Shown piece by piece: positions 1 through 64,000 of a stretch of DNA of 64,000 nt. Within the stretch, counting starts at the first letter, position 1; the number at the start of each line of letters is the position of its first letter. The notes below the pieces were generated by a model. That model had not been told where the DNA came from. It made no database searches and saw only the letters and a program-made list of their open reading frames with translations. The stretch is from Haladaptatus caseinilyticus. Its GTDB lineage: Archaea; Halobacteriota; Halobacteria; Halobacteriales; Haladaptataceae. The stretch is from assembly GCF_026248685.1 (NCBI RefSeq), contig NZ_CP111041.1:62001-126000 (forward strand). The letters are read 5' to 3'. The position numbers and the translations under genes are program-made.

Positions 1-1375
1 CAACGATTACGTTTCTCATGTTTTGTTTTCCTCCTATTTCTGAAGGTAGTACGTTACGATGTGCAACCGAAGATGTGTTACCTTGAGGACGTCTGCCCCT
101 CCTCGTTATCTTCGGTTCGACCGTTCCGTCCCACCCGTCCTAAGACGGGTGCAACCGACGTACGCTCCCTAGTGGCTTAACCATATAGACGGGTCTTGAC
201 GGTAAGATATACCGCCCCCACACGCTCACGAGGCGGGTTCGCATACCAAATGGATTTTTAGACGTGCCGTCGACGAATGATGGGGAACTCCCGTCTTCGT
301 GACGAATCTCCAAGACGGGTCGAAAGGCCGTGACGTTCTGTGGACGCTAACGTCGGTGCTAGCACATCGTGAACGAGTACAAGCACATCAAGTGCGATTT
401 CCCATCGAAGACGTCCTCGAAAGGCTACCACGTACGGTCGTTCTACTTTGTATTCGCCGTGTTGCTGAACAATACCTGCTCACCGACTTCTTGCTGAAAG
501 CGGTAATAATGGTCCGCCTGCGGGTTGATGTGTCAGAGATCATTGTCTCTCCAATGATCCTTCCTGACTGAGCGCTTGAACCTTGCTGGGACCGCCCCTG
601 GGAGTTGTAACGGTGGTCCGCTTCCGGGGGTTCGATATCGGCGCTTGATCGCCGAGGGGAACCACGACCCACCGAGATTCGACCCAAGACTATCGTAGTG
701 ACTATTTCTATCCTGGCGCAGATTTGATATCGCACTATACAATTTATATTTTCTTAACAGACTGAATTCTACTGGTAGAGTCGTTGTAAACCGCGTTTAC
801 GCTGACGGTGGTGTTTCGCCTTTCACTTCCGCATATTTCACTAAGCGGAAGTGGAAATGGGTGGATTGCCGCCCTCGGTGAAGCAGATTTCATCGCTTCA
901 AACGGTTTGGCGTCTCTATTAGTAGCGATGGGACCGATAGTAAATCTCGATCGAATAGGGAATCGTTTCGTACGCCGATTGATTCTACACGTCCAGATCG
1001 ACTCTGTCTCGCTCAGATACATGGCGAAATCCTCCGATGTTAGGACGGCCTCTCTGTTGACAACCTCTCCATCGACGAGAAGCGATCACAGCTCAGTGAT
1101 CGAAATCGTAGCGTCAGCTGAAGCGGAGGGTATGCCTCCTGTATTAGTTGATCGAAGCCATAACGACAGATCTAGCCACGTTCGTGTGCCTATTTTTCAT
1201 TTAAATCCGTCTTCACTCACGGCTTCCGGTACCTCAACGTCATAAATACTAAGCGCATGGGATTCCTACATATCTGTTGTAAGTTTATCTGCCTTATTTC
1301 CTCTTCAGAAATATATATCGACTGCAAATCAGAATATTTGACTTGATTGTTATTGGTTTCTATGCCGTGGTTTTA
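1..1375. other. No gene recognised; apparently decayed sequence
   Basis: No open frame here gives a recognisable protein. The motif AGACGGGT recurs near 144, 197 and 315. A stretch on the minus strand around 1140-990 reads like coding sequence interrupted by stops, with fragments such as DGEVVNREAVLTSEDFA, but I cannot name the family. The segment around 838-860 contains the AAGCGGAAGTGGAA core of a short repeat seen elsewhere in the window. The most likely content is degenerate genes. Confidence 0.4.
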
Positions 1376-1413
1376 ACCAACAAATACAACCCAATATACG
1401 ATGATTTGTTGGT
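1376..1413. promoter_or_regulatory. 10-bp inverted repeat, possible operator
   Basis: The arms ACCAACAAAT (1376-1385) and ATTTGTTGGT (1404-1413) are perfect inverted repeats separated by 18 bases. They lie about 150 bp upstream of the PPC-domain gene in AT-rich sequence. A related pair, GTTTGTTGGTTAG near 26670 and CTAACCAACAA near 27097, occurs in another gene-free stretch. They could be an operator or the ends of a small element. Confidence 0.35.
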
Positions 1414-1557
1414 CAAATAATTCCGACAGTACGTTTCTATGTGGTCTAATATTGATGTGAGTTCTGCTAATCAGTATCGTACATAAGTCATCTATCATTC
1501 GTGGGGATTAGTGCGGAAGAAATTAAGTGGTAAGCGATCGTAACTGCTGCATAGATC

Positions 1558-1965
1558 ATGGAGTATGTAGACGAAGCGAACCAATTCATTGTTCGACTCG
1601 ATCCTGGTGACCAAGTCCTTGATTCCCTCAGCCAACTCAGAGAAACTGAATCAATCGAGAGTGCGTTTTTTACGGGAATTGGGGCCGTCGACGAAGTAAC
1701 ACTCGGACATTACGACGTTGAGCGGCAGCAGTACCACGAAGAGACGTTCAAGGGCGAGTTCGAGGTAACCAACTTCACTGGAAATATCGGTCCGGACAAA
1801 ATTCATTCCCACATTCAATTAGGGAAGCGTAATTTCGAATCAATTGGTGGTCACTGTAGTGGTGCTCGCGTTTCAGGTACCTTCGAACTCATTGTTCAGA
1901 AAGGCGAAACACCGTTACGTCATCAACTTGATGAACGAACTGGACTCAACGTATTTGAACTCTAA
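1558..1965 (+). CDS. PPC/DUF296-domain protein
   Basis: The 135-residue protein consists almost entirely of one PPC (PCC, DUF296) domain. This fold is found as the AT-hook-associated domain in plants and as a stand-alone trimeric protein in prokaryotes. Supporting features are the N-terminal strand pattern, FFTGIGAVDEVTLGHYD at about 39-55, the His-containing segment IHSHIQLGKR (82-91) and GGHCSGARVSGTFEL (97-111). The ATG at 1558 gives a normal family length. Prokaryotic stand-alone members have no settled function; the conserved His residues suggest metal or small-ligand binding. It has no operon partner: a strong hairpin follows it, and the next recognisable sequence is a pseudogene over 1 kb away. 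Confidence 0.85.
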   Translation: MEYVDEANQFIVRLDPGDQVLDSLSQLRETESIESAFFTGIGAVDEVTLGHYDVERQQYHEETFKGEFEVTNFTGNIGPDKIHSHIQLGKRNFESIGGHCSGARVSGTFELIVQKGETPLRHQLDERTGLNVFEL

Positions 1966-1990
1966 TTCTCTCATCAACTGTTCTATATGG

Positions 1991-2019
1991 ATTTTATCCC
2001 CTAATATAGGGGATAAAAT
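1991..2019 (+). terminator. Perfect 11-bp stem-loop after the PPC gene
   Basis: ATTTTATCCCC (1991-2001) and GGGGATAAAAT (2009-2019) form a perfect stem around a 7-base loop, 26 bases after the PPC gene stop codon. Position and strength suggest a transcript 3'-end structure. A dyad operator is the alternative. Confidence 0.5.
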
Positions 2020-3031
2020 GTGCTGAGTCGATTTGTTTTGCCCATCCTATATCAAGAGAGAACCACAGAACTGGTGAAGCGACTCGACAATTTCTTCAAA
2101 ACTCAAGTAGTAAAGCCAATACACGCCATAGAATTCCACTAGTGATAGTGAGAACGGCTGGTCATCCCCTCTCGGAACAGATACGAAGACGACATGATGG
2201 ATTCCTATCAACGCATGTTTTCTAAAATGGATTGGAATTACGATTAATCCACGTTCCTAAAACTACGAACGTATAAATCTCGATGTATATTTGGTATCCA
2301 CGTTATTGAACATGTGAATCATAGTTCTCACCGTAGTAACTGCGTAGGTTAGTTTACTGGCTATACTAGTAGTTAATTGAGATCGTACTTGAACAGCTCT
2401 CAGCAGGAAACTATTTAGACCGAATACCGAGTGTAACGCGCTCGTGGTGGTAGACACAGATACGAAGGACCGATTTGATTCGTATTGAACGGCTGACTAG
2501 AACCTATCTCATTCAAAGTCCGCACCCTGCGTGAGACCTATTAAATTTCCTAAAGACGCTCCGATTAACGTTCTTGACCTGACAAAGATAACGTGATTCA
2601 GCCCTCGCGACGTCCACGACCGATATGCATTCGAAAGTCGACCTCGTTATTGACAAATTGGTAGGAACAAACCATATGAGTACAAAATACTAACGCAGAA
2701 CTATCTGTTTAGAATTGTTAATCGGATTTTTTTCCTTATTGAACCTCCTTCAATGGGGAGTGGCCTGTGTCCTAGGTATTACAGGACTAGCCATGTAATG
2801 CACCGATGGTACACGCCTAACCTCCGCTGAGGGGTCACTGAAGTACGGTGTGTAGGGTGGACATCACGATCCACTCTTACAGGCGGACGAAACAAGCGCG
2901 AACGGAGGCGATCTGGTGTCCAACAATGGTGGTCAGCGGAAAACGCAACACACTGTGCCGATGTTTTTCGACCGCATCTATAGTCCGATCAACGGGGGAT
3001 GCGTTTACAAGCCATGAGGCCGCTCGCGTAC
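2020..3031. other. Gene-free AT-rich stretch
   Basis: No frame gives a recognisable product and the short open frames lack coding-like composition. It separates the PPC gene from the decayed hydroxyacid dehydrogenase. I see only scattered TATA-like motifs. Confidence 0.4.
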
Positions 3032-3420
3032 TTATGCCACATGGTAGTCGAACCATGTTTTGGAGCCAAACATCCTCCTGCCGGTCAGTCGCCACATGTT
3101 TCCGACGACGATGTTTGTCACCCGGTCCCCATAAGCCGGTGAGGGCCTGGCGTTGTGTGGCGTGATGATCATGCTCTGGCCTTACCACTGCGAGTAGTCA
3201 TTGGGAGTGTCTCCTGTCGTTCAGTGTTCCCCCACCAGTGGCCTCGCCCAATGGACAGAATGCAATGCGGCAACGTGATTCGCCGCGGGTATTCCGTAGG
3301 TTCTGATTTGTAGAACCAGCACGTCCATAGGATTCGTGGGACGAGTTATTTCCCGTACCGAGCGCCTTCATGTCCGCCTCCGCGGCCAGGATCGGATCGG
3401 TTTGTCCGTTCTACTAGTTC
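3032..3420 (-). pseudogene. D-isomer 2-hydroxyacid dehydrogenase remnant
   Basis: Read on the minus strand, the sequence before the stop at 3032-3034 encodes SMIITPHNARPSPAYGDRV and then TNIVVGNMWRL. This is the characteristic C-terminal end of the NAD-binding domain of D-2-hydroxyacid dehydrogenases (PHNA with the catalytic His, then the helix ending in N-x2-R). Just upstream the same frame reads DTPNDYSQW followed by an in-frame stop, matching the usual PLP-DDSPLW segment. Further upstream similarity fades through frameshifts, so the 5' limit is approximate. The intact family reduces 2-keto acids or oxidises D-2-hydroxy acids. Its neighbourhood suggests it once took part in sugar-acid metabolism. 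Confidence 0.5.
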
Positions 3421-3421
3421 T

Positions 3422-3438
3422 GTCCAATGATACTGGAC
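3422..3438. promoter_or_regulatory. Candidate IclR operator, copy 1
   Basis: GTCCAATGATACTGGAC is a dyad with perfect 5-bp arms (GTCCA/TGGAC). It differs by two central bases from the 17-mer at 4625-4641 in front of the IclR gene, and both copies continue with AC on the right. It lies between the divergent hydroxyacid dehydrogenase and SDR remnants, where a shared regulatory region would be expected. Confidence 0.55.
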
Positions 3439-3499
3439 ACAGTTTGCTTAGCGACTCGATTCTGTTTGACACGAAAAATCATTCCGCAGGCAGACTGAC

Positions 3500-3805
3500 G
3501 TGAGGACGATATCGGGATACCTGCATGGTAAAAGTGCGCCTCGATACAGCGGTCCGATAGTTTTCGGTCGACTACGGCTCTGACGGTGTATCCGTAGTGA
3601 CGATTGCCCCGAGAACAACGAAGACATCTTTGAACGAGAATGTTTGGCCGGAGGACCTGTCGTGAGTCGAAGAACGGGCCAAAAGCGTCCCGTCGCCCGC
3701 TGCGGGACGGCGGAAGACGTCAGCGGCCTCACGGTATTTCTCGTATGTGAACTTGAACTACCTCACCGGCGAGATGACTACGTCGACGGCGAATTAACCC
3801 TATAA
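3500..3805 (+). pseudogene. Short-chain dehydrogenase (SDR) C-terminal remnant
   Basis: The C-terminal half of a classical SDR can be followed through three frames. The signature Y-x3-K appears as GYLHGKSA near 3515. VDYGSDGVSVVTIAP follows at about 3575-3610, then RTTKTSLNENVWPEDLS, an in-frame TGA, and VEERAKSVP. After a frameshift come KRPVARCGTAEDVSGLTVFL (about 3670-3740), then NYLTGEMT and VDGEL to a stop at 3805. These are the YASDGIRVNAIAPG, GRxGTPEDVAxLxxFL and YxTGExxxVDGG blocks of SDRs. The N-terminal Rossmann TGxxxGxG half is missing. The gene is dead, with a nonsense codon and at least two frameshifts. Confidence 0.7.
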
Positions 3806-3816
3806 GGGTATGGAAT

Positions 3817-4578
3817 TCAGTAGTGTTTGGACTTTAGTTCGACCACATTTGCTGTGTTTTGGAGCGCCGGAAGCAGTTCCTCCTGGATTCGTTCGGGGGT
3901 ATAATCGTGCTTCGGTCCAGCGACAGAGATGGCAGCATCGGGGGTCTCAAAGTCACTCTCGAGTAGGATGGCGACGGATTTGACACCTTTGACGCGCTCC
4001 TCGGCCTCGACGGCGTACCCCTGAGACCTAATTGTCTCGATCTCGTCAAGCAGGGCGTCACAGTTGCTGATCGTGTGCTCTGTTGCCCGTGGGAGCCCAT
4101 GGCTGTCGGCGATCTCAGTGATCTCCTCGTTTGACTTCTGAGACAGTAGCGCCTTGCCGAGCGCTGTCCAGTGCATCCGGGTGTACTCACCAGTCGGCGC
4201 GTTATTGAAGATGGCACCGGTCGGCTCGGTTCGATACAGCATCACCCGGTAGCCGTCTTCCTCGCATCCTATGGTGGCGACCTCACCCGTCGCCAGTGCC
4301 AGATCATCGATTTCATTGCGGCCTACCTGATATAGGTTGTTGTTATGTCGGATCTGCCCTCCTACCCTTAGGAATCGGAGGCTAAGTTGATACTCCCCGT
4401 TTTGCTTGACCGCGTATCCGGCATCTTCCAGTGTCTTGAGATATATATGGGCCGTGCTCTTTGGGATGTCCATATGGTCCGCCAGCTCTCGGACCCCACA
4501 ACCGTCGAGTTCCCCCACGTTCTCGACGATCTCGAACACGTTTTTGACCGCCTTGATCCGGTTTGGCTTGTTTGTCAT
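3817..4578 (-). CDS. IclR-family transcriptional regulator
   Basis: About 253 residues with the standard IclR layout. A winged helix-turn-helix occupies about 8-65 (RIKAVKNVFEIVENVGELDG, then PKSTAHIYLKTLEDAGYAV). The effector-binding domain follows at about 75-250, with GEVATIGCEEDGYRVMLYR, RMHWTALGKALLS and the C-terminal AAISVAGPKHDYTPERI. I place the start at the ATG at 4578; a start at 4599 would add seven poorly conserved residues. IclR proteins often control aromatic or sugar-acid catabolism, which fits the adjacent mannonate dehydratase, SDR and TRAP genes. A 17-bp palindrome 47 bp upstream of the start suggests autoregulation. Confidence 0.92.
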   Translation of the reverse strand: MTNKPNRIKAVKNVFEIVENVGELDGCGVRELADHMDIPKSTAHIYLKTLEDAGYAVKQNGEYQLSLRFLRVGGQIRHNNNLYQVGRNEIDDLALATGEVATIGCEEDGYRVMLYRTEPTGAIFNNAPTGEYTRMHWTALGKALLSQKSNEEITEIADSHGLPRATEHTISNCDALLDEIETIRSQGYAVEAEERVKGVKSVAILLESDFETPDAAISVAGPKHDYTPERIQEELLPALQNTANVVELKSKHY

Positions 4579-4624
4579 TGTGTATCTGTCACGTACCAAT
4601 GCCTCAATATTACTTTCGAAATGA

Positions 4625-4641
4625 GTCCAATATTACTGGAC
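4625..4641. promoter_or_regulatory. Candidate IclR operator, copy 2
   Basis: GTCCAATATTACTGGAC lies upstream of the minus-strand IclR gene. Its half sequence CAATATTACT is also directly repeated at 4605-4614. A second near-identical 17-mer sits at 3422-3438. Placement at the regulator's own promoter and in the divergent region of two former catabolic genes is what an IclR binding site would show. Confidence 0.6.
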
Positions 4642-4853
4642 ACCTGCCTTCATAATTAATGATGTTTTAATATTGTTCGTACCGTCAGCGGTTACCGTTG
4701 AATTGTGACTCAATTGGTGGACGAGCGTGGACTAATGGCATAGGAACGAGAGAGGCGAATACGGTGGAACGATGAACCGTCATCACAGTTGATCAGAGGA
4801 AAGAACGGCATGCCTACGCGCCAATTCGGCAGGCCAACGATGCGTCAGTCGAT

Positions 4854-5816
4854 CTATTGTTGGGTCTGTTCCAGCAGACCTCGCATGTAGCCGACCGCGA
4901 ACAGCCGCCCCTTGGTATGGTAGCCAGGGTTAGAGTTGTCCTCGTCGACCATTGTCGGGACGTGATCCGGACGCATCACTACGTTGTCGGCAACAGCGTC
5001 CCGGTATGCTTCCATCGCCGCGAGCATGTCATGGGGGCCCTCGTCGTGCCACGTCTCGACGAAGTTGTTGGCGTCACCTTCGACGTCCCGGAAGTGGACG
5101 AAGTTGATGCGATCGCCGAACCGCCGGATCGTCGCCGGGAGGTCGACGCCCATTGCGGCGAAGTTGCCTTGGCAGAACGTTATGCCGTTGTGCTCGCTAT
5201 CGTAGATGTCGAGGACGCGCTGATATGCCTCGGGACTGTTGACGATTCGAGGAATTCCGCCCAATGACTCCCGTGGCGGGTCGTCCGGATGGAGACCGAG
5301 CTTCACCCCCGCCGCCTCTGCGACTGGCGTAACCTCTTGCAAGAAGTATTCCAGCGCATCCCAGATATCTTCGCTCGAGGCATTGACTGCCGGTTCTACC
5401 CCGTCCCTATGCATCCGGTCGTTTGAGTACGCAGTCACCAGCGAGCCGCCGCGAGCCTCGACGTGCGTCTCGGTGCGCGCCCAGCGGATGCCAATCATCC
5501 AGTCATAACAGACGACCGGAATATCGAGCTGTCCGCAGTGCTGGATGAACTGCTTGAATTCTTCAATATCCTCGTCGCGACCTTCCCGTCCAAGCCTGAC
5601 GCGGTCGGTCAGTGGAACGCTCCCCTCAATGACGCTGATGTTTAGCCCTGCGTCCTCGCACCAATTTTTGAGACGCAGAAGGTCGTGATACGACCAAGAG
5701 GTCTTGCCGTCTCCGATCTCTAAGGTGTGTATAACGGCGTTCTCTATGCCCATCTGTTTGGCAAGTTGCCATCTCTCGTCTGGCTGTGGCGGTTGGACTA
5801 CCGCTAAGTCGACCAT
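4854..5816 (-). CDS. uxuA: Mannonate dehydratase family protein
   Basis: The product of about 320 residues is a TIM-barrel mannonate dehydratase, the enzyme that converts D-mannonate to 2-keto-3-deoxy-D-gluconate. Diagnostic segments are EVTPVAEAAGVKLGLHPDDP, ITFCQGNFAAMG (metal-ligand Cys), INFVHFRDVEG (His) and VVMRPDHVPTM (Asp-His). The start MVDLAVVQPP at 5816 removes a 94-codon upstream extension that overlaps the SDR promoter region and looks non-coding. It is shorter than E. coli UxuA (394 residues), as the paralogue at 12179 also is. It is divergent from the SDR gene at 5989, so they probably share a control region. The role in hexuronate or mannonate breakdown is inferred from family and neighbours. 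Confidence 0.88.
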   Translation of the reverse strand: MVDLAVVQPPQPDERWQLAKQMGIENAVIHTLEIGDGKTSWSYHDLLRLKNWCEDAGLNISVIEGSVPLTDRVRLGREGRDEDIEEFKQFIQHCGQLDIPVVCYDWMIGIRWARTETHVEARGGSLVTAYSNDRMHRDGVEPAVNASSEDIWDALEYFLQEVTPVAEAAGVKLGLHPDDPPRESLGGIPRIVNSPEAYQRVLDIYDSEHNGITFCQGNFAAMGVDLPATIRRFGDRINFVHFRDVEGDANNFVETWHDEGPHDMLAAMEAYRDAVADNVVMRPDHVPTMVDEDNSNPGYHTKGRLFAVGYMRGLLEQTQQ

Positions 5817-5988
5817 AGCGTGACGAATTAGAACCACGCTTAAATAGATTTGTTTTGAACGGATTTCTGCCGAAACCTTCCTCTTCGTCCGGCGGCAAAA
5901 GCGTGTGAGGTCAGGGGATGTGAGCGGATCAGTCAGGTCCGGGAAAAAATAGAAATACGCCCTCGTGCAAACCTTTGATGAACCACGA

Positions 5989-6777
5989 ATGAGCGACACG
6001 TTTGCAGGAGACGCAGCTATCGTCACGGGCGCATCGAGAGGTATCGGAAGCGGAATTGCAACTAAACTCGCGGAACAGGGAGCGTCAGTAGTGGTCAACT
6101 ACCACTCTTCGAAGGACCGAGCGGAGTCAATCGTCGACGAGATCACCGACCGGGGAGGTGAGGCCGTTGCAGTACAGGCTGACGTGAGCGACGAGGATGA
6201 TGTGGTAGCGATGGTCGAGGCGACTGTCGACCACTTCGGCTCGCTGGACGTGATGGTGAACAATGCAGGCATGACGACAGTCGGCCCAGCGGAGGAGATC
6301 ACCGTCAAGGATTGGCGGCAGGTGATCGACGTAGACCTGACTGGCGTGTTCATCGGTTGCCGTGCCGCAGGGCGACAGATGCTCTCCCAGGACGACGGCG
6401 GGGCGATCGTCAACGTCGCGTCGATGATGGGTGAGATGGGATTCCACATGCGGGCGCCATACTGTGCGGCGAAGGCAGGCGTCATCAACCTTACTCGAAC
6501 GCTTGCTGTGGAGTGGGCGGAAGATGGCGTCAGCGTGAACGCACTCGCTCCGGGGTTTATCCAGACGGACATCACGGACCAGACGCAGGATTCGGTAGGG
6601 TACACCGACACCGACATCCGTCGGCGGACGCCGATGGCGCGGTACGGCACCGTCAAGGAGATGGCCAACTGTGTGAGTTTCCTGGCACGAGGTGATAATT
6701 ACGTAACCGGGGAGGTGCTCCGGGCCGACGGCGGATGGGCCTCGGACGCGTGGCGGTACCGCGAGAATCGCGCGTAG
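5989..6777 (+). CDS. SDR-family oxidoreductase
   Basis: About 262 residues with a complete classical SDR set: TGASRGIGSG near residue 15 for NAD(P) binding, NNAG near 93, the catalytic Ser region SMMGEMG, Y-x3-K as YCAAKAG, and a C-terminal YVTGEVLRADGGW. The start at 5989 (MSDTFAGDAAIVTG) is preferred over an upstream ATG at 5965 because classical SDRs begin a few residues before the Rossmann motif. Its position between mannonate dehydratase and the TRAP operon suggests a sugar or sugar-acid dehydrogenase, for example a fructuronate or mannonate oxidoreductase. The substrate cannot be read from sequence. Confidence 0.9.
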   Translation: MSDTFAGDAAIVTGASRGIGSGIATKLAEQGASVVVNYHSSKDRAESIVDEITDRGGEAVAVQADVSDEDDVVAMVEATVDHFGSLDVMVNNAGMTTVGPAEEITVKDWRQVIDVDLTGVFIGCRAAGRQMLSQDDGGAIVNVASMMGEMGFHMRAPYCAAKAGVINLTRTLAVEWAEDGVSVNALAPGFIQTDITDQTQDSVGYTDTDIRRRTPMARYGTVKEMANCVSFLARGDNYVTGEVLRADGGWASDAWRYRENRA

Positions 6778-6833
6778 CGGCGTCGAACGCACTATCAGCA
6801 AGAACAGTGGCGAAATTCTCCTCGGAGAAAAGA

Positions 6834-6846
6834 TTTTTATTATTAA
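6834..6846 (+). promoter_or_regulatory. TATA-like box of the TRAP operon
   Basis: TTTTTATTATTAA lies 23-35 bases before the dctP ATG, the spacing expected for an archaeal promoter giving a nearly leaderless transcript. Confidence 0.5.
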
Positions 6847-6868
6847 GGCAGAACCTGTGTGATGAACC

Positions 6869-7918
6869 ATGGTAAATGGAGCTTCCGGTGTCAGTAGACG
6901 GTCATTAGTCAAAGGACTCAGCACAGGCGTTATCGCTTCGATGGCAGGCTGTTCGGGCAACAGTGGCGGATCCGAAGGAAATAACTCAGGCGGTAGCGGC
7001 GGTGGTGACGCTGACGTGAGTTTCACCATCGCTAGTACGTTCGAACCAGAACACGTCTTGGTCAAGGCTACAAAGAACTTCAAGAAGAAAATCGAATCCG
7101 AGTCAGACGGTGACGTTTCGGTCGAGATCAGCGCTGGCGGTTCATACGGATCCGAGGACGAGATCGGCGAGCTCGTCAATCAGGGTGGTGTCGAAGCCCA
7201 CGCTGCCGGGAGTTTCCCCTACTTCCAGTATGCACCTGCATACTGGTTCTTCGGTTGTCCGTTCGTCATCTCGGACTACGATCAGCTCCTCTCGGTGCTG
7301 GACAGCGATAAGATGCAAAAGGGTCACGACACCCTGAAAAAGAAAGGAAATCAGCGCCCCATCGGCCAACAGATCTATCGCGGGAACAGGAACTTCACGT
7401 CCAACAAGCCGATAAAGAGTCCGCAGGACGTAAAGGGATTGAACCTCCGACTCCCCGAGCTCGATCCATGGGTGGCGACTTGGAAGGAAGTCGGAGCGTC
7501 GCCAACGCCCATCGCCCTCGACGAGCTGTACAGCGCTCTCGAAACGGGGACGGCCGATGCTTCCGAAGGCGGTGCTTCGCAGATTTCCTCGTTCAACCTC
7601 AACGAGGTACAGAGCCACCTCAGTCTCACCCAACATCTGGTGGCCAACGGGAACATGTACATGAATGAACAATTCTTCCAGGGCCTCGACCAGACATATC
7701 GGGATATGATTCTCGAACTCGGAGAAAAAGCGACTGAGGAGGCATCACAGACCGCAATGGATCGCGAAGAGAATCTTATCGACGAACTCAAATCGAACGG
7801 GATGACCGTCGTGAAGGATGTCGATCACGAGGCGTTCCGTTCGGCCGCCAAACCTGCGGTCAACCGGTTGTTCAAGAACACCTGGGAATTCGACTGGAAG
7901 ACGATTCAGAACTTGTAG
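6869..7918 (+). CDS. dctP: TRAP transporter substrate-binding lipoprotein (DctP)
   Basis: The 349-residue protein begins with a Tat lipoprotein signal: the twin arginine SRRSLVKG at about 9-16 and the lipobox ASMAGC with Cys near 28, followed by a Gly/Ser/Asn-rich linker. The mature part has the DctP fold pattern: FTIASTFEPEHVLVKATKNF, the central GLNLRLPELDPWVATWKEVGASP with the conserved Arg that usually binds a carboxylate ligand, and the long C-terminal helix. It would capture an organic or sugar acid outside the membrane and deliver it to DctQM. The dctPQM order and tight spacing indicate one operon. Neighbouring sugar-acid enzymes suggest a hexuronate or aldonate ligand. Confidence 0.92.
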   Translation: MVNGASGVSRRSLVKGLSTGVIASMAGCSGNSGGSEGNNSGGSGGGDADVSFTIASTFEPEHVLVKATKNFKKKIESESDGDVSVEISAGGSYGSEDEIGELVNQGGVEAHAAGSFPYFQYAPAYWFFGCPFVISDYDQLLSVLDSDKMQKGHDTLKKKGNQRPIGQQIYRGNRNFTSNKPIKSPQDVKGLNLRLPELDPWVATWKEVGASPTPIALDELYSALETGTADASEGGASQISSFNLNEVQSHLSLTQHLVANGNMYMNEQFFQGLDQTYRDMILELGEKATEEASQTAMDREENLIDELKSNGMTVVKDVDHEAFRSAAKPAVNRLFKNTWEFDWKTIQNL

Positions 7919-7962
7919 TGTTATGCAACGTACCAACACTGAAATGACCACACCAACTAACA

Positions 7963-8529
7963 ATGGAAGTTGATCAATCACTCGATCTGAGAAAAGACAC
8001 TCTCTTCGACAGGGCTGTACTGTACACAGCTACAGCCCTTTTCACTCTCACGATCGTTCTCACAACGGTGCAGGTTTTCGTCCGATGGTTCAACATCCCG
8101 ACATTTGGGGTCCTTCATTGGACGCAACCGGCGGCAAAGTTCTTGTTCATCATCGCGACCTACTTCGGAGCGGCCGTCGCCATCCGGAATGGCGAACACA
8201 TCTCGATACGGTTCATGCTGGAACGGATCAAGAATTGGAACACCAACGTCGGAAGATTACTCAGTATCTTCAGCGACCTCATCGTCATCGGGTTTCTCGG
8301 CGTCGCTCTTCGAGCGACGGTCGTGATGGCCACCGACGCTTGGTCGACGTCCATCGGGGGAATCGGATTCGTCACGTCTGGCTATATCTACTTCGGCATA
8401 AGCATTGGAATCTCACTGACGATATTGTATGCCGCCGTAGACCTCGGAGTTACCATGAAACGAATCGCCACCGGTTTCGGCACAGACGGGCCGGAGACGG
8501 AAATCGGGGAGGGAACGATCGATGAATGA
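7963..8529 (+). CDS. dctQ: TRAP transporter small permease (DctQ)
   Basis: The 188-residue protein has four predicted membrane segments (about 20-42, 52-72, 95-117, 135-157), the DctQ architecture. The motif AVAIRNGEHISIRFMLERI after the second segment matches the conserved R-x-GEHI block. It overlaps dctM by eight bases, which implies translational coupling. It works with DctM as the membrane part of a sodium-driven TRAP uptake system. Confidence 0.9.
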   Translation: MEVDQSLDLRKDTLFDRAVLYTATALFTLTIVLTTVQVFVRWFNIPTFGVLHWTQPAAKFLFIIATYFGAAVAIRNGEHISIRFMLERIKNWNTNVGRLLSIFSDLIVIGFLGVALRATVVMATDAWSTSIGGIGFVTSGYIYFGISIGISLTILYAAVDLGVTMKRIATGFGTDGPETEIGEGTIDE

Positions 8530-9826
8530 ACTGCTCGTTCTCAGCGGGTTGCTGCTAGGGGTACTTCTCGTACTGTACGCGCTGGGCGTTCCCGTGGCGA
8601 TTGCGATGGGATCCACCGTTGTCATCGTTATGCTCTCCCCCTACGGCAACGGTATTAACTACGGCGTCATTGCCCAACAGCTGCTTTATGGGCTCAACAG
8701 TTTCACGATGCTGGCGATCCCATTCTACCTACTCCTGGGACGGCTGATGAACCGCATCGGGATGACTCAGCGCATCTTCGACCTGGCCAATTCCATGGTC
8801 GGCCAGTTCCGCGGCGGGATCGCCCATGTCAACATCATTGCTAGCATGATCTTCTCGGGGATGTCTGGGCTGGCAGTGGCCGACGCGGCCGGTCTCGGCC
8901 GTGTGGAGTACGCAGCCATGCGCGATCAAGGGTACGAAAAGGACATCTCGCTCGGCGTAACCGGCTCCTCCGCGATTATTGGACCGATCATCCCGCCGAG
9001 CGTGCCGATAATTATTTATGCCGTGCTTGCCGGTGAATCTATTGGACAGCTGTTCATGGGCGGCGTGGTGCCAGGGATTCTCATCGGTCTGTTCCTCATG
9101 ATGCTCGTGTTCGTTTTCGTCTACCTGCGAGGGTACGAGACCGAGGACTCGTTCAGCCTCGCTCAGTTCTGGTCATGTCTCAAGAATGCAGTCTTTCCCC
9201 TTCTGGCCCCAGTACTGATCGTAGGGGGGATCGTAACCGGTCTCTTTACGGCTACGGAGGCGGGCGCAATTGCCGTGGTTTACACGGTTCTCTTAGGTGC
9301 GTTCGTCTACAGCGAACTCACGCTCGGCGAACTGGTAGAAGAGCTCCAGTACAGTATGGTCGAAACGTTCTCATTAACATTCATTGTCGGCATTGCGTCG
9401 CTGTACGGGCTGGTCGCGCTACAGCTCCGGCTTCCCATACTTATGGCAAACCAGATCACCGGTTTCTCCTCCGACCCCACAATCGTTATGCTACTCCTGG
9501 TTGGCGTCCTATTGATCGTCGGAACGTTCATGGAGACGATCGCGGCGATAACGATTCTCGTGCCGATCTTCCTCCCAATACTCAAGATCGCGAACATCGA
9601 TCCAATCCACTTCGGAATCGTAATGATCCTGACGTTGATGCTCGGTCTCCTGACACCGCCGTTCGGCGTTATCCTCTTCGTATTAGAGAAAGTGACCGAT
9701 GCGAGTCTCGAAGAGGTGATGCGGGCCATCGTCCCATACTACGTTCCGATATTACTTGCTCTCCTCCTTACGATATTCTTCCCGGATATCGTCATGATTC
9801 CGGCGACCGAGGTGATGAGCGGCTGA
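8522..9826 (+). CDS. dctM: TRAP transporter large permease (DctM)
   Basis: A 434-residue polytopic protein with about 12 membrane segments. It has DctM hallmarks: FTMLAIPFYLLLGRLMNRIG, the conserved GMSGLAVADAAGLG, SSAIIGPIIPPSVPIIIYAV and the C-terminal GLLTPPFGVILFVLEKVT. Length is normal for the family. It forms the translocating subunit. It is last in the dctPQM operon; a decayed UxaA-like sequence follows about 120 bp later, so the operon may once have been longer. Confidence 0.93.
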   Translation: MNELLVLSGLLLGVLLVLYALGVPVAIAMGSTVVIVMLSPYGNGINYGVIAQQLLYGLNSFTMLAIPFYLLLGRLMNRIGMTQRIFDLANSMVGQFRGGIAHVNIIASMIFSGMSGLAVADAAGLGRVEYAAMRDQGYEKDISLGVTGSSAIIGPIIPPSVPIIIYAVLAGESIGQLFMGGVVPGILIGLFLMMLVFVFVYLRGYETEDSFSLAQFWSCLKNAVFPLLAPVLIVGGIVTGLFTATEAGAIAVVYTVLLGAFVYSELTLGELVEELQYSMVETFSLTFIVGIASLYGLVALQLRLPILMANQITGFSSDPTIVMLLLVGVLLIVGTFMETIAAITILVPIFLPILKIANIDPIHFGIVMILTLMLGLLTPPFGVILFVLEKVTDASLEEVMRAIVPYYVPILLALLLTIFFPDIVMIPATEVMSG

Positions 9827-9942
9827 TATTAAAGCCACGTTCAGTCATTCGCCCATTATTCGGCGATGGCTGGGCCGACGGGACATTTTTAGTTGCGTAT
9901 AAAATTGAGTCCGGCCACTTTCGAAAGATGCAAACGGGAGGG

Positions 9943-10193
9943 CGAATCCGACGAAATGCGAATCTACGCCGAAATGATGCTGACGCTGGTTACATGGTTG
10001 GCGGTCGTCAGGCTATTGCCGTCCGAACGGCTGGAACACTAGAGTCATGCACCATCAGATATTAACGTGCTTACCCGTGCCTACCCGTGATCAAGTCGAG
10101 CGGACGCTGTCGGGTATCGCCTGCGACCCGAACGCCGGGGCGGTGCTTGTTGTGTCGTCGGGAACAGAAATTTACGACTGCTCAAATCTATAA
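9943..10193 (+). pseudogene. Altronate dehydratase (UxaA) domain remnant
   Basis: The segment from the ATG at 10047 reads LTCLPVPTRDQVERTLSGI and continues with ACDPNAGAVLVVSSGTE. This resembles the UxaA/galactarate-dehydratase block with RTL-G-A-HPNVGAVLVVGLGCE. An adjacent frame just upstream (9995-10045) reads GYMVGGRQAIAVRTAG, like the preceding GYxRxDGRxGVRN block. A frameshift separates them, and the rest of the family (about 400 residues) is absent. The frame ends at 10193, inside a dispersed short repeat. UxaA enzymes dehydrate altronate or aldarates, so this is probably a lost member of the hexuronate pathway. Confidence 0.45.
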
Positions 10194-10239
10194 GCGGAAG
10201 TGGGGTGTTCAACAGGACCCCCGAATCAATCCGTGCGCT
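10181..10239 (+). repeat. Dispersed ~57-bp repeat, copy A
   Basis: This copy contains CTATAAGCGGAAGTGG and, about 15 bases later, GGACCCCCGAATCAATC then CGTGCGC. Related copies lie at 11216, 27526, 28366, 29647 and 32444, with partial copies near 838, 28672, 32714 and 38396. All are in the same orientation, and nearly all are outside genes. Confidence 0.6.
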
Positions 10240-10741
10240 ACGCCTCCTCAACGATGTCTGCGAGGTTTCCGAGAGAGTCATTCCATCCTTCGTTGGCGTC
10301 TTGGGGCGGGATGTTTTCGGGGATTCCCGCCTGGTGAGCTGTGACCTCGGTCCCGTCGGAGACCTTCTCGAAGGTAACCGTGGTCGTCATCTCGCCGGTC
10401 ATTCCTGGATCGTCGGATTCGAATTCCTCGGTGTAGACGATCCGCTGGCCAGGAGATAGTTCCTCGTATGTCCCGTGGAACGTGTGAGCATACGGTTCCA
10501 ATTCATCGATGTCGGCAGTAAACGACATGCGGAAAGTGCCGCCCTCCGTGGCGTCGAACTCGTGAACTTCACAGGAAAAGCCCTCTGGCGAGAGCCACGC
10601 GGCGAGTTCGTCAGGATCGACGAAGGCTTCATAGACTCTCTCTGGTGTGGCTTCGATCACGCGGTTGACGGTAATACTTCGATCTTCATCTGTGGTTGCC
10701 TCATTCCGGGGTTCTCTTCCGTCATCGGTGTTGTTTCTCAT
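10238..10741 (-). CDS. SRPBCC (AHSA1-like) domain protein
   Basis: The 167-residue protein is an AHSA1-type SRPBCC domain: ITVNRVIEATPERVYEAFVDPDELAAWLSPEGF near the start and GGTFRMSF, then the C-terminal GWNDSLGNLADIVEE helix. These START-like folds bind hydrophobic ligands. The ATG at 10741 overlaps the TGA of the upstream ArsR gene (ATGA), so the two are translationally coupled. ArsR/SRPBCC pairs are common in prokaryotes and are usually co-regulated by the ArsR partner; the ligand is unknown. The 3' end abuts dispersed repeat copy A. Confidence 0.88.
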   Translation of the reverse strand: MRNNTDDGREPRNEATTDEDRSITVNRVIEATPERVYEAFVDPDELAAWLSPEGFSCEVHEFDATEGGTFRMSFTADIDELEPYAHTFHGTYEELSPGQRIVYTEEFESDDPGMTGEMTTTVTFEKVSDGTEVTAHQAGIPENIPPQDANEGWNDSLGNLADIVEEA

Positions 10742-11076
10742 TGGTCTTCTTGCTCCAGATGGTCGGCCAACGCGTCGAAGCGGTCCTCCCAGAGGACGCG
10801 ATACCGGGTCAGCCATCCAAAGGCTTCACTCAGCGGCGCGGCATTGAGGTGACATCGTCGAACCCGGCCGTCCTTCTCGATATCGAGTAATCCTGCATCT
10901 TCCAACACGTGTAGGTGTTTGGAGACTGCCGCCAACGAGACGTCGTGTGGGTCGGCGATCTCGCCGACGCTTTCGGGGCCATCGGCGAGTTGTTCGAGGA
11001 CCTCTCGGCGAATTGGATGGGCTATTGCCTTGAAAATCGCGTCGAGATCCTGGTCGTTCGGCTGTTGTTCAACCAT
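10738..11076 (-). CDS. ArsR-family winged-helix regulator
   Basis: About 112 residues forming one ArsR winged helix. AIFKAIAHPIRREVLEQLADG is followed by the recognition helix VSLAAVSKHLHVLEDAGL and the wing DIEKDGRVRRCHLNAAPL. The C-terminal WLTRYRVLWEDRFDALADHL is typical of the subgroup paired with SRPBCC proteins. There is no Cys metal-site motif, so a metal sensor is unlikely. I prefer the ATG at 11076 over 11097. The AT-rich upstream sequence 11103-11122 contains an AACC-TATT-GGTT dyad that could be its operator. Confidence 0.9.
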   Translation of the reverse strand: MVEQQPNDQDLDAIFKAIAHPIRREVLEQLADGPESVGEIADPHDVSLAAVSKHLHVLEDAGLLDIEKDGRVRRCHLNAAPLSEAFGWLTRYRVLWEDRFDALADHLEQEDQ

Positions 11077-11122
11077 CCGGTTGAACGTACAGCACACTCA
11101 ATATTAAACCTATTGGTTAAAC

Positions 11123-12178
11123 AAATTGCCTTCGACGATTCTGGCAGAGAGCGCGTCTCTCGACGAGAATAAAACCAATTACACTCTCTATATTGGATGG
11201 AGCGAATCTTCTCCCGCCTAAATTTCTAAGCGAAAGCAACCCCACCCTGGGACCCTCAGGTCAAACTATGCGGTACACCTCCAGAATCCGAGCTGGATAT
11301 GTTCATCTCCACAAGAGTAACATTTGAACAGATAGAACATATTAGTGACTATTTGAAAATTATATCATTATCAGTATCATTCTGTAGTCTTCAATACATT
11401 GGTAAGATTAGATGATAAATCAACTTTTAAATAGACGATATGAAACTAAAACCGTCAGATAGCGCCCTTAGAGAGCTTCATTTGACAAATAAACAGCTCA
11501 TCGAATTTGTGAACATTCTAGCCTTACCACCACTATATCTAAACTATACATGATATTACAAGTTCTGATATTTTTGTTATATATCATTTCCGTATATATA
11601 CTTCCAATTTGATCGAGTTTTTCGCACAATAGATCTACGTCCACTCAAATCCGACATCTCAGAATAGTACATCAACACTGACAACATCTACCAACCCAAT
11701 TTGAATTACAACACTAGTTCTGTAATTTCATGATTCCCCTCGATTTTAGCATTACTAAAACACTCGTTTCCACCCCACGTCATAATTCTCTCCATCTTTG
11801 GAAGCACAATTATTAATGGTTGAGAATGTAGCGATGGCTTAGCTTCACCCATGTATAAAACTCATTTATACCTCCCAAATATGCTATGAATATATCCTAT
11901 GTTTACTATTGCTAAACAAATCGAAAAAGCAGTATCGGGGGAGAACAGTCTCACAGGGAACTAGCATATTCTCGTTATGAATCGTGGTGGTTATTTGGGC
12001 CGGTAGTGAATCGATTCCACTCTCGACGTCCCTTGTGTGTGAAATCGACGTTGAAGACCACAAAAAGACAGTAGGTCTCAAACCCTTGTTGCTTCGTCGC
12101 TCACGACTGCCATCTCGTACCGCGCCGAGTTCTTGGTAGGAGGTAATATTATATAGCATACTTCACAATTAGGTACTG
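11123..12178. other. AT-rich gene-free region
   Basis: About 1 kb of low-GC sequence without a credible gene. It holds repeat copy D (11216-11273). At its right end, ATATTATATA at about 12145-12154 lies 25-34 bases before the mannonate dehydratase ATG and is probably that gene's TATA box. Confidence 0.5.
11216..11273 (+). repeat. Dispersed ~57-bp repeat, copy D
   Basis: A diverged copy: CGCCTAAATTTCTAAGCGAA, then CCCACCCTGGGACCCTCAGG. It aligns with the AAGCGGAAG and GGGACCCCCGA cores of the other copies and lies downstream of nothing and upstream of nothing recognisable. Confidence 0.45.
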
Positions 12179-13234
12179 ATGTCAAACCAGACTGCTACTA
12201 GTGTAGCTACGGGTCGCGAGCGATTCGACCAACTCCCGATGCGGGTTGCGATGGGCTCTTATCAACCGCTTACTGACGAGGTTCTTCGACTGATGCAACA
12301 GCTTGGTGTGGATGATGTTCTGCTCACACCGCACCGACATCCAGGCTTCGAATCAGCGATGCCGATGGGGAGGGCGTGGACTATCGACGAAATACGGGAG
12401 ATCCAAGCAAAGGTCGAATCCCATGATCTTCGTCTCTTTGCATTCGAGAAGATGCCGATTCCTCTCTACGAAATCCTCCTCGGTGACGGCGATCGGGAGA
12501 AAAAAACGGAAGCAATCAAAACGACGATTCGAAACATGGGTGAAGCTGGGGTTCCAGTTCTCGGATATAGCGGGCACCCGCCAGATGGTGCCGTTCGGAC
12601 GTCTCGAACCGTAAAGATACGCGGTGGTGCCGAAGCGTCGGCGTTCTCTATGGACGATATCGATAGCGAGACGCTGCTATACGACCGTGAATACGACGAA
12701 GAGGAGATTTGGAATGCGTACGAATCGTATCTTGAAGAGGTCGTTCCGGTTGCCGAAGAGGCAGGGGTCAAGCTCGGTATTCACCCGAGTGACCCACCCG
12801 TAGAACGCCTTGGCGGGGTCCCGCTCCTGTTTCGAAATTTCGAGAACTTCAAACGGGCGCTTGATCTCGTTCCGAGTGACAATCACGGTCTCAAGTTTTG
12901 TCTCGGATGCTGGTCTGAAATGGGCGAGAACATTCCGGAAGTGCTTCGCTACTTCGGTGGCGAAAACATCATTTATGTCCATTTCCGTGACGTCGTTGGA
13001 ACCGTCCCGTCGTTCCACGAGACGTTCATTGACGACAAAGCAAGCAACTTCGACGAGTATGAAGTAATGCGTACGTTACAGGATATCGGTTTCTCCGGGG
13101 TCATGACTCCTGATCACGTACCGGCTATGGAAGGCGACACCGAATGGGAGTTCGGTAGCGTAAGCGGACGAACGTACACCGTCGGCTACCTGAAGGGGTT
13201 ACTCAAAGCAGTTCGCGAACAAACAGATGTGTAG
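12179..13234 (+). CDS. uxuA: Mannonate dehydratase family protein, second copy
   Basis: A 351-residue TIM-barrel protein clearly paralogous to the gene at 4854. The shared core is EVVPVAEEAGVKLGIHPSDP, LKFCLGCWSEMG (metal Cys), IIYVHFRDVVG and VMTPDHVPAM. It differs in having an extra stretch around residues 150-185. It would dehydrate mannonate or a related aldonate to a 2-keto-3-deoxy acid. A TATA-like box 25-34 bases upstream points to a leaderless transcript. It opens the second catabolic island. Confidence 0.88.
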   Translation: MSNQTATSVATGRERFDQLPMRVAMGSYQPLTDEVLRLMQQLGVDDVLLTPHRHPGFESAMPMGRAWTIDEIREIQAKVESHDLRLFAFEKMPIPLYEILLGDGDREKKTEAIKTTIRNMGEAGVPVLGYSGHPPDGAVRTSRTVKIRGGAEASAFSMDDIDSETLLYDREYDEEEIWNAYESYLEEVVPVAEEAGVKLGIHPSDPPVERLGGVPLLFRNFENFKRALDLVPSDNHGLKFCLGCWSEMGENIPEVLRYFGGENIIYVHFRDVVGTVPSFHETFIDDKASNFDEYEVMRTLQDIGFSGVMTPDHVPAMEGDTEWEFGSVSGRTYTVGYLKGLLKAVREQTDV

Positions 13235-13364
13235 CGTCGCAACGGGCGGACCCGAACGAACGATATCCGTCGCGTATAGACCGAGCGTAGCGAGCATCCG
13301 TCGTATCTAAGCGTCAGTTCACTACCCCAAATATTTATTACTATTCTCTCGAATTCCACAATCG

Positions 13365-13796
13365 ATGTCACTGAACATCTACTTCGCGGCACCTCTGTTC
13401 ACACAGGCAGAGTTAGAATTCAACGAGCGTGTCTGTGGTATGCTAGAAGATGACGGTCATGACGTCTTCTTACCCCAGCGAGATGGACTCGAAAGCGACA
13501 CACTTTCGGAAGAAAAGGGTGCCGGAAACGCAATGCAGGAAATCTTTGAACTCGACCGACGGAACGTTCTCGATGCTGATCTGGTCACGGCGACGCTTGA
13601 CGGACGCGTCCCATCCGAGGGAGTCTGTGTCGAGATGGCATTCGCCTACGACCACGATATTCCAGTCATCGCCCTCAAAACTGACCGCCGAACCTTCGGA
13701 TTCCGTGAGGAGTACAACGCCATGCTGTACGGACTGTTCGAGGAGAAGGTCGAAACGCCAGAGGAACTCGTGGCCACGGTCAGACAGTACGACTGA
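13365..13796 (+). CDS. Nucleoside 2-deoxyribosyltransferase-like protein (1)
   Basis: The 143-residue protein has the NDT fold signature: the N-terminal IYFAAPLFTQAE and the active-site segment ATLDGRVPSEGVCVEMAFAY, where the final Glu aligns with the catalytic nucleophile of NDT. Classical NDTs transfer deoxyribose between bases; relatives hydrolyse nucleotides or nucleosides (for example RCL). The substrate is therefore uncertain. The gene is followed after 42 bp by a paralogue. TATTTATTA, 25-33 bases upstream, is a likely promoter. Neighbouring nucleoside hydrolases and an ECF transporter support a role in nucleoside metabolism. Confidence 0.85.
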   Translation: MSLNIYFAAPLFTQAELEFNERVCGMLEDDGHDVFLPQRDGLESDTLSEEKGAGNAMQEIFELDRRNVLDADLVTATLDGRVPSEGVCVEMAFAYDHDIPVIALKTDRRTFGFREEYNAMLYGLFEEKVETPEELVATVRQYD

Positions 13797-13838
13797 GGAC
13801 ACGAACTTTTATCTATTTCACATGCATTGTCGGGGTTG

Positions 13839-14294
13839 ATGCAAATTTACTTTGCAGGTCCGCTGTTTAACCAAGCCGAGCGTGATTTCAACGAGCGCGT
13901 GTGCAACGCGTTGGAAGCCGAGGGGTACGAAGTATTCCTCCCGCAACGAGACGTCGGCGATATCGGCGAGTTAGAGGTCATGAACCAAGAGGACGTAACG
14001 ACCGAGGATGTACTACAGGAGATATTCGAGATCGACCGCCAGGGCGTCCTCGATGCCGATATCGTTACTGCGACACTCGACGGACGCGTCCCATCAGAGG
14101 GAACCGTTATCGAGGCTGCAATCGCCTACGAACACGATATCCCGGTCATCGGCCTCAAGACTGACCGCCGCGTTTTTGCGATGGACGAACCGTACAATGC
14201 AATGGTGTTCGGGGTTCTCGATGATATCGTTGAAACTCCCGACGAACTCGTGAATGCAGTCAACGAGCGAGCGGCTGAGATCGTATCGAATTAA
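13839..14294 (+). CDS. Nucleoside 2-deoxyribosyltransferase-like protein (2)
   Basis: A paralogue of the preceding gene, about 151 residues, sharing IYFAGPLFNQAERDFNERVC and the catalytic segment ATLDGRVPSEGTVIEAAIAY. It differs by an insert around residues 45-60 (GDIGELEVMNQEDV). I choose the ATG at 13839; a TTG at 13827 is possible but less likely. CTTTTATCTATT, 23-34 bases upstream, suggests a separate promoter, so the tandem copies may be expressed independently. The duplication followed by divergence suggests different nucleoside or base preferences. Confidence 0.85.
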   Translation: MQIYFAGPLFNQAERDFNERVCNALEAEGYEVFLPQRDVGDIGELEVMNQEDVTTEDVLQEIFEIDRQGVLDADIVTATLDGRVPSEGTVIEAAIAYEHDIPVIGLKTDRRVFAMDEPYNAMVFGVLDDIVETPDELVNAVNERAAEIVSN

Positions 14295-14594
14295 AAATAC
14301 GTACAACCCTTCCCAGTTTTTATCGGTACGTGACATTGTGATGGTACTGCTACGGTGGCCAGAATAGAGTGCAAACAAGTCTTAATTCGATCACCCCTGT
14401 CGACCCTGACTCGATTATGGGGGAGAGCCATCTCTAACCGTATTGTGTTGCTCACGTCTACCCATCACTGGCGTCATCCGTCTTCGTTAATTAGTGAGCC
14501 TCTACTACAAAGAACGGAACGATATAATGGAGGCGCAAACCTGTTTAGTAATGATGAACAAAATCTTTTACCATGCGGCTTTCAACCTCAGCCA

Positions 14595-15395
14595 ATGAAG
14601 AAAGCGAAAAACCCGGTTGGGGCGGTCGAAACGACTATCCGAATAATCGAAGCGCTCGAACATCTTGACGGGGGAACGGTGACCGAGCTTGCGGAGTACC
14701 TCGGGGTAACGAAAGGAACAGTGCACAATCACCTTGCAACGCTTCAAGAGCATCAGTACGTCATCAATCGAGGTAGTGAGTACACTCTGAGCCTCAAATT
14801 CCTCGTCATCGGTGAGTATCTCCGAAATAACAACGTCTTGTACGAGCACGCGAAAGAGGAATTGGAAGCCTTAGCCGAACAGACCGGCGAATACGCACAC
14901 CTCTCGACTGAGCAATATGGGCTCAGTCAGAAACTTCATAAAGTGCAAGGAAAGAACGCGGTCGGAAGTGAGTATCAAAAGGCAAAACTGCAAAAACCGG
15001 ATTGTCTTCATTACACGGCGACTGGAAAGGTTATCCTCGCGCATTTACCCGAAGAACGGGTAGAGGAGATAATCGATCACTACGGTCTTCCGGAGCGAAC
15101 GAAGCACACTATCACCGATAGGGGTGAACTGGACGAAGCGCTCGAAGCCATCCGTGAACGAGGCTTCGCATTCAACGATGAAGAGGAAGTCACACGAATG
15201 CGCGCCGTCGGCGCCCCAATCTGCGACAGCGAAGGGGCCATCCTCGGCGCGGTGAGCGTTTCTGGCCCGATTAGTCGAATGAAGGGTGAACAGTTCAGAG
15301 AAGAGATTCCGGAGAAGGTGGTGAATACAGCGACGATCATCGAAATGAACATTAATATGACAGAGCGTCGTGGAAATATGCCGAATTACGTGTGA
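14595..15395 (+). CDS. IclR-family transcriptional regulator, second copy
   Basis: About 266 residues. The winged helix occupies roughly 6-65 (VETTIRIIEALEHLDGGTV, then TKGTVHNHLATLQEHQYVI). The ligand domain follows, with TGEYAHLSTEQYGLSQKLH, CLHYTATGKVILAHLP and GAILGAVSVSGPISRM. The ATG at 14595 is chosen because the 80 upstream in-frame codons do not resemble any IclR protein and overlap an AT-rich promoter region. The long first half of the ligand domain is like the protein at 3817, but the two are clearly diverged. It probably controls the adjacent SDR/FAH/racemase-family operon. Confidence 0.9.
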   Translation: MKKAKNPVGAVETTIRIIEALEHLDGGTVTELAEYLGVTKGTVHNHLATLQEHQYVINRGSEYTLSLKFLVIGEYLRNNNVLYEHAKEELEALAEQTGEYAHLSTEQYGLSQKLHKVQGKNAVGSEYQKAKLQKPDCLHYTATGKVILAHLPEERVEEIIDHYGLPERTKHTITDRGELDEALEAIRERGFAFNDEEEVTRMRAVGAPICDSEGAILGAVSVSGPISRMKGEQFREEIPEKVVNTATIIEMNINMTERRGNMPNYV

Positions 15396-15528
15396 ATTTC
15401 GAACCAATCGATCAGAATCGTTTGCTTGTTATTTCCTCGCACATGGTATTTAGTAGTGGTAAACGAAATCGTGTCTTTCATCGGCGAAAGTTTTTATACA
15501 TGCGTTCTCAGATAGTCCTGTGTCGAAA

Positions 15529-16320
15529 ATGGACTATGAAATAGCGGGCAATACAGCACTAGTTACTGCATCGAGTAGTGGCCTCGGAAAATCGTCGGCA
15601 ATAGCGCTTGCGAGTGAAGGGGCAAACGTTGTCATTAACGGCCGGGACGAAGGCCGCCTCGAAGAGGCAGCGGAAGATATCCGGTCTGTCGCGGAGGGTG
15701 AGGTTCTCACCGTACGGGGTGATTTGACCGATCCTGACGATATCGAGCGGCTCGTTACCCGGACTGTCGACGAGTTCGGCGGAATAGACCACCTCGTGAC
15801 CAACGCCGGCGGCCCACCGAGCGGTTCGTTCATGGAGACGGACGACGAAGATTGGTATGCCGCGTTCGATCTGCTCGTGATGAGCGTCGTTCGACTCGTC
15901 CGGGAGGCTGCTCCGTATCTATCTGACAACGGTGGTGGTACTATCGTTACCATTACGTCCCGAAGCGTCAAGGAGGCGATCCCATCACTCGTTCTTTCGA
16001 ACGCTGTCCGCATGGGCGTTATCGGACTCGAGAAAACGCTTTCAAAAGAATTAGCTCCGGAGGTCCGGGCAAACGCAGTTCTTCCGGCACCGCACGAAAC
16101 GGCTCGCCAGCAGGAACTTATCCAGGCTGGTGTCGATCGAGGAGAGTACGAAAGCTATGAGGAAGGTCTCGAAAGGAAGGGTGATATCAATCCCCTCGGT
16201 CGAATTGGTGACCCAATGGAACTGGGCGACGTCGTCGCCTACCTTTCCTCAGAGCAATCGAGTTTCATCAACGGCGTCGCTATACCTGTCGATGGAGGAC
16301 AGGGCGCTTCCAATCTGTAA
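15529..16320 (+). CDS. SDR-family oxidoreductase with altered catalytic motif
   Basis: About 263 residues with the Rossmann start ALVTASSSGLGKSSAIAL, the N-A-G motif TNAGGPPSG and the C-terminal INGVAIPVDGG. The usual Tyr-x3-Lys dyad is replaced: the aligned stretch reads SLVLSNAVRMGV with no Tyr or Lys. This GGPP/SNAxR type is a recognised SDR subgroup, so the change is not decay. The ATG at 15529 is preferred over a GTG at 15520; TTTTTATAC near 15490 is a likely promoter. It is nine bases from the FAH gene and may oxidise a 2-keto-3-deoxy sugar acid. Confidence 0.85.
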   Translation: MDYEIAGNTALVTASSSGLGKSSAIALASEGANVVINGRDEGRLEEAAEDIRSVAEGEVLTVRGDLTDPDDIERLVTRTVDEFGGIDHLVTNAGGPPSGSFMETDDEDWYAAFDLLVMSVVRLVREAAPYLSDNGGGTIVTITSRSVKEAIPSLVLSNAVRMGVIGLEKTLSKELAPEVRANAVLPAPHETARQQELIQAGVDRGEYESYEEGLERKGDINPLGRIGDPMELGDVVAYLSSEQSSFINGVAIPVDGGQGASNL

Positions 16321-16329
16321 ACAAAACCC

Positions 16330-17151
16330 ATGACACAACTCGCAAGAACGGTCGACGGACAACCTATGCTCGGCGACGATAACGGATTCGTCCCGCTCGC
16401 GTCCGTCGACGCATCACTTACTACCATTGAGGAGGCGCTACCACTTGCCGCTGCGAACGAACTGCCGAGCCCGACTGATGCGTCTGCGAATCCAGTTCCG
16501 CCAGATCACCTTTCGTTTGCCATGCCTCTCGAACGGCTGGGGAAACTTTGGGGAATCGGTCTGAACTACGCCGATCACGCGTCGGATCTGAACGAGGACC
16601 GACCAACTGAGCCAGCAAGTTTCATGAAACCGTCGACGACGGCAACCGGTCCCGGTGGGCCGATTCGACTCCCGTCTCGGGATATCTCGGATCGCGTGAC
16701 TGCGGAAGCCGAACTCGCTTTGGTCATCGGCCGAACCTGCTCCGATGTCGATGAAAGCGATGTCGACGACGTTATTGCTGGCTACCTCCCCGTTATCGAC
16801 ATGACAGCGGAGGATATATTGGAGCGAAATCCACGCTTCTTGACCCGAGCGAAGAGCTTCGATTCGTTCCTCGTGTTCGGTCCTTCTCTGGTGACGACTG
16901 ACGAAGTTGGTTCACTTGACGTGCTCTCCGTCAAAACCGTCGTCAACGGAAAGGTAGCCGCTGAAAACCGGGTTCGGAATATGATGGCGTCGCCGCGCAA
17001 ACTCGTGGCATTCCACTCCCGTATCATGACGCTTGAACCCGGTGATGTGATTTCGACGGGAACGCCGGGCGCGAAACAAATTATACCGGGAGATACCGTC
17101 AGAGCAGAGGTAGAGAGCGTCGGAAACGTATCTGCGGACGTGGTGAGATGA
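16330..17151 (+). CDS. Fumarylacetoacetate hydrolase (FAH) family protein
   Basis: The 273-residue protein has an FAH C-terminal domain: KLWGIGLNYADHASDLNEDR, PASFMKPSTTATGPG, the metal-ligand Glu pair AEAELALVIG, an Asp in PVIDMTAED, and the conserved end DVISTGTPGAKQIIPGDTV. Members split C-C bonds of 1,3-diketo acids. Its place between an SDR and a mandelate-racemase-family dehydratase matches the deoxy-sugar-acid 'diketo-hydrolase' route, in which a 2,4-diketo-3-deoxy acid is cut to pyruvate and a hydroxy acid. That assignment is inference from context. Confidence 0.88.
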   Translation: MTQLARTVDGQPMLGDDNGFVPLASVDASLTTIEEALPLAAANELPSPTDASANPVPPDHLSFAMPLERLGKLWGIGLNYADHASDLNEDRPTEPASFMKPSTTATGPGGPIRLPSRDISDRVTAEAELALVIGRTCSDVDESDVDDVIAGYLPVIDMTAEDILERNPRFLTRAKSFDSFLVFGPSLVTTDEVGSLDVLSVKTVVNGKVAAENRVRNMMASPRKLVAFHSRIMTLEPGDVISTGTPGAKQIIPGDTVRAEVESVGNVSADVVR

Positions 17152-17213
17152 CTCGAAATAGCTTGTCCGTCGATGAACCGATCGTAAATAACCAGTAAAC
17201 AAACAACGTACCC

Positions 17214-18317
17214 ATGAAAATTACCGAAATTGAGAGTTTCGCCGTATCGATTCCGCTAAAAGAGCCCGTCGCCTTCGCAACCCGCGTTGTCGAAGAACGC
17301 GACCACGCCGTCGTATATATTCGAACGGACGATGGCACCGAAGGACTGGGATACACCCTCGGATATGGGGGTGCAGACGTCGTCGCAAAAGCTATCGAAA
17401 GCGTCCTCGCACCAATCGTAGAGGGTGAGGATCCCCGCGACACGTCGCGCCTCTGGCGCGAAATGTTTGACAGCACGGTTCAGATCGGCCGCAAAGGCGT
17501 GATGGTCAGGGCTATTTCCTGTATCGACACTGCTCTCTGGGATATCAAAGCGAAAGCGGCCGGAATGCCGCTTTACAAACTCCTCGGCGGACATACTGAT
17601 GAAGTTCCAGCGTACGCCAGCGGTGGATACTATCGCGAGGATAAGGGTCTAGAGGGTCTTCGTGAGGAGATGGAAACCTACGTCGACCGCGGGCATGATG
17701 TGGTTAAAATGAAAGTTGGTCGGAAATCGCTCGAAGAAGAAGTCGAGCGGGTCCGAGTTGCCCGTGAGGCCATCGGTCCGAACCGAACGCTCCTCATGGA
17801 CGCGAACGGGAAATGGAAGAACAAACAGGAAGCAGTCCGTGCATGCCGCAAGTTTGCCGAATACGATCCATACTTCATCGAAGAACCGGTGATGCCTGAC
17901 AGCCTCGATCTCTACCGGGAGGTCAACGAGTCACTCGACTACGCCGTTGCCGGCGGCGAATTGGAATTCAACCGCTATGGTTTCGCCGATCTCCTCCGAG
18001 AAGATGCTGTCGAAGTAATTCAACCGGATGTAACGGTTGTCGGTGGAGTTACCGAGTGGATGCGTGTCGCTGATATGGCTGCGTGCCACGATATACCGGT
18101 CGCACCGCACTACAATTGGGACCTTCATATTCAGTTGCTTGCTGCCATCGAGAACGGTCTTTGGATCGAGTACTTCTATCGAGACTCGGACGTGAAGGCC
18201 TTCGATGACGTTCTAAAATACCCGATCGAGCCCGAAGACGGGATGATCCAACTCCCGCAACGTCCTGGTCACGGAGTCGAACTCGATCGGGACGCTCTTG
18301 ACGAGTTCCGGATCTAA
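17214..18317 (+). CDS. Mandelate racemase/muconate lactonizing family dehydratase
   Basis: A 367-residue enolase-superfamily protein. The catalytic pieces of the mandelate racemase subgroup are visible: the K-x-K pair in VVKMKVGR (near 164-166), the metal ligands in LLMDANGKW, FIEEPV and AVAGGELE, the Asp in VIQPDVTVVGG and the catalytic His in VAPHYNWDLHIQ. Known subgroup members dehydrate acid sugars such as rhamnonate, fuconate, galactonate or gluconate. With the SDR and FAH genes it makes a three-enzyme set. The exact acid sugar cannot be inferred. Confidence 0.9.
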   Translation: MKITEIESFAVSIPLKEPVAFATRVVEERDHAVVYIRTDDGTEGLGYTLGYGGADVVAKAIESVLAPIVEGEDPRDTSRLWREMFDSTVQIGRKGVMVRAISCIDTALWDIKAKAAGMPLYKLLGGHTDEVPAYASGGYYREDKGLEGLREEMETYVDRGHDVVKMKVGRKSLEEEVERVRVAREAIGPNRTLLMDANGKWKNKQEAVRACRKFAEYDPYFIEEPVMPDSLDLYREVNESLDYAVAGGELEFNRYGFADLLREDAVEVIQPDVTVVGGVTEWMRVADMAACHDIPVAPHYNWDLHIQLLAAIENGLWIEYFYRDSDVKAFDDVLKYPIEPEDGMIQLPQRPGHGVELDRDALDEFRI

Positions 18318-18346
18318 GCGGTTCAGGAAACTGATTTTTGACTTGG

Positions 18347-19060
18347 TTATAGCTCGTATTGAGTATCAACGGATAGATCGACCACGGTCGGAGCGGAATC
18401 GCCTGTTCTGTCGGCGAGTTCCGAGATAAACGTGTCCACTTCGTCACTCCCGGGGACGTAGTGAACCGGAATCACCACATCGACATCGATCCAGCTCGCC
18501 GCAACAGCCGCGTCGCGAGGCGGGAGCGGCGCTCGGTCGCCGGGTGCGCCACCGACGGGCAGCATTACGACATCCGGCTCATTCAACTCGACGAACAGTT
18601 CGAGATCGCTGAATAGTGATGTATCCCCCATATAGTAGAGACTCGTGTCGGAAAATTCGAAGTGAAACCCGAGTGGCATCCCTGACACTCGCTGTCCTTG
18701 CGATTCGAAGTATGAGAGGTGACGAGTTTCCAAAATGCGGATTTCGACGGATTCTATCTCGAATGCGTTTCCCCAAATAACCCGGTCGACTTGGTGGGAT
18801 GGAAGCCCTTCACTGATCAAGTGGTCTGCCACTGCGGGCTCGGTGAAGACCTTTGCTCCGGAGGCTTCCGCGATGGGAAGGGTATCTCCCAAATGGTCGT
18901 AGGCACCGTGTGTGACGAGGATGTAGTCGACGTCGTCGAAGTCGGTCAGGGTTGCATCGGACCACTCCGGCTCGGTTATCCATGGATCGACAAGTATGCG
19001 CATGTCGTCGCAGTCGATTGCAAACGATGACAGCCCGTAGTACGTGATCGTTGGTGGCAT
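18347..19060 (-). CDS. Metallo-beta-lactamase-fold hydrolase
   Basis: About 237 residues of UPF0173/UlaG-like type: YYGLSSFAIDCDDMRILVDPW at the N-terminus, the metal motif THGAYDHLGD (THxxxDH), the later His in ILETRHLSYF, the YYMGDTS block with a ligand Asp, and PVHYVPGSDE near the C-terminus. The subgroup includes the sugar-lactone hydrolase UlaG. It is divergent from the uronate-dehydrogenase-like gene, whose reaction produces an aldarolactone. A lactonase role is therefore attractive, but it is inference. Confidence 0.82.
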   Translation of the reverse strand: MPPTITYYGLSSFAIDCDDMRILVDPWITEPEWSDATLTDFDDVDYILVTHGAYDHLGDTLPIAEASGAKVFTEPAVADHLISEGLPSHQVDRVIWGNAFEIESVEIRILETRHLSYFESQGQRVSGMPLGFHFEFSDTSLYYMGDTSLFSDLELFVELNEPDVVMLPVGGAPGDRAPLPPRDAAVAASWIDVDVVIPVHYVPGSDEVDTFISELADRTGDSAPTVVDLSVDTQYEL

Positions 19061-19143
19061 TTCGGCTCACATTGCTGTGTGTGCCCTACCTATAATACAA
19101 TTCTGCCATCCGTCACCTGAACACTTTTGATGGGGGGTGACAA

Positions 19144-19992
19144 ATGAACACGTTGCCCATGACAACTAACGTTCTACTAACGGGAGCGTTCGGCCGTGTC
19201 GGCACCGCAATCATCGACCACCTGGCCGACGACGATCGATACAACTTCACGTATCTCAACCGGTCTGATCGTGACGGCTATGAAACCACCGTCGCTGACG
19301 TCTCAAATTACGAATCCATGCGACCGGCATTCGATGACCAGGACGCTGTTATTCATCTCGCAGGATATCCTGAAACTGACGGTACATGGGATCAGGTACT
19401 GGAAAACAATATAATCGGGATGTACAATACGCTGGAAGCTGCACGAGATGCGGACGTTCCAAAATTCATCTTCGGATCGACCAACCACGTGGTTGGTATG
19501 TATGAGGTCGAATTCAAACCGGAGATCTACGGTCTCGATTTCGACTTGACGGTCGATCACACCTCACCCCGACGTCCCGATTCTTACTACGGTTCATCGA
19601 AATCGTTCGACGAAGACCTCGGCCGATACTACGTCGAAAACTATGCGAACCCACGGCAGTTTTACTCACTCCGAATCTGTTCGGTACGACACGAAGCATA
19701 CGATCATCCATACGGCGATGCCGAACACGGAGTTGATGATGGTAAGTGGGAGCGCGGGAGCGAGCAGTACGAAGAACAGGTCGCTCGAATGAAAGCGATG
19801 TGGCAATCGCGTCGAGATTTGGCACAACAGATCGATTGCTGTCTGCAAGATGATGACGTCGAGTTCGATGTCTTCTACGGTGTAAGTGACAATGACCGTC
19901 GCTGGTTCGACATCGAACACGCTCGCGATGTGATCGGATACGAACCGAAAGATAACGGCGAAGAATGGGACGCACCACCCGAGGATCGGTGA
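19144..19992 (+). CDS. Uronate-dehydrogenase-like NAD-dependent enzyme
   Basis: The 282-residue protein is an extended SDR of the NAD-dependent epimerase/dehydratase fold. It has the Rossmann LLTGAFGRVGTAIIDHL, FGSTNHVVGMYE (the S-x-N-H segment typical of uronate dehydrogenases) and the catalytic Y-x3-K in PDSYYGSSKSFDEDL. Uronate dehydrogenases oxidise D-glucuronate or D-galacturonate to aldarolactones. The start may be 19144 or the ATG at 19159. The stop lies four bases before the nucleoside hydrolase ATG, so the two are co-transcribed, an unusual pairing. Confidence 0.82.
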   Translation: MNTLPMTTNVLLTGAFGRVGTAIIDHLADDDRYNFTYLNRSDRDGYETTVADVSNYESMRPAFDDQDAVIHLAGYPETDGTWDQVLENNIIGMYNTLEAARDADVPKFIFGSTNHVVGMYEVEFKPEIYGLDFDLTVDHTSPRRPDSYYGSSKSFDEDLGRYYVENYANPRQFYSLRICSVRHEAYDHPYGDAEHGVDDGKWERGSEQYEEQVARMKAMWQSRRDLAQQIDCCLQDDDVEFDVFYGVSDNDRRWFDIEHARDVIGYEPKDNGEEWDAPPEDR

Positions 19993-19996
19993 TTCC

Positions 19997-20932
19997 ATGT
20001 CCGAAAAACTTCTCCTAGATGTCGATCCCGGAATCGACGACGCCCTCGCGGTCTTGATGGCTCTCGGAAACGATGACGTTGAAGTCGTTGGTCTCACGAC
20101 AGTGATGGGAAACACGACGATCGAAAATACGACGAAAAACGCACTTTCACTGCTTGAGTTCGTCGACCGCACCGATATCCCCGTTGCGAAAGGTGCAGGC
20201 CGTCCGTTTGCCGACGACCTCGTGATGGCCGAATACGTCCATGGTCCCGGTGGTATGCCAAGCTCCGTTCGTGAATCCTTACCGACCCCATCGGGGGACT
20301 CGGTCGATACACACGCGGTCGATTTCATCATCGAACAGGCACGCAAACACGGTGACGATCTGACGGTCGCCGCGGTCGGCCCACAAACGAATCTCGCCTT
20401 AGCGATGGCGCTGGAACCCGAGCTCCCGAATATGATCGGCGATATCTATCAGATGGGAGGCGCACTAAAAACGACGGGCAACGTGACGCCACAAGCATCG
20501 TTTAATTTCTACGTCGACGCGGCTGCCGCCGCACGGGTAGTACAGGACGGGTGGCCGAAAATCGTGGGCCTCGATGTGACTGAACCCGCCTATCTCCCCT
20601 CCGAAGCGCGCGATCGCTTCAGAGGAAACGGTGCGTACGGCGATCTCATCGCCGACATATTAGCATATAAAGCGCAGGGGCCGGATGGGACGGTCGCAGA
20701 AGGTGGATCGATCACCAGCGATGCTGTCGTGCTCGCGGGAATACTTGGCGACCCCATAACATTTGAGGAAGCTCACGTCGGGATCGACACGACCGGCGGA
20801 CCGTCGAACGGAGCGACGGTTTACGACGAACACGGAGTATTCGAGAAGCCGCCGAACTGTGACGTTGCTCTCGCGGTAGATGTCGATCAATGTCGTGACA
20901 ATATTCTCTCGAACCTGGAGACGTTACTATGA
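19997..20932 (+). CDS. Nucleoside hydrolase family protein (1)
   Basis: The 311-residue protein has the inosine-uridine nucleoside hydrolase fold, with the Ca-binding N-terminal motif DVDPGIDDA (Asp10, 14, 15), HGPGG (His82) and GNVTPQASFNFYVD. Compared with the Crithidia enzyme, the Glu166 that binds the ribose 5'-OH is Ser (ASFN, not AEFN). The catalytic His241-Asp242 pair is Ser-Asp (ITSDAVV). Metal ligands are kept, so it is probably active with changed specificity or leaving-group chemistry. The same changes occur in the paralogue at 24353. It directly follows the uronate-dehydrogenase-like gene. Confidence 0.87.
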   Translation: MSEKLLLDVDPGIDDALAVLMALGNDDVEVVGLTTVMGNTTIENTTKNALSLLEFVDRTDIPVAKGAGRPFADDLVMAEYVHGPGGMPSSVRESLPTPSGDSVDTHAVDFIIEQARKHGDDLTVAAVGPQTNLALAMALEPELPNMIGDIYQMGGALKTTGNVTPQASFNFYVDAAAAARVVQDGWPKIVGLDVTEPAYLPSEARDRFRGNGAYGDLIADILAYKAQGPDGTVAEGGSITSDAVVLAGILGDPITFEEAHVGIDTTGGPSNGATVYDEHGVFEKPPNCDVALAVDVDQCRDNILSNLETLL

Positions 20933-20971
20933 AAAGCCGAGGCTTACAAAACCCGCTTCATAAGCACACAC

Positions 20972-21436
20972 ATGGATAAAATACTTACAGTCGTCGAACC
21001 GGTAGAAACGGACATCCAACTCCTCAAAGAAGCCGGTAGTATCGCCGCTACCGCTGGCGTCGAACTCGTCGTTCTCTCGCTCGTGATCGATGGTAGCGAT
21101 CGAGCGACAACCGAAGCGATGGATCAGTGGTTGGATATAGATGCCGGAGACGAAAGGACGAATACGAAGATCGATATCGCCAGCAGGTTTGCGACAGCGA
21201 TTGCCAGTGAAACGCTCGACTCGCTCGACGTAAACTACACTGCTATCGGCGACCACATCGAGAATACGCGGCCATCGGCGAAGGTCATCAACGTCGCGGA
21301 GAGTCATGGATGTGATCACATATACGTTACCAATCGGAGTCATTCGCCGACTGGAAAGGCGCTTTTTGGGGAGATGGCTCAATCGATCATCCTCAATTTC
21401 GACGGATATGTTACTGTTCGGACGGCTAAGCACTAA
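20972..21436 (+). CDS. UspA-family universal stress protein
   Basis: The 154-residue protein is a single Usp domain: MDKILTVVEPVE at the start, VELVVLSLVID, and the C-terminal HIYVTNRSHSPTGKALFGEMAQSIIL. The loop does not carry the full G-x2-G-x9-G-S/T ATP motif, so nucleotide binding is uncertain. It lies 39 bp after the nucleoside hydrolase and is probably in the same transcript. Why a Usp sits with nucleoside hydrolase and ECF genes is unknown. Confidence 0.8.
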   Translation: MDKILTVVEPVETDIQLLKEAGSIAATAGVELVVLSLVIDGSDRATTEAMDQWLDIDAGDERTNTKIDIASRFATAIASETLDSLDVNYTAIGDHIENTRPSAKVINVAESHGCDHIYVTNRSHSPTGKALFGEMAQSIILNFDGYVTVRTAKH

Positions 21437-21779
21437 TTCGACCAGTATTGTTCAGTCGGTCGAGGAAAACGATCGCTTCGGCTGTCCCTACGACGAACCC
21501 TCCTTTGGCTGTCGCACCCGGAATTTCCGGGGTGAGAGAAGACAGAGTTGGTATTACGCATGTTACGAGCGGCTGGCGGTGGATCAAAATCGTCCGGCCG
21601 GAGGTCGAACGTATCGACGGAAGAGGCTGATGTTCGTCACGTCGCTCATTTTCGAGTTTCTTTCCCTACATGTTTTCCCGCAACAGGGGCAAGATATATA
21701 TCCATAGTAGTGACACGGTGTGGTATGGGAAAGTGGAACAATAACCAACGGTGGATTATCATTCACAGGGCTTACGACG

Positions 21780-22559
21780 ATGGCTGAAACGAACTCATCG
21801 ATTTACAGACCAGGGGAAAGCATCCTTCACAGGCTCAATCCGGTGACTTCGATCGTCCTCGCCGTTTGCCTCTCACTGATCGTGTTCATCGTTTCCGACT
21901 ACCGCGTTGCATTGGTACTGAGCATCGTGTTAGCTGGACTCGTATTCATCGCGAGGGTACACGGGGTAATATTCCGGCTATACGCGACAGTGGCGGTTCC
22001 GTTTGCCCTGTTTTTAGTTCTCGTACAGGGGATTCTCAACCCAGCTAATCAACTAACTCCACTCTATACGGTCGGTCCAATTACGGTGTGGAAGGAAGGG
22101 TTCGTCGCAGCGCGGCTCATCTTCCTTCGAATTTCGGTTCTGATACTGTCGTTCTTGCTCCTTGCAACGACAGCACAACCACAACGAATTCGCATTGCAC
22201 TCACTGAGAAGGGAGTCCCGAACAAGTTGGCGTACGTATTCGTCGCCTCGCTTCAAATAATCCCCGAAATCCGTGATCGTGCCCATTCGATCGCGGAAGC
22301 CCAGCAAGCACGCGGCCTCGATACGAGGGCGAATATCCGATCAAGATTCAAATCGATCGTCGCCCTCCTCACGCCGCTACTCATTAGCACGCTCATCGCC
22401 GCGAACACACGAGCACTGGCACTCAATGCGAGAGGATTTAAGGCAGGTGGGAAGCGGACGTTCCTCTATGAAGTCTCCGACCCAGTCGCCGAACGCGTAG
22501 TACGGTATTGCGCGGGTGTAGCCGTGATCGGTGCGATCTTTTGGAGGATCATCGCATGA
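21780..22559 (+). CDS. ecfT: ECF transporter T component (EcfT)
   Basis: The 259-residue membrane protein starts with YRPGESILHRLNPVTSIVLA, typical of EcfT/CbiQ. It has about five membrane segments and the two cytoplasmic coupling-helix signatures, AQQARGLDTR (about 175) and LNARGFKAGG (about 222), which contact the ATPases. The ATG at 21780 is preferred over 21720. Its TGA overlaps the ATPase ATG (ATGA), so the two are coupled. It links the energising ATPases to an S component, most likely the gene at 25587. Confidence 0.92.
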   Translation: MAETNSSIYRPGESILHRLNPVTSIVLAVCLSLIVFIVSDYRVALVLSIVLAGLVFIARVHGVIFRLYATVAVPFALFLVLVQGILNPANQLTPLYTVGPITVWKEGFVAARLIFLRISVLILSFLLLATTAQPQRIRIALTEKGVPNKLAYVFVASLQIIPEIRDRAHSIAEAQQARGLDTRANIRSRFKSIVALLTPLLISTLIAANTRALALNARGFKAGGKRTFLYEVSDPVAERVVRYCAGVAVIGAIFWRIIA

Positions 22560-24304
22560 GTCAACTTCGTCTCTCGAACGTCTCGTTCAGGTATCAAACG
22601 CAACCGGAAGACGAAGCCGCCGTCGACGACGTTTCGATCGAAATCGATGCCGGAAGCTTCGTCGGAGTGACCGGAGCAAGTGAATCGGGGAAAGCGACCC
22701 TTTGTCGTCTCCTTTCCGGCCAGATTCCGCATTTTTACAACGGTGAGCTTTCCGGTGAAGTTACCGTCGACGATGCTGTGATTAGCGATCACTCGATCGG
22801 GGAACTCTCCGCGAAGATCGGTTACGTCTTCGAAAACCCGTACGACCAACTGACCGGTGCGACATCGACGGTTCTCGAGGAGGTCGCCTTCGGGTTGGAG
22901 AGTTACGGCCTCGGTCGTGAGGAAATGCGTGAGCAGGCTCGCGAAGCGCTGGCGACCATCGGCATCGAAGACCTCGCCGATCGCCACCCTCAGCAGTTGT
23001 CAGGAGGCCAATGTCAACGAGTGGCGATCGCGTCGGTTCTCGCCATGAAACCGGAAATCTTCATCCTCCAACAACCCACTGCACAGCTCGATCCGGAGGG
23101 CAGTAAAGAGGTGTTCGATGTCGTTAGCAAGATGAACGATGAAGGGTACACCGTCGTTATCGTCAGTCAGGAGTTAGAGCGCCTAGTACCATACTTGGAT
23201 CGACTGGTGTACATGGAAAATGGGAAAATCGAGCTCGATGGGACACCGCCAACCGTCCTCACTCGCGCCGTCGAAGCCGATTTCCCGATCACTATTCCCG
23301 TGCCGGTGGATATCGGTCACCGTCTCCGTGAATCAGGACTGATCCCAGAGAGCGAACCGGTTCCGATAACAAGCGACGAATGTTTAGCTGAACTACGGCG
23401 ATCTACAACGACGCCCACGAGCACGGTCGAAAATACTCGGTCACCACAGGAGCCCGAAAATCGAGATACGCCGGAAATATCAGCGTTGGACGCGCAACCG
23501 GATGGTGGCGTGACGGTGGATATCGACGACCTTCATCATCGCTACGAAAACGGGATCGAAGCATTATCGGGTGTCTCGATGTCGCTCGAACACGGCTGTG
23601 TCTGCCTGATCGGGCAGAACGGTGCCGGAAAATCGACTCTCATCAAACACCTCAACGGCCTCCTCAGTCCGACAAAAGGAACCGTTTGTATTCGAGGAAA
23701 GGATACCCGCAATCACTCGGTCGCACAACTCGCCCACGATGTCGGACTCAGTTTCCAGAATCCGGACGATCAGCTGTTCCACAGTTCGGTCGAAGAGGAG
23801 GTAAAATACGGACCGCGAAACCTGGGCTACGACGAGCAAGAAGTGGCTACAAAGACGGAGTGGGCGCTCGAAATGTTCGGTCTTGTGGATCGACGAACTG
23901 AAAACCCGTACGACTTCGGTGACGCGTGGCGAAAGCGCGTCGCTGCTGCCTCCGTCGTCGCAATGGACACTCCGATAGTCGTTCTTGATGAACCCACGAG
24001 TGGGCAGGATGCGCCGGGACAGGAGAGTCTAAGCGATGCGGTCGAGGCCCTTGTCGATCGGGGCAAATTGGTGGTGGTCATCACGCACGACATGGATTTC
24101 GTTCGAGAACATGCGGATCGAACGATCCTTCTCGCCCAAGGGACGGTCATCGCTGACGGGGAGACGAGAGCGATACTCAGCGACAAGAAGACGCTCGCCC
24201 GTTCGAACGTCCTTCCACCGACCGTAATGGAGCTCGGACTCGAGTTAGGAGTCGGCCCCGTGCTTTCCACGGACGATTTGCTCAAAGCTATCGGAGCAGA
24301 ATAG
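22556..24304 (+). CDS. ecfA: ECF transporter fused A-A' ATPase, asymmetric
   Basis: The 582-residue protein has two ABC ATPase domains (about 1-245 and 320-560) joined by a Ser/Thr/Pro-rich linker. Domain 1 keeps LSGGQ (148-152) but has altered Walker A (GASESGKA, 40-47), Q-loop Gln to Glu (FENP, 93), Walker B LQQP (171-174) and H-loop His to Gln (205). Domain 2 has a consensus Walker A (GQNGAGKST), Q-loop (FQNP), LDEP and ITHD, but its signature is degraded to FGDAWRKR. Pairing across the dimer gives one complete ATP site and one degenerate site. It energises uptake together with EcfT and EcfS. Confidence 0.93.
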   Translation: MSQLRLSNVSFRYQTQPEDEAAVDDVSIEIDAGSFVGVTGASESGKATLCRLLSGQIPHFYNGELSGEVTVDDAVISDHSIGELSAKIGYVFENPYDQLTGATSTVLEEVAFGLESYGLGREEMREQAREALATIGIEDLADRHPQQLSGGQCQRVAIASVLAMKPEIFILQQPTAQLDPEGSKEVFDVVSKMNDEGYTVVIVSQELERLVPYLDRLVYMENGKIELDGTPPTVLTRAVEADFPITIPVPVDIGHRLRESGLIPESEPVPITSDECLAELRRSTTTPTSTVENTRSPQEPENRDTPEISALDAQPDGGVTVDIDDLHHRYENGIEALSGVSMSLEHGCVCLIGQNGAGKSTLIKHLNGLLSPTKGTVCIRGKDTRNHSVAQLAHDVGLSFQNPDDQLFHSSVEEEVKYGPRNLGYDEQEVATKTEWALEMFGLVDRRTENPYDFGDAWRKRVAAASVVAMDTPIVVLDEPTSGQDAPGQESLSDAVEALVDRGKLVVVITHDMDFVREHADRTILLAQGTVIADGETRAILSDKKTLARSNVLPPTVMELGLELGVGPVLSTDDLLKAIGAE

Positions 24305-24352
24305 TTCACGAACAAAAATAACGAAATAATAAATAATTCACCAATCACGATC

Positions 24353-25288
24353 ATGAGTACGAAACTGTTACTTGACGTAGACCCCGGCAACGACGACGCA
24401 ATCGCATTGTTCATGGCCCTCGGTGCTGACAACGTCGACCTCGTCGGCGTGACGACCGTAATGGGTAACACGACCATCGAAAATACGACGCGGAACACCC
24501 TGTCCCTGCTGGAGTTCGTCGACCGTGCTGACGTTCCAGTCGCGAAAGGTGCGACCCGACCGTTCGCCGACTCGCTCGAAACGGCGGAGCATATCCACGG
24601 TCCGGGTGGGCTTCCTGAAAGTGTTCAGAAAGAACTGCCCGAACCGAGCGGTGTACCGATCGACACACACGCGGTCGACTTCATCATCGAACAGGCCCAC
24701 GAATACGGTGACGAATTGACGATCGCCGCTGTCGGCCCACAAACGAATCTCGCGCTCGCTATCGCAAAAGAGCCCAACCTCCCCAACATGGTTGGCGACA
24801 TCTACCTGATGGGAGGCGCACTGAAGACGACGGGTAACGTGACTCCACAAGCATCGTTCAATTTCTACGTCGATGCTCCTGCCGCTGCTCGTGTCGTGCA
24901 GGATGCGCAGCCAAAGATCGTTGGCCTCGACGTCACTGAACACGTATACGTCGACACGGAAGACATTCGAGCGCTTGCGGAAGAACCGAATCCCTTGTCG
25001 ACGACGGCTTCTATCCTGGAGTTCAGTATCGAGGAAGTACGGACAAAGTTCGGTCACGACGGAGGCCTCGCGAGTGACGCTGTCATTCTCACGGACATTA
25101 TCGACGATATCCTCGAATTCGAGGCGGCGTACGTCGAAATTGATACGACGGGCGGTCCGTCGAACGGAGCAACGATTTACGATGAACACGAGGTTTATGA
25201 GAAACCGCCAAACTGTGAAGTAGCACTCGGCGTTGACGGGGAGCGTTACGCGTCGGCCGTTTTGAGCTCCCTCCGGTCACTCCACTAA
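24353..25288 (+). CDS. Nucleoside hydrolase family protein (2)
   Basis: A 311-residue paralogue of the gene at 19997, with DVDPGNDDA, HGPGG and GNVTPQASFNFYVD. It shares the same two substitutions relative to canonical nucleoside hydrolases: Ser for the 5'-OH-binding Glu, and Ser-Asp (LASDAVI) for the His-Asp pair. The C-terminal third (about 195-235) differs most between the two, which suggests different base or substrate selection. It sits between the ECF ATPase and S component. ATAATAAATAA about 25 bases upstream suggests its own leaderless promoter. Confidence 0.88.
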   Translation: MSTKLLLDVDPGNDDAIALFMALGADNVDLVGVTTVMGNTTIENTTRNTLSLLEFVDRADVPVAKGATRPFADSLETAEHIHGPGGLPESVQKELPEPSGVPIDTHAVDFIIEQAHEYGDELTIAAVGPQTNLALAIAKEPNLPNMVGDIYLMGGALKTTGNVTPQASFNFYVDAPAAARVVQDAQPKIVGLDVTEHVYVDTEDIRALAEEPNPLSTTASILEFSIEEVRTKFGHDGGLASDAVILTDIIDDILEFEAAYVEIDTTGGPSNGATIYDEHEVYEKPPNCEVALGVDGERYASAVLSSLRSLH

Positions 25289-25586
25289 TCCTGACAGCGA
25301 TCTCTGGCAGGGTTGTCACCGTAGATATATTGATTCTGACCGACATGCTCAGGATGGATCCTTGTCTGGCTCGGACAATTGATTCCCTTATCACAACCCG
25401 CTAAAATCGGCAATCCGTTCCTTGGCGGTTTCACCTGAATATTCGATTGGATAATACCACGAGCCCGTTGTGGAAACGGTCTGCGACAGGCAAATTCGAT
25501 AGCACACAATATTCCGAATATTCGAACATGATCTTAACCGGTATTTTTATTATCTGGAAGGGAGGTTTTACATGGTGTGGTAGACG

Positions 25587-26216
25587 ATGGCAGACAACAC
25601 TAGTAAACAGAGTGGAATATTTGGGTCAGTGAAAACACATGTCAGTTCGGATTTTTCATCGACGACGACATGGGTACTGATTCCAGTAGGAATAGGACTT
25701 AACGCCACTGGTGATTTCATTGCGAATACGCTCAAATTACCATTGTTCCTCGACAACATCGGAACAGTACTTCTGGCAATTCTCGTCGGACCATGGGCGG
25801 CCGCTCTGACGGGCGGTCTGAGCAACATCATCAGCGGAATGATCGGTAATCCGGTGCAAATGGCATTCGTCCTTACACCGGTCGCAATGGGACTCGTTGG
25901 GGGTTATCTGGCCCGTCGGGGATGGTTCTCCAATGCAAAGAAGGTGATCGTACCCGGTATTCTTCTCGGTCTCACCTCGGTTATCTTTTCGGTTCCAGTC
26001 GTGGTCATGGTGTTCGGTGGTGTCACAGGCGCTGGAATGAGCGTAATAACGAGTCTCTTTGTCGCATCCGGTCTAAACATCGTGGTAAGCGCCCTGATCT
26101 CGCAATTAATAGTTGACCTTATCGATAAAACGATCATGGCATATGCAGCGTACTTCATCGCTCAGTCCGTTCCCAAGCGGTACCTCCCAGAGCAGGGGCA
26201 GAAAGTACTCTCCTGA
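25587..26216 (+). CDS. ecfS: ECF transporter S component (substrate-binding membrane protein)
   Basis: The 209-residue protein has about six membrane segments. Its pattern LPLFLDNIGTVLLAILVGP, then AALTGGLSNIISGMIGNP, is seen in ECF S components and related small membrane receptors. The genes for T, A-A' and this protein surround a nucleoside hydrolase, so it probably binds a nucleoside or glycoside ligand. TTTTTATTATC about 40 bases upstream may be its promoter. A lone S component in this place gives the system a dedicated rather than shared receptor. Confidence 0.8.
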   Translation: MADNTSKQSGIFGSVKTHVSSDFSSTTTWVLIPVGIGLNATGDFIANTLKLPLFLDNIGTVLLAILVGPWAAALTGGLSNIISGMIGNPVQMAFVLTPVAMGLVGGYLARRGWFSNAKKVIVPGILLGLTSVIFSVPVVVMVFGGVTGAGMSVITSLFVASGLNIVVSALISQLIVDLIDKTIMAYAAYFIAQSVPKRYLPEQGQKVLS

Positions 26217-27724
26217 AACTCGGAGATTTCCATTGGAACCCTGCTCAAACGTGCTTCGGAACTCCGGATTAGGATCCTAGAAGAAATGGTTAATATTGTA
26301 CAAGAAGGTGTACTCTCTGAGAATCGTTTTTTGAGAAAGTGGATTTTCATCTGACCACACGACGGTGAACTACGGTGTCTATGTTGACGGGTTGAGCCAC
26401 GTACTCCGCACGGAACTTCACCGGACGGATCAATACTGTCCATCGAGTCGTCTGCATAGTAACGAACCGAACATGGTAAACGCACCTGGACGTTCGGAAT
26501 TAGTTGATATTTGTAGCTCATGAGTGTGGGTGAGTGGAACGTCGCCTACGACACACCAGAACAGGAATTAAAATCGGTCATTGCAACCCGATCCTTTCCA
26601 ATCAGATAATGCTAATTTCGGCGAATTTTGAATGCTGATTCATACTTTAACCACAATATAACCCTATTCAGTTTGTTGGTTAGTTAATTTATTTTATCAC
26701 TATTATTATTAAAATAAAAGTGTCTTTGAAAATAATTATTTCCGATTCTTGGTCGCGATACATACACTGGTCGCCGGTAATTATTTTTATAATATTGGAT
26801 GATTTCGGGGGATGTATTTCTCGAGGATCGACTCTCTGTCTCCAATATTTTCCCGAATTTTTCTCATACGTGCTCTTATGGCGAATTCATTGCCCATCGC
26901 CCGTTTAGTTTGATAAATATCAGCGGCCGCTGTCCGATTGTTCTAGTCCTATGCGGTGCAAATAGATTCCGAGCTCTCGAGCATTGTGGACGACAGTTCG
27001 TAGCATCTCACTGTCTTATTTCTGGAATTATTAACGATGAATTCGGCAGTAAATCGGTAGGACGGGAGATTGGCTGGTTCCGGTATCGGGCTGTCTACTA
27101 ACCAACAATTAATCGTGCAATGGTGTCGTTTTGCTGGTTAACCTTCATTGCAGATCATGTGCAAATATCTATCGTAACTAAATAAATTGCTGTCGATCAT
27201 TTCGACCATCAGATAGAAATGGATTGATTGCAGTACATTGACCTCATAAACGGCAATACAACATCCCGACCTCCAATTCAATCTGTTCGCAGCTCATGTT
27301 GCGGACTTTATAGCTAACAATTTCAGCGTCCACCGTTAAACAATGCAATGAGAGTGTGGGCAAGGTAAACTATCGTCCCGTGAATAAGCGTCTGGCTCAG
27401 GAGTTTTTTGGGATGTTGGTTTTAAGGAAATAAATGGGCCATAGAGCACTGAGAGATAAAAATCGCGAGGAAGTGAGTATATACTGCTCTATGTTGTGGC
27501 TAAAGTTCGTCGAATCGTACACCGTCTTCAAATTATAAGCGGAAGTAGAACCCCCCGGGATCCCCGAATCAATCTGTGGGCAGGTTGTAGTGGGTAGTTT
27601 TGGTTTAGTAATGGTCTGACGTCAGGCAGATAAATTGCTCATGAAACCCATTTTGAAATTCAAAATGGAATATGGGACTATTTTTAAATACTCACCCAAA
27701 GTATACTACAACGAGTTGACTACA
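26217..27724. other. AT-rich gene-free region
   Basis: About 1.5 kb without a recognisable gene; the longest open frame (about 100 codons near 26800) has no coding character. It contains an inverted pair, TTTGTTGGTTAG near 26672 and CTAACCAACAA near 27097, and repeat copy B (27526-27580). It separates the catabolic island from lipoprotein genes. Confidence 0.45.
27526..27580 (+). repeat. Dispersed ~57-bp repeat, copy B
   Basis: Contains CTTCAAATTATAAGCGGAAG, then ACCCCCCGGGATCCCCGAAT and CAATCTGTGGG. It is the best-preserved copy together with those at 10181 and 28366, and lies about 145 bp before a Tat lipoprotein gene. Confidence 0.6.
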
Positions 27725-28132
27725 ATGGAAATTTCTCGCCGTTCATTCATGCATGTTGGTGGTGTTGCTGGCGTTGCCACTATCTCTGGCTGTTCGCTTC
27801 TCTCTGGAAGGACTTCCCCTCCGTCGGGGTCAATCATTGTCGAAAACAATGATTCACTTCCACATCTGGTCGCATTTTCAATTCTTAATGGACCTCAAAC
27901 AGCCCCAGAGGTAGAGTCGAATGGAAACGGAACCACTTCAATAGAACCTGATTCTGAACACATCTATAAAAATGTGCTCACAAAATCTGGGAATTACAAT
28001 ATAAAAGCGACAGTTGACTCGGGAAACCCGATTCGAATCACAGTAGATCCATCTGCGGGTTCTGATGGTTCTATAATCCGCCTTTCGGTGAACGAATCTG
28101 GTTCACTAAACTATACTGTTGAACGTCGATAA
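27725..28132 (+). CDS. Small Tat lipoprotein of unknown function
   Basis: The 135-residue protein begins with a Tat lipoprotein signal: the twin arginine in ISRRSFMHVGG, a hydrophobic stretch and the lipobox TISGC with Cys near 23. The mature part is Ser/Gly/Asn-rich and predicted all-beta (GSIIVENNDSLPHLVAFSIL and the tail IIRLSVNESGSLNYTVERR). I do not recognise a family. The start at 27725 sits directly before the signal. It would be exported folded and anchored to the outer face of the membrane. Confidence 0.7.
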   Translation: MEISRRSFMHVGGVAGVATISGCSLLSGRTSPPSGSIIVENNDSLPHLVAFSILNGPQTAPEVESNGNGTTSIEPDSEHIYKNVLTKSGNYNIKATVDSGNPIRITVDPSAGSDGSIIRLSVNESGSLNYTVERR

Positions 28133-28768
28133 GGACGTGAAACAGGATACCGTCTGTCGGAAAGCCTTCGATGCAAGATTAGGATGAAAGTAGTTATCCC
28201 CCGAGATCAAGGCAATCATAAATCCCCACGTGCTGCAGGCCAACCCTCGGAGCGATTTTAACTACAACAGCAAAATACGAACGGGAATGGAATCGAATAT
28301 AATTGAGTCGATGAGTGCCGTTGAACTGTGAGCGGCCAATCAAAGGGTGAAAACCACTACTCATGAAAATCAACAGCGGAATTGAAATCACCCCGGGATC
28401 CCCGAATCGATCTGTGCGCAACGCGTTCTCACCCCGAACTGGCTGATCTGAGATGGTTGTACCGAACGACTCGTACGCTATCGACACTCGAAAGTCGTTA
28501 AACATCCCGAATAGTGCAGTAGTGGTGACTGCGGCGGTACCCTCCGCGTCAAGGAGGCTTCCGAATGAGGCACGAACGCTGCCAATGTGGGGTTCAACTG
28601 TAGCGTACAGTGAAATATCCGTTCCATACCTCTCGACAAATAGATGACCGACATGGATCTCTCCGACACTTTTGAATCAATCCGTGCGCTGATCATCGTC
28701 TAAATTTAGTGAAGAGCAACATTCTCTCCAGAAAACTTATAGCAAGAAGTGAAGTAGGCGGGAACGAA
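28133..28768. other. Intergenic region with repeat copies
   Basis: No credible gene. It contains repeat copy C (28366-28420), and a second partial copy near 28672-28690 reads TTTGAATCAATCCGTGCGCT. This suggests the repeat or its flanks were duplicated nearby. Confidence 0.45.
28366..28420 (+). repeat. Dispersed ~57-bp repeat, copy C
   Basis: Contains CAACAGCGGAATTGAAATC, then CACCCCGGGATCCCCGAATC and GATCTGTGCGCA. The right half closely matches copies A and B. Confidence 0.55.
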
Positions 28769-29383
28769 ATGGCTCAGCAGTGGTCCCGACGTGCAGTTCT
28801 CAGCCTGTGCGGAATTTCTGCTGTCTCGCTTGGTGGTTGTACAGCACTTGGGGACAGTAAGAATGAGGACAGTAAGAATGAGGACAGTAAGAATGAGGAC
28901 AGTAAGAATGAGGACAGTAAGAATGAGGACAGTAAGAATGAGGACAGTAAGAATGCTCAACCGCTTACCGAGAAGTATGAGGAGACGCTTGAGCTCGAGG
29001 AGCCAATCACATACGAGCATGACCACCTACAGCTCTCAGGGCCAGAGAACCCGGTTACTACAGGAGAAACGATCGAGTTTACCGTTACAAACACGAGTAC
29101 GACCGAGATTTCGCTCGGCTGCCACAACCCGTGGACGCTTCAACAGCAGAAAAATGGTCGGTGGCGCGAGATGATGTGGACGACAAGCAATGTGTTCCTT
29201 GCGTGTTTAACCACCCTCAAACCCGGCGACTCCATCACCGAAACCGTCACGCTGGGACGCTCGGCACTCGAAACCAAAAGTGAGATCATTAAACACGAAT
29301 TCGTCCCTGGGTTGTATCGGTTCGTATTGCTTGCGACTGACCCCTTCTTCGCGATCAACTTCCGTATAAAACCGTCTAAATGA
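28769..29383 (+). CDS. Tat lipoprotein with DSKNE tandem repeat
   Basis: The 204-residue protein has a Tat lipoprotein signal (WSRRAVLSLCG, lipobox SLGGC). Next comes a spacer of six DSKNE pentapeptides plus a partial seventh. The C-terminal beta-sandwich-like domain contains VTTGETIEFTVTNTSTTEI and GCHNPWTLQQQKNGRWREM. The domain resembles the immunoglobulin-like fold used in many haloarchaeal surface lipoproteins; function is unknown. The ATG at 28769 precedes the signal. A truncated second copy of the C-terminal domain lies at 38757. The spacer is encoded by a perfect minisatellite and probably varies in length between strains. Confidence 0.8.
   Translation: MAQQWSRRAVLSLCGISAVSLGGCTALGDSKNEDSKNEDSKNEDSKNEDSKNEDSKNEDSKNAQPLTEKYEETLELEEPITYEHDHLQLSGPENPVTTGETIEFTVTNTSTTEISLGCHNPWTLQQQKNGRWREMMWTTSNVFLACLTTLKPGDSITETVTLGRSALETKSEIIKHEFVPGLYRFVLLATDPFFAINFRIKPSK
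28853..28955 (+). repeat. 15-bp minisatellite inside a lipoprotein gene
   Basis: Six perfect head-to-tail copies of GACAGTAAGAATGAG, plus a 13-base partial seventh. The 15-base period keeps the frame, so copy-number change would lengthen or shorten the surface-exposed acidic spacer without breaking the gene. Confidence 0.95.
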
Positions 29384-29646
29384 TGGTTTGTGCGTCGTTC
29401 GCTCAACATCTGGCCTGTTCTCAATCGATACAGGTACTCACGGAGATTAGTATATTATACTAACTTGGATGTATCTACATTCAATCTAGCTGGCAATTCT
29501 TCATGACGTGTTCTCGCGACGTGTCTGGTATGCGCCGTGAGACGTCCCTCTTCGATGCGCTCCAGAGCTAGCTTGCGACTGCTCGATGCAATTGACAATA
29601 CCCCTACTAACGAAGACAGACATGAAGGATGACCCCGATTTCCTGC

Positions 29647-29706
29647 CGCCTAAACCTATTCGTGGAAGTGCACCCACCCCAGGACCCCCAAGAGATCTAT
29701 GTGCAG
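29647..29706 (+). repeat. Dispersed ~57-bp repeat, copy E
   Basis: Diverged copy with CGCCTAAACCTATTCGTGGAAG, shortened here to its core GTGGAAGTGCACCCACCCC, then AGGACCCCCAAGAGATC and TATGTGCAG. Weaker than A-C but colinear. Confidence 0.4.
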
Positions 29707-29776
29707 TTCGTAGTGGTTGAACGATCTCTTTCACGTCAGGACAAGAGATTTACTGTAGCCCGTTTCAGAATTCATC

Positions 29777-30010
29777 ATGAATTCACCTCCTCGCTCACAG
29801 AAACTTGGTGTTCTTGGTATCATTAGCGGTTGTGTCATGATTTGGTTTTCATTTCAGCCAGAGAATATGCTGTGTCCACACGAACGGATAATACCAGCCT
29901 GCAATCCGAACTTCTTCTATCTCATTCCCGGGATACTCGTCGTTCTTATCGGAATCAGTGTTTTCGTATTTCAATATCAACGGGGGTTCTACAAATCCAT
30001 GAAAAGCTAG
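29777..30010 (+). CDS. Small two-segment membrane protein
   Basis: The 77-residue product has two hydrophobic segments: LGVLGIISGCVMIWFSF (about 10-26) and FFYLIPGILVVLIGISVFVF (about 46-65). Between them is a loop with two Cys residues (MLCPHERIIPACNP). The tail is short and basic. I do not recognise a family. Hydrophobic patterning and lack of a competing frame support it being real. It stands alone, with poorly coding sequence on both sides. Confidence 0.5.
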   Translation: MNSPPRSQKLGVLGIISGCVMIWFSFQPENMLCPHERIIPACNPNFFYLIPGILVVLIGISVFVFQYQRGFYKSMKS

Positions 30011-30463
30011 GTCTGAAAGGTGCGCTATCTAATGAATTCGAAGCCGCTTTTTGCCCTATATCTTATATTGAGCAGTAGGTACGGACTCATCGCAGATATC
30101 AATGAGGGCACTTGAATCTCACAGACCACCAGTATACAATCTCTATCGACGACATGATTGTGGAGGAACTAAATCCCTGCACCAACCCTCACCACGTCCA
30201 GCAGAACGTCTTCTACGAATACTTGGCTACAGTCAAGAACGCATCTTCACTATCATTCTTTCCTGTCGCCGAATACTCGTGCGAGAGTAGCGGGATAAAT
30301 AGAATGGTGGCTCCGATCCATACGTCGTTATCTTGTATTGTCAAGGCGACCTCGCGATGACGGTCTTTACGGAATCCAGTAAATGCTTTGTGGTAATGTA
30401 TGAAAATAAAATATATTTATAATATAGAAAATATTATCTAATACCTTCTGAAAAACTATATTG
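30011..30463. other. Intergenic region upstream of ABC genes
   Basis: No recognised gene. A short frame near 30112-30360 has no clear coding character. The end of the interval is very AT-rich, with ATATTTATAATATAG at about 30411-30425, the likely promoter of the ABC pair. Confidence 0.4.
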
Positions 30464-31420
30464 ATGTCTTCCACAATCAAACTTCGGAACCTTCACAAGC
30501 GTTACGGAGATCTCGTTGCCCTTCGCGGTATTGATCTTACTGTCAGAGAAGGAGAGATATTTGGCTTTCTAGGGCCCAATGGCGCTGGAAAGTCAACCAC
30601 TATCGACATCATTCTCGACTATGTCCGTCCAACCGATGGGATTGCTCGTGTGCTTGGCTATGATGCACAGCAGGAGAGTCAAGCAGTTCATCAGCGGACT
30701 GGCGTTCTCCCGGATGCTGTCCACCTCTTCGATGTTTTAACTGCGCGCCAGCATCTTTGGTTTGCTATTGAGTCAAAGAACGCAGACGATGACCCCGAGG
30801 TTCTGCTCAATCGCGTTGGTCTTACAGATGCTGCTGACCGAAAAGTCGGCGACTATTCGAAGGGGATGACGCAACGCCTTCTTCTTGCAATGGCATTAGT
30901 CGGTGAGCCAGAGTTACTCATTCTTGATGAACCGTCCTCAGGCCTTGATCCCAACGGTGCCCGGGAAATGCGTGAAATTGTTCGAGAAGAGGCCAATCGT
31001 GGCGCAACGGTCTTTTTCTCGAGCCACATCCTTGACCAAGTCGAAGCGGTATGTGACCGCGTAGGGATCCTTAATGATGGGCGTCTTGTGGCTAAGGATA
31101 GTGCTCAAAACCTTCGAAATCGTCTTGGTAGTGAGTCGATTCTTCGAGTGAGCACAGACGACGTTACGTCGCAGGCTCTCGATGCTCTCCGGTCTCTTTC
31201 TGGTGTGTCCCATGTTTCCGTCAATGGACATGAGATCGCTGTTTCCTGTACCGACGACGCTCAGGTTACCGTGCTTGACGTCCTTCGTGACGCGGGAGCC
31301 ACTGTGAATCGATTTGAAACAGAACGTGCACCATTGGAAGATCTGTTCAGTGCCTACACTGATACTGAATCGCCCACTACAGAGGACAGCCTGACTCATC
31401 AGGCAGAGGTACGCCAATGA
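30464..31420 (+). CDS. ABC transporter ATP-binding protein
   Basis: A 318-residue ABC-2 exporter type ATPase, with Walker A GPNGAGKST near 40, Q-loop GVLPD, signature YSKGMTQRL, Walker B LLILDEPSSGLD and H-loop SSHI. A C-terminal extension of about 90 residues resembles the DUF4162-type domain of CcmA/NatA-like proteins. The ATG at 30464 is used rather than the TTG at 30461. It overlaps the permease gene by four bases. It would power export of an unknown substrate, perhaps a lipid, peptide or drug. Confidence 0.93.
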   Translation: MSSTIKLRNLHKRYGDLVALRGIDLTVREGEIFGFLGPNGAGKSTTIDIILDYVRPTDGIARVLGYDAQQESQAVHQRTGVLPDAVHLFDVLTARQHLWFAIESKNADDDPEVLLNRVGLTDAADRKVGDYSKGMTQRLLLAMALVGEPELLILDEPSSGLDPNGAREMREIVREEANRGATVFFSSHILDQVEAVCDRVGILNDGRLVAKDSAQNLRNRLGSESILRVSTDDVTSQALDALRSLSGVSHVSVNGHEIAVSCTDDAQVTVLDVLRDAGATVNRFETERAPLEDLFSAYTDTESPTTEDSLTHQAEVRQ

Positions 31421-32235
31421 GCACGTGGATGGTTGCAAAGCGAGAGATTCTTGAAGCTTATCACTCGAAGTTGGTGCGGTGTATCGGGGGGTTGTTTATA
31501 TTCATCCTGGCAGTTGTTGGACATGAAGGCTCACGAGGCGTCCATATGTATGCTGAGGTCGAGATATTACTCGCTCCAATGATCTTGCGCGTACTGATTC
31601 CATTAGCAGCCCTTGTGCTCGTCTTCAGCTCAATCGCTGGTAGGCGCGAGTCAGGAAGTCTGCGGTTGCTACTTGCGTACTCTCATTCGCGCGCTGATGT
31701 ATTCATTGGTACTTTTATCGGTCGTTGTATCATTTTTTGCGTGATTCTTGTTCTGAGTCTTTGTGCAGCAGCGATTACAAATACATGGTATAGTGGAAAC
31801 CTCCCATCAACCCTCTATGTCACACTCGCACTACTTAGTATGGTGTATGCTCTCACTACAACTGGAATCATTATTGGCATCTCTGCGTTTACACGGACAC
31901 GCGAGTGGGCACTTGGTGCTGGTCTTGGGCTGTATGTGTTTGTTATGTTTGGCTGGCAGTCTTTGACGAGGATGATCTGGAATCCCCGAATAGATGCTGG
32001 CGATCCGTCAATCTGGTTCTCACTTGTAAAGAATATTAATTTCTTCACAGCGTTTTTAACAGCGAAGAATCGATTCCTCATTCCATCGCACGGCGCTCGC
32101 CGTGACGAGTTAATGCGCGAGGCCGCTAGCGCTGCATTCTATCAGAGTGGCTGGTTTGCGCTCATGGTACTTGTTGCCTGGCCGACTCTCCTGTTAGCCC
32201 TTGGTTTATTGCAGTTCCGCCGTGCAGATCTCTAG
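31417..32235 (+). CDS. ABC-2 type permease
   Basis: The 272-residue protein has about six membrane segments, with the ABC-2 family pattern: a short cytoplasmic N-terminus, RRESGSLRLLLAYSHSRADV after segment two, and alternating hydrophobic segments to a C-terminal WFALMVLVAWPTLLLALGLL. It follows the ATPase with a four-base ATGA overlap. Together the two form a minimal exporter of the NosFY/NatAB class. Substrate unknown. Confidence 0.9.
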   Translation: MSTWMVAKREILEAYHSKLVRCIGGLFIFILAVVGHEGSRGVHMYAEVEILLAPMILRVLIPLAALVLVFSSIAGRRESGSLRLLLAYSHSRADVFIGTFIGRCIIFCVILVLSLCAAAITNTWYSGNLPSTLYVTLALLSMVYALTTTGIIIGISAFTRTREWALGAGLGLYVFVMFGWQSLTRMIWNPRIDAGDPSIWFSLVKNINFFTAFLTAKNRFLIPSHGARRDELMREAASAAFYQSGWFALMVLVAWPTLLLALGLLQFRRADL

Positions 32236-33124
32236 TGTACTTGATCGCCTGCCTAGTGTCGAAATCGGTTCTTTTGATCTGTCCACCATAGGATCTTTAG
32301 AGACACCTCACTCATCCTGTTTTCTCTGCGCCATCACAACACCGACAGCGACGAGAATCTTGCCAGTTTACTACAAATTCGACATCATTGTCGGGGCTGA
32401 AGGATTAAGACATATTCAATTTTGAACCGATACTGTTCCCAGCTGCTTAAAATCACAAGTAGAAGCAGACTCCCTGGGCACCCTTGAGTCGATCACGTGA
32501 ATTTTGCGGGACATATTTAGAGTGCCAATTGGCATTGATTTCGGTGATCGAATTTGGCTGCTCAGAACGATCCGGAAATGTAAATTATTTCTGATATTTC
32601 GGCCCGTTCCAAGGTGCATGATTGATTTGATAATCGAAGTAGAACGTGCGACGGCAGCGAGGTCGATTTTCGAAAATCGGTGTTTTTGGGTGGTTTACTT
32701 CCTGTGGGCAGTATAAGCAGAAGTGGACATCAGTAAAATCCGCTACCTTGACAAGCAACGTCGTTATCTCCATGCCAGTCTAACTACCAAGTAGAGAGAG
32801 GGGATATTAGCACATATCATTACTACCAGCGATCACGCAACCGACAGCACTTCGCCTGATTTTCTCGCTGAAGCGAACTTCTCCAACGAAATGTGAGGGA
32901 GACCATCGCCGCTGCTGTGCTTATTCTGTCCCACATTTCCTGATTCACTCTTACTCCAACCCTCGGTGAGCGGAGGCTCCTGATAGTGGTAACAGGTTTC
33001 TCTGCGGAGAGTAAGAGACGTCGACACTCTCTTCTCTCGACACGGACCTGCGTGGCAGACAGAGGAGTACTCACTGAAAACAGCGATATGATTATCCAAA
33101 TCAAGCACGTACTTTCTATATATA
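32236..33124. other. Gene-free region with repeat copies
   Basis: Nearly 0.9 kb without a credible gene. It contains diverged repeat copy F (32444-32500) and another core, TATAAGCAGAAGTGG, near 32714. The right end has TATATATAATG at the Usp start. Confidence 0.45.
32444..32500 (+). repeat. Dispersed ~57-bp repeat, copy F
   Basis: Diverged copy: GCTTAAAATCACAAGTAGAAG shortened to its core AATCACAAGTAGAAGC, then TCCCTGGGCACCCTTGAGTC and GATCACGTG. Alignment relies on spacing and the GGGCACCC-GAGTCGATC half. Confidence 0.35.
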
Positions 33125-33619
33125 ATGTTCTCCACACTTCTGTTACCAATCGATGGCAGCGATACTGCACAGAATGCAATCCCCTATGCATTGGAACTCG
33201 CCGAGCAGTATGAGATGGCTCTTCACATTGTGTCGGTGGTTGAGACCGATGGCACAGAGCCCGATGAAAAACGGATGGCCATGTATGAGGAGTTCGAAGT
33301 CGAAGCCAAACAAATGGTCGAAGACGTTATTGCACAAGCCGGACGCCGTGATATTCGCACCACGGCTGGTTCGATCGCAGAGGGGAAACCACAGCGAGCG
33401 ATCCTGCAATATGCCGCCGAGCAGGATGTCGATTTGATCGTGATGGGGACCCATGGGCGGAGTGGGTTTCGGCATGCACTACGGCGGAGCGTCACCGAGA
33501 AAGTCATTCGGCGGGCCGAAGCTCCAGTGCTTGCCATTCGGCTTGTCGACTCGGATCACAATGAAAACACTCACCAGAAGAGCGCAGAGAGGGTGTGCCG
33601 GTCTCTGATTCCTCTCTGA
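33125..33619 (+). CDS. UspA-family universal stress protein
   Basis: The 164-residue single-domain Usp has MFSTLLLPIDGSDTAQNAI at the start and the ATP-loop region IVMGTHGRSGFRHALRRSVTEKV. The last Gly of the G-x2-G-x9-G-S motif is Arg here, which may weaken ATP binding. The C-terminal PVLAIRLVDS ends the fold, followed by about 20 extra residues. ATATATAATG at the start codon indicates a very short leader. It stands alone upstream of the Bat/HalOD1 cluster. Confidence 0.9.
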   Translation: MFSTLLLPIDGSDTAQNAIPYALELAEQYEMALHIVSVVETDGTEPDEKRMAMYEEFEVEAKQMVEDVIAQAGRRDIRTTAGSIAEGKPQRAILQYAAEQDVDLIVMGTHGRSGFRHALRRSVTEKVIRRAEAPVLAIRLVDSDHNENTHQKSAERVCRSLIPL

Positions 33620-33742
33620 AAACGATAACCTGGTCCCATTATCTATTGGTACCGACCGCCATCCCTTATATAACAGGCGAAAGGATTAGCTTTGACCGAG
33701 TTAGTAGACTCATTCCTACGCCCTCAACACGGAGACCCGCCC

Positions 33743-34387
33743 ATGATCATCACCGATATCACGGTACCCGCCGACCAATTCGCCCTCGGCCGCCTGCTCG
33801 ACGAATACCCCGCCATCAAGATCGAACTCGAACGCCTCGTCCCACTCCAATCGGGCATCATCCCCTTATTCTGGGTTGAAGGTGGTGAGAGCGACGCCAT
33901 CGAAGCCACACTCCGAAATGATCCGCTGACACAGGACGTCCAGTTACTCACCGAAGCAGATGGTCGTCTGCTGTTTGAAATCGAATGGAGCCCGGACGTC
34001 AACCATCTCGTCCAACCCTTACTCGCGACGGATGCCGAGATACTCATCGCAGAAGGCACCGTCGATGCCTGGGAGTTCCGCCTGCAATTTCCGATCCGAC
34101 AGGCACTCACCGACTTTCTAACCCAATGTCGTGAACACGGCGTTGCAATTGAGCTTCGTCGGCTATACAATCCTACGCTTCCAGACGAGGGGGGCCAACT
34201 GACTGATGATCAGTATGAAATCATTGCAGCCGCCTATGAGCGCGGGTTTTGGAATATTCCGCGTGACGCCACCCTTGAAGACCTCGCTGCAGAGCTCAGT
34301 ATCAGTGGGAATTCAGCCTCCCAACGCCTTCGACGGGGGATTACTACCCTTGTCGCGGAAGTCTTGTTTCCGGATGCCACACAGTAG
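33743..34387 (+). CDS. Bat-like HTH_10 transcriptional regulator (1)
   Basis: About 214 residues. The N-terminal Bat-type sensor-like domain (about 1-145) contains DITVPADQFALGRLLDEYP and FEIEWSPDVNHLVQPLL. The HTH_10 domain (about 155-210) has LTDDQYEIIAAAYERGFWNI and LEDLAAELSISGNSASQRLR. This is the bacterio-opsin-activator architecture found in many haloarchaeal regulators, without PAS or GAF domains. The start at 33743 begins exactly at the domain. Targets unknown. Two paralogues lie at 35534 and 36649, and a broken one at 56333. Confidence 0.9.
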   Translation: MIITDITVPADQFALGRLLDEYPAIKIELERLVPLQSGIIPLFWVEGGESDAIEATLRNDPLTQDVQLLTEADGRLLFEIEWSPDVNHLVQPLLATDAEILIAEGTVDAWEFRLQFPIRQALTDFLTQCREHGVAIELRRLYNPTLPDEGGQLTDDQYEIIAAAYERGFWNIPRDATLEDLAAELSISGNSASQRLRRGITTLVAEVLFPDATQ

Positions 34388-34438
34388 CGGTGGAAGGTCG
34401 TTTGTGCCCAATCGGACATTCAGGTTTGCTTATAAATG

Positions 34439-34462
34439 ATGGGGGTTCATGACAACCCCCAT
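34439..34462 (+). terminator. GC-rich stem-loop between Bat and HalOD1 genes
   Basis: The arms GGGGGTT (34441-34447) and AACCCCC (34454-34460), extended by two flanking pairs, enclose a 6-base loop about 50 bases after the Bat-like gene. It is probably a transcript-end structure or a dyad regulatory element. Confidence 0.45.
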
Positions 34463-34587
34463 TAAGCCTGAGAGTGGCCCTTACCCCATCACGATACATA
34501 GAATACTCTGAAGAACACTCGGCCACGACCCGTGTCCCCCGCTCGCCAAGTAGCACACCGATAGACAACCCACTTCAGAGGATTATA

Positions 34588-34857
34588 ATGGACGACACCA
34601 ACGCTCAAACACCCCCGACCGATCCGCCTCGCACCACCCGCTCACCACAGACGCCAATTAGTACGCTTGTGATTCAAGCCGTCGCCGAAGCAGAGGAGTG
34701 CGATCCATCGATGGTCGCGCCGCCACTGTACGATGCGATTGATCCTGATGCACTCGATGCCCTCTATGCACGAGCATCGCCGCACATGGAGTTTGACTAC
34801 GCCGGCCACCACGTCGAAATCACGCCCGCCAGGAGAGTGACCGTTCAGCCGACATGA
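34588..34857 (+). CDS. HalOD1 output-domain protein (1)
   Basis: The 89-residue protein has a proline-rich N-terminus, then a HalOD1 domain: STLVIQAVAEAEECDPSMV, LYDAIDPDALDALYARA and FDYAGHHVEITPARRVTV. HalOD1 is a small haloarchaeal domain proposed as a signalling output module; its biochemical activity is unknown. It ends with ATGA overlapping the next small zinc-finger gene. Other copies in the window lie at 53119 and 54299. Confidence 0.85.
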   Translation: MDDTNAQTPPTDPPRTTRSPQTPISTLVIQAVAEAEECDPSMVAPPLYDAIDPDALDALYARASPHMEFDYAGHHVEITPARRVTVQPT

Positions 34858-35036
34858 GTGATCCATACCGCCTTGTTTGTGGTGTCTGTGAGTGGTCTGC
34901 CACCACCGCCGATGGAACCGCACGCATGGCCGTCACGAATGCTGGCATCGCCCATTATCGAGAGACGGATCACACACCCATCCAGGCACAGTCATACACG
35001 CCGTCGTCACGTCGCTCCCGATCACTGCTCCAGTGA
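34854..35036 (+). CDS. Small zinc-finger-like protein
   Basis: The 60-residue protein has a C-x2-C pair (VCGVCEW) and a downstream H-x5-H (IAHYRETDHTPI), the layout of a C2H2-like finger. It overlaps the HalOD1 gene by four bases, so the two are translationally coupled and probably act together. A DNA- or protein-binding role is inferred from the motif alone. Confidence 0.65.
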   Translation: MSDPYRLVCGVCEWSATTADGTARMAVTNAGIAHYRETDHTPIQAQSYTPSSRRSRSLLQ

Positions 35037-35533
35037 CACGGTGTGCTCCTCCTAGATCGATGACTCAGCACCTCTGTTGGTAGCTGTTGTTCCAGTGGCA
35101 CTGATGTAGTGGTGGTGGGCGGGATTTCAATGAGCGAATCTGCCTTTCGTTGGATTGATGACCAATTCAAGCTGGGAGCGTTCTTTTCGAAACTAAATGG
35201 ATACTATCATATCGATATTCGACGAGGTGAGACGCTACCCTTATACGGATGCTCTGGCTCTAGTTAGCACGGAACGCACCAGTACACTATGTGTGCTCAT
35301 CTCCGCCGCCGGCGAAGATGATGAACGCCAACGGTGTGTTATCGCAACACCGTTTATTCGTGTGGTCGTGACACGGGGTACATTATTCAGTACCAATGGG
35401 TTCTGCCCAGCAGCCACCCCACCATGACACACCGACCCACAAGCCAAGCGCCTGCACCGCTCGTATTGCGATTCTCCCAACATCGCACCCGGCACTCTCA
35501 CTCACTCGTTTCAATCTCATCGGAGGAATACTA
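35037..35533. other. Intergenic stretch, no gene recognised
   Basis: Short open frames on both strands here lack recognisable domains. A palindrome-like segment around 35330-35350 and TATCATATCGATATTC near 35207 are the only notable features. Confidence 0.35.
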
Positions 35534-36184
35534 ATGGAGGTCGTGACCGTCGAATTCACGGTGCCCAGTGAGTGTTTCATTCTGGGTGAAATCCTCACCG
35601 ATGGCAGTGACGTCTCCATCGAGCTGACTCAATTCGTCCCAGTCGAACAAACACTTGTGCCGTACTTTTGGGCTGAAACCACCGACCAAGACGCCTTCGA
35701 ACAATCAGTGCGCGCCGATGAGCGTGTTGCAACTCTCACCCCCCTCGATGCGGGGCCAGAAAAGACGCTCTACCAGATCGAGTGGACGCGAGATATCGAT
35801 CATATGCTCACCGCGTTTCGGGAGCACAATCTCATCGTTGAAGAGGCAACCGGGACCGCCGACACGTGGCACTTTACGGTGCGCGGGCCAAATCGCGGCA
35901 ATCTCTCGTCCTTTCAACAGGCCTGTGCTGACTACGACATTCCGCTCGAGATTCAGCGGGTATGGAATCCCGGGAAACCAGCGACGGCACAGTACGATAT
36001 CACCGAAAAACAGCGCGAAGCGATCGAGTACGCGTTCACGGATGGGTATTTCAATGTGCCCCGTGAGACCTCACTCGGTGTCTTAGGCGAGGCAATGGGC
36101 ATCACTGGCCAATCGTTTGCCCGGCGGCTCAGACGTGGGTTGTATTCGTTGGTCAAACATACGGTGATGGACAATCAGAAATAA
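35534..36184 (+). CDS. Bat-like HTH_10 transcriptional regulator (2)
   Basis: About 216 residues. The N-terminal Bat-type domain has VTVEFTVPSECFILGEIL and YQIEWTRDIDHMLTAF; the HTH_10 domain has ITEKQREAIEYAFTDGYFNV and LGVLGEAMGITGQSFARRLR. The ATG at 35534 places the start at the first strand of the domain. It precedes a DUF7344 gene by 54 bp. The closest relatives are those at 33743 and 36649. Signal and targets unknown. Confidence 0.9.
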   Translation: MEVVTVEFTVPSECFILGEILTDGSDVSIELTQFVPVEQTLVPYFWAETTDQDAFEQSVRADERVATLTPLDAGPEKTLYQIEWTRDIDHMLTAFREHNLIVEEATGTADTWHFTVRGPNRGNLSSFQQACADYDIPLEIQRVWNPGKPATAQYDITEKQREAIEYAFTDGYFNVPRETSLGVLGEAMGITGQSFARRLRRGLYSLVKHTVMDNQK

Positions 36185-36238
36185 GTCCCGTTCATGTGAA
36201 GACCCACTATTCTCACTCACTGGCGATCTAATGGACCT

Positions 36239-36649
36239 ATGACAGCAAACCCCTCAGATCCCCCCGACCAAACCAGCTCCGACAATGCACGAGACAAGCC
36301 CGTGACTGCTAGCCTCTCCGTCGATGAGATCTATTCTCTTGTAGCGGATCACCATCGGCGATATACTCTCTACTACCTGGCTTTCGAGACCAGTGGTGAG
36401 AATTGGACACTAGATGGCCTGATCGAGTATCTCCAACCCACACTGGACGAAATGAGTAGTCGAGAAAGCTCTGTCCGAACGCACCTGTATCATATGGTCC
36501 TTCCGCGGTTGCAGGATGCTGGAGTTGTCGACTACGATAGGCGCAGTGAAATGATTCGCTATTGGGGTCACCCACAGCTCGAAGAGATACTCGTTCGCGT
36601 CAGACAGATCGAACAAGGACATGAAGACCCTAGCCAGGAAGGTCACTAA
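36239..36649 (+). CDS. DUF7344-type winged-helix protein (1)
   Basis: The 136-residue protein contains a winged-helix-like DUF7344 domain: LSVDEIYSLVADHHRRYTLYYL, then VRTHLYHMVLPRLQDAGVVDYD. Such proteins are abundant in haloarchaea and often lie beside HalOD1 or Bat genes; function is unknown. The stop codon overlaps the start of the next Bat-like gene (TAATG), which indicates an operon in which both proteins are made together. Confidence 0.85.
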   Translation: MTANPSDPPDQTSSDNARDKPVTASLSVDEIYSLVADHHRRYTLYYLAFETSGENWTLDGLIEYLQPTLDEMSSRESSVRTHLYHMVLPRLQDAGVVDYDRRSEMIRYWGHPQLEEILVRVRQIEQGHEDPSQEGH

Positions 36650-37329
36650 TGTCTGGTACAATCGTTGAGGTCACTGTTCCTCGCGAACAGTTTGCACTTG
36701 CACACACCCTTGCGGAACTTGAGACACTCACGTTTGACGTGGAACAGATGGTTGCCACCAATCAGAAGTCGCTGATGCCCCTCATGTGGGTTGACGCACC
36801 TGATCGCCCCACACTTGAAACGGCATTTGCTGCTGATGACAGCGTTGCTGGCTACCACATGATCGCCGACTTCGAGACTGAATATCTCTACCAGCTTGAA
36901 TGGGTTGATCGCATTGAGCATCTAATCCAGATCCTTGTTGATCAAGAGGGGACTGTGCTGCGCGCAACGGGCCGACATAGTAGCTGGACGTTTCGACTGT
37001 TGTTTGCCGACCGTGAGATGGCCGCTCGCACCAATGAATACTGTCTGGAACACGGCATCGACTTTGAGGTCACAGATATTCACGACTTCACTGGTCACAA
37101 TGGGAGTCGCATAGGGCTGACCGACTGCCAACAAACGGCACTTGAGCTCGCAGCTGCTCGCGGGTATTATACTGTGCCACGCGAGGTCTCAGCGGACGAT
37201 CTCGCGGAGGAACTTGGAATTAGTCCTCAAGCGCTCTCTGAACGGCTCCGGCGTGCCCATGGCCATCTGGTCCATCATGTCTTCGGCACTGGAAATGAGG
37301 TTTCAGACTCGACAGATACAGCCCACTAG
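36649..37329 (+). CDS. Bat-like HTH_10 transcriptional regulator (3)
   Basis: The 226-residue protein has the Bat-type N-terminal domain (IVEVTVPREQFALAHTLAEL, YQLEWVDRIEHLIQILV) and the C-terminal HTH_10 (LTDCQQTALELAAARGYYTV, ADDLAEELGISPQALSERLR). Its start overlaps the DUF7344 stop. A short Asp/Ser/Thr tail follows the HTH. It is the third intact Bat-like gene within 3.6 kb, suggesting local duplication. Confidence 0.9.
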   Translation: MSGTIVEVTVPREQFALAHTLAELETLTFDVEQMVATNQKSLMPLMWVDAPDRPTLETAFAADDSVAGYHMIADFETEYLYQLEWVDRIEHLIQILVDQEGTVLRATGRHSSWTFRLLFADREMAARTNEYCLEHGIDFEVTDIHDFTGHNGSRIGLTDCQQTALELAAARGYYTVPREVSADDLAEELGISPQALSERLRRAHGHLVHHVFGTGNEVSDSTDTAH

Positions 37330-37520
37330 AGCCCGCCTCAAACACGAGCTTCGACTAACAGCGACCAGTGTGGAGTACAGTCTCCACCTAAACAGATTCA
37401 ATACTCTCTAGTAAGTCGAACTCCACGTAACTCGACCGAGGAATGTTTGGTCACCGCCACTCAGTATGGAGAGACAATCTCATTGGTGATCACCAGTTCC
37501 TGTAGATGTGTGTTCTTAAG

Positions 37521-37775
37521 TTAGAGGAACGCCACATAGCCACAACTCGGACAGTGGAGCCGGTCGTGTTCGCACAAGAGGATACCATCAGCACACTCGG
37601 CACACCTCTCTTCAACGGTCCTACTGCTTGCAGATATCGTCTGGAATGTGTATAGCAACTGTTCCAGCTCGATGATGCGGCGGTGTTGGGCCTCAAGCTG
37701 CTTTTACACGTGGTCTGGGTCGTGTGACTGGTGTGCTGGCGAACCACGCCGTCGTCTCTGCCGATGATACAGCAT
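37521..37775 (-). pseudogene. Small zinc-ribbon gene with internal stop
   Basis: The 85-codon frame starts with MLYHRQRRRGSP and carries TAA as codon 24 (37704-37706). It continues in the same frame as KQLEAQHRRIIELEQLL and ends with a two-knuckle zinc ribbon, RCAECADGILLC followed by HCPSCGYVAFL. The motif-rich sequence on both sides of the stop shows that a single nonsense change (or read error) interrupts an otherwise intact gene. The helical middle suggests a coiled coil before the ribbon. Function unknown. Confidence 0.6.
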
Positions 37776-38614
37776 GATTAATCATACCCTTTCTATCTGC
37801 ATGGATGTTGTGCGTGCTCTCGCAAGGGCTACTCACCCCCAGAAAACAAATGCCACCGATATCTCAAAGATGCACATCCCCGGGAGAGCGCCCCATCTGA
37901 TTATCACTCAGACTTCCTACCTCCCAAGGGGGCGCTGAGTCATTGGGGTTCAGTACTTCCTTGGTACCAACGATAGAAAAATGGATATTTGATAATTTCT
38001 TTCATCCGATGGCTCTTTTTATATGGTTAGATCATGGATTTACTGTGAAAAACTATTGAGAAGCGTAGGAGTCCGCAGGACGCATCGAATGAGAACTTTC
38101 GTGGGAAGGTTGGTGACACTCGGTGGGAGGCCAGCCCACCGCCAGAGCTTCCGGCACCGCAACGCGTCCGCTCGAGCTGAAGTACGCTTCGCACCCATGG
38201 ACAGGGCACACTTCAACTAACGAGTGACATCCCCTTAAGTATAATTCACCTACGCCGGAAGTAGATGGTCTTTGCTTTTAGCCATCAATACGAAACGCTC
38301 CACACCCGCTTAGTGCAACAGGAAGTAGTGAATCACTCGAATCTCAACTATTCACTCTTCGTGGACAAGTGGGACCAAGTTCATTGTCGCGTAAAATCGT
38401 AAGCGGAAATAGAACAGATACACAGAACCCTCACGGAGTGCATCTTCCTACATACGGATTTGCCTTCGAGGTTGTAATAGCGGATAGTGGTGGTTCCTCA
38501 GCTGACAGGCTCCCTGATAGTGAGACCCGAGGAAATCCAAATCAAATGGCCTCGACAGAAGGTAACCCACTACACGCCAAACATACACCTCGTGAGTAAC
38601 TAGAGTTCCATCCC
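37776..38614. other. Intergenic region, mostly non-coding
   Basis: No gene recognised. A minus-strand stretch near 38120-38220 reads VEVCPVHGCEAYFSSSG and may be a zinc-finger fragment, but has no clear start. The region contains CTTAGTGCAACA (38309-38320), one of several copies of that motif, and a partial dispersed-repeat core near 38396. Confidence 0.35.
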
Positions 38615-38773
38615 ATGACAAACGAAGGGTGTGTTGAGTGGAGGTGTATACGATGTGGAGAACCATTCGATGCACCGGATGCACAGACGGCTACGTGCCC
38701 CTACTGTGAAACCGTGTTGAAGATCCCTGACGAAGCGTGGGAGTACTACCAATCGGATGAAAATGAAGAATAG
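38615..38773 (+). CDS. Short zinc-ribbon protein
   Basis: A 52-residue protein with two knuckles: VEWRCIRCGEPFDAP and TATCPYCETVLKIP, a classical C-x2-C...C-x2-C ribbon. A Glu/Asp-rich tail follows (YYQSDENEE). Its end overlaps the beginning of the truncated lipoprotein-domain frame. Small proteins of this kind are common in haloarchaea and mostly uncharacterised. Confidence 0.7.
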   Translation: MTNEGCVEWRCIRCGEPFDAPDAQTATCPYCETVLKIPDEAWEYYQSDENEE

Positions 38774-39158
38774 GGCAAGTGGATTCATAGCGATCTCTCA
38801 AGAGATCAGTACTGGGCCCTGGAAGCCGGTTACTGATGGTGAGACGTTCGATTTTACCGTTACAAATAAGAGTACGACCGAGATTTCGCTCGGCTGCGAC
38901 AATCCGTGGACGCTTCAACAGCAGAAAAATGGTCGGTGGCGCGAGATGATGTGGACTATAAGCGATGTCTTTCCTGCATGTTTGACCACTCTCACACTCG
39001 GCGACACCATCACCGAAACCGTCACGCTGAGACGCTCGGCACTCGAAACCAAAAGTGAGATCGTTAAACATGAATTCGTCCCTGGGTTGTATCGGTTCGT
39101 ATTGCTCGCGCCTGACCCTTTCTTCGCGATCAGCTTCCGTATAAAACCGTCTAAGTGA
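38757..39158 (+). pseudogene. Truncated copy of the Tat-lipoprotein domain
   Basis: From about codon 25 this frame closely matches the C-terminal domain of the lipoprotein at 28769 (GETFDFTVTNKSTTEISLG, NPWTLQQQKNGRWREMMW, and an identical FRIKPSK end). The Tat signal, lipobox and DSKNE spacer are missing, and the first 24 residues are unrelated. Without a signal the domain cannot be exported, so this is most likely a partial duplication. The high identity over about 110 codons indicates a recent event. Confidence 0.75.
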
Positions 39159-39220
39159 TGATTTGTCCGTTGTTCACTCGCGATCGGGTGTTCTCCTCTT
39201 GGTCAGGTAACTGTCCAGCA

Positions 39221-39523
39221 CTACATCGAGATGGATAGTTGTACGAGAAAGAGCGCTGTTATTACGAGCGTGAGAGCGGCCATCCCATAGGCTAATGAGC
39301 CATATTCCGAAGGTTTACGCTCCTCTTGTTCTGGATTCCGCAACCTGATGAGGCCAGTAAATAAGATCGTCAGTCCGACACCAGCACGAAGAACACTTTC
39401 TATGTTCAATTGAAATTGAGTGGCTACCAGGGCTAGAGCTATCAAGACAGCCCCGCTATACAGAAAGCAATACGTCACAAATCGAGCCGGGCGCATTACC
39501 GATAAAATTGTTTTCTTTGGCAC
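39221..39523 (-). CDS. Small membrane protein
   Basis: The 100-residue product has three hydrophobic segments: FVTYCFLYSGAVLIALALVA (about 15-34), SVLRAGVGLTILFTGLI (about 43-59) and YGMAALTLVITALFLVQLSI (about 78-97), joined by charged loops (RLRNPEQEERKPSEY). The start is either 39523 or the ATG at 39496. No family recognised. Confidence 0.6.
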   Translation of the reverse strand: MPKKTILSVMRPARFVTYCFLYSGAVLIALALVATQFQLNIESVLRAGVGLTILFTGLIRLRNPEQEERKPSEYGSLAYGMAALTLVITALFLVQLSISM

Positions 39524-39606
39524 ATATTTCTATCGGTAACTCCAGAGATTGACGTAGTAAAGTCGATTCTATCCGCCGAATCGCTCTATACAGGAGTTTT
39601 AGTGAA

Positions 39607-40240
39607 TCATCCACTTACGATTTCCACAACATCATATAGGCTGTGTGTTTCATAGGTGGGGGCGACTGGGAGGGTTATATCCCTGCAATGCGGTCGGCGG
39701 ACAAAAACTGAATCTAAACCTGCCCTGTGAGCGGCAATTACATCACTCTCTCTGTCGCTGATGTAGAGAGCGGATTCGGCTCCAAGCTCTGTGATTGCTC
39801 GGTCGAGATAGTGTGTATTCGGTTTCTTTAAGTTGAGACTCTCAACCGTCTTCTCGCGGCCATAATAGGTGTCGAACGCAGGTTGCAGCTCGAAAAAATC
39901 CAACACAAACTCAATTGTACTGTGATGGTTATTGCTCACCACACCGCAGGTCTGAGAAAGATTCGAGATGACCGTTTCGTCGTCATAGCAGACCCGAGAA
40001 CCCGCCTTAAACTTTTCAAATTGTGATTGTTCGTCGAGGCGCTCACGGGCTTCCCAAAATGTGGCCACATCAAGAATATAGGTCACACATATTTCATGGA
40101 GTCTTTCGACTGTCGTTCCATTCACAATATCGTCGTTTGTGTTACCGGAACGCGTTTTATGCCTCCGTCCGATGCTCTAACTGCGCTCTCACAACTGGTC
40201 AAGACAATTTCCCGACGCCATCATGCGGCGCTGACGGTCT
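39607..40240 (-). pseudogene. HAD-superfamily hydrolase with decayed N-terminus
   Basis: The intact 172-codon part (39607-40125) is the cap and core of a HAD phosphatase: GVVSNNHHSTIEFVLDFF (motif II region), LNLKKPNTHYLDRAI (motif III Lys) and ALYISDRESDVIAAHRAG (motif IV). The N-terminal nucleophile motif is not in this frame. In another frame upstream (about 40130-40235) the remnants HDGVGKLS, a stop, PVVRAQLEHRTEA, a stop and NAFR match the missing FDxDGVLxKLS start with several stops. The catalytic Asp region is therefore lost and the gene is dead. Confidence 0.7.
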
Positions 40241-40584
40241 GGCTGGTTGTGAGAGCCCTGCCTACGGCTTTCCTTACCTTTCTCCGAGTGAGCGTTGGTG
40301 GAGACTGCGTTTTCGGAAAATCTAATCGGAAACGATTCAACAGGGCCACTGACGACCGATACTTCGAGATCTGATTGAGGCTCATCTCGGTGAGAACATT
40401 CTGGAGAGAGACGTACTTATTCGCTCCAAACTGACGATAGCAGAACCTCGAGTCTTACTTCATAGTTGGTGGCCAGCACGACCAGTACTCACACAGATTT
40501 CCATCGACATTTCATCTATTGGAATATTCGGAAGCGACCCTGGCTTGCCTAAGAGGATTTTGGTGGTCGTGTTTACTTGCAACG
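40241..40584. other. Intergenic, no gene recognised
   Basis: No coding signal seen. It lies between the HAD pseudogene and the polymerase operon and presumably holds the promoter for the latter; no clear TATA box is visible. Confidence 0.35.
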
Positions 40585-40830
40585 ATGCAAACTAGCCAAA
40601 TCACGACGGGATGGGACGAGTATCGCCGAGCACTTCGACCGACTGATCAGTTGGTTTTCGATCGACTCTTCGAGTATGCACAGCTGCATACCGATCCTAG
40701 CACTGTTCACAAACCTCTGTTCGTTGAAACGCCGATTCTAATCTCGATGTTGCTCGAACAGCAGATCCAGATCGACGATTTGGAAGAACGGCTTGATCAC
40801 TTAGAGGACGATTTGAACGGTCAGGGATGA
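40585..40830 (+). CDS. Small helical protein upstream of DNA polymerase
   Basis: An 81-residue protein: WDEYRRALRPTDQLVFDRLF, then LFVETPILISMLLEQQIQID and a charged coiled-coil tail (DDLEERLDHLEDDLN). The stop lies only four bases before the polymerase start, so they form an operon. I know of no function; a polymerase accessory role is a guess from gene order. The ATG at 40585 excludes a poorly coding 22-codon extension. Confidence 0.65.
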   Translation: MQTSQITTGWDEYRRALRPTDQLVFDRLFEYAQLHTDPSTVHKPLFVETPILISMLLEQQIQIDDLEERLDHLEDDLNGQG

Positions 40831-40834
40831 GGTC

Positions 40835-42949
40835 ATGATGTACAAAATCGACTCCGTCGACGACGACGTGCTCACCTGGTCGGTGACTGACTCCGGAGTG
40901 AGTTGCGAGGTTGATGAGTCGTATACACCGACAATTTACATCTCTGTGCATGGTGACGGCGATTTTTCGACGGCACGTGCTGCACTCCGTGATCATCCTG
41001 CCGTTGTTCGGGTTGCTACTGTTGATGAACGTGTGAGCTACCGGCACGATCCCGAGCAAGTGCTTCGGGTGGATGTTGTTGATCTCAAGACGGTCAATTC
41101 AGTGGCGAGAATGGTGAGCAAGTGGGGTTCACCCGGTGAGTATCGCTGCTACAACGTCGATTTCTCGCGAGAGTTCCGCTACTGTCTCGAAGAGGGAATT
41201 GACCCACTGCCAAAACACGAACTCTCGGAGATACAGATTGCTGTGTCGGAGACAGAACTCGCGAGTGAGCGGGTTACCGAACTCACGATCGACGACGAGA
41301 CGATGACTGGGAGTGGCGAAGACGTGTTAGCAACGCTATCAGATCGAGTAGAGTCGGTTGACCCGGATGTACTCTTCCTGAATACCAGCAACCTCATTCC
41401 TGTTCTGTTCCAGCAAGCTGATCGACTCGATGTAGAGTTTCAGCTTGGACGACGGTCGGGGTGGCAGCAGCTGGCGGGTGAATCAACCTACGAAAGCTAC
41501 GGGCAAGTCGGCCACTCACCAGCACGCTACAATCTCCCCGGTCGGGTGATCATCGACGGCTCGAATACGTTCATGTGGAATCAGACCAACCTCGATGGCT
41601 GTCTGTATCTCGTCGAACAGTCGGGCAAACCACTGCAGGAGTTGGCGTGGTCGTCAATCGGAAATATTCTCACCGGAATTCAGATTCAGGAGGCCCGTGA
41701 GCGGGACGTGCTTGTTCCGTGGCGGTCGTGGCGACACGAGAAGTTCAAGACAATGCGCCAGCTGCACGACGCCGACCGAGGTGGGTTCACCTTTGCGCCG
41801 GACGTCGGGCTACACGAGGACGTCCACGAACTCGACTTCTCCTCGTTGTATCCGAATATCATCGTCACACGGAATGTGAGTCCGGAGAAGATTCGCTGTG
41901 AGTGCCATGCCGAGAGAGAGGATGTACCGGGCATCGGGTATTCGATTTGTGACGAGCGGGGGTATCTTCCTGACGTGCTTGAGCCGTTAATCGAGGCTCG
42001 GGATGCAATTAAAGCCGAGATTCGAGCAACTGAGGATGAAGAGCGTCGTGATGAATTGGAGGGTCAATCGAGCGCGATCAAGTGGATTTTGGTCTCGTGT
42101 TTCGGCTATCAGGGCTTTTCGAATGCGAAATTCGGGCGGATCGAGTGCCATGAGGCGATCAACGCGTATGCCAGGGAGATTCTGTTGGAGACCAAGGCTG
42201 TGCTCGAGGAGCATGGCTGGCGCATTGTGCATGGGATCGTCGATAGCGTGTGGGTGACGCCAATCGAAGGCGAGGGACAGAGGTCGCTTTCAGAGCTTGT
42301 CACGGAGATTTTCGATCAGGTGGCAATTCGGCTCGAACATGAAGCCCACTACGACTGGATATCGTTTGTGCCGTTACGTGATTCGGATGCTGGTGCGTTG
42401 ACGAAGTATTTCGGAAAGGTCGCTGGAGAGGATGAATACAAGTATCGGGGCATTGAGTGTCGCCAGCGAAGCACGCCCTCGTATCTCGACGATGCGCAGA
42501 AGGCGCTGATTCGAGCAGTGGATGAGTATCGTGATCCAGAAGCGGTTTGTGAGGAATTGCGGTCGTGGGTTGATCGACTTGAGCGCGCGGCAGTCGATCC
42601 GAGTGAGTTGGTAATTAGGAATCGGGTTTCGAAGAAACGGGAGGATTACACGCACTCTACGCGGAGTGTGGCGGCGTTGGAGCGGGCGGCTGATCTGGGG
42701 TTGGCGCGTGCGCCTGGTCAGAGTGTGTCGTATGTGGTGGTGGATGATTCGAAGAAATCGTGGGAGCGGGTACAGTTGGCGAGTGAGGAGTTAGACGAGT
42801 ATGATGTCGGGTTTTATCGAGAGTTGTTGGTTCGTGCAGCAGCGAGTGTGTTGTCGCCGCTTTGGTGGCGTGAATCAGATATTGAGCAGGAGTTAGGGCA
42901 GTATACGAGTCTAGTTTGGCGTCATTTAGTTACACGCCGTGATAAATGA
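40835..42949 (+). CDS. Family B DNA polymerase, accessory type with altered motifs
   Basis: The 704-residue protein is shorter than replicative PolB1. Motif A (VHELDFSSLYPNIIV, near 335) keeps the catalytic Asp. Motif B is IKWILVSCFGYQGFSN, with the usual Asn-Ser altered to Val-Ser. Motif C reads HGIVDSVWV, keeping the second Asp of D-T-D but replacing the first by Ile. No clear exonuclease D-x-E is visible in the N-terminal third. This resembles accessory archaeal PolB forms on plasmids and islands; catalysis is possible but uncertain. The 3' third is richer in GTG-type codons than its neighbours. Confidence 0.88.
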   Translation: MMYKIDSVDDDVLTWSVTDSGVSCEVDESYTPTIYISVHGDGDFSTARAALRDHPAVVRVATVDERVSYRHDPEQVLRVDVVDLKTVNSVARMVSKWGSPGEYRCYNVDFSREFRYCLEEGIDPLPKHELSEIQIAVSETELASERVTELTIDDETMTGSGEDVLATLSDRVESVDPDVLFLNTSNLIPVLFQQADRLDVEFQLGRRSGWQQLAGESTYESYGQVGHSPARYNLPGRVIIDGSNTFMWNQTNLDGCLYLVEQSGKPLQELAWSSIGNILTGIQIQEARERDVLVPWRSWRHEKFKTMRQLHDADRGGFTFAPDVGLHEDVHELDFSSLYPNIIVTRNVSPEKIRCECHAEREDVPGIGYSICDERGYLPDVLEPLIEARDAIKAEIRATEDEERRDELEGQSSAIKWILVSCFGYQGFSNAKFGRIECHEAINAYAREILLETKAVLEEHGWRIVHGIVDSVWVTPIEGEGQRSLSELVTEIFDQVAIRLEHEAHYDWISFVPLRDSDAGALTKYFGKVAGEDEYKYRGIECRQRSTPSYLDDAQKALIRAVDEYRDPEAVCEELRSWVDRLERAAVDPSELVIRNRVSKKREDYTHSTRSVAALERAADLGLARAPGQSVSYVVVDDSKKSWERVQLASEELDEYDVGFYRELLVRAAASVLSPLWWRESDIEQELGQYTSLVWRHLVTRRDK

Positions 42950-43006
42950 ACCCAAACATACCTACCGCTTAATCGTCCCGTGATAAATTGTATGTACAGA
43001 AAGAAA

Positions 43007-43394
43007 TCACGCTCTGTCTGTATCAATTGTCTCTGGTAACGGATCAACACGAAACATATAGTCCGCATAGACGCCATCAAGATTCGTGGGACTGTTCTTC
43101 AGCAGTATGCCTTTGGCAAGGGCTAGCCTCTGCCTCAACGCTTCCGTGATCCGTTTCTTCCTGGTAGCGTTCAAGAGCGACAAATTTCGCTGGTTCGTCG
43201 CACTCACGACGGTGACATTTGCGGGGTGAGTCCGAATTTTCTTTTCTCTCGTCTCGAGATTCATCTGCTTCGTTCTGTTCGTCACGTGATTTGGTTTCGT
43301 CCATACGTTCGTGTGCCTGCTCAACTTCCCACACTCGTTGGCGGTTTTCTTCATCATGAGATTGCTTGTTTCGGCTCTTTTTATCGTCCGCCAT
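43007..43394 (-). pseudogene. Cys/His-containing protein gene with frameshift
   Basis: The first 100 codons from 43394 encode MADDKKSRNKQSHDEENRQR, a charged helical segment, and the metal-site-like KCHRRECDEPAKFVALERYQ and SPCQRHTAEEQ. At about 43085 the frame ends in a stop after SHES. The adjacent frame continues seamlessly as SPTNLDGVYADYMFRVDPLP to a stop at 43007. The two parts read as one protein, so a one-base change (or a sequencing error) breaks it. Family unrecognised. Confidence 0.6.
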
Positions 43395-43647
43395 GTCGTA
43401 TCTAGGTAAACGTGAAAGATAATGCTGTGGTCGGCATTTGGAACATTCTTGGCGGGAAACGACCCACTGAGTTGAATCACAAAATTTTATATTCTGATAT
43501 ATATTCCATTGATATCATTGTGAGCTACGAGAATTCGAACTGGTTGGATAATGATTCTCATCCTCGCTACCACATCTCTGTCAATTCTATTCACTCTCTC
43601 TAAAATATATGTAGTGGTATTATGACTGATGTCGATATATATTCAAT

Positions 43648-45549
43648 GTGGTTATACATGTGTCTCTAGCACAAGCTGGGGGTATTCCACCTGTTACAAC
43701 TGGTATGCTTGTCGTATTCGGGATTGTCGCGTTAGCACTCTTTCTTTTCGTGACAGAATTATTGCCGATGGATGTCACTGCGATTCTCATAATGGTGCTC
43801 CTTATGTTCCTGAATCCTTGGACCCAAGTTTCCATCGCTGAAGGGATTTCGGGTTTTTCAAGCACTGCAACTGTCGCCGTGCTCGCGATGCTCATCCTCT
43901 CGACAGGGATTAGTCAAACAGGACTCGTTCAGATTATTGGAAAAAAGATGGCCGCCTTTGCAGGCAATGATCAGCTGAAACAACTTGTTGCAACTATCGG
44001 CGTCACTGGTCCTGTCTCTGGATTCATTAACAACACTCCAGTGGTTGCTATCCTCGTTCCGGTCATCTCCGATCTCGCCCACGAGGGAAATACCTCTCCC
44101 TCGAAACTCCTTATTCCTCTCTCGTATGCCTCGATGTTCGGTGGAATGCTCACTCTCGTTGGAACCTCAACAAACTTACTCGCATCCAGCGTTTCTGAAC
44201 GGTTGATTGGGCAGCCATTCTCGATGTTTACCTTCACTGGACTGGGAGTCATCGTACTTCTAACGGGCACTATCTATTTGCTGACTATCGGCCACAAACT
44301 CATCCCGGAACGCGTTCCTGCACGTGAAGACTACATTGAGGAATACGATCTACAGGGCTATGTGTTCGAAGTCGTCGTCCGGGACGAGTCCCCTATCGTC
44401 GGGAACACTGTTCAAACCGCGATCGATGAATCACAATTCGATACGGATATCGTCCAACTCACCCGCGACGATGAACAGTATTTCGAAGGTATCGCCAGCA
44501 AACGGATTCGTGCGGGAGATATTCTGACTGTTCGTACTGACCGTGGAACGCTCAATGTCCTTCGTGAGCAAGAAGGTCTCGACCTTGTTGGGACACAATA
44601 CTCCGATTCGGCACTCGACCCGCCAGAGGAAGAAACACAGACACTCGTCGAGATTGTCATTCAGTCTGGCTCCTCATTACTCGGTGAGACGATTGCGACC
44701 TCGGCCTTTCGTGAGCGATACGACGCAAGCGTCCTCGCGTTCCGATCCGGCGGGAAAACAATACGGAGCCGGCTCAACGATCTCCCACTGCGGGTCGGTG
44801 ATACACTTCTTGTCCAAGCCCCGAATGACAGTATCGACCGGTTGAGTCGCAATCCCGAATTTATCGTCGCCCACGAATCCGAATCGCCGGATTATCGAAC
44901 GGAAAAGATCCCGTGGGCACTCGGGATTATCATCGCTGTTGTCGGTCTTGTCGGGATGCCATGGAGTACTCTCGCGAACGTAACCGATGTTGAGATGTTT
45001 GCAGGTGTCGAATTCAACATCGTCCAAACAGCACTTGCGGGTGTCGTGTTGATGGTAGTCACTGATGTGATCAAACCTGGTGAGATATACGAAGGCGTCG
45101 ATTGGAGTGTTATCTTCCTACTAGCGGGTGTTATTCCACTTGGTGTTGCCTTAGAGCAAACGGGTGCAGCAAACCTCCTCGGTTCGCTTGTGGCTGCAAC
45201 CGCAGATTTTCTCCCACTTATCGGTGTTCTGTGGGTATTCTACATCGCAACGGGGCTCATTACGAGTATCATCAGCAACAATGCGAGCGTCGTCTTGATG
45301 ATTCCCGTCGCTGTCGAAGCGGCCACGGATATCGGTGCCAACCCGTTTGCATTCGTGCTGGCAGTGACGTTTGCTGCCTCGACAGCCTTCATTACACCTG
45401 TGGGCTATCAAACAAACCTGTTTGTGTATGGCCCTGGAGGGTACAAATTCACGGATTATGCCAGAGTTGGTGCACCGCTTCAGCTGCTTCTTTCCGTCGT
45501 AACCATCCTTGGAATTGCCTTCTTCTGGGGAATTAGTGCACCAGTATGA
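43648..45549 (+). CDS. SLC13/DASS-type permease with two TrkA-C domains
   Basis: The 633-residue protein has two membrane halves (about 20-215 and 430-630) flanking two RCK/TrkA-C domains (about 225-300 and 320-395). Transport-motif hairpins are visible as SGFINNTPVVAILVP with TLVGTSTNLLAS, and as ISNNASVVLMIPVA with TPVGYQTNLFVYGPGGY. Similar haloarchaeal proteins are annotated as sodium:sulfate or carboxylate symporters. The TrkA-C parts probably sense a ligand. The start is a GTG at 43648 or 43660. Confidence 0.9.
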   Translation: MVIHVSLAQAGGIPPVTTGMLVVFGIVALALFLFVTELLPMDVTAILIMVLLMFLNPWTQVSIAEGISGFSSTATVAVLAMLILSTGISQTGLVQIIGKKMAAFAGNDQLKQLVATIGVTGPVSGFINNTPVVAILVPVISDLAHEGNTSPSKLLIPLSYASMFGGMLTLVGTSTNLLASSVSERLIGQPFSMFTFTGLGVIVLLTGTIYLLTIGHKLIPERVPAREDYIEEYDLQGYVFEVVVRDESPIVGNTVQTAIDESQFDTDIVQLTRDDEQYFEGIASKRIRAGDILTVRTDRGTLNVLREQEGLDLVGTQYSDSALDPPEEETQTLVEIVIQSGSSLLGETIATSAFRERYDASVLAFRSGGKTIRSRLNDLPLRVGDTLLVQAPNDSIDRLSRNPEFIVAHESESPDYRTEKIPWALGIIIAVVGLVGMPWSTLANVTDVEMFAGVEFNIVQTALAGVVLMVVTDVIKPGEIYEGVDWSVIFLLAGVIPLGVALEQTGAANLLGSLVAATADFLPLIGVLWVFYIATGLITSIISNNASVVLMIPVAVEAATDIGANPFAFVLAVTFAASTAFITPVGYQTNLFVYGPGGYKFTDYARVGAPLQLLLSVVTILGIAFFWGISAPV

Positions 45550-45615
45550 ACTACTCTTCCATGTTCGAACCTGCATGAAGGGAGTGAGCGATTGCTTCCA
45601 ACTACAATAGATCTG

Positions 45616-46545
45616 TTATTCGAGATCCATCGAATCGATCTGTTCGGGATATCGGTTGCGAATTGTTACTTCGGTTACCTGTGCAACTGAAGCGACCGCA
45701 TCCTGTGTTTCTTTCTCATTACATAGCAGTGATGCAGCGTAAATCGCCGCCGCCGCATATCCTGTGGGTGACTTTCCTGAAAGCAGGCCCTTTGCTATCG
45801 AGGCATCAAGAATCTCGTTCGTTTTCGCTTCAACAGCATCACTGCTCCCGAGTTCTGAACAAAATCGAGGGACGTACTGCTTCGGATCAACTGGTTTGAT
45901 CTCGAGTCCAAGTTCCCGCCTGAGATACGTATATGAGCGACCGATCTCCTTTCGTCCCACACGAGACACACCCGAAACCTCCTCCAAACTGCGAGGAATA
46001 TTCTCGCTGCGACACGCCGCATACAGACAACTCGTTGCGACGCCTTCGATCGATCGCCCTTGAATCAGGTCTTCTTCTAAGGCACGGCGATACAGCACAC
46101 AGGCAATCTCGCGAACCGAACGCGGAATACCGAGTGCACTCGACATTCGATCAATCTCGCTCAGGGCGAATTGGAGGTTGCGCTCGCCCGCGTCCTTCGT
46201 GCGAATCCGAGTTTGCCACTGGCGTAGCCGATGCATCTGAATCCGTTTCCTCTCAGAGAGCGAGTGACCGGATGCATCCGTGTTTTTCCAATCGATGGTT
46301 GTGGTGAGACCTTTATCGTGTATGGTTTGGGTGAGTGGTGCACCGACTCGGGACTTGTTCTGCTGCTCTCGATGTGTGTATGCTCGCCACTCTGGCCCCC
46401 GGTCGATCGACTTTTCTTCGATAATCAAACCACAATTCTCACAGACGATTTCACTGCCATCTGCGCTCGTACGAAGCGTGTTAGATTCACACTCGGGACA
46501 GTCTTGTACGCCCTCTCGTTCATCTGTACTCCGTTCCGTCGTCAT
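45616..46545 (-). CDS. tfb: Transcription initiation factor IIB (TFB)
   Basis: About 309 residues with the full TFB layout. The N-terminal zinc ribbon is DCPECESNTL and IVCENCGLIIEE. The B-finger/linker follows (GPEWRAYTHREQQNKSRVGA), then two cyclin repeats (about 115-205 and 210-300) with IEGVATSCLYAACRSENIPRS shortened to its core SIEGVATSCLYAACR, and PTGYAAAAIYAASLL. Haloarchaea encode many TFBs that direct different promoter sets, so this may be an accessory factor. I favour the ATG at 46545; 46578 is also possible. Two palindromes lie upstream at 46661-46697. Confidence 0.93.
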   Translation of the reverse strand: MTTERSTDEREGVQDCPECESNTLRTSADGSEIVCENCGLIIEEKSIDRGPEWRAYTHREQQNKSRVGAPLTQTIHDKGLTTTIDWKNTDASGHSLSERKRIQMHRLRQWQTRIRTKDAGERNLQFALSEIDRMSSALGIPRSVREIACVLYRRALEEDLIQGRSIEGVATSCLYAACRSENIPRSLEEVSGVSRVGRKEIGRSYTYLRRELGLEIKPVDPKQYVPRFCSELGSSDAVEAKTNEILDASIAKGLLSGKSPTGYAAAAIYAASLLCNEKETQDAVASVAQVTEVTIRNRYPEQIDSMDLE

Positions 46546-46660
46546 ATCGCGCTCATTCCGACGGCTGGGGCGTAACATATCTTTATTTATATACTGTTGC
46601 TACGCGGTTAAGCTCTCTGTATGATTACTAGCTGTCCTTTCGTGGGGAAGTTCTGCTCTC

Positions 46661-46697
46661 AGAGCATAGTACGTATGCTCTCGCGACATAGGTCGCG
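46661..46697. promoter_or_regulatory. Two adjacent palindromes upstream of tfb
   Basis: AGAGCATA (46661-46668) pairs with TATGCTCT (46674-46681), and CGCGAC (46682-46687) pairs with GTCGCG (46692-46697). They abut each other about 120-150 bp upstream of the TFB start. They are possible operators or the remains of a small mobile element. Confidence 0.4.
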
Positions 46698-46778
46698 TGA
46701 ATCGGCTATTGTGGAGAAATTAGAGGAGTATACCGAGTCCAGTTTGGCATCCATCGCTCTGGTGACGATCCTATTTGA

Positions 46779-47006
46779 CTATCGTGGGGAGAGCATCAGA
46801 CGTTTCGTTCTGATTTCTCGCTGTCGCTGTTTCTTCATGTAGTATTCCCAGAGGCGGAGATACGTAACGGACTCTCGGAGTTCGATGTCGATTGAACCGA
46901 GCATTTCGTGCTGAGGTTCACCATAGAACTGTTGTTCGTTTAGTGGAGTCGATTGAAACTCATGTTGTGGTTTCCCATCCCGCCAGGAATCGATTGTATC
47001 GGTCAT
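46779..47006 (-). CDS. Small hypothetical protein
   Basis: A 75-residue product: MTDTIDSWRDGKPQHEFQ, MLGSIDIELRESVTYLRLWE and a basic tail (KKQRQREIRTKRL). It has no membrane segment or known motif. The helical, strongly charged composition is protein-like, but I cannot confirm it. It may instead start at 47030. Confidence 0.4.
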   Translation of the reverse strand: MTDTIDSWRDGKPQHEFQSTPLNEQQFYGEPQHEMLGSIDIELRESVTYLRLWEYYMKKQRQREIRTKRLMLSPR

Positions 47007-47401
47007 TTGTGTTCCTTTCTGTTGGGACAACCACTGTTGGTTCCAGTCTTAAGCGGCAGTACTCATCCTTATATCTTAGTACGTGCTCCAGCACGATGAA
47101 TTATGTTACCTCTATCTCGGGAGAATTTACCAAAACCATAAGGTCACGAATCACCCGCTTACTGGGACGTTCAGCTCACTTTGGCACCCTGCACGTCCGA
47201 TTTCGAATAGAAGTACAATGAGCAACTCCATTCCGGTAGTCCAGGTATCACCGACTCCGCTTGTCGGAAGATCCTGGTGATCAGCTTTTGCTCATCACTT
47301 GGCATTTCAACGAAGGAACAATACCCTCGTTTCCATGTAAGATATTCCATCCCCGTGACCGGAAGCGAACTCTTATGCCCGCAGAAAAACTATTTACTTA
47401 A

Positions 47402-47803
47402 ATGGACGATGTCTTTGTCGGGAATCTCATGTCTTCACCGGTGTACACTGTAAGTAACGACACGTCACTCCAGAACGCTGGCGAGACAATGCGCGAACAC
47501 GAGATTGGATCGATAATCGCCGTTGGTGATGACGATCATCTCGAAGGAATCATCACTGCAACTGATTTCATTCATGTTGTCGCAGAAGGTGCGCCTGATC
47601 CGAATGCGACTGTTGCCACAGTTATGAGTACAGACGTCATCACAACTACGGCAAGTGAATCGGTTCAAACTGCGGCGGACATAATGATTGAACATGGCTT
47701 TGACCATCTCCCAGTCGTCGACGGAGAGGCGGTCATCGGTGTTATCACGACGACTGACCTCACGGCATATCTTTCGACTACAGAGGATCCGAGCCCATCA
47801 TAA
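47402..47803 (+). CDS. Two-CBS-domain protein
   Basis: The 133-residue protein is a tandem CBS pair: MSSPVYTVSNDTSLQNAGE and IGSIIAVGDDDHLEGIITAT, then MSTDVITTTASESVQTAAD and FDHLPVVDGEAVIGVITTTD. Such Bateman modules bind adenine nucleotides and regulate partners. It has no fused effector domain. AAACTATTTACTTAA immediately before the ATG is AT-rich and may be the promoter of a leaderless transcript. Confidence 0.92.
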   Translation: MDDVFVGNLMSSPVYTVSNDTSLQNAGETMREHEIGSIIAVGDDDHLEGIITATDFIHVVAEGAPDPNATVATVMSTDVITTTASESVQTAADIMIEHGFDHLPVVDGEAVIGVITTTDLTAYLSTTEDPSPS

Positions 47804-47943
47804 GAGGCATATGTCGTTGAAACCCAGTGGGAAGTTGGCGAACAGTAGCGTTCCACACGATGGCAAACAGAAGTCGGTATTCTAACGATGTCGTTCAGAT
47901 CAATGAGTGATGGTGTTAGGATCGAAAACAGCACAATGGCTAT

Positions 47944-48183
47944 TCAGTCCTCGAACGTTTCGTCGTGTTGATGGTAGTGGATAGTCAGCGTACCTGGGGT
48001 AGGATGTCTGGTTGCGTCGCGGATGGCTTCGAACGTTTCGAGTATTTCAGTCGACTTGTCTTCGTCTCCATATATTTCTCGTGTTTCTTCACGTAAGGCG
48101 TCATAAATTCGTTCCGCAAGGCGCCTGATTGCTTCTGCGTCGGATTTTGATTTGATTTCAAAGACGGCCTCGTAATGCGACAT
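47944..48183 (-). CDS. Conserved-looking hypothetical protein
   Basis: The 79-residue product starts MSHYEAVFEIKSKSDAEAIR and continues as two helices and strands (LAERIYDALREETREIYGD, TLTIHYHQHDETFED). An alpha-beta sandwich is likely. The ATG at 48183 is preferred over 48225, which would add a Gly-rich stretch. Family unknown. Confidence 0.6.
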   Translation of the reverse strand: MSHYEAVFEIKSKSDAEAIRRLAERIYDALREETREIYGDEDKSTEILETFEAIRDATRHPTPGTLTIHYHQHDETFED

Positions 48184-48328
48184 ATGACTAGTTGGTGTTC
48201 CAACGACAAAACCCATCCCCTCCAAACGCCGACAAGGAGCGTTTTCTCTGAGTATTGCCTTCCCAGAAAAACGGAGACATCAGAAACGCTATACAAACGT
48301 TGATTGGTGTGCCACTCCCCTAGATTGC

Positions 48329-48757
48329 ATGGCCGAATTTCCAGACGAAAGACAGCTCGTACTGCGAGTGCGTTCCCAGTTGGAACAATGGACGAACAAT
48401 GCCCGGATACGAGCATACAGTGAATTGTTCGAAGGCGATGATCCACTCCTTACTCCCGAAGAAATACAACGGCTTGATGCGCTCGATTCTGTAATGGAAC
48501 GGAACGGTGGCGATGGCGTGTGGGGCACCGATCAGTACGGAATCCACACGGCGGGAACCACGACTTCGGACAGTTCGATCGGAATCGTCTGCGTGTATCA
48601 CCCGCAAATCACCCAAGATTCTGTCCTTCAGGGAGATGACGGTATCGATGACGAGACCGAGGAGAAATTCAACGCAGCACTCTGGCAATATAGCGAACGC
48701 GTTGCGACACTCATCGAAGAACGGCTTGACGAGTTCATCCGCCAAACACAGAGTTAG
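48329..48757 (+). CDS. Conserved haloarchaeal protein of unknown function
   Basis: The 142-residue acidic protein has the pattern MAEFPDERQLVLRVRSQLEQ, LLTPEEIQRLDALDSVM and IGIVCVYHPQITQDSVLQ, and a C-terminal helix. I recall similar haloarchaeal proteins annotated only as a domain of unknown function (possibly DUF7539; not verified). No catalytic motif is visible. It is monocistronic. Confidence 0.75.
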   Translation: MAEFPDERQLVLRVRSQLEQWTNNARIRAYSELFEGDDPLLTPEEIQRLDALDSVMERNGGDGVWGTDQYGIHTAGTTTSDSSIGIVCVYHPQITQDSVLQGDDGIDDETEEKFNAALWQYSERVATLIEERLDEFIRQTQS

Positions 48758-48974
48758 CGCTGGGTTTAATTCCGTTTCCTGAAATTGGTCGGTTCATCGA
48801 CAGCTGACATGGTCCTCCTAGCCAATACCGCCACAACCAAGACGAGAAACGACGACAATCAGTACGACACCGCCTGTCCTTCCGAGGAACTGGCCACCAA
48901 GTTCAGCCCCGCTTGCTAGCAAGCGAATCGTACCCCCCGGAACGGTTGCCCCCGTGTACTGAAAGTCAAGACCG

Positions 48975-50162
48975 TTACCCGCCGAGCCACCAGCCGTAGA
49001 GTTGCGCTTGTTCCTCTGTGTCCGGATGGTTCTTCGACTGGCCGTAGGTTTTGCCCTTGAGAAGCTGGCGTTCGACCGCGTTCGCGGCGAGACGAAGTGC
49101 ATGCGTAGCGCCGTAGCCCTCCCCTTTGGCGGTGAAGTAACCACGGTCAGTGACTAGTCGAATCCGTGCCAACACCAGTGGCACTCCTCGGCTCCTTTCT
49201 TTGTGCTCGTGCAGTTCGATACTGGCCTTGATCACGCTCATCTCACCATACTTCGAGGTCACGCTGTCGATCAACGCAGAAACGTCATCGTAGTCCATCC
49301 CATCGAGTAACTCGAGACCGAACACCTGCACGGGACGTCGTTCTTCTTGCTCCCAGGTGAGTGCCTCGATGACGTCCGTCTTTGTGATGATTCCGATCGG
49401 TTCGTCCGTCTTGTTAGCCGTGACGACAAGTGAGGAAATCTCCCGATCGAACATCGTTTCGACTACCGCATCGAGCGGTGTGTCTCGCTGAACCGTCGCA
49501 GCTACATCGGACATCAGGTTCCGCACTGGCAGATCGAGCATCCGGTCGGAAGTACCATCCCGTTCACCAAACCCGCCGCGGCCACTAAATTCGTCTGACG
49601 AGCCACCCTGGCTCTTGTTCCCGCCGCGTGTCGTAAATTCGATGACATCGTACAAGCTCAATATGCCTACGAGCTCGTCATTGTCGATGATTGGAAGGTG
49701 TGCGATACGTGCTTCCCGAAGGGTGTTGAGGGCTTTCCCCATCGTGGTCATCGGGGTCGCACTGATCAGCGTTGTCGTGTATGCATCGTCAACGGTCACC
49801 GCGTCGAGAAACGGGCTCACGGCCTCCAAGACGGCATCTGCGGTCACCACACCAACGACGCGGTCTTTGTCCAGCACTGGGAGCGTCTTGGCGTTACTCC
49901 CGATCATGAGTCGTGCGACTTCACGGACATTCTCGGTTCGGTCGACGGTTGGGACGTGTTGCACACGTGAGCCAACCTTCGCCGAGGGCTGATTGGACGA
50001 CGAGGCCAGTTGTCGGCGGCTGACGACGCCATGATACTCCTCGCCGTCCGTAACGACGACGGCGTCGAGTTCTTGATTCTCGAACGCACCAGCGACCTTC
50101 GAAAGGGGTGCACCGATATCGAACTCGGTGAACTGTGTTGAAACTATCTCAGAAATGTCCAT
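48975..50162 (-). CDS. Four-CBS protein with ribosome-hibernation-factor-like tail
   Basis: The 395-residue protein has four CBS motifs (about 1-60, 65-120, 125-180 and 215-275), seen as LDAVVVTDGEEYHGVVS, KTLPVLDKDRVVGVVTAD, IAHLPIIDNDELVGILSLYD and ISSLVVTANKTDEPIGIITK. A Gly/Ser linker separates the third and fourth. The C-terminal domain (about 295-375; GEMSVIKASIELHEHK, HALRLAANAVERQLLKG) resembles the sigma-54 modulation/HPF fold that binds ribosomes. Adenylate sensing coupled to translation is a plausible role. Confidence 0.88.
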   Translation of the reverse strand: MDISEIVSTQFTEFDIGAPLSKVAGAFENQELDAVVVTDGEEYHGVVSRRQLASSSNQPSAKVGSRVQHVPTVDRTENVREVARLMIGSNAKTLPVLDKDRVVGVVTADAVLEAVSPFLDAVTVDDAYTTTLISATPMTTMGKALNTLREARIAHLPIIDNDELVGILSLYDVIEFTTRGGNKSQGGSSDEFSGRGGFGERDGTSDRMLDLPVRNLMSDVAATVQRDTPLDAVVETMFDREISSLVVTANKTDEPIGIITKTDVIEALTWEQEERRPVQVFGLELLDGMDYDDVSALIDSVTSKYGEMSVIKASIELHEHKERSRGVPLVLARIRLVTDRGYFTAKGEGYGATHALRLAANAVERQLLKGKTYGQSKNHPDTEEQAQLYGWWLGG

Positions 50163-50311
50163 TGTGTACTCACTATTAAGAGGGTTCGAGGACGGTTATG
50201 CTTGCTTCACTTTTTGGTGACACGATGCCGCTGATTTGTGGTGGGTCCCATTTGGATGTGAGGAGACGTATCGTTACCATCGTCACGACGGTACAGATCG
50301 TCCGTGGGTGA

Positions 50312-50818
50312 TCAGTCGTCGTAATCCGAACAGACGCATTCGTGCCGTAACGATGCAAATTTACGAAGATATCGATGGAGGTCCTCTGCCAATTGAAGCA
50401 TCGCATCAGCCTGTTCTGCACTGGCAACCGTTTCTCGATAGTAAACCTCTGCTCGATTTTGCTGCCACAGTTGTATCAGTCGGGCTGCAAATGACTCGCT
50501 GAAGAGGTTCACTTCTGCGCCACGTTGGTACACTGCTGTATGTTCGTGCCGAAGATCCTCGCCTGCCGCCTGTCCTTGATGGAAAAGATAGAACTGGATA
50601 CTCCGTTCGATAGCAACGAAGGATGCTTCGATCACGACAGTATAGTAGCCGTTTTGCGACCGAAGCGTTCGTGCGGCTTCGAGCAACCGGCAGGCTTTCC
50701 GGAGTTGGACGAGCGCTTCATCAGACACATCCAAATCCGTTTCACTCGATTGGCCGCGTGTATCCTGAAAGGCTTGCTCCGCTGTATTGAGGGCGTCTTC
50801 AACGTAACTATCGTCCAT
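50312..50818 (-). CDS. HEPN-domain protein, probable toxin of an MNT-HEPN pair
   Basis: The 168-residue all-helical protein has a HEPN-type core (LRKACRLLEAARTLRSQNGY, VVIEASFVAIERSIQFYLF) and an R-x6-H stretch, RKFASLRH, near the C-terminus. HEPN proteins paired with minimal nucleotidyltransferases act as RNases or growth inhibitors. Its ATG at 50818 lies 11 bases inside the upstream MNT gene, so translation is coupled. The Arg-His motif is not the strict R-x4-H-x-Y version, so activity is uncertain. Confidence 0.8.
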   Translation of the reverse strand: MDDSYVEDALNTAEQAFQDTRGQSSETDLDVSDEALVQLRKACRLLEAARTLRSQNGYYTVVIEASFVAIERSIQFYLFHQGQAAGEDLRHEHTAVYQRGAEVNLFSESFAARLIQLWQQNRAEVYYRETVASAEQADAMLQLAEDLHRYLRKFASLRHECVCSDYDD

Positions 50819-51488
50819 TCGTGAGTACCTCCGATTTGAGCTGTTGCAGTGACTCGGAATCGACAAGCGTGAGTCCAGTTGTGAAGATTTCGCGTAATCG
50901 ATCTCCATATCGCTGGGCAGTGGTTGTGGACTCGACGAGGACTTGGAATTTAAATCGGTCACCATCAAAGCGCTCGTCACTGAGTTCTGAGGCTATTTCG
51001 TGAGCTGTCTGTTGGGCGAGTGCTTGCTCATCATCAACGAGAACGAAGCAGTCGATATCACTCCGTCGATCAGCTTTGCCCCGAGCGACACTGCCGAATA
51101 GGACGATCCCGTGGACGGTGGAAAGTTCCTCGGTTACTCGGTCGACAAGCGTTCGGACAGGGTCACGGAACTCTGCTTGGGGAATCTCGAGGATTGGGTC
51201 ATCCGGATGTGAAAGCCGTTCACGATTGATTTGAACGAGTTTCCGGTTTCCGTCGTACGAGGTCGTAACGAGATGTGTTGCTTCGAGCAAGTCAACGGCA
51301 TCAGTAACACTGCTTGCGCTGTGCTCTGTGACTCGCCGGAGATCCCGAATACTGAGCGCAGTGTGTGGGCTTGCGGCGAGAAGATTGAGGATGTCGCTGG
51401 TTGCTGCATGCCGAAAGAGTCTGCCCTCCGGGACTGGAAGCGGCAGTTTGATCGACTTTCCCGTCTGTCGGTCGCTCTTAGCTACCAT
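50808..51488 (-). CDS. HTH-MNT nucleotidyltransferase, probable antitoxin
   Basis: The 226-residue protein has an N-terminal winged helix (about 30-85: LNLLAASPHTALSIRDLRRV, SASSVTDAVDLLEATHLV) and a minimal nucleotidyltransferase domain with GSVARGKADRRSDIDCFVLV, the complete GSxxRGxxxxxSDIDxxV catalytic motif. MNT antitoxins can AMPylate their HEPN partners; the winged helix probably adds autoregulation. The ATG at 51488 sits between two copies of a 10-bp direct repeat. Confidence 0.87.
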   Translation of the reverse strand: MVAKSDRQTGKSIKLPLPVPEGRLFRHAATSDILNLLAASPHTALSIRDLRRVTEHSASSVTDAVDLLEATHLVTTSYDGNRKLVQINRERLSHPDDPILEIPQAEFRDPVRTLVDRVTEELSTVHGIVLFGSVARGKADRRSDIDCFVLVDDEQALAQQTAHEIASELSDERFDGDRFKFQVLVESTTTAQRYGDRLREIFTTGLTLVDSESLQQLKSEVLTNGR

Positions 51489-51499
51489 GGTCGCTCTTA
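51471..51499. promoter_or_regulatory. 10-bp direct repeats at the MNT start codon
   Basis: GTCGCTCTTA occurs at 51471-51480 and 51490-51499 (TAAGAGCGAC on the coding strand), flanking the ATG. The 19-base spacing, about two helical turns, is suitable for binding of the winged-helix antitoxin. Confidence 0.45.
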
Positions 51500-51584
51500 A
51501 CGACCAAAACACATGTAATTTTCCATCGGGCTGGCTCCGACACGCACTCACGCCGTCCTCGACTATCGCTATTGGGAGTAGTCG

Positions 51585-51768
51585 ATTATACCGTTGTAAT
51601 AGAGGGGGATCGCGAGAGCGACCCCCTCCGTTTCGCAGAAATAGACGCACTTCACCGTACCCAACCCATTACTACCACCGTGTGTCACCGGCAAGGCGGT
51701 GTGAATCTCGGGTGGTGGTGTGGTTCGAGAGGGGGTTCACAGAACCCCCGTGATTACAACGCTATAAT
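51585..51768. mobile_element. MITE-like inverted-repeat element
   Basis: Terminal inverted repeats ATTATACCGTTGTAAT (51585-51600) and ATTACAACGCTATAAT (51753-51768) match at 15 of 16 positions. Just inside each end is a GC hairpin (GGGGG/CCCCC at 51603-51627 and 51731-51749). The 184-bp element has no coding capacity. The right end contains the stop codon of the minus-strand gene fragment that follows, so insertion may have created or replaced that gene's terminus. Confidence 0.6.
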
Positions 51769-51965
51769 TAGCGGCCTCCGTTTCCTCCCGCGTTCGCTTC
51801 GTGGGCGCGCATCCACCCCGCCAAATCAGGATGCCCGAACGTGATTTCGATGTGATGGCCACCGACGCCCATCGCATCGTCCACCGACAACGTTCGTGAC
51901 TCCTTGTAGCTCACACCGGGGACGCGTTCGGCCATCTCCACCATGACGCGATAGCCGTCGTTTTG
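51768..51965 (-). pseudogene. C-terminal fragment of an unidentified gene
   Basis: A clean minus-strand reading frame of about 65 codons has no start: NDGYRVMVEMAERVPGVSYK, then SVDDAMGVGGHHIEITFGHP and DLAGWMRAHE, ending in a Gly-rich tail at 51768. Codon use is coding-like. Sequence upstream of 51965 shows no continuation. I do not recognise the family. It is a truncated gene next to the inverted-repeat element. Confidence 0.5.
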
Positions 51966-52028
51966 TTATTGGATAACGGTACTCCTTATCGGATCCAAGC
52001 ACGTTGCAATCTATCGCACTGTTGTAAA

Positions 52029-52800
52029 CTACTCTGGCACTGAACGAGGTACATATTCTGGCCCGGCACAAACGGTGAGTTTCTGTGGACGAATCTGCAA
52101 TGCGAGATGCTCGTGGGTGCTCAGTTCACTATCAAGACTCAATTCAATCGGCTCATCGTGGAGGCTATCGATCTCTAATCGCTTTACCTGCATATGGTGA
52201 ACGTGATCGGTGTCCTGGCCCAGTAGTCGGTGGGAGGCTGCGTCGGCGACGATGTCACTCGTCGACATCTCCTCGACAATGACGACATCGAAGAGCCCCA
52301 CCCTCGACGTTCGCCTGTCCTCCTTGATTGACGAACCGGCGGACGTTTTCAATGAGCGCACACAGGGCCTCTCCGGTTCACGTTATCTCTTTGCCTTTCG
52401 GGACTGCCGAGAGTTCGATGTTGAGTCCGTCGAATCTCATCACTTCTTGAACACCTGCAATGACTAATGCGAGTGAACCGAATTGCTCTTTCAACTCGCC
52501 CCACGTGCCGACGTCGATACACCGCCTCGCTCCTGATTTGAGTACATCGAAGCCCTGCTCGACCGTCGTAATCCCGAGATTCGTCCTAGCAACCTTTTCC
52601 GTGCCCGTCAGAATCACGCCGAGCGTTACCGCGTCAAGTCCGCTCGCTTGGACGAGCCTTTGGATCACTTCGTGCACGTTCCATTGCCGCCAGCAACAGC
52701 TAACACGTCCACACCGTCTGCATCGGCTTCTGCGTGAGCGTGATAGCATGTCCCTCGCACTCGATCTCATAGATCGTGTACCACTGGCAGTCAGTCATTC
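52029..52800 (-). pseudogene. Diacylglycerol-kinase-like lipid kinase, decayed
   Basis: The catalytic domain of a YegS/DAGK-type kinase runs through several frames. It begins with YEIECEGHAITLT and ADADGVDVLAVAGGNGT (nucleotide loop GGxGT), then HEVIQRLVQASGLDAV and GVILTGTEKVARTNLGITTV. It continues as FGSLALVIAGVQEVMRFDG, and after another shift LFDVVIVEEMSTSDIVADAA and the C-terminal strand region to 52029. At least three frameshifts and an internal deletion (after RCIDVGTWGE) are present. The N-terminus is lost near 52820. The intact family phosphorylates lipids. Confidence 0.75.
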
Positions 52801-53118
52801 GTGCATTATTCACTCGAGACCAGGCGTGTCCAGGTCTGTTTAGTGCAACATGTGGGTGTATGAGTCACCGTATTATTGTGAGCAACTTCGATTGAATATT
52901 TGGTGTATAACAGTGGATGTTTCCCAAAATCTCTGGTTGACCCTCTGCACGCCCACTATAGTAGCTGAGACTGTCGAATTGGCGATGCAGAGTTCAGGCG
53001 TAACTATCTTGTTACCCATATCCTCTTTGTTCATTTCAACGTACAATTCTCAGTTAATTTCCATACAGAGCGTCTATATACAATGTTCCCAAACTATCCT
53101 GGCGAGAGAGACACACGC
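52801..53118. other. Gene-free stretch
   Basis: No gene recognised. It includes TCTGTTTAGTGCAACA (52835-52850), which recurs elsewhere, and AT-rich sequence leading to the HalOD1 gene. Confidence 0.35.
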
Positions 53119-53427
53119 ATGACCGGCCCGGAGGACTTCCCGATTCCCGACGCACAGCCCACATCAGGGATGCAGCCACTGAACGGCACTGAACCGATCG
53201 AAACGACAGTCATCAACCGCATTCTACAGCACGAAAATACCGACCCGGAGGACCTTGTCCCACTCTACGAGGTCATCGACCCAGAAGCCCTCAACCTGCT
53301 GTTTGCCCCCCGACGAGATGGGTCGTCTCGCTCGACAGCGGGCACAGTCAGGTTTCAGTATTGTGGGTATCAAGTCACCGTCACCAGCGACCACGACGTC
53401 AGACTCGACCCGCTCACCGACGAATAA
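53119..53427 (+). CDS. HalOD1 output-domain protein (2)
   Basis: The 102-residue protein has a flexible N-terminus and a HalOD1 domain: ETTVINRILQHENTDPEDLV, PLYEVIDPEALNLLFA and VRFQYCGYQVTVTSDHDVRL. The ATG at 53119 follows a short leader. It faces the convergent DUF7344 gene at 53569. It shares domain pattern but limited identity with the HalOD1 proteins at 34588 and 54299. Confidence 0.83.
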   Translation: MTGPEDFPIPDAQPTSGMQPLNGTEPIETTVINRILQHENTDPEDLVPLYEVIDPEALNLLFAPRRDGSSRSTAGTVRFQYCGYQVTVTSDHDVRLDPLTDE

Positions 53428-53568
53428 TCACAGAAAGTCTGCAGCTACACAGTCCCAGCCCCATCTCGGGAGTGATTGGTGAGCGATGCAGCCACTGCGT
53501 GACGACTCGCAACTGCTCTGCACATTTGCCATCCACCGTCTACTTGCATCCGAGAAGAAGCGTACTGA

Positions 53569-53910
53569 TTACGGCCAGTCGTGCGGGAGCTCGTCTGCAT
53601 GGTCGCTCAGCAGCGTGAGAAGTGGGGCAATTTTCTCAAAGTTTGATCCCTGCCGAATTGTCTCCGTGTCGGGCTGCCATTCAATATAGCCGTGGTCGGC
53701 TAATTTCGGCAGGTGGAGATGGTGTAGCTGCGTTGTCACAGCGTCGGGCTCATCTGTCTCTCCTCCGTCGGGCACGATGTCCGCTTCTGTGAGTGTGGCA
53801 TAGTCGTATGGATTTTCATCCTGTACTGCCAGTAAGAGACGGCGGCGGTACGGGTGATTTAACGCGCTGAGGCTAGCATCCAGGGATGCGATAGCTGTTT
53901 GTTGACTCAT
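53569..53910 (-). CDS. DUF7344-type winged-helix protein (2)
   Basis: The 113-residue protein has a winged-helix core: LDASLSALNHPYRRRLLLAV, then VTTQLHHLHLPKLADHGYIE and WQPDTETIRQG. The ATG at 53910 is used because the upstream 39 codons look non-coding. Like the copy at 36239 it lies next to HalOD1 genes, which suggests a recurrent functional association. Confidence 0.85.
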   Translation of the reverse strand: MSQQTAIASLDASLSALNHPYRRRLLLAVQDENPYDYATLTEADIVPDGGETDEPDAVTTQLHHLHLPKLADHGYIEWQPDTETIRQGSNFEKIAPLLTLLSDHADELPHDWP

Positions 53911-54298
53911 GATCTTGTGGTTGTGGTTGCGGAACGTATACTCATAGGGCGTTCCGCGTGCCGACCACACGAAGAGAGTAGGAAAACCCTGCACGACCGG
54001 TGACCCCGGTTCAAGCGGTCCCCACACGGGGACACAAACGCACAGTGTGTATGTATGATTCCGTAGTTGTCATTACGGAGGTGTAGATGAATAAGTGTTG
54101 GGTGAAATATACCTAGATCGTGCCAATATATTTTAAATAGATATCTGCTCATACGAGTCAGCGTCGCGTCGAGACAATCGATGACAAAAACGACGCAGCG
54201 AATCATGACTCCACGATTGAACGCCTGCCACTCGGTATGCTCCCGGTTTGCTTTTCACGCTGTAGAGATCAAAAATTTGACACGCTTGCCGACGATAG

Positions 54299-54556
54299 TC
54301 ACTGATCAGACACGGTGATTGTTCGGTCAGAAGCGATTGTCACATGCTGGCCGGCATATTCGAAGCGCACGGTTGGCGCAGCATGCTGATACAGACTTTC
54401 GAGCGCATCTGGATCAATGGCCTCATACAGGGGTGTTGCAGGTGTCGTGCCGAGGGCCTCGGTTACTGCCGTGACCACTGCACTAGTGATCGATTGGGTG
54501 GCTGGTGGTGGTGTTTGAAGAGACGGGTCTACCTCTGACTGTGGGGTACTGGGCAT
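54299..54556 (-). CDS. HalOD1 output-domain protein (3)
   Basis: The 85-residue protein has a proline/threonine-rich start and a HalOD1 domain: ITSAVVTAVTEALGTTPATP, LYEAIDPDALESLYQHA and VRFEYAGQHVTIASDRTITV. Third copy in the window. The ATG at 54556 follows an upstream extension that lacks domain similarity. Confidence 0.83.
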   Translation of the reverse strand: MPSTPQSEVDPSLQTPPPATQSITSAVVTAVTEALGTTPATPLYEAIDPDALESLYQHAAPTVRFEYAGQHVTIASDRTITVSDQ

Positions 54557-54873
54557 GTCCTCTGCGAATGGACGGTGAGAAAATAGTCTTTGGGGGATAT
54601 ATGCTAGCATATGTCAGGTGTTACTGTCGAGCTGATGGTGACGATACACTCCGTCGGGAGCACTGGGAGTGCTCAGCTGCAGTTCGTCACTTGAGATCAC
54701 GGCTGTCTACGTCTGCTTAGTGCAACAGACGGCAGTATGGCTGTCGAATTATTGTTCGAATTTGAAAATATTTAGTATACTAGTGCCGGTGAGCTGCTCT
54801 CGGTACCGCTAACGCACTATGAGTGCGAACTTGTGGGTGACTTTCCAAACAAACAACCATACTCACCGGATGC
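54557..54873. other. Intergenic with recurring motif
   Basis: No confident gene. A short plus-strand frame (about 54600-54720) with CYCRADGDDTLRREHWECS may be a degenerate zinc protein. CTGCTTAGTGCAACA occurs at 54713-54727. Confidence 0.35.
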
Positions 54874-55128
54874 CTATCCTTCTCTGTTTAATTGGTTTAA
54901 TACGTCGTCTCGGACTTCATCTGCGGAATCGTATGTTTTCTCGTCGGCTGAACTCAGCACTTCTTCGATGGATTGTGTGCCACCCATTGACTCAACTTCG
55001 TGATCGTCGTAGGTAGAAGTCAATTCATTGCTTGTCACTGGATAGTCTAACTCTTCGAGGCGCTCATCGAACTCGCCAAGTTCACCGCCTTCTGCTCGCT
55101 CCTCCACAGGAGATCGATCATCACTCAT
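54874..55128 (-). CDS. DUF5789-type small acidic protein (1)
   Basis: The 84-residue acidic protein reads AEGGELGEFDERLEELDYPV, then DDHEVESMGGTQSIEEVLSS and ADEKTYDSADEVRDDVLNQL, matching the haloarchaeal DUF5789 pattern. A paralogue lies at 59997. No enzymatic motif is visible. Such proteins are widespread in Halobacteria, with unknown function. Confidence 0.8.
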   Translation of the reverse strand: MSDDRSPVEERAEGGELGEFDERLEELDYPVTSNELTSTYDDHEVESMGGTQSIEEVLSSADEKTYDSADEVRDDVLNQLNREG

Positions 55129-55285
55129 ACAGCAATGATAGCATCGCGAGTCGGAATAAGGTGGTGGCTGCTACACCGGATGAGTAGCGGTGAGAATCAA
55201 GGACATGCAGGATAGGGGTCGTAAGGGGAAATCCTATGATAAATGAAATGGTTATAAACAGATTGTTCCCATCACATATTCGACT

Positions 55286-56047
55286 TTATTGATACATGTT
55301 TGGCATCGGGGAATTCATCGGATCCTGTTGTTCTTGAATGATCTGTTGATACTGTGTCGCAACTTGTTCGAGTTCTTCTTCAATCGCTTCTGCTTGCTGG
55401 GCAAGTGCGGTCGTTTCAATCTCAAAATCGACTAACGGTTCAACAGCATTCTCGATCAGTGATTGTGCGGCAGTGGGATCCGGGAAAAACGGATTTGTTT
55501 TCACAATAAGAATCGTAGTCGGAATTTCGGCCCCAAAGAACTCTTTCGCGAGTGCACCAGTAACACCACCGATAAGGCCTGTCCCGGCAGCAAGTGGGAT
55601 ACCGACGTCCTGTAGTTCCGCTTCAAGTTCATCCGTTGATGCCACGCCATGAATGTCACCGATTTCAGCGTCCGACTGGGCTGGTGCTCCAACAAAAAAG
55701 AGTGCATTCTTAAATTCCGTCGCCAATTCGTCCTGTAAACAGTGAGCAAGCCCGCGGTAACTTGATTGGGGAAGGACGACATCACTTTGGAGGGTGATGA
55801 CGGCTGGATTTGCCTCTCCATACACGCGAATTGCATCCTGCAGACGACCATCACTATACGACGCCACTTGTGGGAACAACTCAGAGTCGAGTGATCCAAG
55901 GTGCGTAAGATCAAGCTGGTCTGTGATGTGAGCCGCTGTAATGGCGGCCACGAGACCGTGACCTGGTAACCCTTCGATAAGAGTTGCAGCCTCTGCTTTC
56001 TTTGCACTGAAACGTTTGAATTCAACCGGCTTGTCTGTGCCTGCCAT
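55286..56047 (-). CDS. PAC2-family (proteasome assembly chaperone-like) protein
   Basis: The 253-residue protein belongs to the PAC2 fold: ATLIEGLPGHGLVAAITAAH near the N-terminus, ITLQSDVVLPQSSYRGLAHC and GIPLAAGTGLIGGVTGALAK, then a helical C-terminal tail with a likely coiled coil (AEAIEEELEQVATQYQQII). Archaeal members are thought to assist 20S proteasome assembly, though many are uncharacterised. Monocistronic. Confidence 0.9.
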   Translation of the reverse strand: MAGTDKPVEFKRFSAKKAEAATLIEGLPGHGLVAAITAAHITDQLDLTHLGSLDSELFPQVASYSDGRLQDAIRVYGEANPAVITLQSDVVLPQSSYRGLAHCLQDELATEFKNALFFVGAPAQSDAEIGDIHGVASTDELEAELQDVGIPLAAGTGLIGGVTGALAKEFFGAEIPTTILIVKTNPFFPDPTAAQSLIENAVEPLVDFEIETTALAQQAEAIEEELEQVATQYQQIIQEQQDPMNSPMPNMYQ

Positions 56048-56332
56048 ATGTCTCGTTACACACTTTCGGTCTTGATCTTTCTCGTTGGCGATCCGGTCGA
56101 GATATTTGTCAATTTATTGTCGTGCAGGCCTTTCACCACTCCGCTCCGAGAGTGTCACATAGCTACATTGATTCCTGATCCTCACTCAATTGGATCGGAA
56201 TAAAACCCACCCAGAAGCAGAATTGATTGTTGTAGTGCGATTGGCTCTCCCGTAATTAGATTTCTGGATTCGAGAACCCGTGTGTTTACACCCGCTTAGT
56301 GGACCATAGAGGCACCCGTCAACAGTTAGCAA

Positions 56333-56802
56333 ATGCGTCTGGTGTATCGGCTCACATTCCCCGCCAAGGAAATCGCCCTCATTAGTCCCTACCTCCGTGA
56401 GTCGGATTCATCTCTCGAATTCGCCACCCTCGGCGAGTCCTCTACTGAACTCTTCCCCATTTTTGGGCATACGGTCCTGACCGCGAACTGCTCGCCGATC
56501 GCCTCGCTACTGACCGAGCAGTAACAGAGATTTCTCAACTCGCTCGGTGTTCCGACCGCGTACGCTACCGGGTAGAATGGGATATGAACGCCGATGCAGT
56601 CGCTTCGCTCGAAGAACTTGCAACGACACTCCACAACCAAAATGTAACGGTGCTGTTCGGGCGGGTTACACCCACCGAATGGCACTGTTTCCTCCAATTT
56701 CCGTGTCGGGACTCAGTAATTCACTTCTCTACCGAGTCTGCCGTTTTACAGCCCAGACTTGATCAACAGACGGATCTCGAATTGAAGAACTACCGGTCCT
56801 AA
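56333..56802 (+). pseudogene. Bat-like regulator lacking its HTH, frameshifted
   Basis: The first frame encodes MRLVYRLTFPAKEIALISPY through LTANCSPIASLLTEQ and a stop. The second frame continues from about 56505 as DRAVTEISQLARCSDRVRYR, VEWDMNADAVASLEELATTL and WHCFLQFPCRDSVIHFS, ending at 56802. Together they form a Bat-type N-terminal domain, as in the regulators at 33743-37329. The HTH_10 domain is absent. Frameshift and truncation indicate a dead gene. Confidence 0.65.
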
Positions 56803-57081
56803 GTTTTGAAAGAGAGGGGTGGAATCGGACTCTCATACCCTGTAACTTCGTGTGCATGGTTAAGCAGGGAAGTTAACCCCCTACCGATACTCTCATACAG
56901 GCACACCATAGTTTACTAGCATATGGCAGAGTTTGTGGTTCACTTGTTGCTGATACAGAGAATGGATCCATCACAGGAGATCTCGCTTATTTCGTCTCTG
57001 CGACACTGAACCAACCGCTAAGTAGACATACCTATTGAGGTCTACACCAGCAGAAATATTGATTGAAAGGTAGGATACCGT
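56803..57081. other. Intergenic, no gene recognised
   Basis: AT-rich sequence between convergent elements; nothing recognised. Confidence 0.35.
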
Positions 57082-57351
57082 TCAGGAAGACACAGGGTTG
57101 CAATTCCAGCCAGGGTCGTGACCAGTGCGGTCAATGAGGTCGGATCGACACGCTGGGCAATAGTCGGGGGTGACAAATTCGCTTCGAGGGACGTACACCG
57201 CACCGCCGCACTCCACGCACGCATCCGCAACGATGGTCGTGCAGTCCGCGCAGACGTTAAAGTCGTCAACTGTGAGGTTGCGCAGGGGTTCGAGTTGTTT
57301 ATCCAAATTGTACTCGTCGATGACCGACTGACAGCTGTGGCACAGTTTCAT
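57082..57351 (-). CDS. Multi-Cys zinc-binding protein
   Basis: The 89-residue protein carries four C-x2-C knuckles: KLCHSCQSVI, FNVCADCTTIV, ACVECGGAVYV and YCPACRSDLID, with the patterns of two treble-clef or ribbon domains. Such haloarchaeal proteins are usually annotated as DUFs (possibly DUF7571; not verified). It may bind nucleic acid or protein. The start at 57351 is preferred over 57363 and 57426. Confidence 0.78.
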   Translation of the reverse strand: MKLCHSCQSVIDEYNLDKQLEPLRNLTVDDFNVCADCTTIVADACVECGGAVYVPRSEFVTPDYCPACRSDLIDRTGHDPGWNCNPVSS

Positions 57352-57612
57352 GGCGATGCACATAACACCATGTGACCACACCCTAAATACCTGCCTCCGA
57401 GAACTGACAGACTCACGGCAGCCCAAGCGAACAGTGTTTTCTCTGGAGTTGTCGATGGTTTCTGATACTGATCCCTAACCAGAACCCTCACGAAGCAATT
57501 GGACCATGCGTATCCACCGTAGTGATCTTTCTGCTACGTTCCGGTTATCGGTATTAGATTAGAAATGAATCTTGAGCCAATGCTTATTCGCGTCGCGATC
57601 CAACCTCACTTA
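57352..57612. other. Divergent intergenic region
   Basis: Lies between two divergent zinc-protein genes and probably holds both promoters; no clear TATA box identified. Confidence 0.3.
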
Positions 57613-57777
57613 ATGAGCCTGTTCAGTAACGTCGGAAGGAAGTTCGAAAAGACGAAACGGGCGTTTATCGATGACGGGCAGACGGAGTATGCCTGTGTGT
57701 CCTGTGATAACCCCGTGGACGGAGAATACGAGTACTGCCCCCACTGTGGCGAGGAAACAGTCGAACCGGTCGAGTGA
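57613..57777 (+). CDS. Short zinc-ribbon protein
   Basis: A 54-residue protein, MSLFSNVGRKFEKTKRAF, followed by a zinc ribbon: YACVSCDNPVDGEYEYCPHC. The ATG at 57613 gives the basic amphipathic N-terminus expected for this family of small haloarchaeal proteins. Function unknown; a role in protein or nucleic-acid contact is a guess. Confidence 0.75.
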   Translation: MSLFSNVGRKFEKTKRAFIDDGQTEYACVSCDNPVDGEYEYCPHCGEETVEPVE

Positions 57778-57998
57778 TTCTGTCCAACAATCCGCACCCG
57801 TATCCGAGTATTACGTGGTCTGTAGTTGTTGCCTGCTCCTGACCAGCGTTTTCGATTCCTCCTGACGGGCTGTACTCTTGAACGACACTCTTCTGTGAAT
57901 CGGCTGACCTCTACACCTACGTGCCAATTATAGCGGAGAGTCGTGGTACTTTAACTCTCGGAAGTGTTATCCGTGTGTGAGGACTGTGTTTGTTTGTA

Positions 57999-58205
57999 AT
58001 GGCAAACGGTAAAGTTGACTTCTTCAACGACACGGGCGGTTACGGTTTTATTTCGACTGACGACGACGACATCGACGATGACGAGGACGTCTTCTTCCAC
58101 ATGGAGGACGTCGGCGGCCCCGACCTCGAAGAAGGGCAGGAAGTCGAGTTCGACATCGAATCATCCCCTAAGGGACCGCGCGCGACGAACCTCGTTCGTA
58201 AGTAA
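57999..58205 (+). CDS. cspA: Cold-shock-domain protein
   Basis: The 68-residue protein is a single cold-shock domain: MANGKVDFFNDTGGYGFIST with the RNP1-like GYGFI, VFFHMEDVGG with the RNP2-like VFFH, and EFDIESSPKGPRATNL. An acidic insert (DDDDIDDDEDV) is typical of haloarchaeal members. It binds single-stranded nucleic acid and acts as an RNA chaperone. The ATG at 57999 is used instead of 57990. Confidence 0.95.
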   Translation: MANGKVDFFNDTGGYGFISTDDDDIDDDEDVFFHMEDVGGPDLEEGQEVEFDIESSPKGPRATNLVRK

Positions 58206-58964
58206 TCGCGAATTTCACCCGTCGTTCACAGCGATGGATGACAACTCAGTTCTTTCACTGTCACGCGCCGTAGCTGGTGTTATTTGTGCGCTCTGTACTT
58301 GGCTATACAATTAAGCTCAATCTGAGAATCCACTGTGCTGTATACGCGCTCTGTATTCAGCACGCTATTTGTGTTAACCACTGAGGGTTTCAACACGGCC
58401 GATGATCTGTAAAGGTCCACAATTGCTTAAAATAGGGCTTGAAGGACTCATTTTCGAATCAATCGATCTATCGTTCATGTCTTCGATCCGTCTTTTGTTC
58501 ATACATTCCGCCAATTTCTGATCTCCATCTTCGGTGGTTAAATCGCCTCGAATGATCGCCACTAGTGACCAACAGACAGTCGGGAGAAACACACGGCTCC
58601 CCACCCAGCTGAAACACACCGGATTTCATCTGCTTTTCTACCGTCTGGATCGGACTATTCTGACCGAGCTCATCTCGATTCTTGGTGGATATCCGATGTT
58701 GAACGATTGATCGGTTACTGTGGATTGATTATCCACGACGCTATGAGTAACCCGATTATACTGATGATTAGAACAGGCAGCATTGGGCATCGTCCTCTTT
58801 GGCAGGGGTAATACTGTGATCCAGTGATAAAACAGGTTGTTTCTGGAAGAAAACAACAGGTATCATAATCAACAATTCCTCGCTGAACCCAATAGATTGA
58901 CTGTGGGCACAAGAGCCAATTTTTACTGTTCGCGACCCTTATTCTGTCTCAACGGTGTTACGAA
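58206..58964. other. Gene-free region
   Basis: About 0.75 kb with no recognisable gene; the short open frames are not coding-like. Confidence 0.45.
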
Positions 58965-59249
58965 ATGGCACAGTATAAAGTCGAATGTGTGACCCTCGAC
59001 TACGACTCGCAATATGATGATTGCCGTTGTATCGAGGAACTCGGGTTTCGGACTGAAGGTGGAGGAATAACGACTCGAACACCACGTCAAGTATACGAGA
59101 TGGTTGAACAAAACGGCGATACAGTCCTCGTCGAGTACAGAGGAAACCTTACCGAAGTGGTTGGCGTGACTCACGGAGCGACAAAATACGTCCGAACACG
59201 GTCGACAGATACCGGAAACGATGATCTTGTGAAAAAGCCAAGCTGTTGA
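58965..59249 (+). CDS. DUF3892-like protein
   Basis: The 94-residue protein reads YKVECVTLDYDSQYDDCRCI, ELGFRTEGGGITTRTPRQVY and VEYRGNLTEVVGVTHGATKY. This is the DUF3892 pattern of a small beta-rich domain. Function unknown. The ATG follows GTTACGAA at the start of a short leader. Confidence 0.8.
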   Translation: MAQYKVECVTLDYDSQYDDCRCIEELGFRTEGGGITTRTPRQVYEMVEQNGDTVLVEYRGNLTEVVGVTHGATKYVRTRSTDTGNDDLVKKPSC

Positions 59250-59385
59250 GAACGTTCTGCCGACTCAGCGTACAGCTTAGTCGCAGTCTCGGTTGTCAGA
59301 GCTAATCGGATTTCTCATGATTAAAATCAGTAAGTATTTTGACCCAAGGATTTGTGATGGTTCCTTCCCACAGTAAGACTAGACT

Positions 59386-59591
59386 ATGACTGATTCTCAA
59401 AACAAACTGTTACAGCAATTGAACGAGATGCAGGCGGTTCACATTATCGAAGCCAATACACGAAAAGTAATTGGAGTTCTCAGGAGACAATTAGTACGCT
59501 TAACGAGAAAATCGACGATTTTCGACAACGCATAGCAGAGTTAGAAGACATTGTCGATAAGTACGAACATCTTGATGGTGAACAACAATAG
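59386..59591 (+). pseudogene. Small coiled-coil protein, frameshifted
   Basis: From the ATG at 59386 the frame reads MTDSQNKLLQQLNEMQAVHI and IEANTRKVIGVLR, then runs into non-coding-like residues and a stop at 59535. The adjacent frame from about 59480 encodes ETISTLNEKIDDFRQRIAEL and EDIVDKYEHLDGEQQ to 59591. The two parts together make a plausible coiled-coil protein of about 68 residues, broken by a frameshift. Either half alone is weak evidence. Confidence 0.4.
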
Positions 59592-59996
59592 CAAGCATGG
59601 TATTCGGAGCGCTAACTCAGCACTCCGATCTTGAGCTAAATCTCTCACATCACTGTATTCATTATCAATCCACCGGCAGACGTTCGAAAATCCTCGCTTA
59701 AAAACGCTATCCAAGGCAAATACGTACTCAATCTCTTGCTCTCGGACAAGTACTGCATTCGCTTGGTGAACAAATGGTATTTGCTAGTCGTCGTAGTATT
59801 CGAACTTCCCACATACCGTCTCGAACATCTGCCTTTCCTTCGATAGGCTAGGAACGACCGTGACCGCCGAATCGTCGAGAGGTCATCAACAGACCTAGAC
59901 CGATCAATTCACTGGGTGAGCAATCGGGGTCAACACTGTATCAAACAGTTACTACAGATATTATCTCAAAATAGACAATGCTGCGAGACCAGTTTT
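59592..59996. other. Gene-free region
   Basis: No gene recognised in this stretch between the coiled-coil fragment and the DUF5789 gene. Confidence 0.4.
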
Positions 59997-60251
59997 CTAT
60001 TCTTGTCGGTTTAGCTTATTTAGTATGTCGTCTCGGGCTTCATCTGCCGAGTTGTACGTTTTCTCGTCGACTGAACTAAATACTTCTTCGATGGATTGTG
60101 TGCCATCGCCTGATTCGACCTCATACTCACCATATTCGGAAACCAACTCATCTTCTGCGAGTGGATAGTCTTGCTCTTCGAGGGGCTCCTCGAAGTCACC
60201 GAGTTCGCCACTTTCTGCTCGGTCTTCAACCGAAGGCCAATTATCACTCAT
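59997..60251 (-). CDS. DUF5789-type small acidic protein (2)
   Basis: An 84-residue paralogue of the protein at 54874, sharing GDFEEPLEEQDYPLAEDELV, GTQSIEEVFSS and DEKTYNSADEARDDILNKLN. The two copies lie 5 kb apart and share the same gene orientation and length. The surrounding sequence is not duplicated. Confidence 0.82.
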   Translation of the reverse strand: MSDNWPSVEDRAESGELGDFEEPLEEQDYPLAEDELVSEYGEYEVESGDGTQSIEEVFSSVDEKTYNSADEARDDILNKLNRQE

Positions 60252-60693
60252 ACGACTGTGGTAGAATTACGAGCCGCAATAAGGTACTGGCTAATTGATC
60301 GGATAATTAGCAGTAGTGTACTAGATACGAGTAGACAGCGAGATGACTATTTATCGGGTTTAGTGTGGTCGCTCTAAACAACTTTACTTTCGTTCTACTC
60401 GGGTCAACAACTTACCAAGTAGGTTGACTTCGTCGGTGTTCGGCCCGGCTGTACGATATCTCTGTAAGGGTCGGGCATCGCCAGGTCGACCGAACGGGTA
60501 CCTTGCTGACGTTGTTCCCGTAGAGAAGAACGGAGATCGCGACCTTCAGTGGGTTTGCGAACGCTCTATTTCAAATTACGTGGACGGGAAGGAGATGGTC
60601 GAGGAACGAATCAACGAAGATCCCAGCACACACTCGCTGCCCATCGTTAACTTACCCACCAGCCTCATCAGGCTAGAGCACTCACTTTTAAAT
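60252..60693. other. Upstream region of sufB
   Basis: An in-frame extension of the sufB frame exists here without stops, but it has no similarity to SufB or SufC. It is probably non-coding, with CTTTTAAATATGA immediately at the start codon acting as promoter. Confidence 0.45.
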
Positions 60694-62124
60694 ATGAGTT
60701 CAGACCAGCATCACCTGCGCGATACAGACACAGAGGAACGGTTCGAGTTCAAGAAAGAACAGCGAGCCGCGGTCAAATCCGACAAGGGACTGACCGAAGA
60801 GGTCGTCCGCCTCATCAGCGAGGACAAGGACGAACCCGAATGGATGCTCCAGCGCCGCCTTCGCGCGCTGGAACATTACCAGAATATGCCCCTGCCGACG
60901 GACTGGCCCGGCCAGCCCGATTTGACGCAACTCGACGTCGAAGAGATCATTCCTTATATTCGCCCGGACGTGGACAAGCGTGAAGGCGCGGACAGCTGGG
61001 ACGACCTCCCGGACGACATCAAGGACACGTTCGAGAAACTTGGCATTCCGGAAGCCGAGCGCAAAGCGCTCTCCGGCGTCGGTGCCCAGTACGAGTCCGA
61101 GGTCGTCTACCAGAACATGCAGGACCAGTGGGAGGAAAAGGGCGTCGTCTTCTGCAACATGGACGAAGCCGTCCAGGAGCACGAAGCCCTCGTCAAAGAG
61201 TACTTCATGACGAAGTGCGTGCCGCCGAGCGACAACAAGTTCGCGGCACTCCACGGGGCCGTTTGGTCTGGCGGGTCGTTCGTCTATGTTCCCGAGAATG
61301 TAACGGTCGAAATGCCCGTGCAGGCGTACTTCCGAATGAATTCCGAAGGGATGGGGCAGTTCGAGCACACGCTCATCATCGCCGAGGAAGGCTCCGAGGT
61401 TCACTACATCGAAGGCTGTTCTGCCCCGAAATACGGCAGTCACAACCTCCACTCCGGCGGCGTCGAAGTGTTCGTGGACGAGGACGCCCACGTCCAGTAT
61501 TCGACTGTGCAAAACTGGTCGAAGAATACGTTCAACCTGAACACCAAACGTGCCATCGTCGAAGCCGGGGGCCGCATGGAATGGATCTCTGGCAGCATGG
61601 GATCGAAGGCAACGATGCTGTACCCGTGTTCCATCCTGAAGGGACGTGGCGCGAGCGCAAATCAGATCTCCATCGCGTTCGCTGGCAAAGGTCAGAACAT
61701 CGACACCGGCGCGAAGGTGTACCACAACGCGCCGAAAACGAACTCGACAATCGAGTCGAAGTCCATCAGCAAGGACGGCGGCCGAACGAACTACCGTGGT
61801 CTTGTCCACATCAGCGATGGTGCGGTGGATTCGAGCACGTCCGTTGAGTGTGACGCGCTGATGTTCGACAACGAATCTACGTCGGACACCATGCCGTACA
61901 TGGAAATCAACGAAGACCGCGTCGATGTCGCTCACGAGGCAACGGTCGGGAAGATCGGTGACGAGGACGTGTTCTACCTCCAGAGTCGCGGATTGGACGA
62001 CGACGACGCGAAACAGATGATTGTGAGCGGGTTCATCGAACCCATCACGGAAGAACTCCCGATCGAGTACGCGGTGGAGCTAAACCGTCTCATCGAACTC
62101 GAAATGGAGGGAAGCCTTGGCTAG
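60694..62124 (+). CDS. sufB: Fe-S cluster assembly protein SufB
   Basis: The 476-residue protein is a full-length SufB scaffold: LTEEVVRLISEDKDEPEWML at the N-terminus, YESEVVYQNMQDQWEEKGVV, VPENVTVEMPVQAYFRMN, HYIEGCSAPKYGSHNLHSGG with a conserved Cys, GSMGSKATMLYPCSILKG, and the C-terminal RGLDDDDAKQMIVSGFIEPI. It normally works with SufC and SufD. No sufC or sufD neighbour occurs here: non-coding sequence lies upstream and a toxin-antitoxin pair downstream. The high GC content contrasts with its flanks. Confidence 0.95.
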   Translation: MSSDQHHLRDTDTEERFEFKKEQRAAVKSDKGLTEEVVRLISEDKDEPEWMLQRRLRALEHYQNMPLPTDWPGQPDLTQLDVEEIIPYIRPDVDKREGADSWDDLPDDIKDTFEKLGIPEAERKALSGVGAQYESEVVYQNMQDQWEEKGVVFCNMDEAVQEHEALVKEYFMTKCVPPSDNKFAALHGAVWSGGSFVYVPENVTVEMPVQAYFRMNSEGMGQFEHTLIIAEEGSEVHYIEGCSAPKYGSHNLHSGGVEVFVDEDAHVQYSTVQNWSKNTFNLNTKRAIVEAGGRMEWISGSMGSKATMLYPCSILKGRGASANQISIAFAGKGQNIDTGAKVYHNAPKTNSTIESKSISKDGGRTNYRGLVHISDGAVDSSTSVECDALMFDNESTSDTMPYMEINEDRVDVAHEATVGKIGDEDVFYLQSRGLDDDDAKQMIVSGFIEPITEELPIEYAVELNRLIELEMEGSLG

Positions 62125-62228
62125 TCTTTTTAGATCTCTAGAATCATTTTACAGGAATTCAAGCCGAGTTCCACTGATTTGACCCTGAAGGGGGTTCACT
62201 GCAGCTTAATTTAGATTGGGGTTATCAA

Positions 62229-62702
62229 CTACAGCACGGTCAACGGATCTCGTAGAATGACATCCTCTCCTACCCCATGTTGGGTCACGATGTCCTGCAC
62301 GATCGCACGGAGTTTGGTATCGGCAGTGGCTAGGTGGACAGTCTCGTCAGTAGCAAGGCCACAGACGAGGGCTGGAATGTACTGATCCGCTTTGACGGTA
62401 TGTTCCGGAAGCGTGTCGTCTGCAATGCGCTGACGTGCTTCGTCAATTACGCCACTGTACGTCTCGAAATCCGGTATCCGAAGCACAAGAAATCCGTCAT
62501 CAACTAATTGTTGAATTGCCTGTGCAGAGGCATGATGATTGACTGGTGCGTTTTCAGCCGCAAGCACATCATCAACGAGTTCTTGCTTGACCGAACGAGG
62601 AAGGACAAGCGTTAATCCTTCTTCAACGGCGGTTCGAACGCGATCTGGAAACGCTCTCCCATGCATGACAACCGCATTTGCGTCCAGCACGACCACATTC
62701 AT
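62229..62702 (-). CDS. PIN-domain protein, probable toxin
   Basis: A 157-residue PIN-like protein, with an N-terminal VVVLDANAVVMHG (first acidic residue), LVLPRSVKQELVDDVL, and the C-terminal KADQYIPALVCGLATDETVH and LATADTKLRAIV (acidic cluster with D-x-K). PIN domains are Mg-dependent RNases. It overlaps the upstream HTH gene by four bases (ATGA), the usual arrangement of an antitoxin-toxin operon. Confidence 0.8.
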   Translation of the reverse strand: MNVVVLDANAVVMHGRAFPDRVRTAVEEGLTLVLPRSVKQELVDDVLAAENAPVNHHASAQAIQQLVDDGFLVLRIPDFETYSGVIDEARQRIADDTLPEHTVKADQYIPALVCGLATDETVHLATADTKLRAIVQDIVTQHGVGEDVILRDPLTVL

Positions 62703-63175
62703 CGGGTAAACAACTCGAGTTCAGCTGCCAGTCGAAGGAAATCAGCATGCTGTATCTCAAGTACACCACTTGCCTCGCGATAGGTGAGGTCACCATCCTC
62801 GACACGTTCCCAGACATCAAGGAGTTCGTCGATGATACTATCACCATATGTGTCGAGCATATACTCAGTCGTTTCGGACTCTGCCTCAACAGCCGTCGCG
62901 ATGGCGTCCAGTGAGAGATGAATATCAAAGTCAACGGCAGTGTAGGTCGCAGGCTTCATTTGCTTCCGATGGAGGAGACCCGCTTGGTGCAGCTCGCGAC
63001 AATAGTCGTGTGCTGTCGTATGTGGGAGCCCAAGGTCGTCTTTGAGGGTGGTGACGGCGAACTGCTCGTGCTTGGCTGCGTGGCTGAGGATCTCGAGCTT
63101 GCGGTCATGTGCCAATTGCTCAAACACCGTCTGGAGACGTTTCCGGGAGATGGGAGTATCGTTTGTGACTCTCAT
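62699..63175 (-). CDS. Winged-helix regulator, probable antitoxin of the PIN pair
   Basis: The 158-residue protein has an N-terminal winged helix (VFEQLAHDRKLEILSHAAKH, LGLPHTTAHDYCRELHQAGL). A C-terminal helical part (about 95-158) may bind the PIN partner. Its promoter and start codon overlap a 17-bp palindrome at 63191-63207 and related half sites, strongly suggesting autoregulation. Confidence 0.8.
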   Translation of the reverse strand: MRVTNDTPISRKRLQTVFEQLAHDRKLEILSHAAKHEQFAVTTLKDDLGLPHTTAHDYCRELHQAGLLHRKQMKPATYTAVDFDIHLSLDAIATAVEAESETTEYMLDTYGDSIIDELLDVWERVEDGDLTYREASGVLEIQHADFLRLAAELELFTR

Positions 63176-63207
63176 ACGAATTTCACGAATATACGAAATA
63201 TTCGTAT
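63174..63207. promoter_or_regulatory. Palindromic operator of the HTH-PIN operon
   Basis: ATACGAAATATTCGTAT (63191-63207) has perfect 7-bp arms around a 3-base centre. A second half-site array, ATACGAATTTCACGAAT, begins at 63174, right at the minus-strand start codon. Binding here would block transcription and translation initiation. Confidence 0.6.
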
Positions 63208-63432
63208 GGACCTAAACCTGTCGAACAGCCGAATCTGAGAGTATCACCACTACACTCAAAATTGTGAAAATTGAATCACTGAGTTTTAACCGGCTTGCGT
63301 GGAGTCTCGGTGTATGCTGGTCGCATCGACGGTCAGATAAGAAACGACAATCCGCGCTTTTTCCCGCTGAACCGAACTAGATTCTCACCACAAGCCCGAG
63401 TTTTGATGCATCTCTTATTTTCATATAATTTT

Positions 63433-63626
63433 CTACTGAATAGGCTTTAGTAACGCAATTTCTGAGTCAGTCACGGGCTCATCTTGCAAGTGGAGATCGA
63501 TCGTGCGCGCTGTTTCTGACAGGAGAACGCTAAACACCTGTGCGGCAGAGTCTTCAGCAAGGCGCAGAGGGTTCCACGTTGCATGGGTTAGGATCGCGTT
63601 CCTGAGAGCTTTTGGAAGAGGTCACC
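63433..63626 (-). pseudogene. C-terminal gene fragment, family unknown
   Basis: A minus-strand frame of about 60 codons ending at 63433 encodes ALRNAILTHATWNPLRLAED, SAAQVFSVLLSETARTIDLH and LQDEPVTDSEIALLKPIQ. It looks coding but runs into a stop just upstream; another frame there reads ITIGDLFQKLSGT, which suggests a frameshift. I do not recognise the family. Confidence 0.35.
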
Positions 63627-64000
63627 TATTGTGATATTTGTAACTCTGTTGACTCCTATAACATGCGGCTATCTTCGTTGGTGGCATCGTATTCAGTCAC
63701 TGGTTGAAGCTTATTCTCGAGAACGGTTCTACGCAGCTCTCATGTGAGAAAATGTTCCTTTCCCGGTATCGCAGGAAATAAACCTCTAGATGAGCTATCT
63801 CGTGATATAGTTCTTGGACGTTGTGCACCAGGTAGTAGACGTACTTGGCGGTTCGATGTCGGCGAAGCATTACCAGCGCGACCGATTCCGGCTAAGTGAC
63901 GACGCTCGTGAGACGGGGTAGTCGTCTCAAAAGAACTCTATCGAATCCCCTGCCAACGTGTGCATCGCTAAACAGCCAAAGCTATCCTGTAAAACAATGA
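63627..64000. other. Right end of window, no confident gene
   Basis: A 57-codon minus-strand frame (63697-63870) beginning MLRRHRTAKYVYYLVHNVQE looks protein-like, but is short and unrecognised. Nothing else is seen. Confidence 0.3.

Follow-up and report, generated by a model that had tools for sequence, protein, structure and literature searches.

ECF transporters are known as high-affinity importers, mostly of vitamins and metals. In the 64,000-nucleotide stretch of Haladaptatus caseinilyticus DNA analyzed here (hereafter, the window; all coordinates refer to it), genes of such a transporter are interleaved with genes for two nucleoside hydrolases (NHs), which raises the question of what this importer carries and how its cargo is used. 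Based on gene content and comparative genomics, we favor, with a probability of roughly 0.68, the reading that the locus would encode an ECF-type importer dedicated to nucleosides or closely related N-ribosides, together with a linked catabolic module for non-phosphorylating pentose degradation.

Gene Content of the Locus

EcfT, a fused EcfA-EcfA' ATPase and an S component (EcfS) are grouped with two co-directional NH paralogues, and two nucleoside 2-deoxyribosyltransferase-like (NDT) genes lie upstream. All of these genes had been proposed in the initial annotation and are borne out by ORFs and Pfam/NCBIfam matches, as is the position of NH1 directly after a uronate-dehydrogenase-like gene (4 bp past its end). 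A universal stress protein (Usp) gene between NH1 and EcfT was absent from that annotation. The features of the locus are as follows:

11744–11917, no strand: two GTTTAG-N5-CTAAAC-like operator sites (11744–11760, 2 mismatches; 11901–11917, 1 mismatch), upstream of the UxuA2-NDT1-NDT2-IclR2 operon
12179–13234, +: UxuA2, UxuA/xylose-isomerase-like TIM barrel, putative sugar-acid dehydratase (PF03786, 2e-54)
13365–13796, +: NDT1, NDT-like (PF05014, 1.6e-17)
13827–14294, +: NDT2, NDT-like (PF05014, 1.4e-17)
14543–14559, +: operator-like site (2 mismatches), shortly before the probable start of IclR2
14595–15395, +: IclR2, IclR-family regulator (PF01614, 1.4e-31; ORF opens at 14355, probable start 14595)
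15448–15464, +: operator-like site ATTTAGTAGTGGTAAAC (2 mismatches), before SDR2 and followed by a BRE/TATA-like stretch
15520–16320, +: SDR2, short-chain dehydrogenase family (PF13561, 4.7e-46)
16330–17151, +: FAH-family hydrolase or dehydratase (PF01557, 1.5e-53)
17214–18317, +: MR_MLE, enolase-superfamily sugar-acid dehydratase (PF13378, 6.6e-66; best NCBIfam match arabinonate dehydratase, below cut-off)
18347–19060, −: MBL, metallo-beta-lactamase-fold hydrolase (PRK00685/UPF0173), candidate sugar lactonase (NF001911, 154.7 bits vs. cut-off 144)
19144–19992, +: Azf/uronate-dehydrogenase-like NAD-dependent sugar 1-dehydrogenase (NF041293 Azf, 1.1e-60, below cut-off; PDB uronate dehydrogenases 3ay3 and 3rft)
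19997–20932, +: NH1, nucleoside hydrolase (PF01156 IU_nuc_hydro, 9e-77)
20972–21436, +: Usp domain gene (PF00582, 1.8e-9), at the same position in several relatives
21437–21779, no strand: gap at the place of the relatives' S gene (order Usp-S-T in L019 and L123)
21780–22559, +: EcfT (PF02361 CbiQ, 2.7e-30; ORF opens at 21720, probable start 21780)
22556–24304, +: fused EcfA-EcfA' ATPase, two ECF ATPase domains (TIGR04521 and TIGR04520)
24353–25288, +: NH2, nucleoside hydrolase (PF01156 IU_nuc_hydro, 3e-80; best PDB match E. coli RihA, 1.4e-50)
25587–26216, +: EcfS, CD3073-like S component, NDT-linked paralogue (NF045596, 2.6e-33; AlphaFold, Foldseek, tree)

The Importer

The AlphaFold model of EcfS (pLDDT 88.6) has an S-component fold, and its 21 best Foldseek matches are all ECF S subunits (FolT, ThiT, RibU, BioY, PanT, and others; E-values from 5e-3 upward). 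The nearest named family is NF045596, the CD3073-family putative ECF S component, which EcfS matches with 115 bits against a cut-off of 180. Haloarchaeal members score 112–134 bits, none of 391 Halobacteria genomes passes it, and the CD3073-like family is rare among them (12/391). By sequence, EcfS is a distant, below-cutoff relative of this uncharacterised family, whose library entry gives no ligand and for which our literature search, most subscription papers being beyond its scope, found no paper. Among the known vitamin/metal and QueT/QrtT S families EcfS had no match; the hits were to the general PF12822 model (1.1e-5, under its cut-off) and, weakly, to TIGR04518 folT_fam (21 bits vs. 60). 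Assignment of EcfS to a vitamin family was considered and rejected, since none fits; the S profile matches FolT weakly (2e-5). The initial annotation, which could tie EcfS to no known vitamin, holds in this respect, and EcfS does not fall in a metal family either.

EcfT carries both ARG coupling motifs (AQQARG and LNARG). In the fused ATPase, the EcfA half retains LSGGQ with its Walker A/B residues replaced (GKAT, LQQPT), and the EcfA' half retains GKST and LDEPT with a degenerate signature. This loss in EcfA, a new observation from sequence beyond the initial annotation, implies one-site hydrolysis, and the fused protein would probably hydrolyze ATP at one site only.

The Hydrolases and the Putative Catabolic Module

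Both NHs match the IU family and contain the DxDPGxDD calcium-site motif. They open directly with DVDPG and have no signal peptide; therefore, the nucleoside should enter the cell intact. In the motif alignment, the His of the RihA HD near the C-terminus is replaced by Ser (SD) in both window NHs and in every complete relative of the module, and NHs adjoining the S gene in Chloroflexota have Asn at this position. Likewise, SNAVR stands in place of the classical YxxxK in SDR2 and its orthologues. Thus, the activities of the NHs and SDR2 may differ from their family names. Pseudogene decay as the origin of the lost catalytic residues was rejected, since the same replacements occur in all complete relatives and dN/dS of the locus proteins is roughly 0.2 or less, indicative of purifying selection (an estimate made with synonymous sites near saturation).

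The catabolic module (SDR, FAH, enolase-superfamily dehydratase, metallo-hydrolase, uronate-dehydrogenase-like enzyme, NH1 and NH2) is kept in Haladaptatus, Halogranum, Halegenticoccus, and Halomarina, with MBL in reverse orientation in the ECF-bearing modules and with MR_MLE identities of 91–94% in most relatives and 86% in Halomarina. Close homologues of this dehydratase are also present in NH-free sugar-acid clusters. The best PDB match of the FAH-family protein is HpcE (1gtt, 4.6e-52), and L-2,4-diketo-3-deoxyrhamnonate hydrolase (8gsr, 6e-31) is among its other matches; its conserved motif is H-x-x-D, whereas characterised C-C hydrolases and the Route III acylpyruvate-type hydrolase (PMC6336799) have H-x-x-E. 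Two relatives, G277 and G380, keep the module without this ECF set; in G277, its place is taken by an ABC importer along with a cytidine-deaminase-like gene. The importer thus seems to be replaceable, which would be expected of an ECF transporter that feeds the module.

Conservation of the ECF-NH Association

Relatives of EcfS were collected from Halobacteria, Chloroflexota, Actinomycetota, and Bacillota, with an NH within 7.5 kb in 45 of 69 loci; an NH is absent from the other 24, some of them incomplete, and the ligand may therefore vary within the family. The association recurs in haloarchaea, Chloroflexota, Streptomyces, and Enterococcus. Across 14 haloarchaeal genomes, NHs lie within 10 kb of 7/13 EcfT genes of this family vs. 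0/24 other EcfT genes (p about 2e-4 in a Fisher test calculated by hand; the lineages, like all relatives compared here, are not independent samples). Near the six haloarchaeal loci without an NH, an ADP-ribosylglycohydrolase is found in four cases and an adenine deaminase in one. The usual Chloroflexota order is PfkB kinase-NH-(NH)-S-T-A-A', i.e., hydrolysis followed by sugar use. Because the grouping recurs across genera and phyla and its proteins are under purifying selection, its occurrence in the window is not a matter of chance.

The T-AA'-NH-S order, for which the initial annotation had proposed a search across Halobacteria, turned out to be peculiar to this genome: relatives have NH1-Usp-S-T-AA'-NH2, and most share S-T-AA'-NH. 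Judging from these comparisons, the usual S component appears to have been replaced by a paralogue in this genome; no S-gene remnant was detected by tblastn in the gap between Usp and EcfT. The paralogue is also next to NDT genes in H. pallidirubidus.

The NDT Operon and Its Putative Regulation

UxuA2 and NDT1 have orthologues in three related loci (L128, L143, L144; 86–87% for UxuA2, which is next to NDT genes there, and 87–91% for NDT1), and close relatives of NDT2 are confined to 5/391 Halobacteria genomes. GTTTAG-N5-CTAAAC at ≤2 mismatches occurs 7 times in the window vs. 1.39 expected, a count reached in 0/100 shuffles; no exact match occurs across the 1.46 Mb covered from other loci. The site before SDR2 aligns with the motif upstream of SDR2 in related loci, and similar sites precede the corresponding UxuA2-NDT operon in L128 and L143. 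An earlier view that the NDT genes are unlinked to the module, being absent near most relatives, was overturned by the operator-like sites that the two units have in common and by the evidence from G277, G380 and H. pallidirubidus plasmid 5. The common neighborhoods and operator tie these genes to the module, and both units are probably under one regulator, forming a larger unit than previously described.

Discussion

In the scheme that we favor, for which we infer the ligand, every enzyme activity and the order of steps, EcfS would bind a nucleoside outside the cell, and EcfT with the fused ATPase would drive it inward, probably with ATP hydrolysis at a single site. In the cytoplasm, NH1 and NH2 would cleave the N-glycosidic bond. 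The uronate-dehydrogenase/Azf-like enzyme would then oxidize the freed pentose at C1, the metallo-hydrolase would open the lactone, and the enolase-superfamily enzyme would dehydrate the aldonate to a 2-keto-3-deoxypentonate, which the FAH-family enzyme and SDR2 are predicted to consume in a Route II- or III-like manner. An auxiliary branch controlled by the same IclR-type regulator would probably be formed by UxuA2 and the NDT-like enzymes. What the sequence itself shows is the gene content, its conservation, purifying selection, the operator-like sites and the degenerate ATPase site. Weighing against the scheme are the altered NH, SDR2 and FAH motifs, the loci that lack an NH, the dehydratase homologues in NH-free clusters and the nucleoside phosphorylase-family genes that this genome also carries.

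Since established ECF cargoes are mostly vitamins and metals and the S profile weakly resembles FolT, one could suppose that a vitamin importer landed by chance inside a sugar-catabolic island. This is very improbable, given that the interleaving is conserved in at least four genera, that the other ECF loci of the same genomes are without NHs (0/24), and that no vitamin genes are linked. Less improbable, if still doubtful, is a pentose, sugar acid or N-glycoside (e.g., nicotinamide riboside or a methylated nucleoside) as cargo, with N-ribosides carrying a good leaving group as the NH substrates. The replaced catalytic His (Ser in both module NHs, Asn in Chloroflexota), the dehydratase homologues in sugar-acid loci with TRAP transporters and the ADP-ribosylglycohydrolase partners elsewhere would fit; a free pentose, however, needs no NH, and the adenine deaminase, cytidine-deaminase-like and PfkB partners point to common nucleosides.

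A precedent is queuosine salvage by QueK-QrtT-QueL of C. difficile (CD1682–1684), where an operon likewise combines an ECF S component with a nucleoside hydrolase and the nucleoside Q is imported besides bases (PMC11477304), QrtT taking up preQ1, Q and q (PMC11477304, PMC11130926). By analogy, the window locus might salvage a modified tRNA nucleoside or base (queuosine/archaeosine precursors), its NHs freeing the base for reuse rather than the sugar as food, and a non-HD active site could suit an unusual base. We consider this unlikely: five sugar-oxidation enzymes, unneeded for salvage, accompany the NHs in all complete relatives, whereas the C. difficile system serves micronutrient salvage with a lyase and without sugar-oxidation genes; the S family is rare, unlike tRNA modification; and EcfS has no QueT/QrtT family match. 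In the initial annotation, nucleoside uptake by ECF systems in haloarchaea was not known to be characterised. This stands for catabolic import, for which our literature search (most subscription papers being outside its reach) found no report, but not for the pairing of ECF with a nucleoside hydrolase as such. Its nucleoside or N-glycoside ligand is supported by comparative genomics, namely the absence of a vitamin/metal S family and the recurrent ECF-NH association, while the gene order and unit size are revised.

The logic of the nucleoside-catabolic scheme matches known non-phosphorylating pentose routes (PMC6336799, PMC8551123). The oxidative pathway of Haloarcula from ribose to alpha-ketoglutarate (Johnsen 2020, as recounted in PMC8551123) likewise comprises a sugar dehydrogenase, a lactonase, an enolase-superfamily dehydratase and 2-keto-3-deoxypentonate conversion; it acts on free pentoses, whereas here NHs and an ECF importer would precede, and the cluster is without alpha-ketoglutarate semialdehyde dehydrogenase. 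Route III of Herbaspirillum huttiense (PMC6336799) also applies an SDR and a FAH-family enzyme to 2-keto-3-deoxypentonate, the differences being the missing YxxxK of SDR2 and H-x-x-D in place of H-x-x-E. Nucleoside breakdown in Halobacteria is already represented by the phosphorolytic and phosphorylating nucleoside phosphorylase/pentose bisphosphate pathway (PMC9700705); the present locus, hydrolytic and apparently non-phosphorylating, would, if correctly read, place a second route next to it, widen the ECF role to feeding nucleosides into carbon catabolism and provide a ligand prediction for an S family that has none.

It is an even call whether the CD3073-like S components constitute an ECF family that spans domains and takes nucleosides as carbon source rather than micronutrient, with a haloarchaeal branch that works with one competent ATP site, its EcfA having lost the Walker residues and the EcfA' signature opposite being degenerate. 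In several bacterial phyla, too, this importer family is found next to enzymes that split nucleosides, which yields a testable cargo prediction; the loss of one ATP site, being conserved, opens to test the direct question of whether an ECF transporter can run on one hydrolytic site.

Gene Content and Identity of the S Component

The window derives from a haloarchaeal genome of 4.8 Mb (contig C6:62001-126000) with Haladaptatus as its closest relatives in searches, hence probably of that genus, and every gene listed in the initial annotation was recovered, with unchanged coordinates, from open reading frames and profile searches. The genes considered below are:

12179-15395, NDT operon: UxuA2 (UxuA-like), NDT1 and NDT2 (nucleoside 2-deoxyribosyltransferase-like), IclR2 (IclR-family regulator)
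19997-20932, nucleoside hydrolase NH1
20972-21436, universal stress protein gene (Usp)
21780-22559, EcfT (T)
22556-24304, fused EcfA-EcfA' ATPase (AA')
24353-25288, nucleoside hydrolase NH2
25587-26216, ECF S component (EcfS, S)

EcfS matches NCBIfam NF045596 (CD3073 family; 2.6e-33), under the family cut-off; this is a putative family whose entry names no ligand. The EcfS profile weakly reaches FolT (2e-5), and the top Foldseek matches of its AlphaFold model (pLDDT 88.6; alignment of 51 sequences) are the ECF S components FolT, ThiT and RibU, with E-values only from 5e-3 upward. Of 391 Halobacteria genomes, 12 contain relatives; in the genome collection, relatives are found at 63 loci, with Chloroflexota, Actinomycetota and Ignavibacteria represented among them.

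Association with Nucleoside Hydrolases

At 45 of 69 loci, S has a nucleoside hydrolase (NH) gene no more than 7.5 kb away. Chloroflexota loci mostly follow the order PfkB-NH-(NH)-S-T-A-A'; in Enterococcus raffinosus it is S-T-A-A'-NH. In a control sample of 37 EcfT genes from 14 haloarchaeal genomes, an NH was found within 10 kb of EcfT for 7/13 genes of the EcfS family vs. 0/24 others, a difference for which p ~2e-4 is a guide only, since the samples share ancestry. Among the six EcfS-family loci without NH, S adjoins an ADP-ribosylglycohydrolase-family gene in four and an adenine deaminase in one, these neighbors being N-glycosidic or nucleobase enzymes.

Other neighborhoods were also observed. 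ADP-ribosylglycohydrolase-family genes lie immediately 5' of S in a separate haloarchaeal subgroup (L018, L020, L023, L024), suggesting a different N-ribosyl ligand, and Acidimicrobiia-type loci (L045-L048, L051, L055) lack an NH and carry Amidohydro_2 genes on the downstream side. A PCC/PPC-domain (PF03479) gene occurs near EcfS-family ECF genes at 16 loci, mostly in Chloroflexota (e.g., L131 5532-5957; L066 13402-14175); in Salmonella it directly precedes S-T-A-A', between epd and tkt, and in the window (1558-1965) it lies ~18 kb upstream of NH1. A third, more divergent NH (33-34% identical to NH1/NH2) is encoded on the same contig (L029, G000:C6:405450-406346).

Conserved Module and Apparent Replacement of Its S Component

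The order SDR2-FAH-MR_MLE-MBL(reverse)-Azf-NH1-(Usp)-S-T-AA'-NH2, where MR_MLE is an enolase-superfamily dehydratase, MBL a metallo-hydrolase and Azf uronate-dehydrogenase-like, recurs in Haladaptatus species, Halogranum amylolyticum, Halegenticoccus tardaugens, G323 and Halomarina sp. BND7; in Haladaptatus salinisoli it is reduced to SDR2-FAH-MR_MLE and an MBL fragment. Two further genomes (G277 and G380) carry the catabolic genes and UxuA2-NDT1-NDT2-IclR2, and lack the EcfS-type ECF set. In both, an EamA permease gene separates NDT2 from IclR2; in G277, a CUT1-like ABC importer stands in place of the ECF set, together with a cytidine-deaminase-like gene. That the importer changes while the catabolic set stays the same supports delivery of that set's substrate by the ECF system.

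The T-AA'-NH-S order of the window is not shared by its relatives: there S lies between Usp and EcfT (Usp-S-T), and in the window it follows NH2. A search of the 343 bp Usp-EcfT gap of the window detected no S remnant. In Haladaptatus pallidirubidus, plasmid 4 (L032) carries a module of the usual kind that includes its own S, and plasmid 5 carries a lone S, 90% identical to that of the window and adjoining orthologues of IclR2, NDT2, NDT1 and UxuA2. Because of this location, and because the window and plasmid 5 sequences form a clade sister to the usual S (100/99), we regard the window S as an NDT-linked paralogue, which appears to have taken the place of the ordinary S and presumably works with the resident T-AA'.

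Proposed Pathway and Its Regulation

We favor nucleoside import followed by cytoplasmic hydrolysis and non-phosphorylating pentose degradation. The nucleoside would enter via the ECF system, and intact, as NHs without signal peptides imply, and its N-glycosidic bond would be hydrolyzed in the cytoplasm; the pentose may then undergo oxidation at C1, lactone opening and dehydration, with final steps by Route II or III. These pentose steps resemble known non-phosphorylating pathways (PMC6336799, PMC8551123). An ECF and NH combination serves queuosine in C. difficile (PMC11477304), and haloarchaeal nucleoside breakdown by phosphorolysis is known (PMC9700705). The literature searched, which covered few subscription papers, yielded no description of an ECF system that imports nucleosides for catabolism. 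Upstream (3817-9826), IclR, UxuA-like, SDR and DctP/DctQ/DctM TRAP transporter genes form a further cluster for sugar-acid uptake and breakdown.

Several relatives have the sequence GTTTAG-N5-CTAAAC in front of SDR2; other loci, 1.46 Mb in total, contain no exact copy. Within the window, sites with 1-2 mismatches are found ahead of UxuA2, IclR2 and SDR2, and operator-like matches number seven vs. 1.39 expected, some of them not near these genes. Such shared sites suggest, but do not prove, a single IclR-type regulon spanning the NDT and module operons.

Unusual Residues and Other Features

In the fused ATPase, the EcfA half carries GKAT and LQQPT instead of GK[ST]T and LDEPT across the module's relatives; the EcfA' half has intact Walker motifs and a signature degenerate throughout the family, including Chloroflexota. 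By ABC dimer geometry, both losses would fall on one composite site, and thus one hydrolytic site is predicted. NH1 and NH2 have SD at the position of RihA HD (ND in Chloroflexota NHs adjoining S), SDR2 is without YxxxK, and the FAH-family protein has H-x-x-D. Being common to intact, constrained genes, these residues look like adaptation; they also weaken naming by family alone.

Elsewhere, the window contains a putative lipoprotein ORF with an EDSKN repeat run close to its N-terminus (28709-29383), three adjacent BAT/HTH_10 regulator genes within ~3.6 kb (33692-37329) and a 704 aa family B DNA polymerase-like ORF (40835-42949) that is not part of the cluster.
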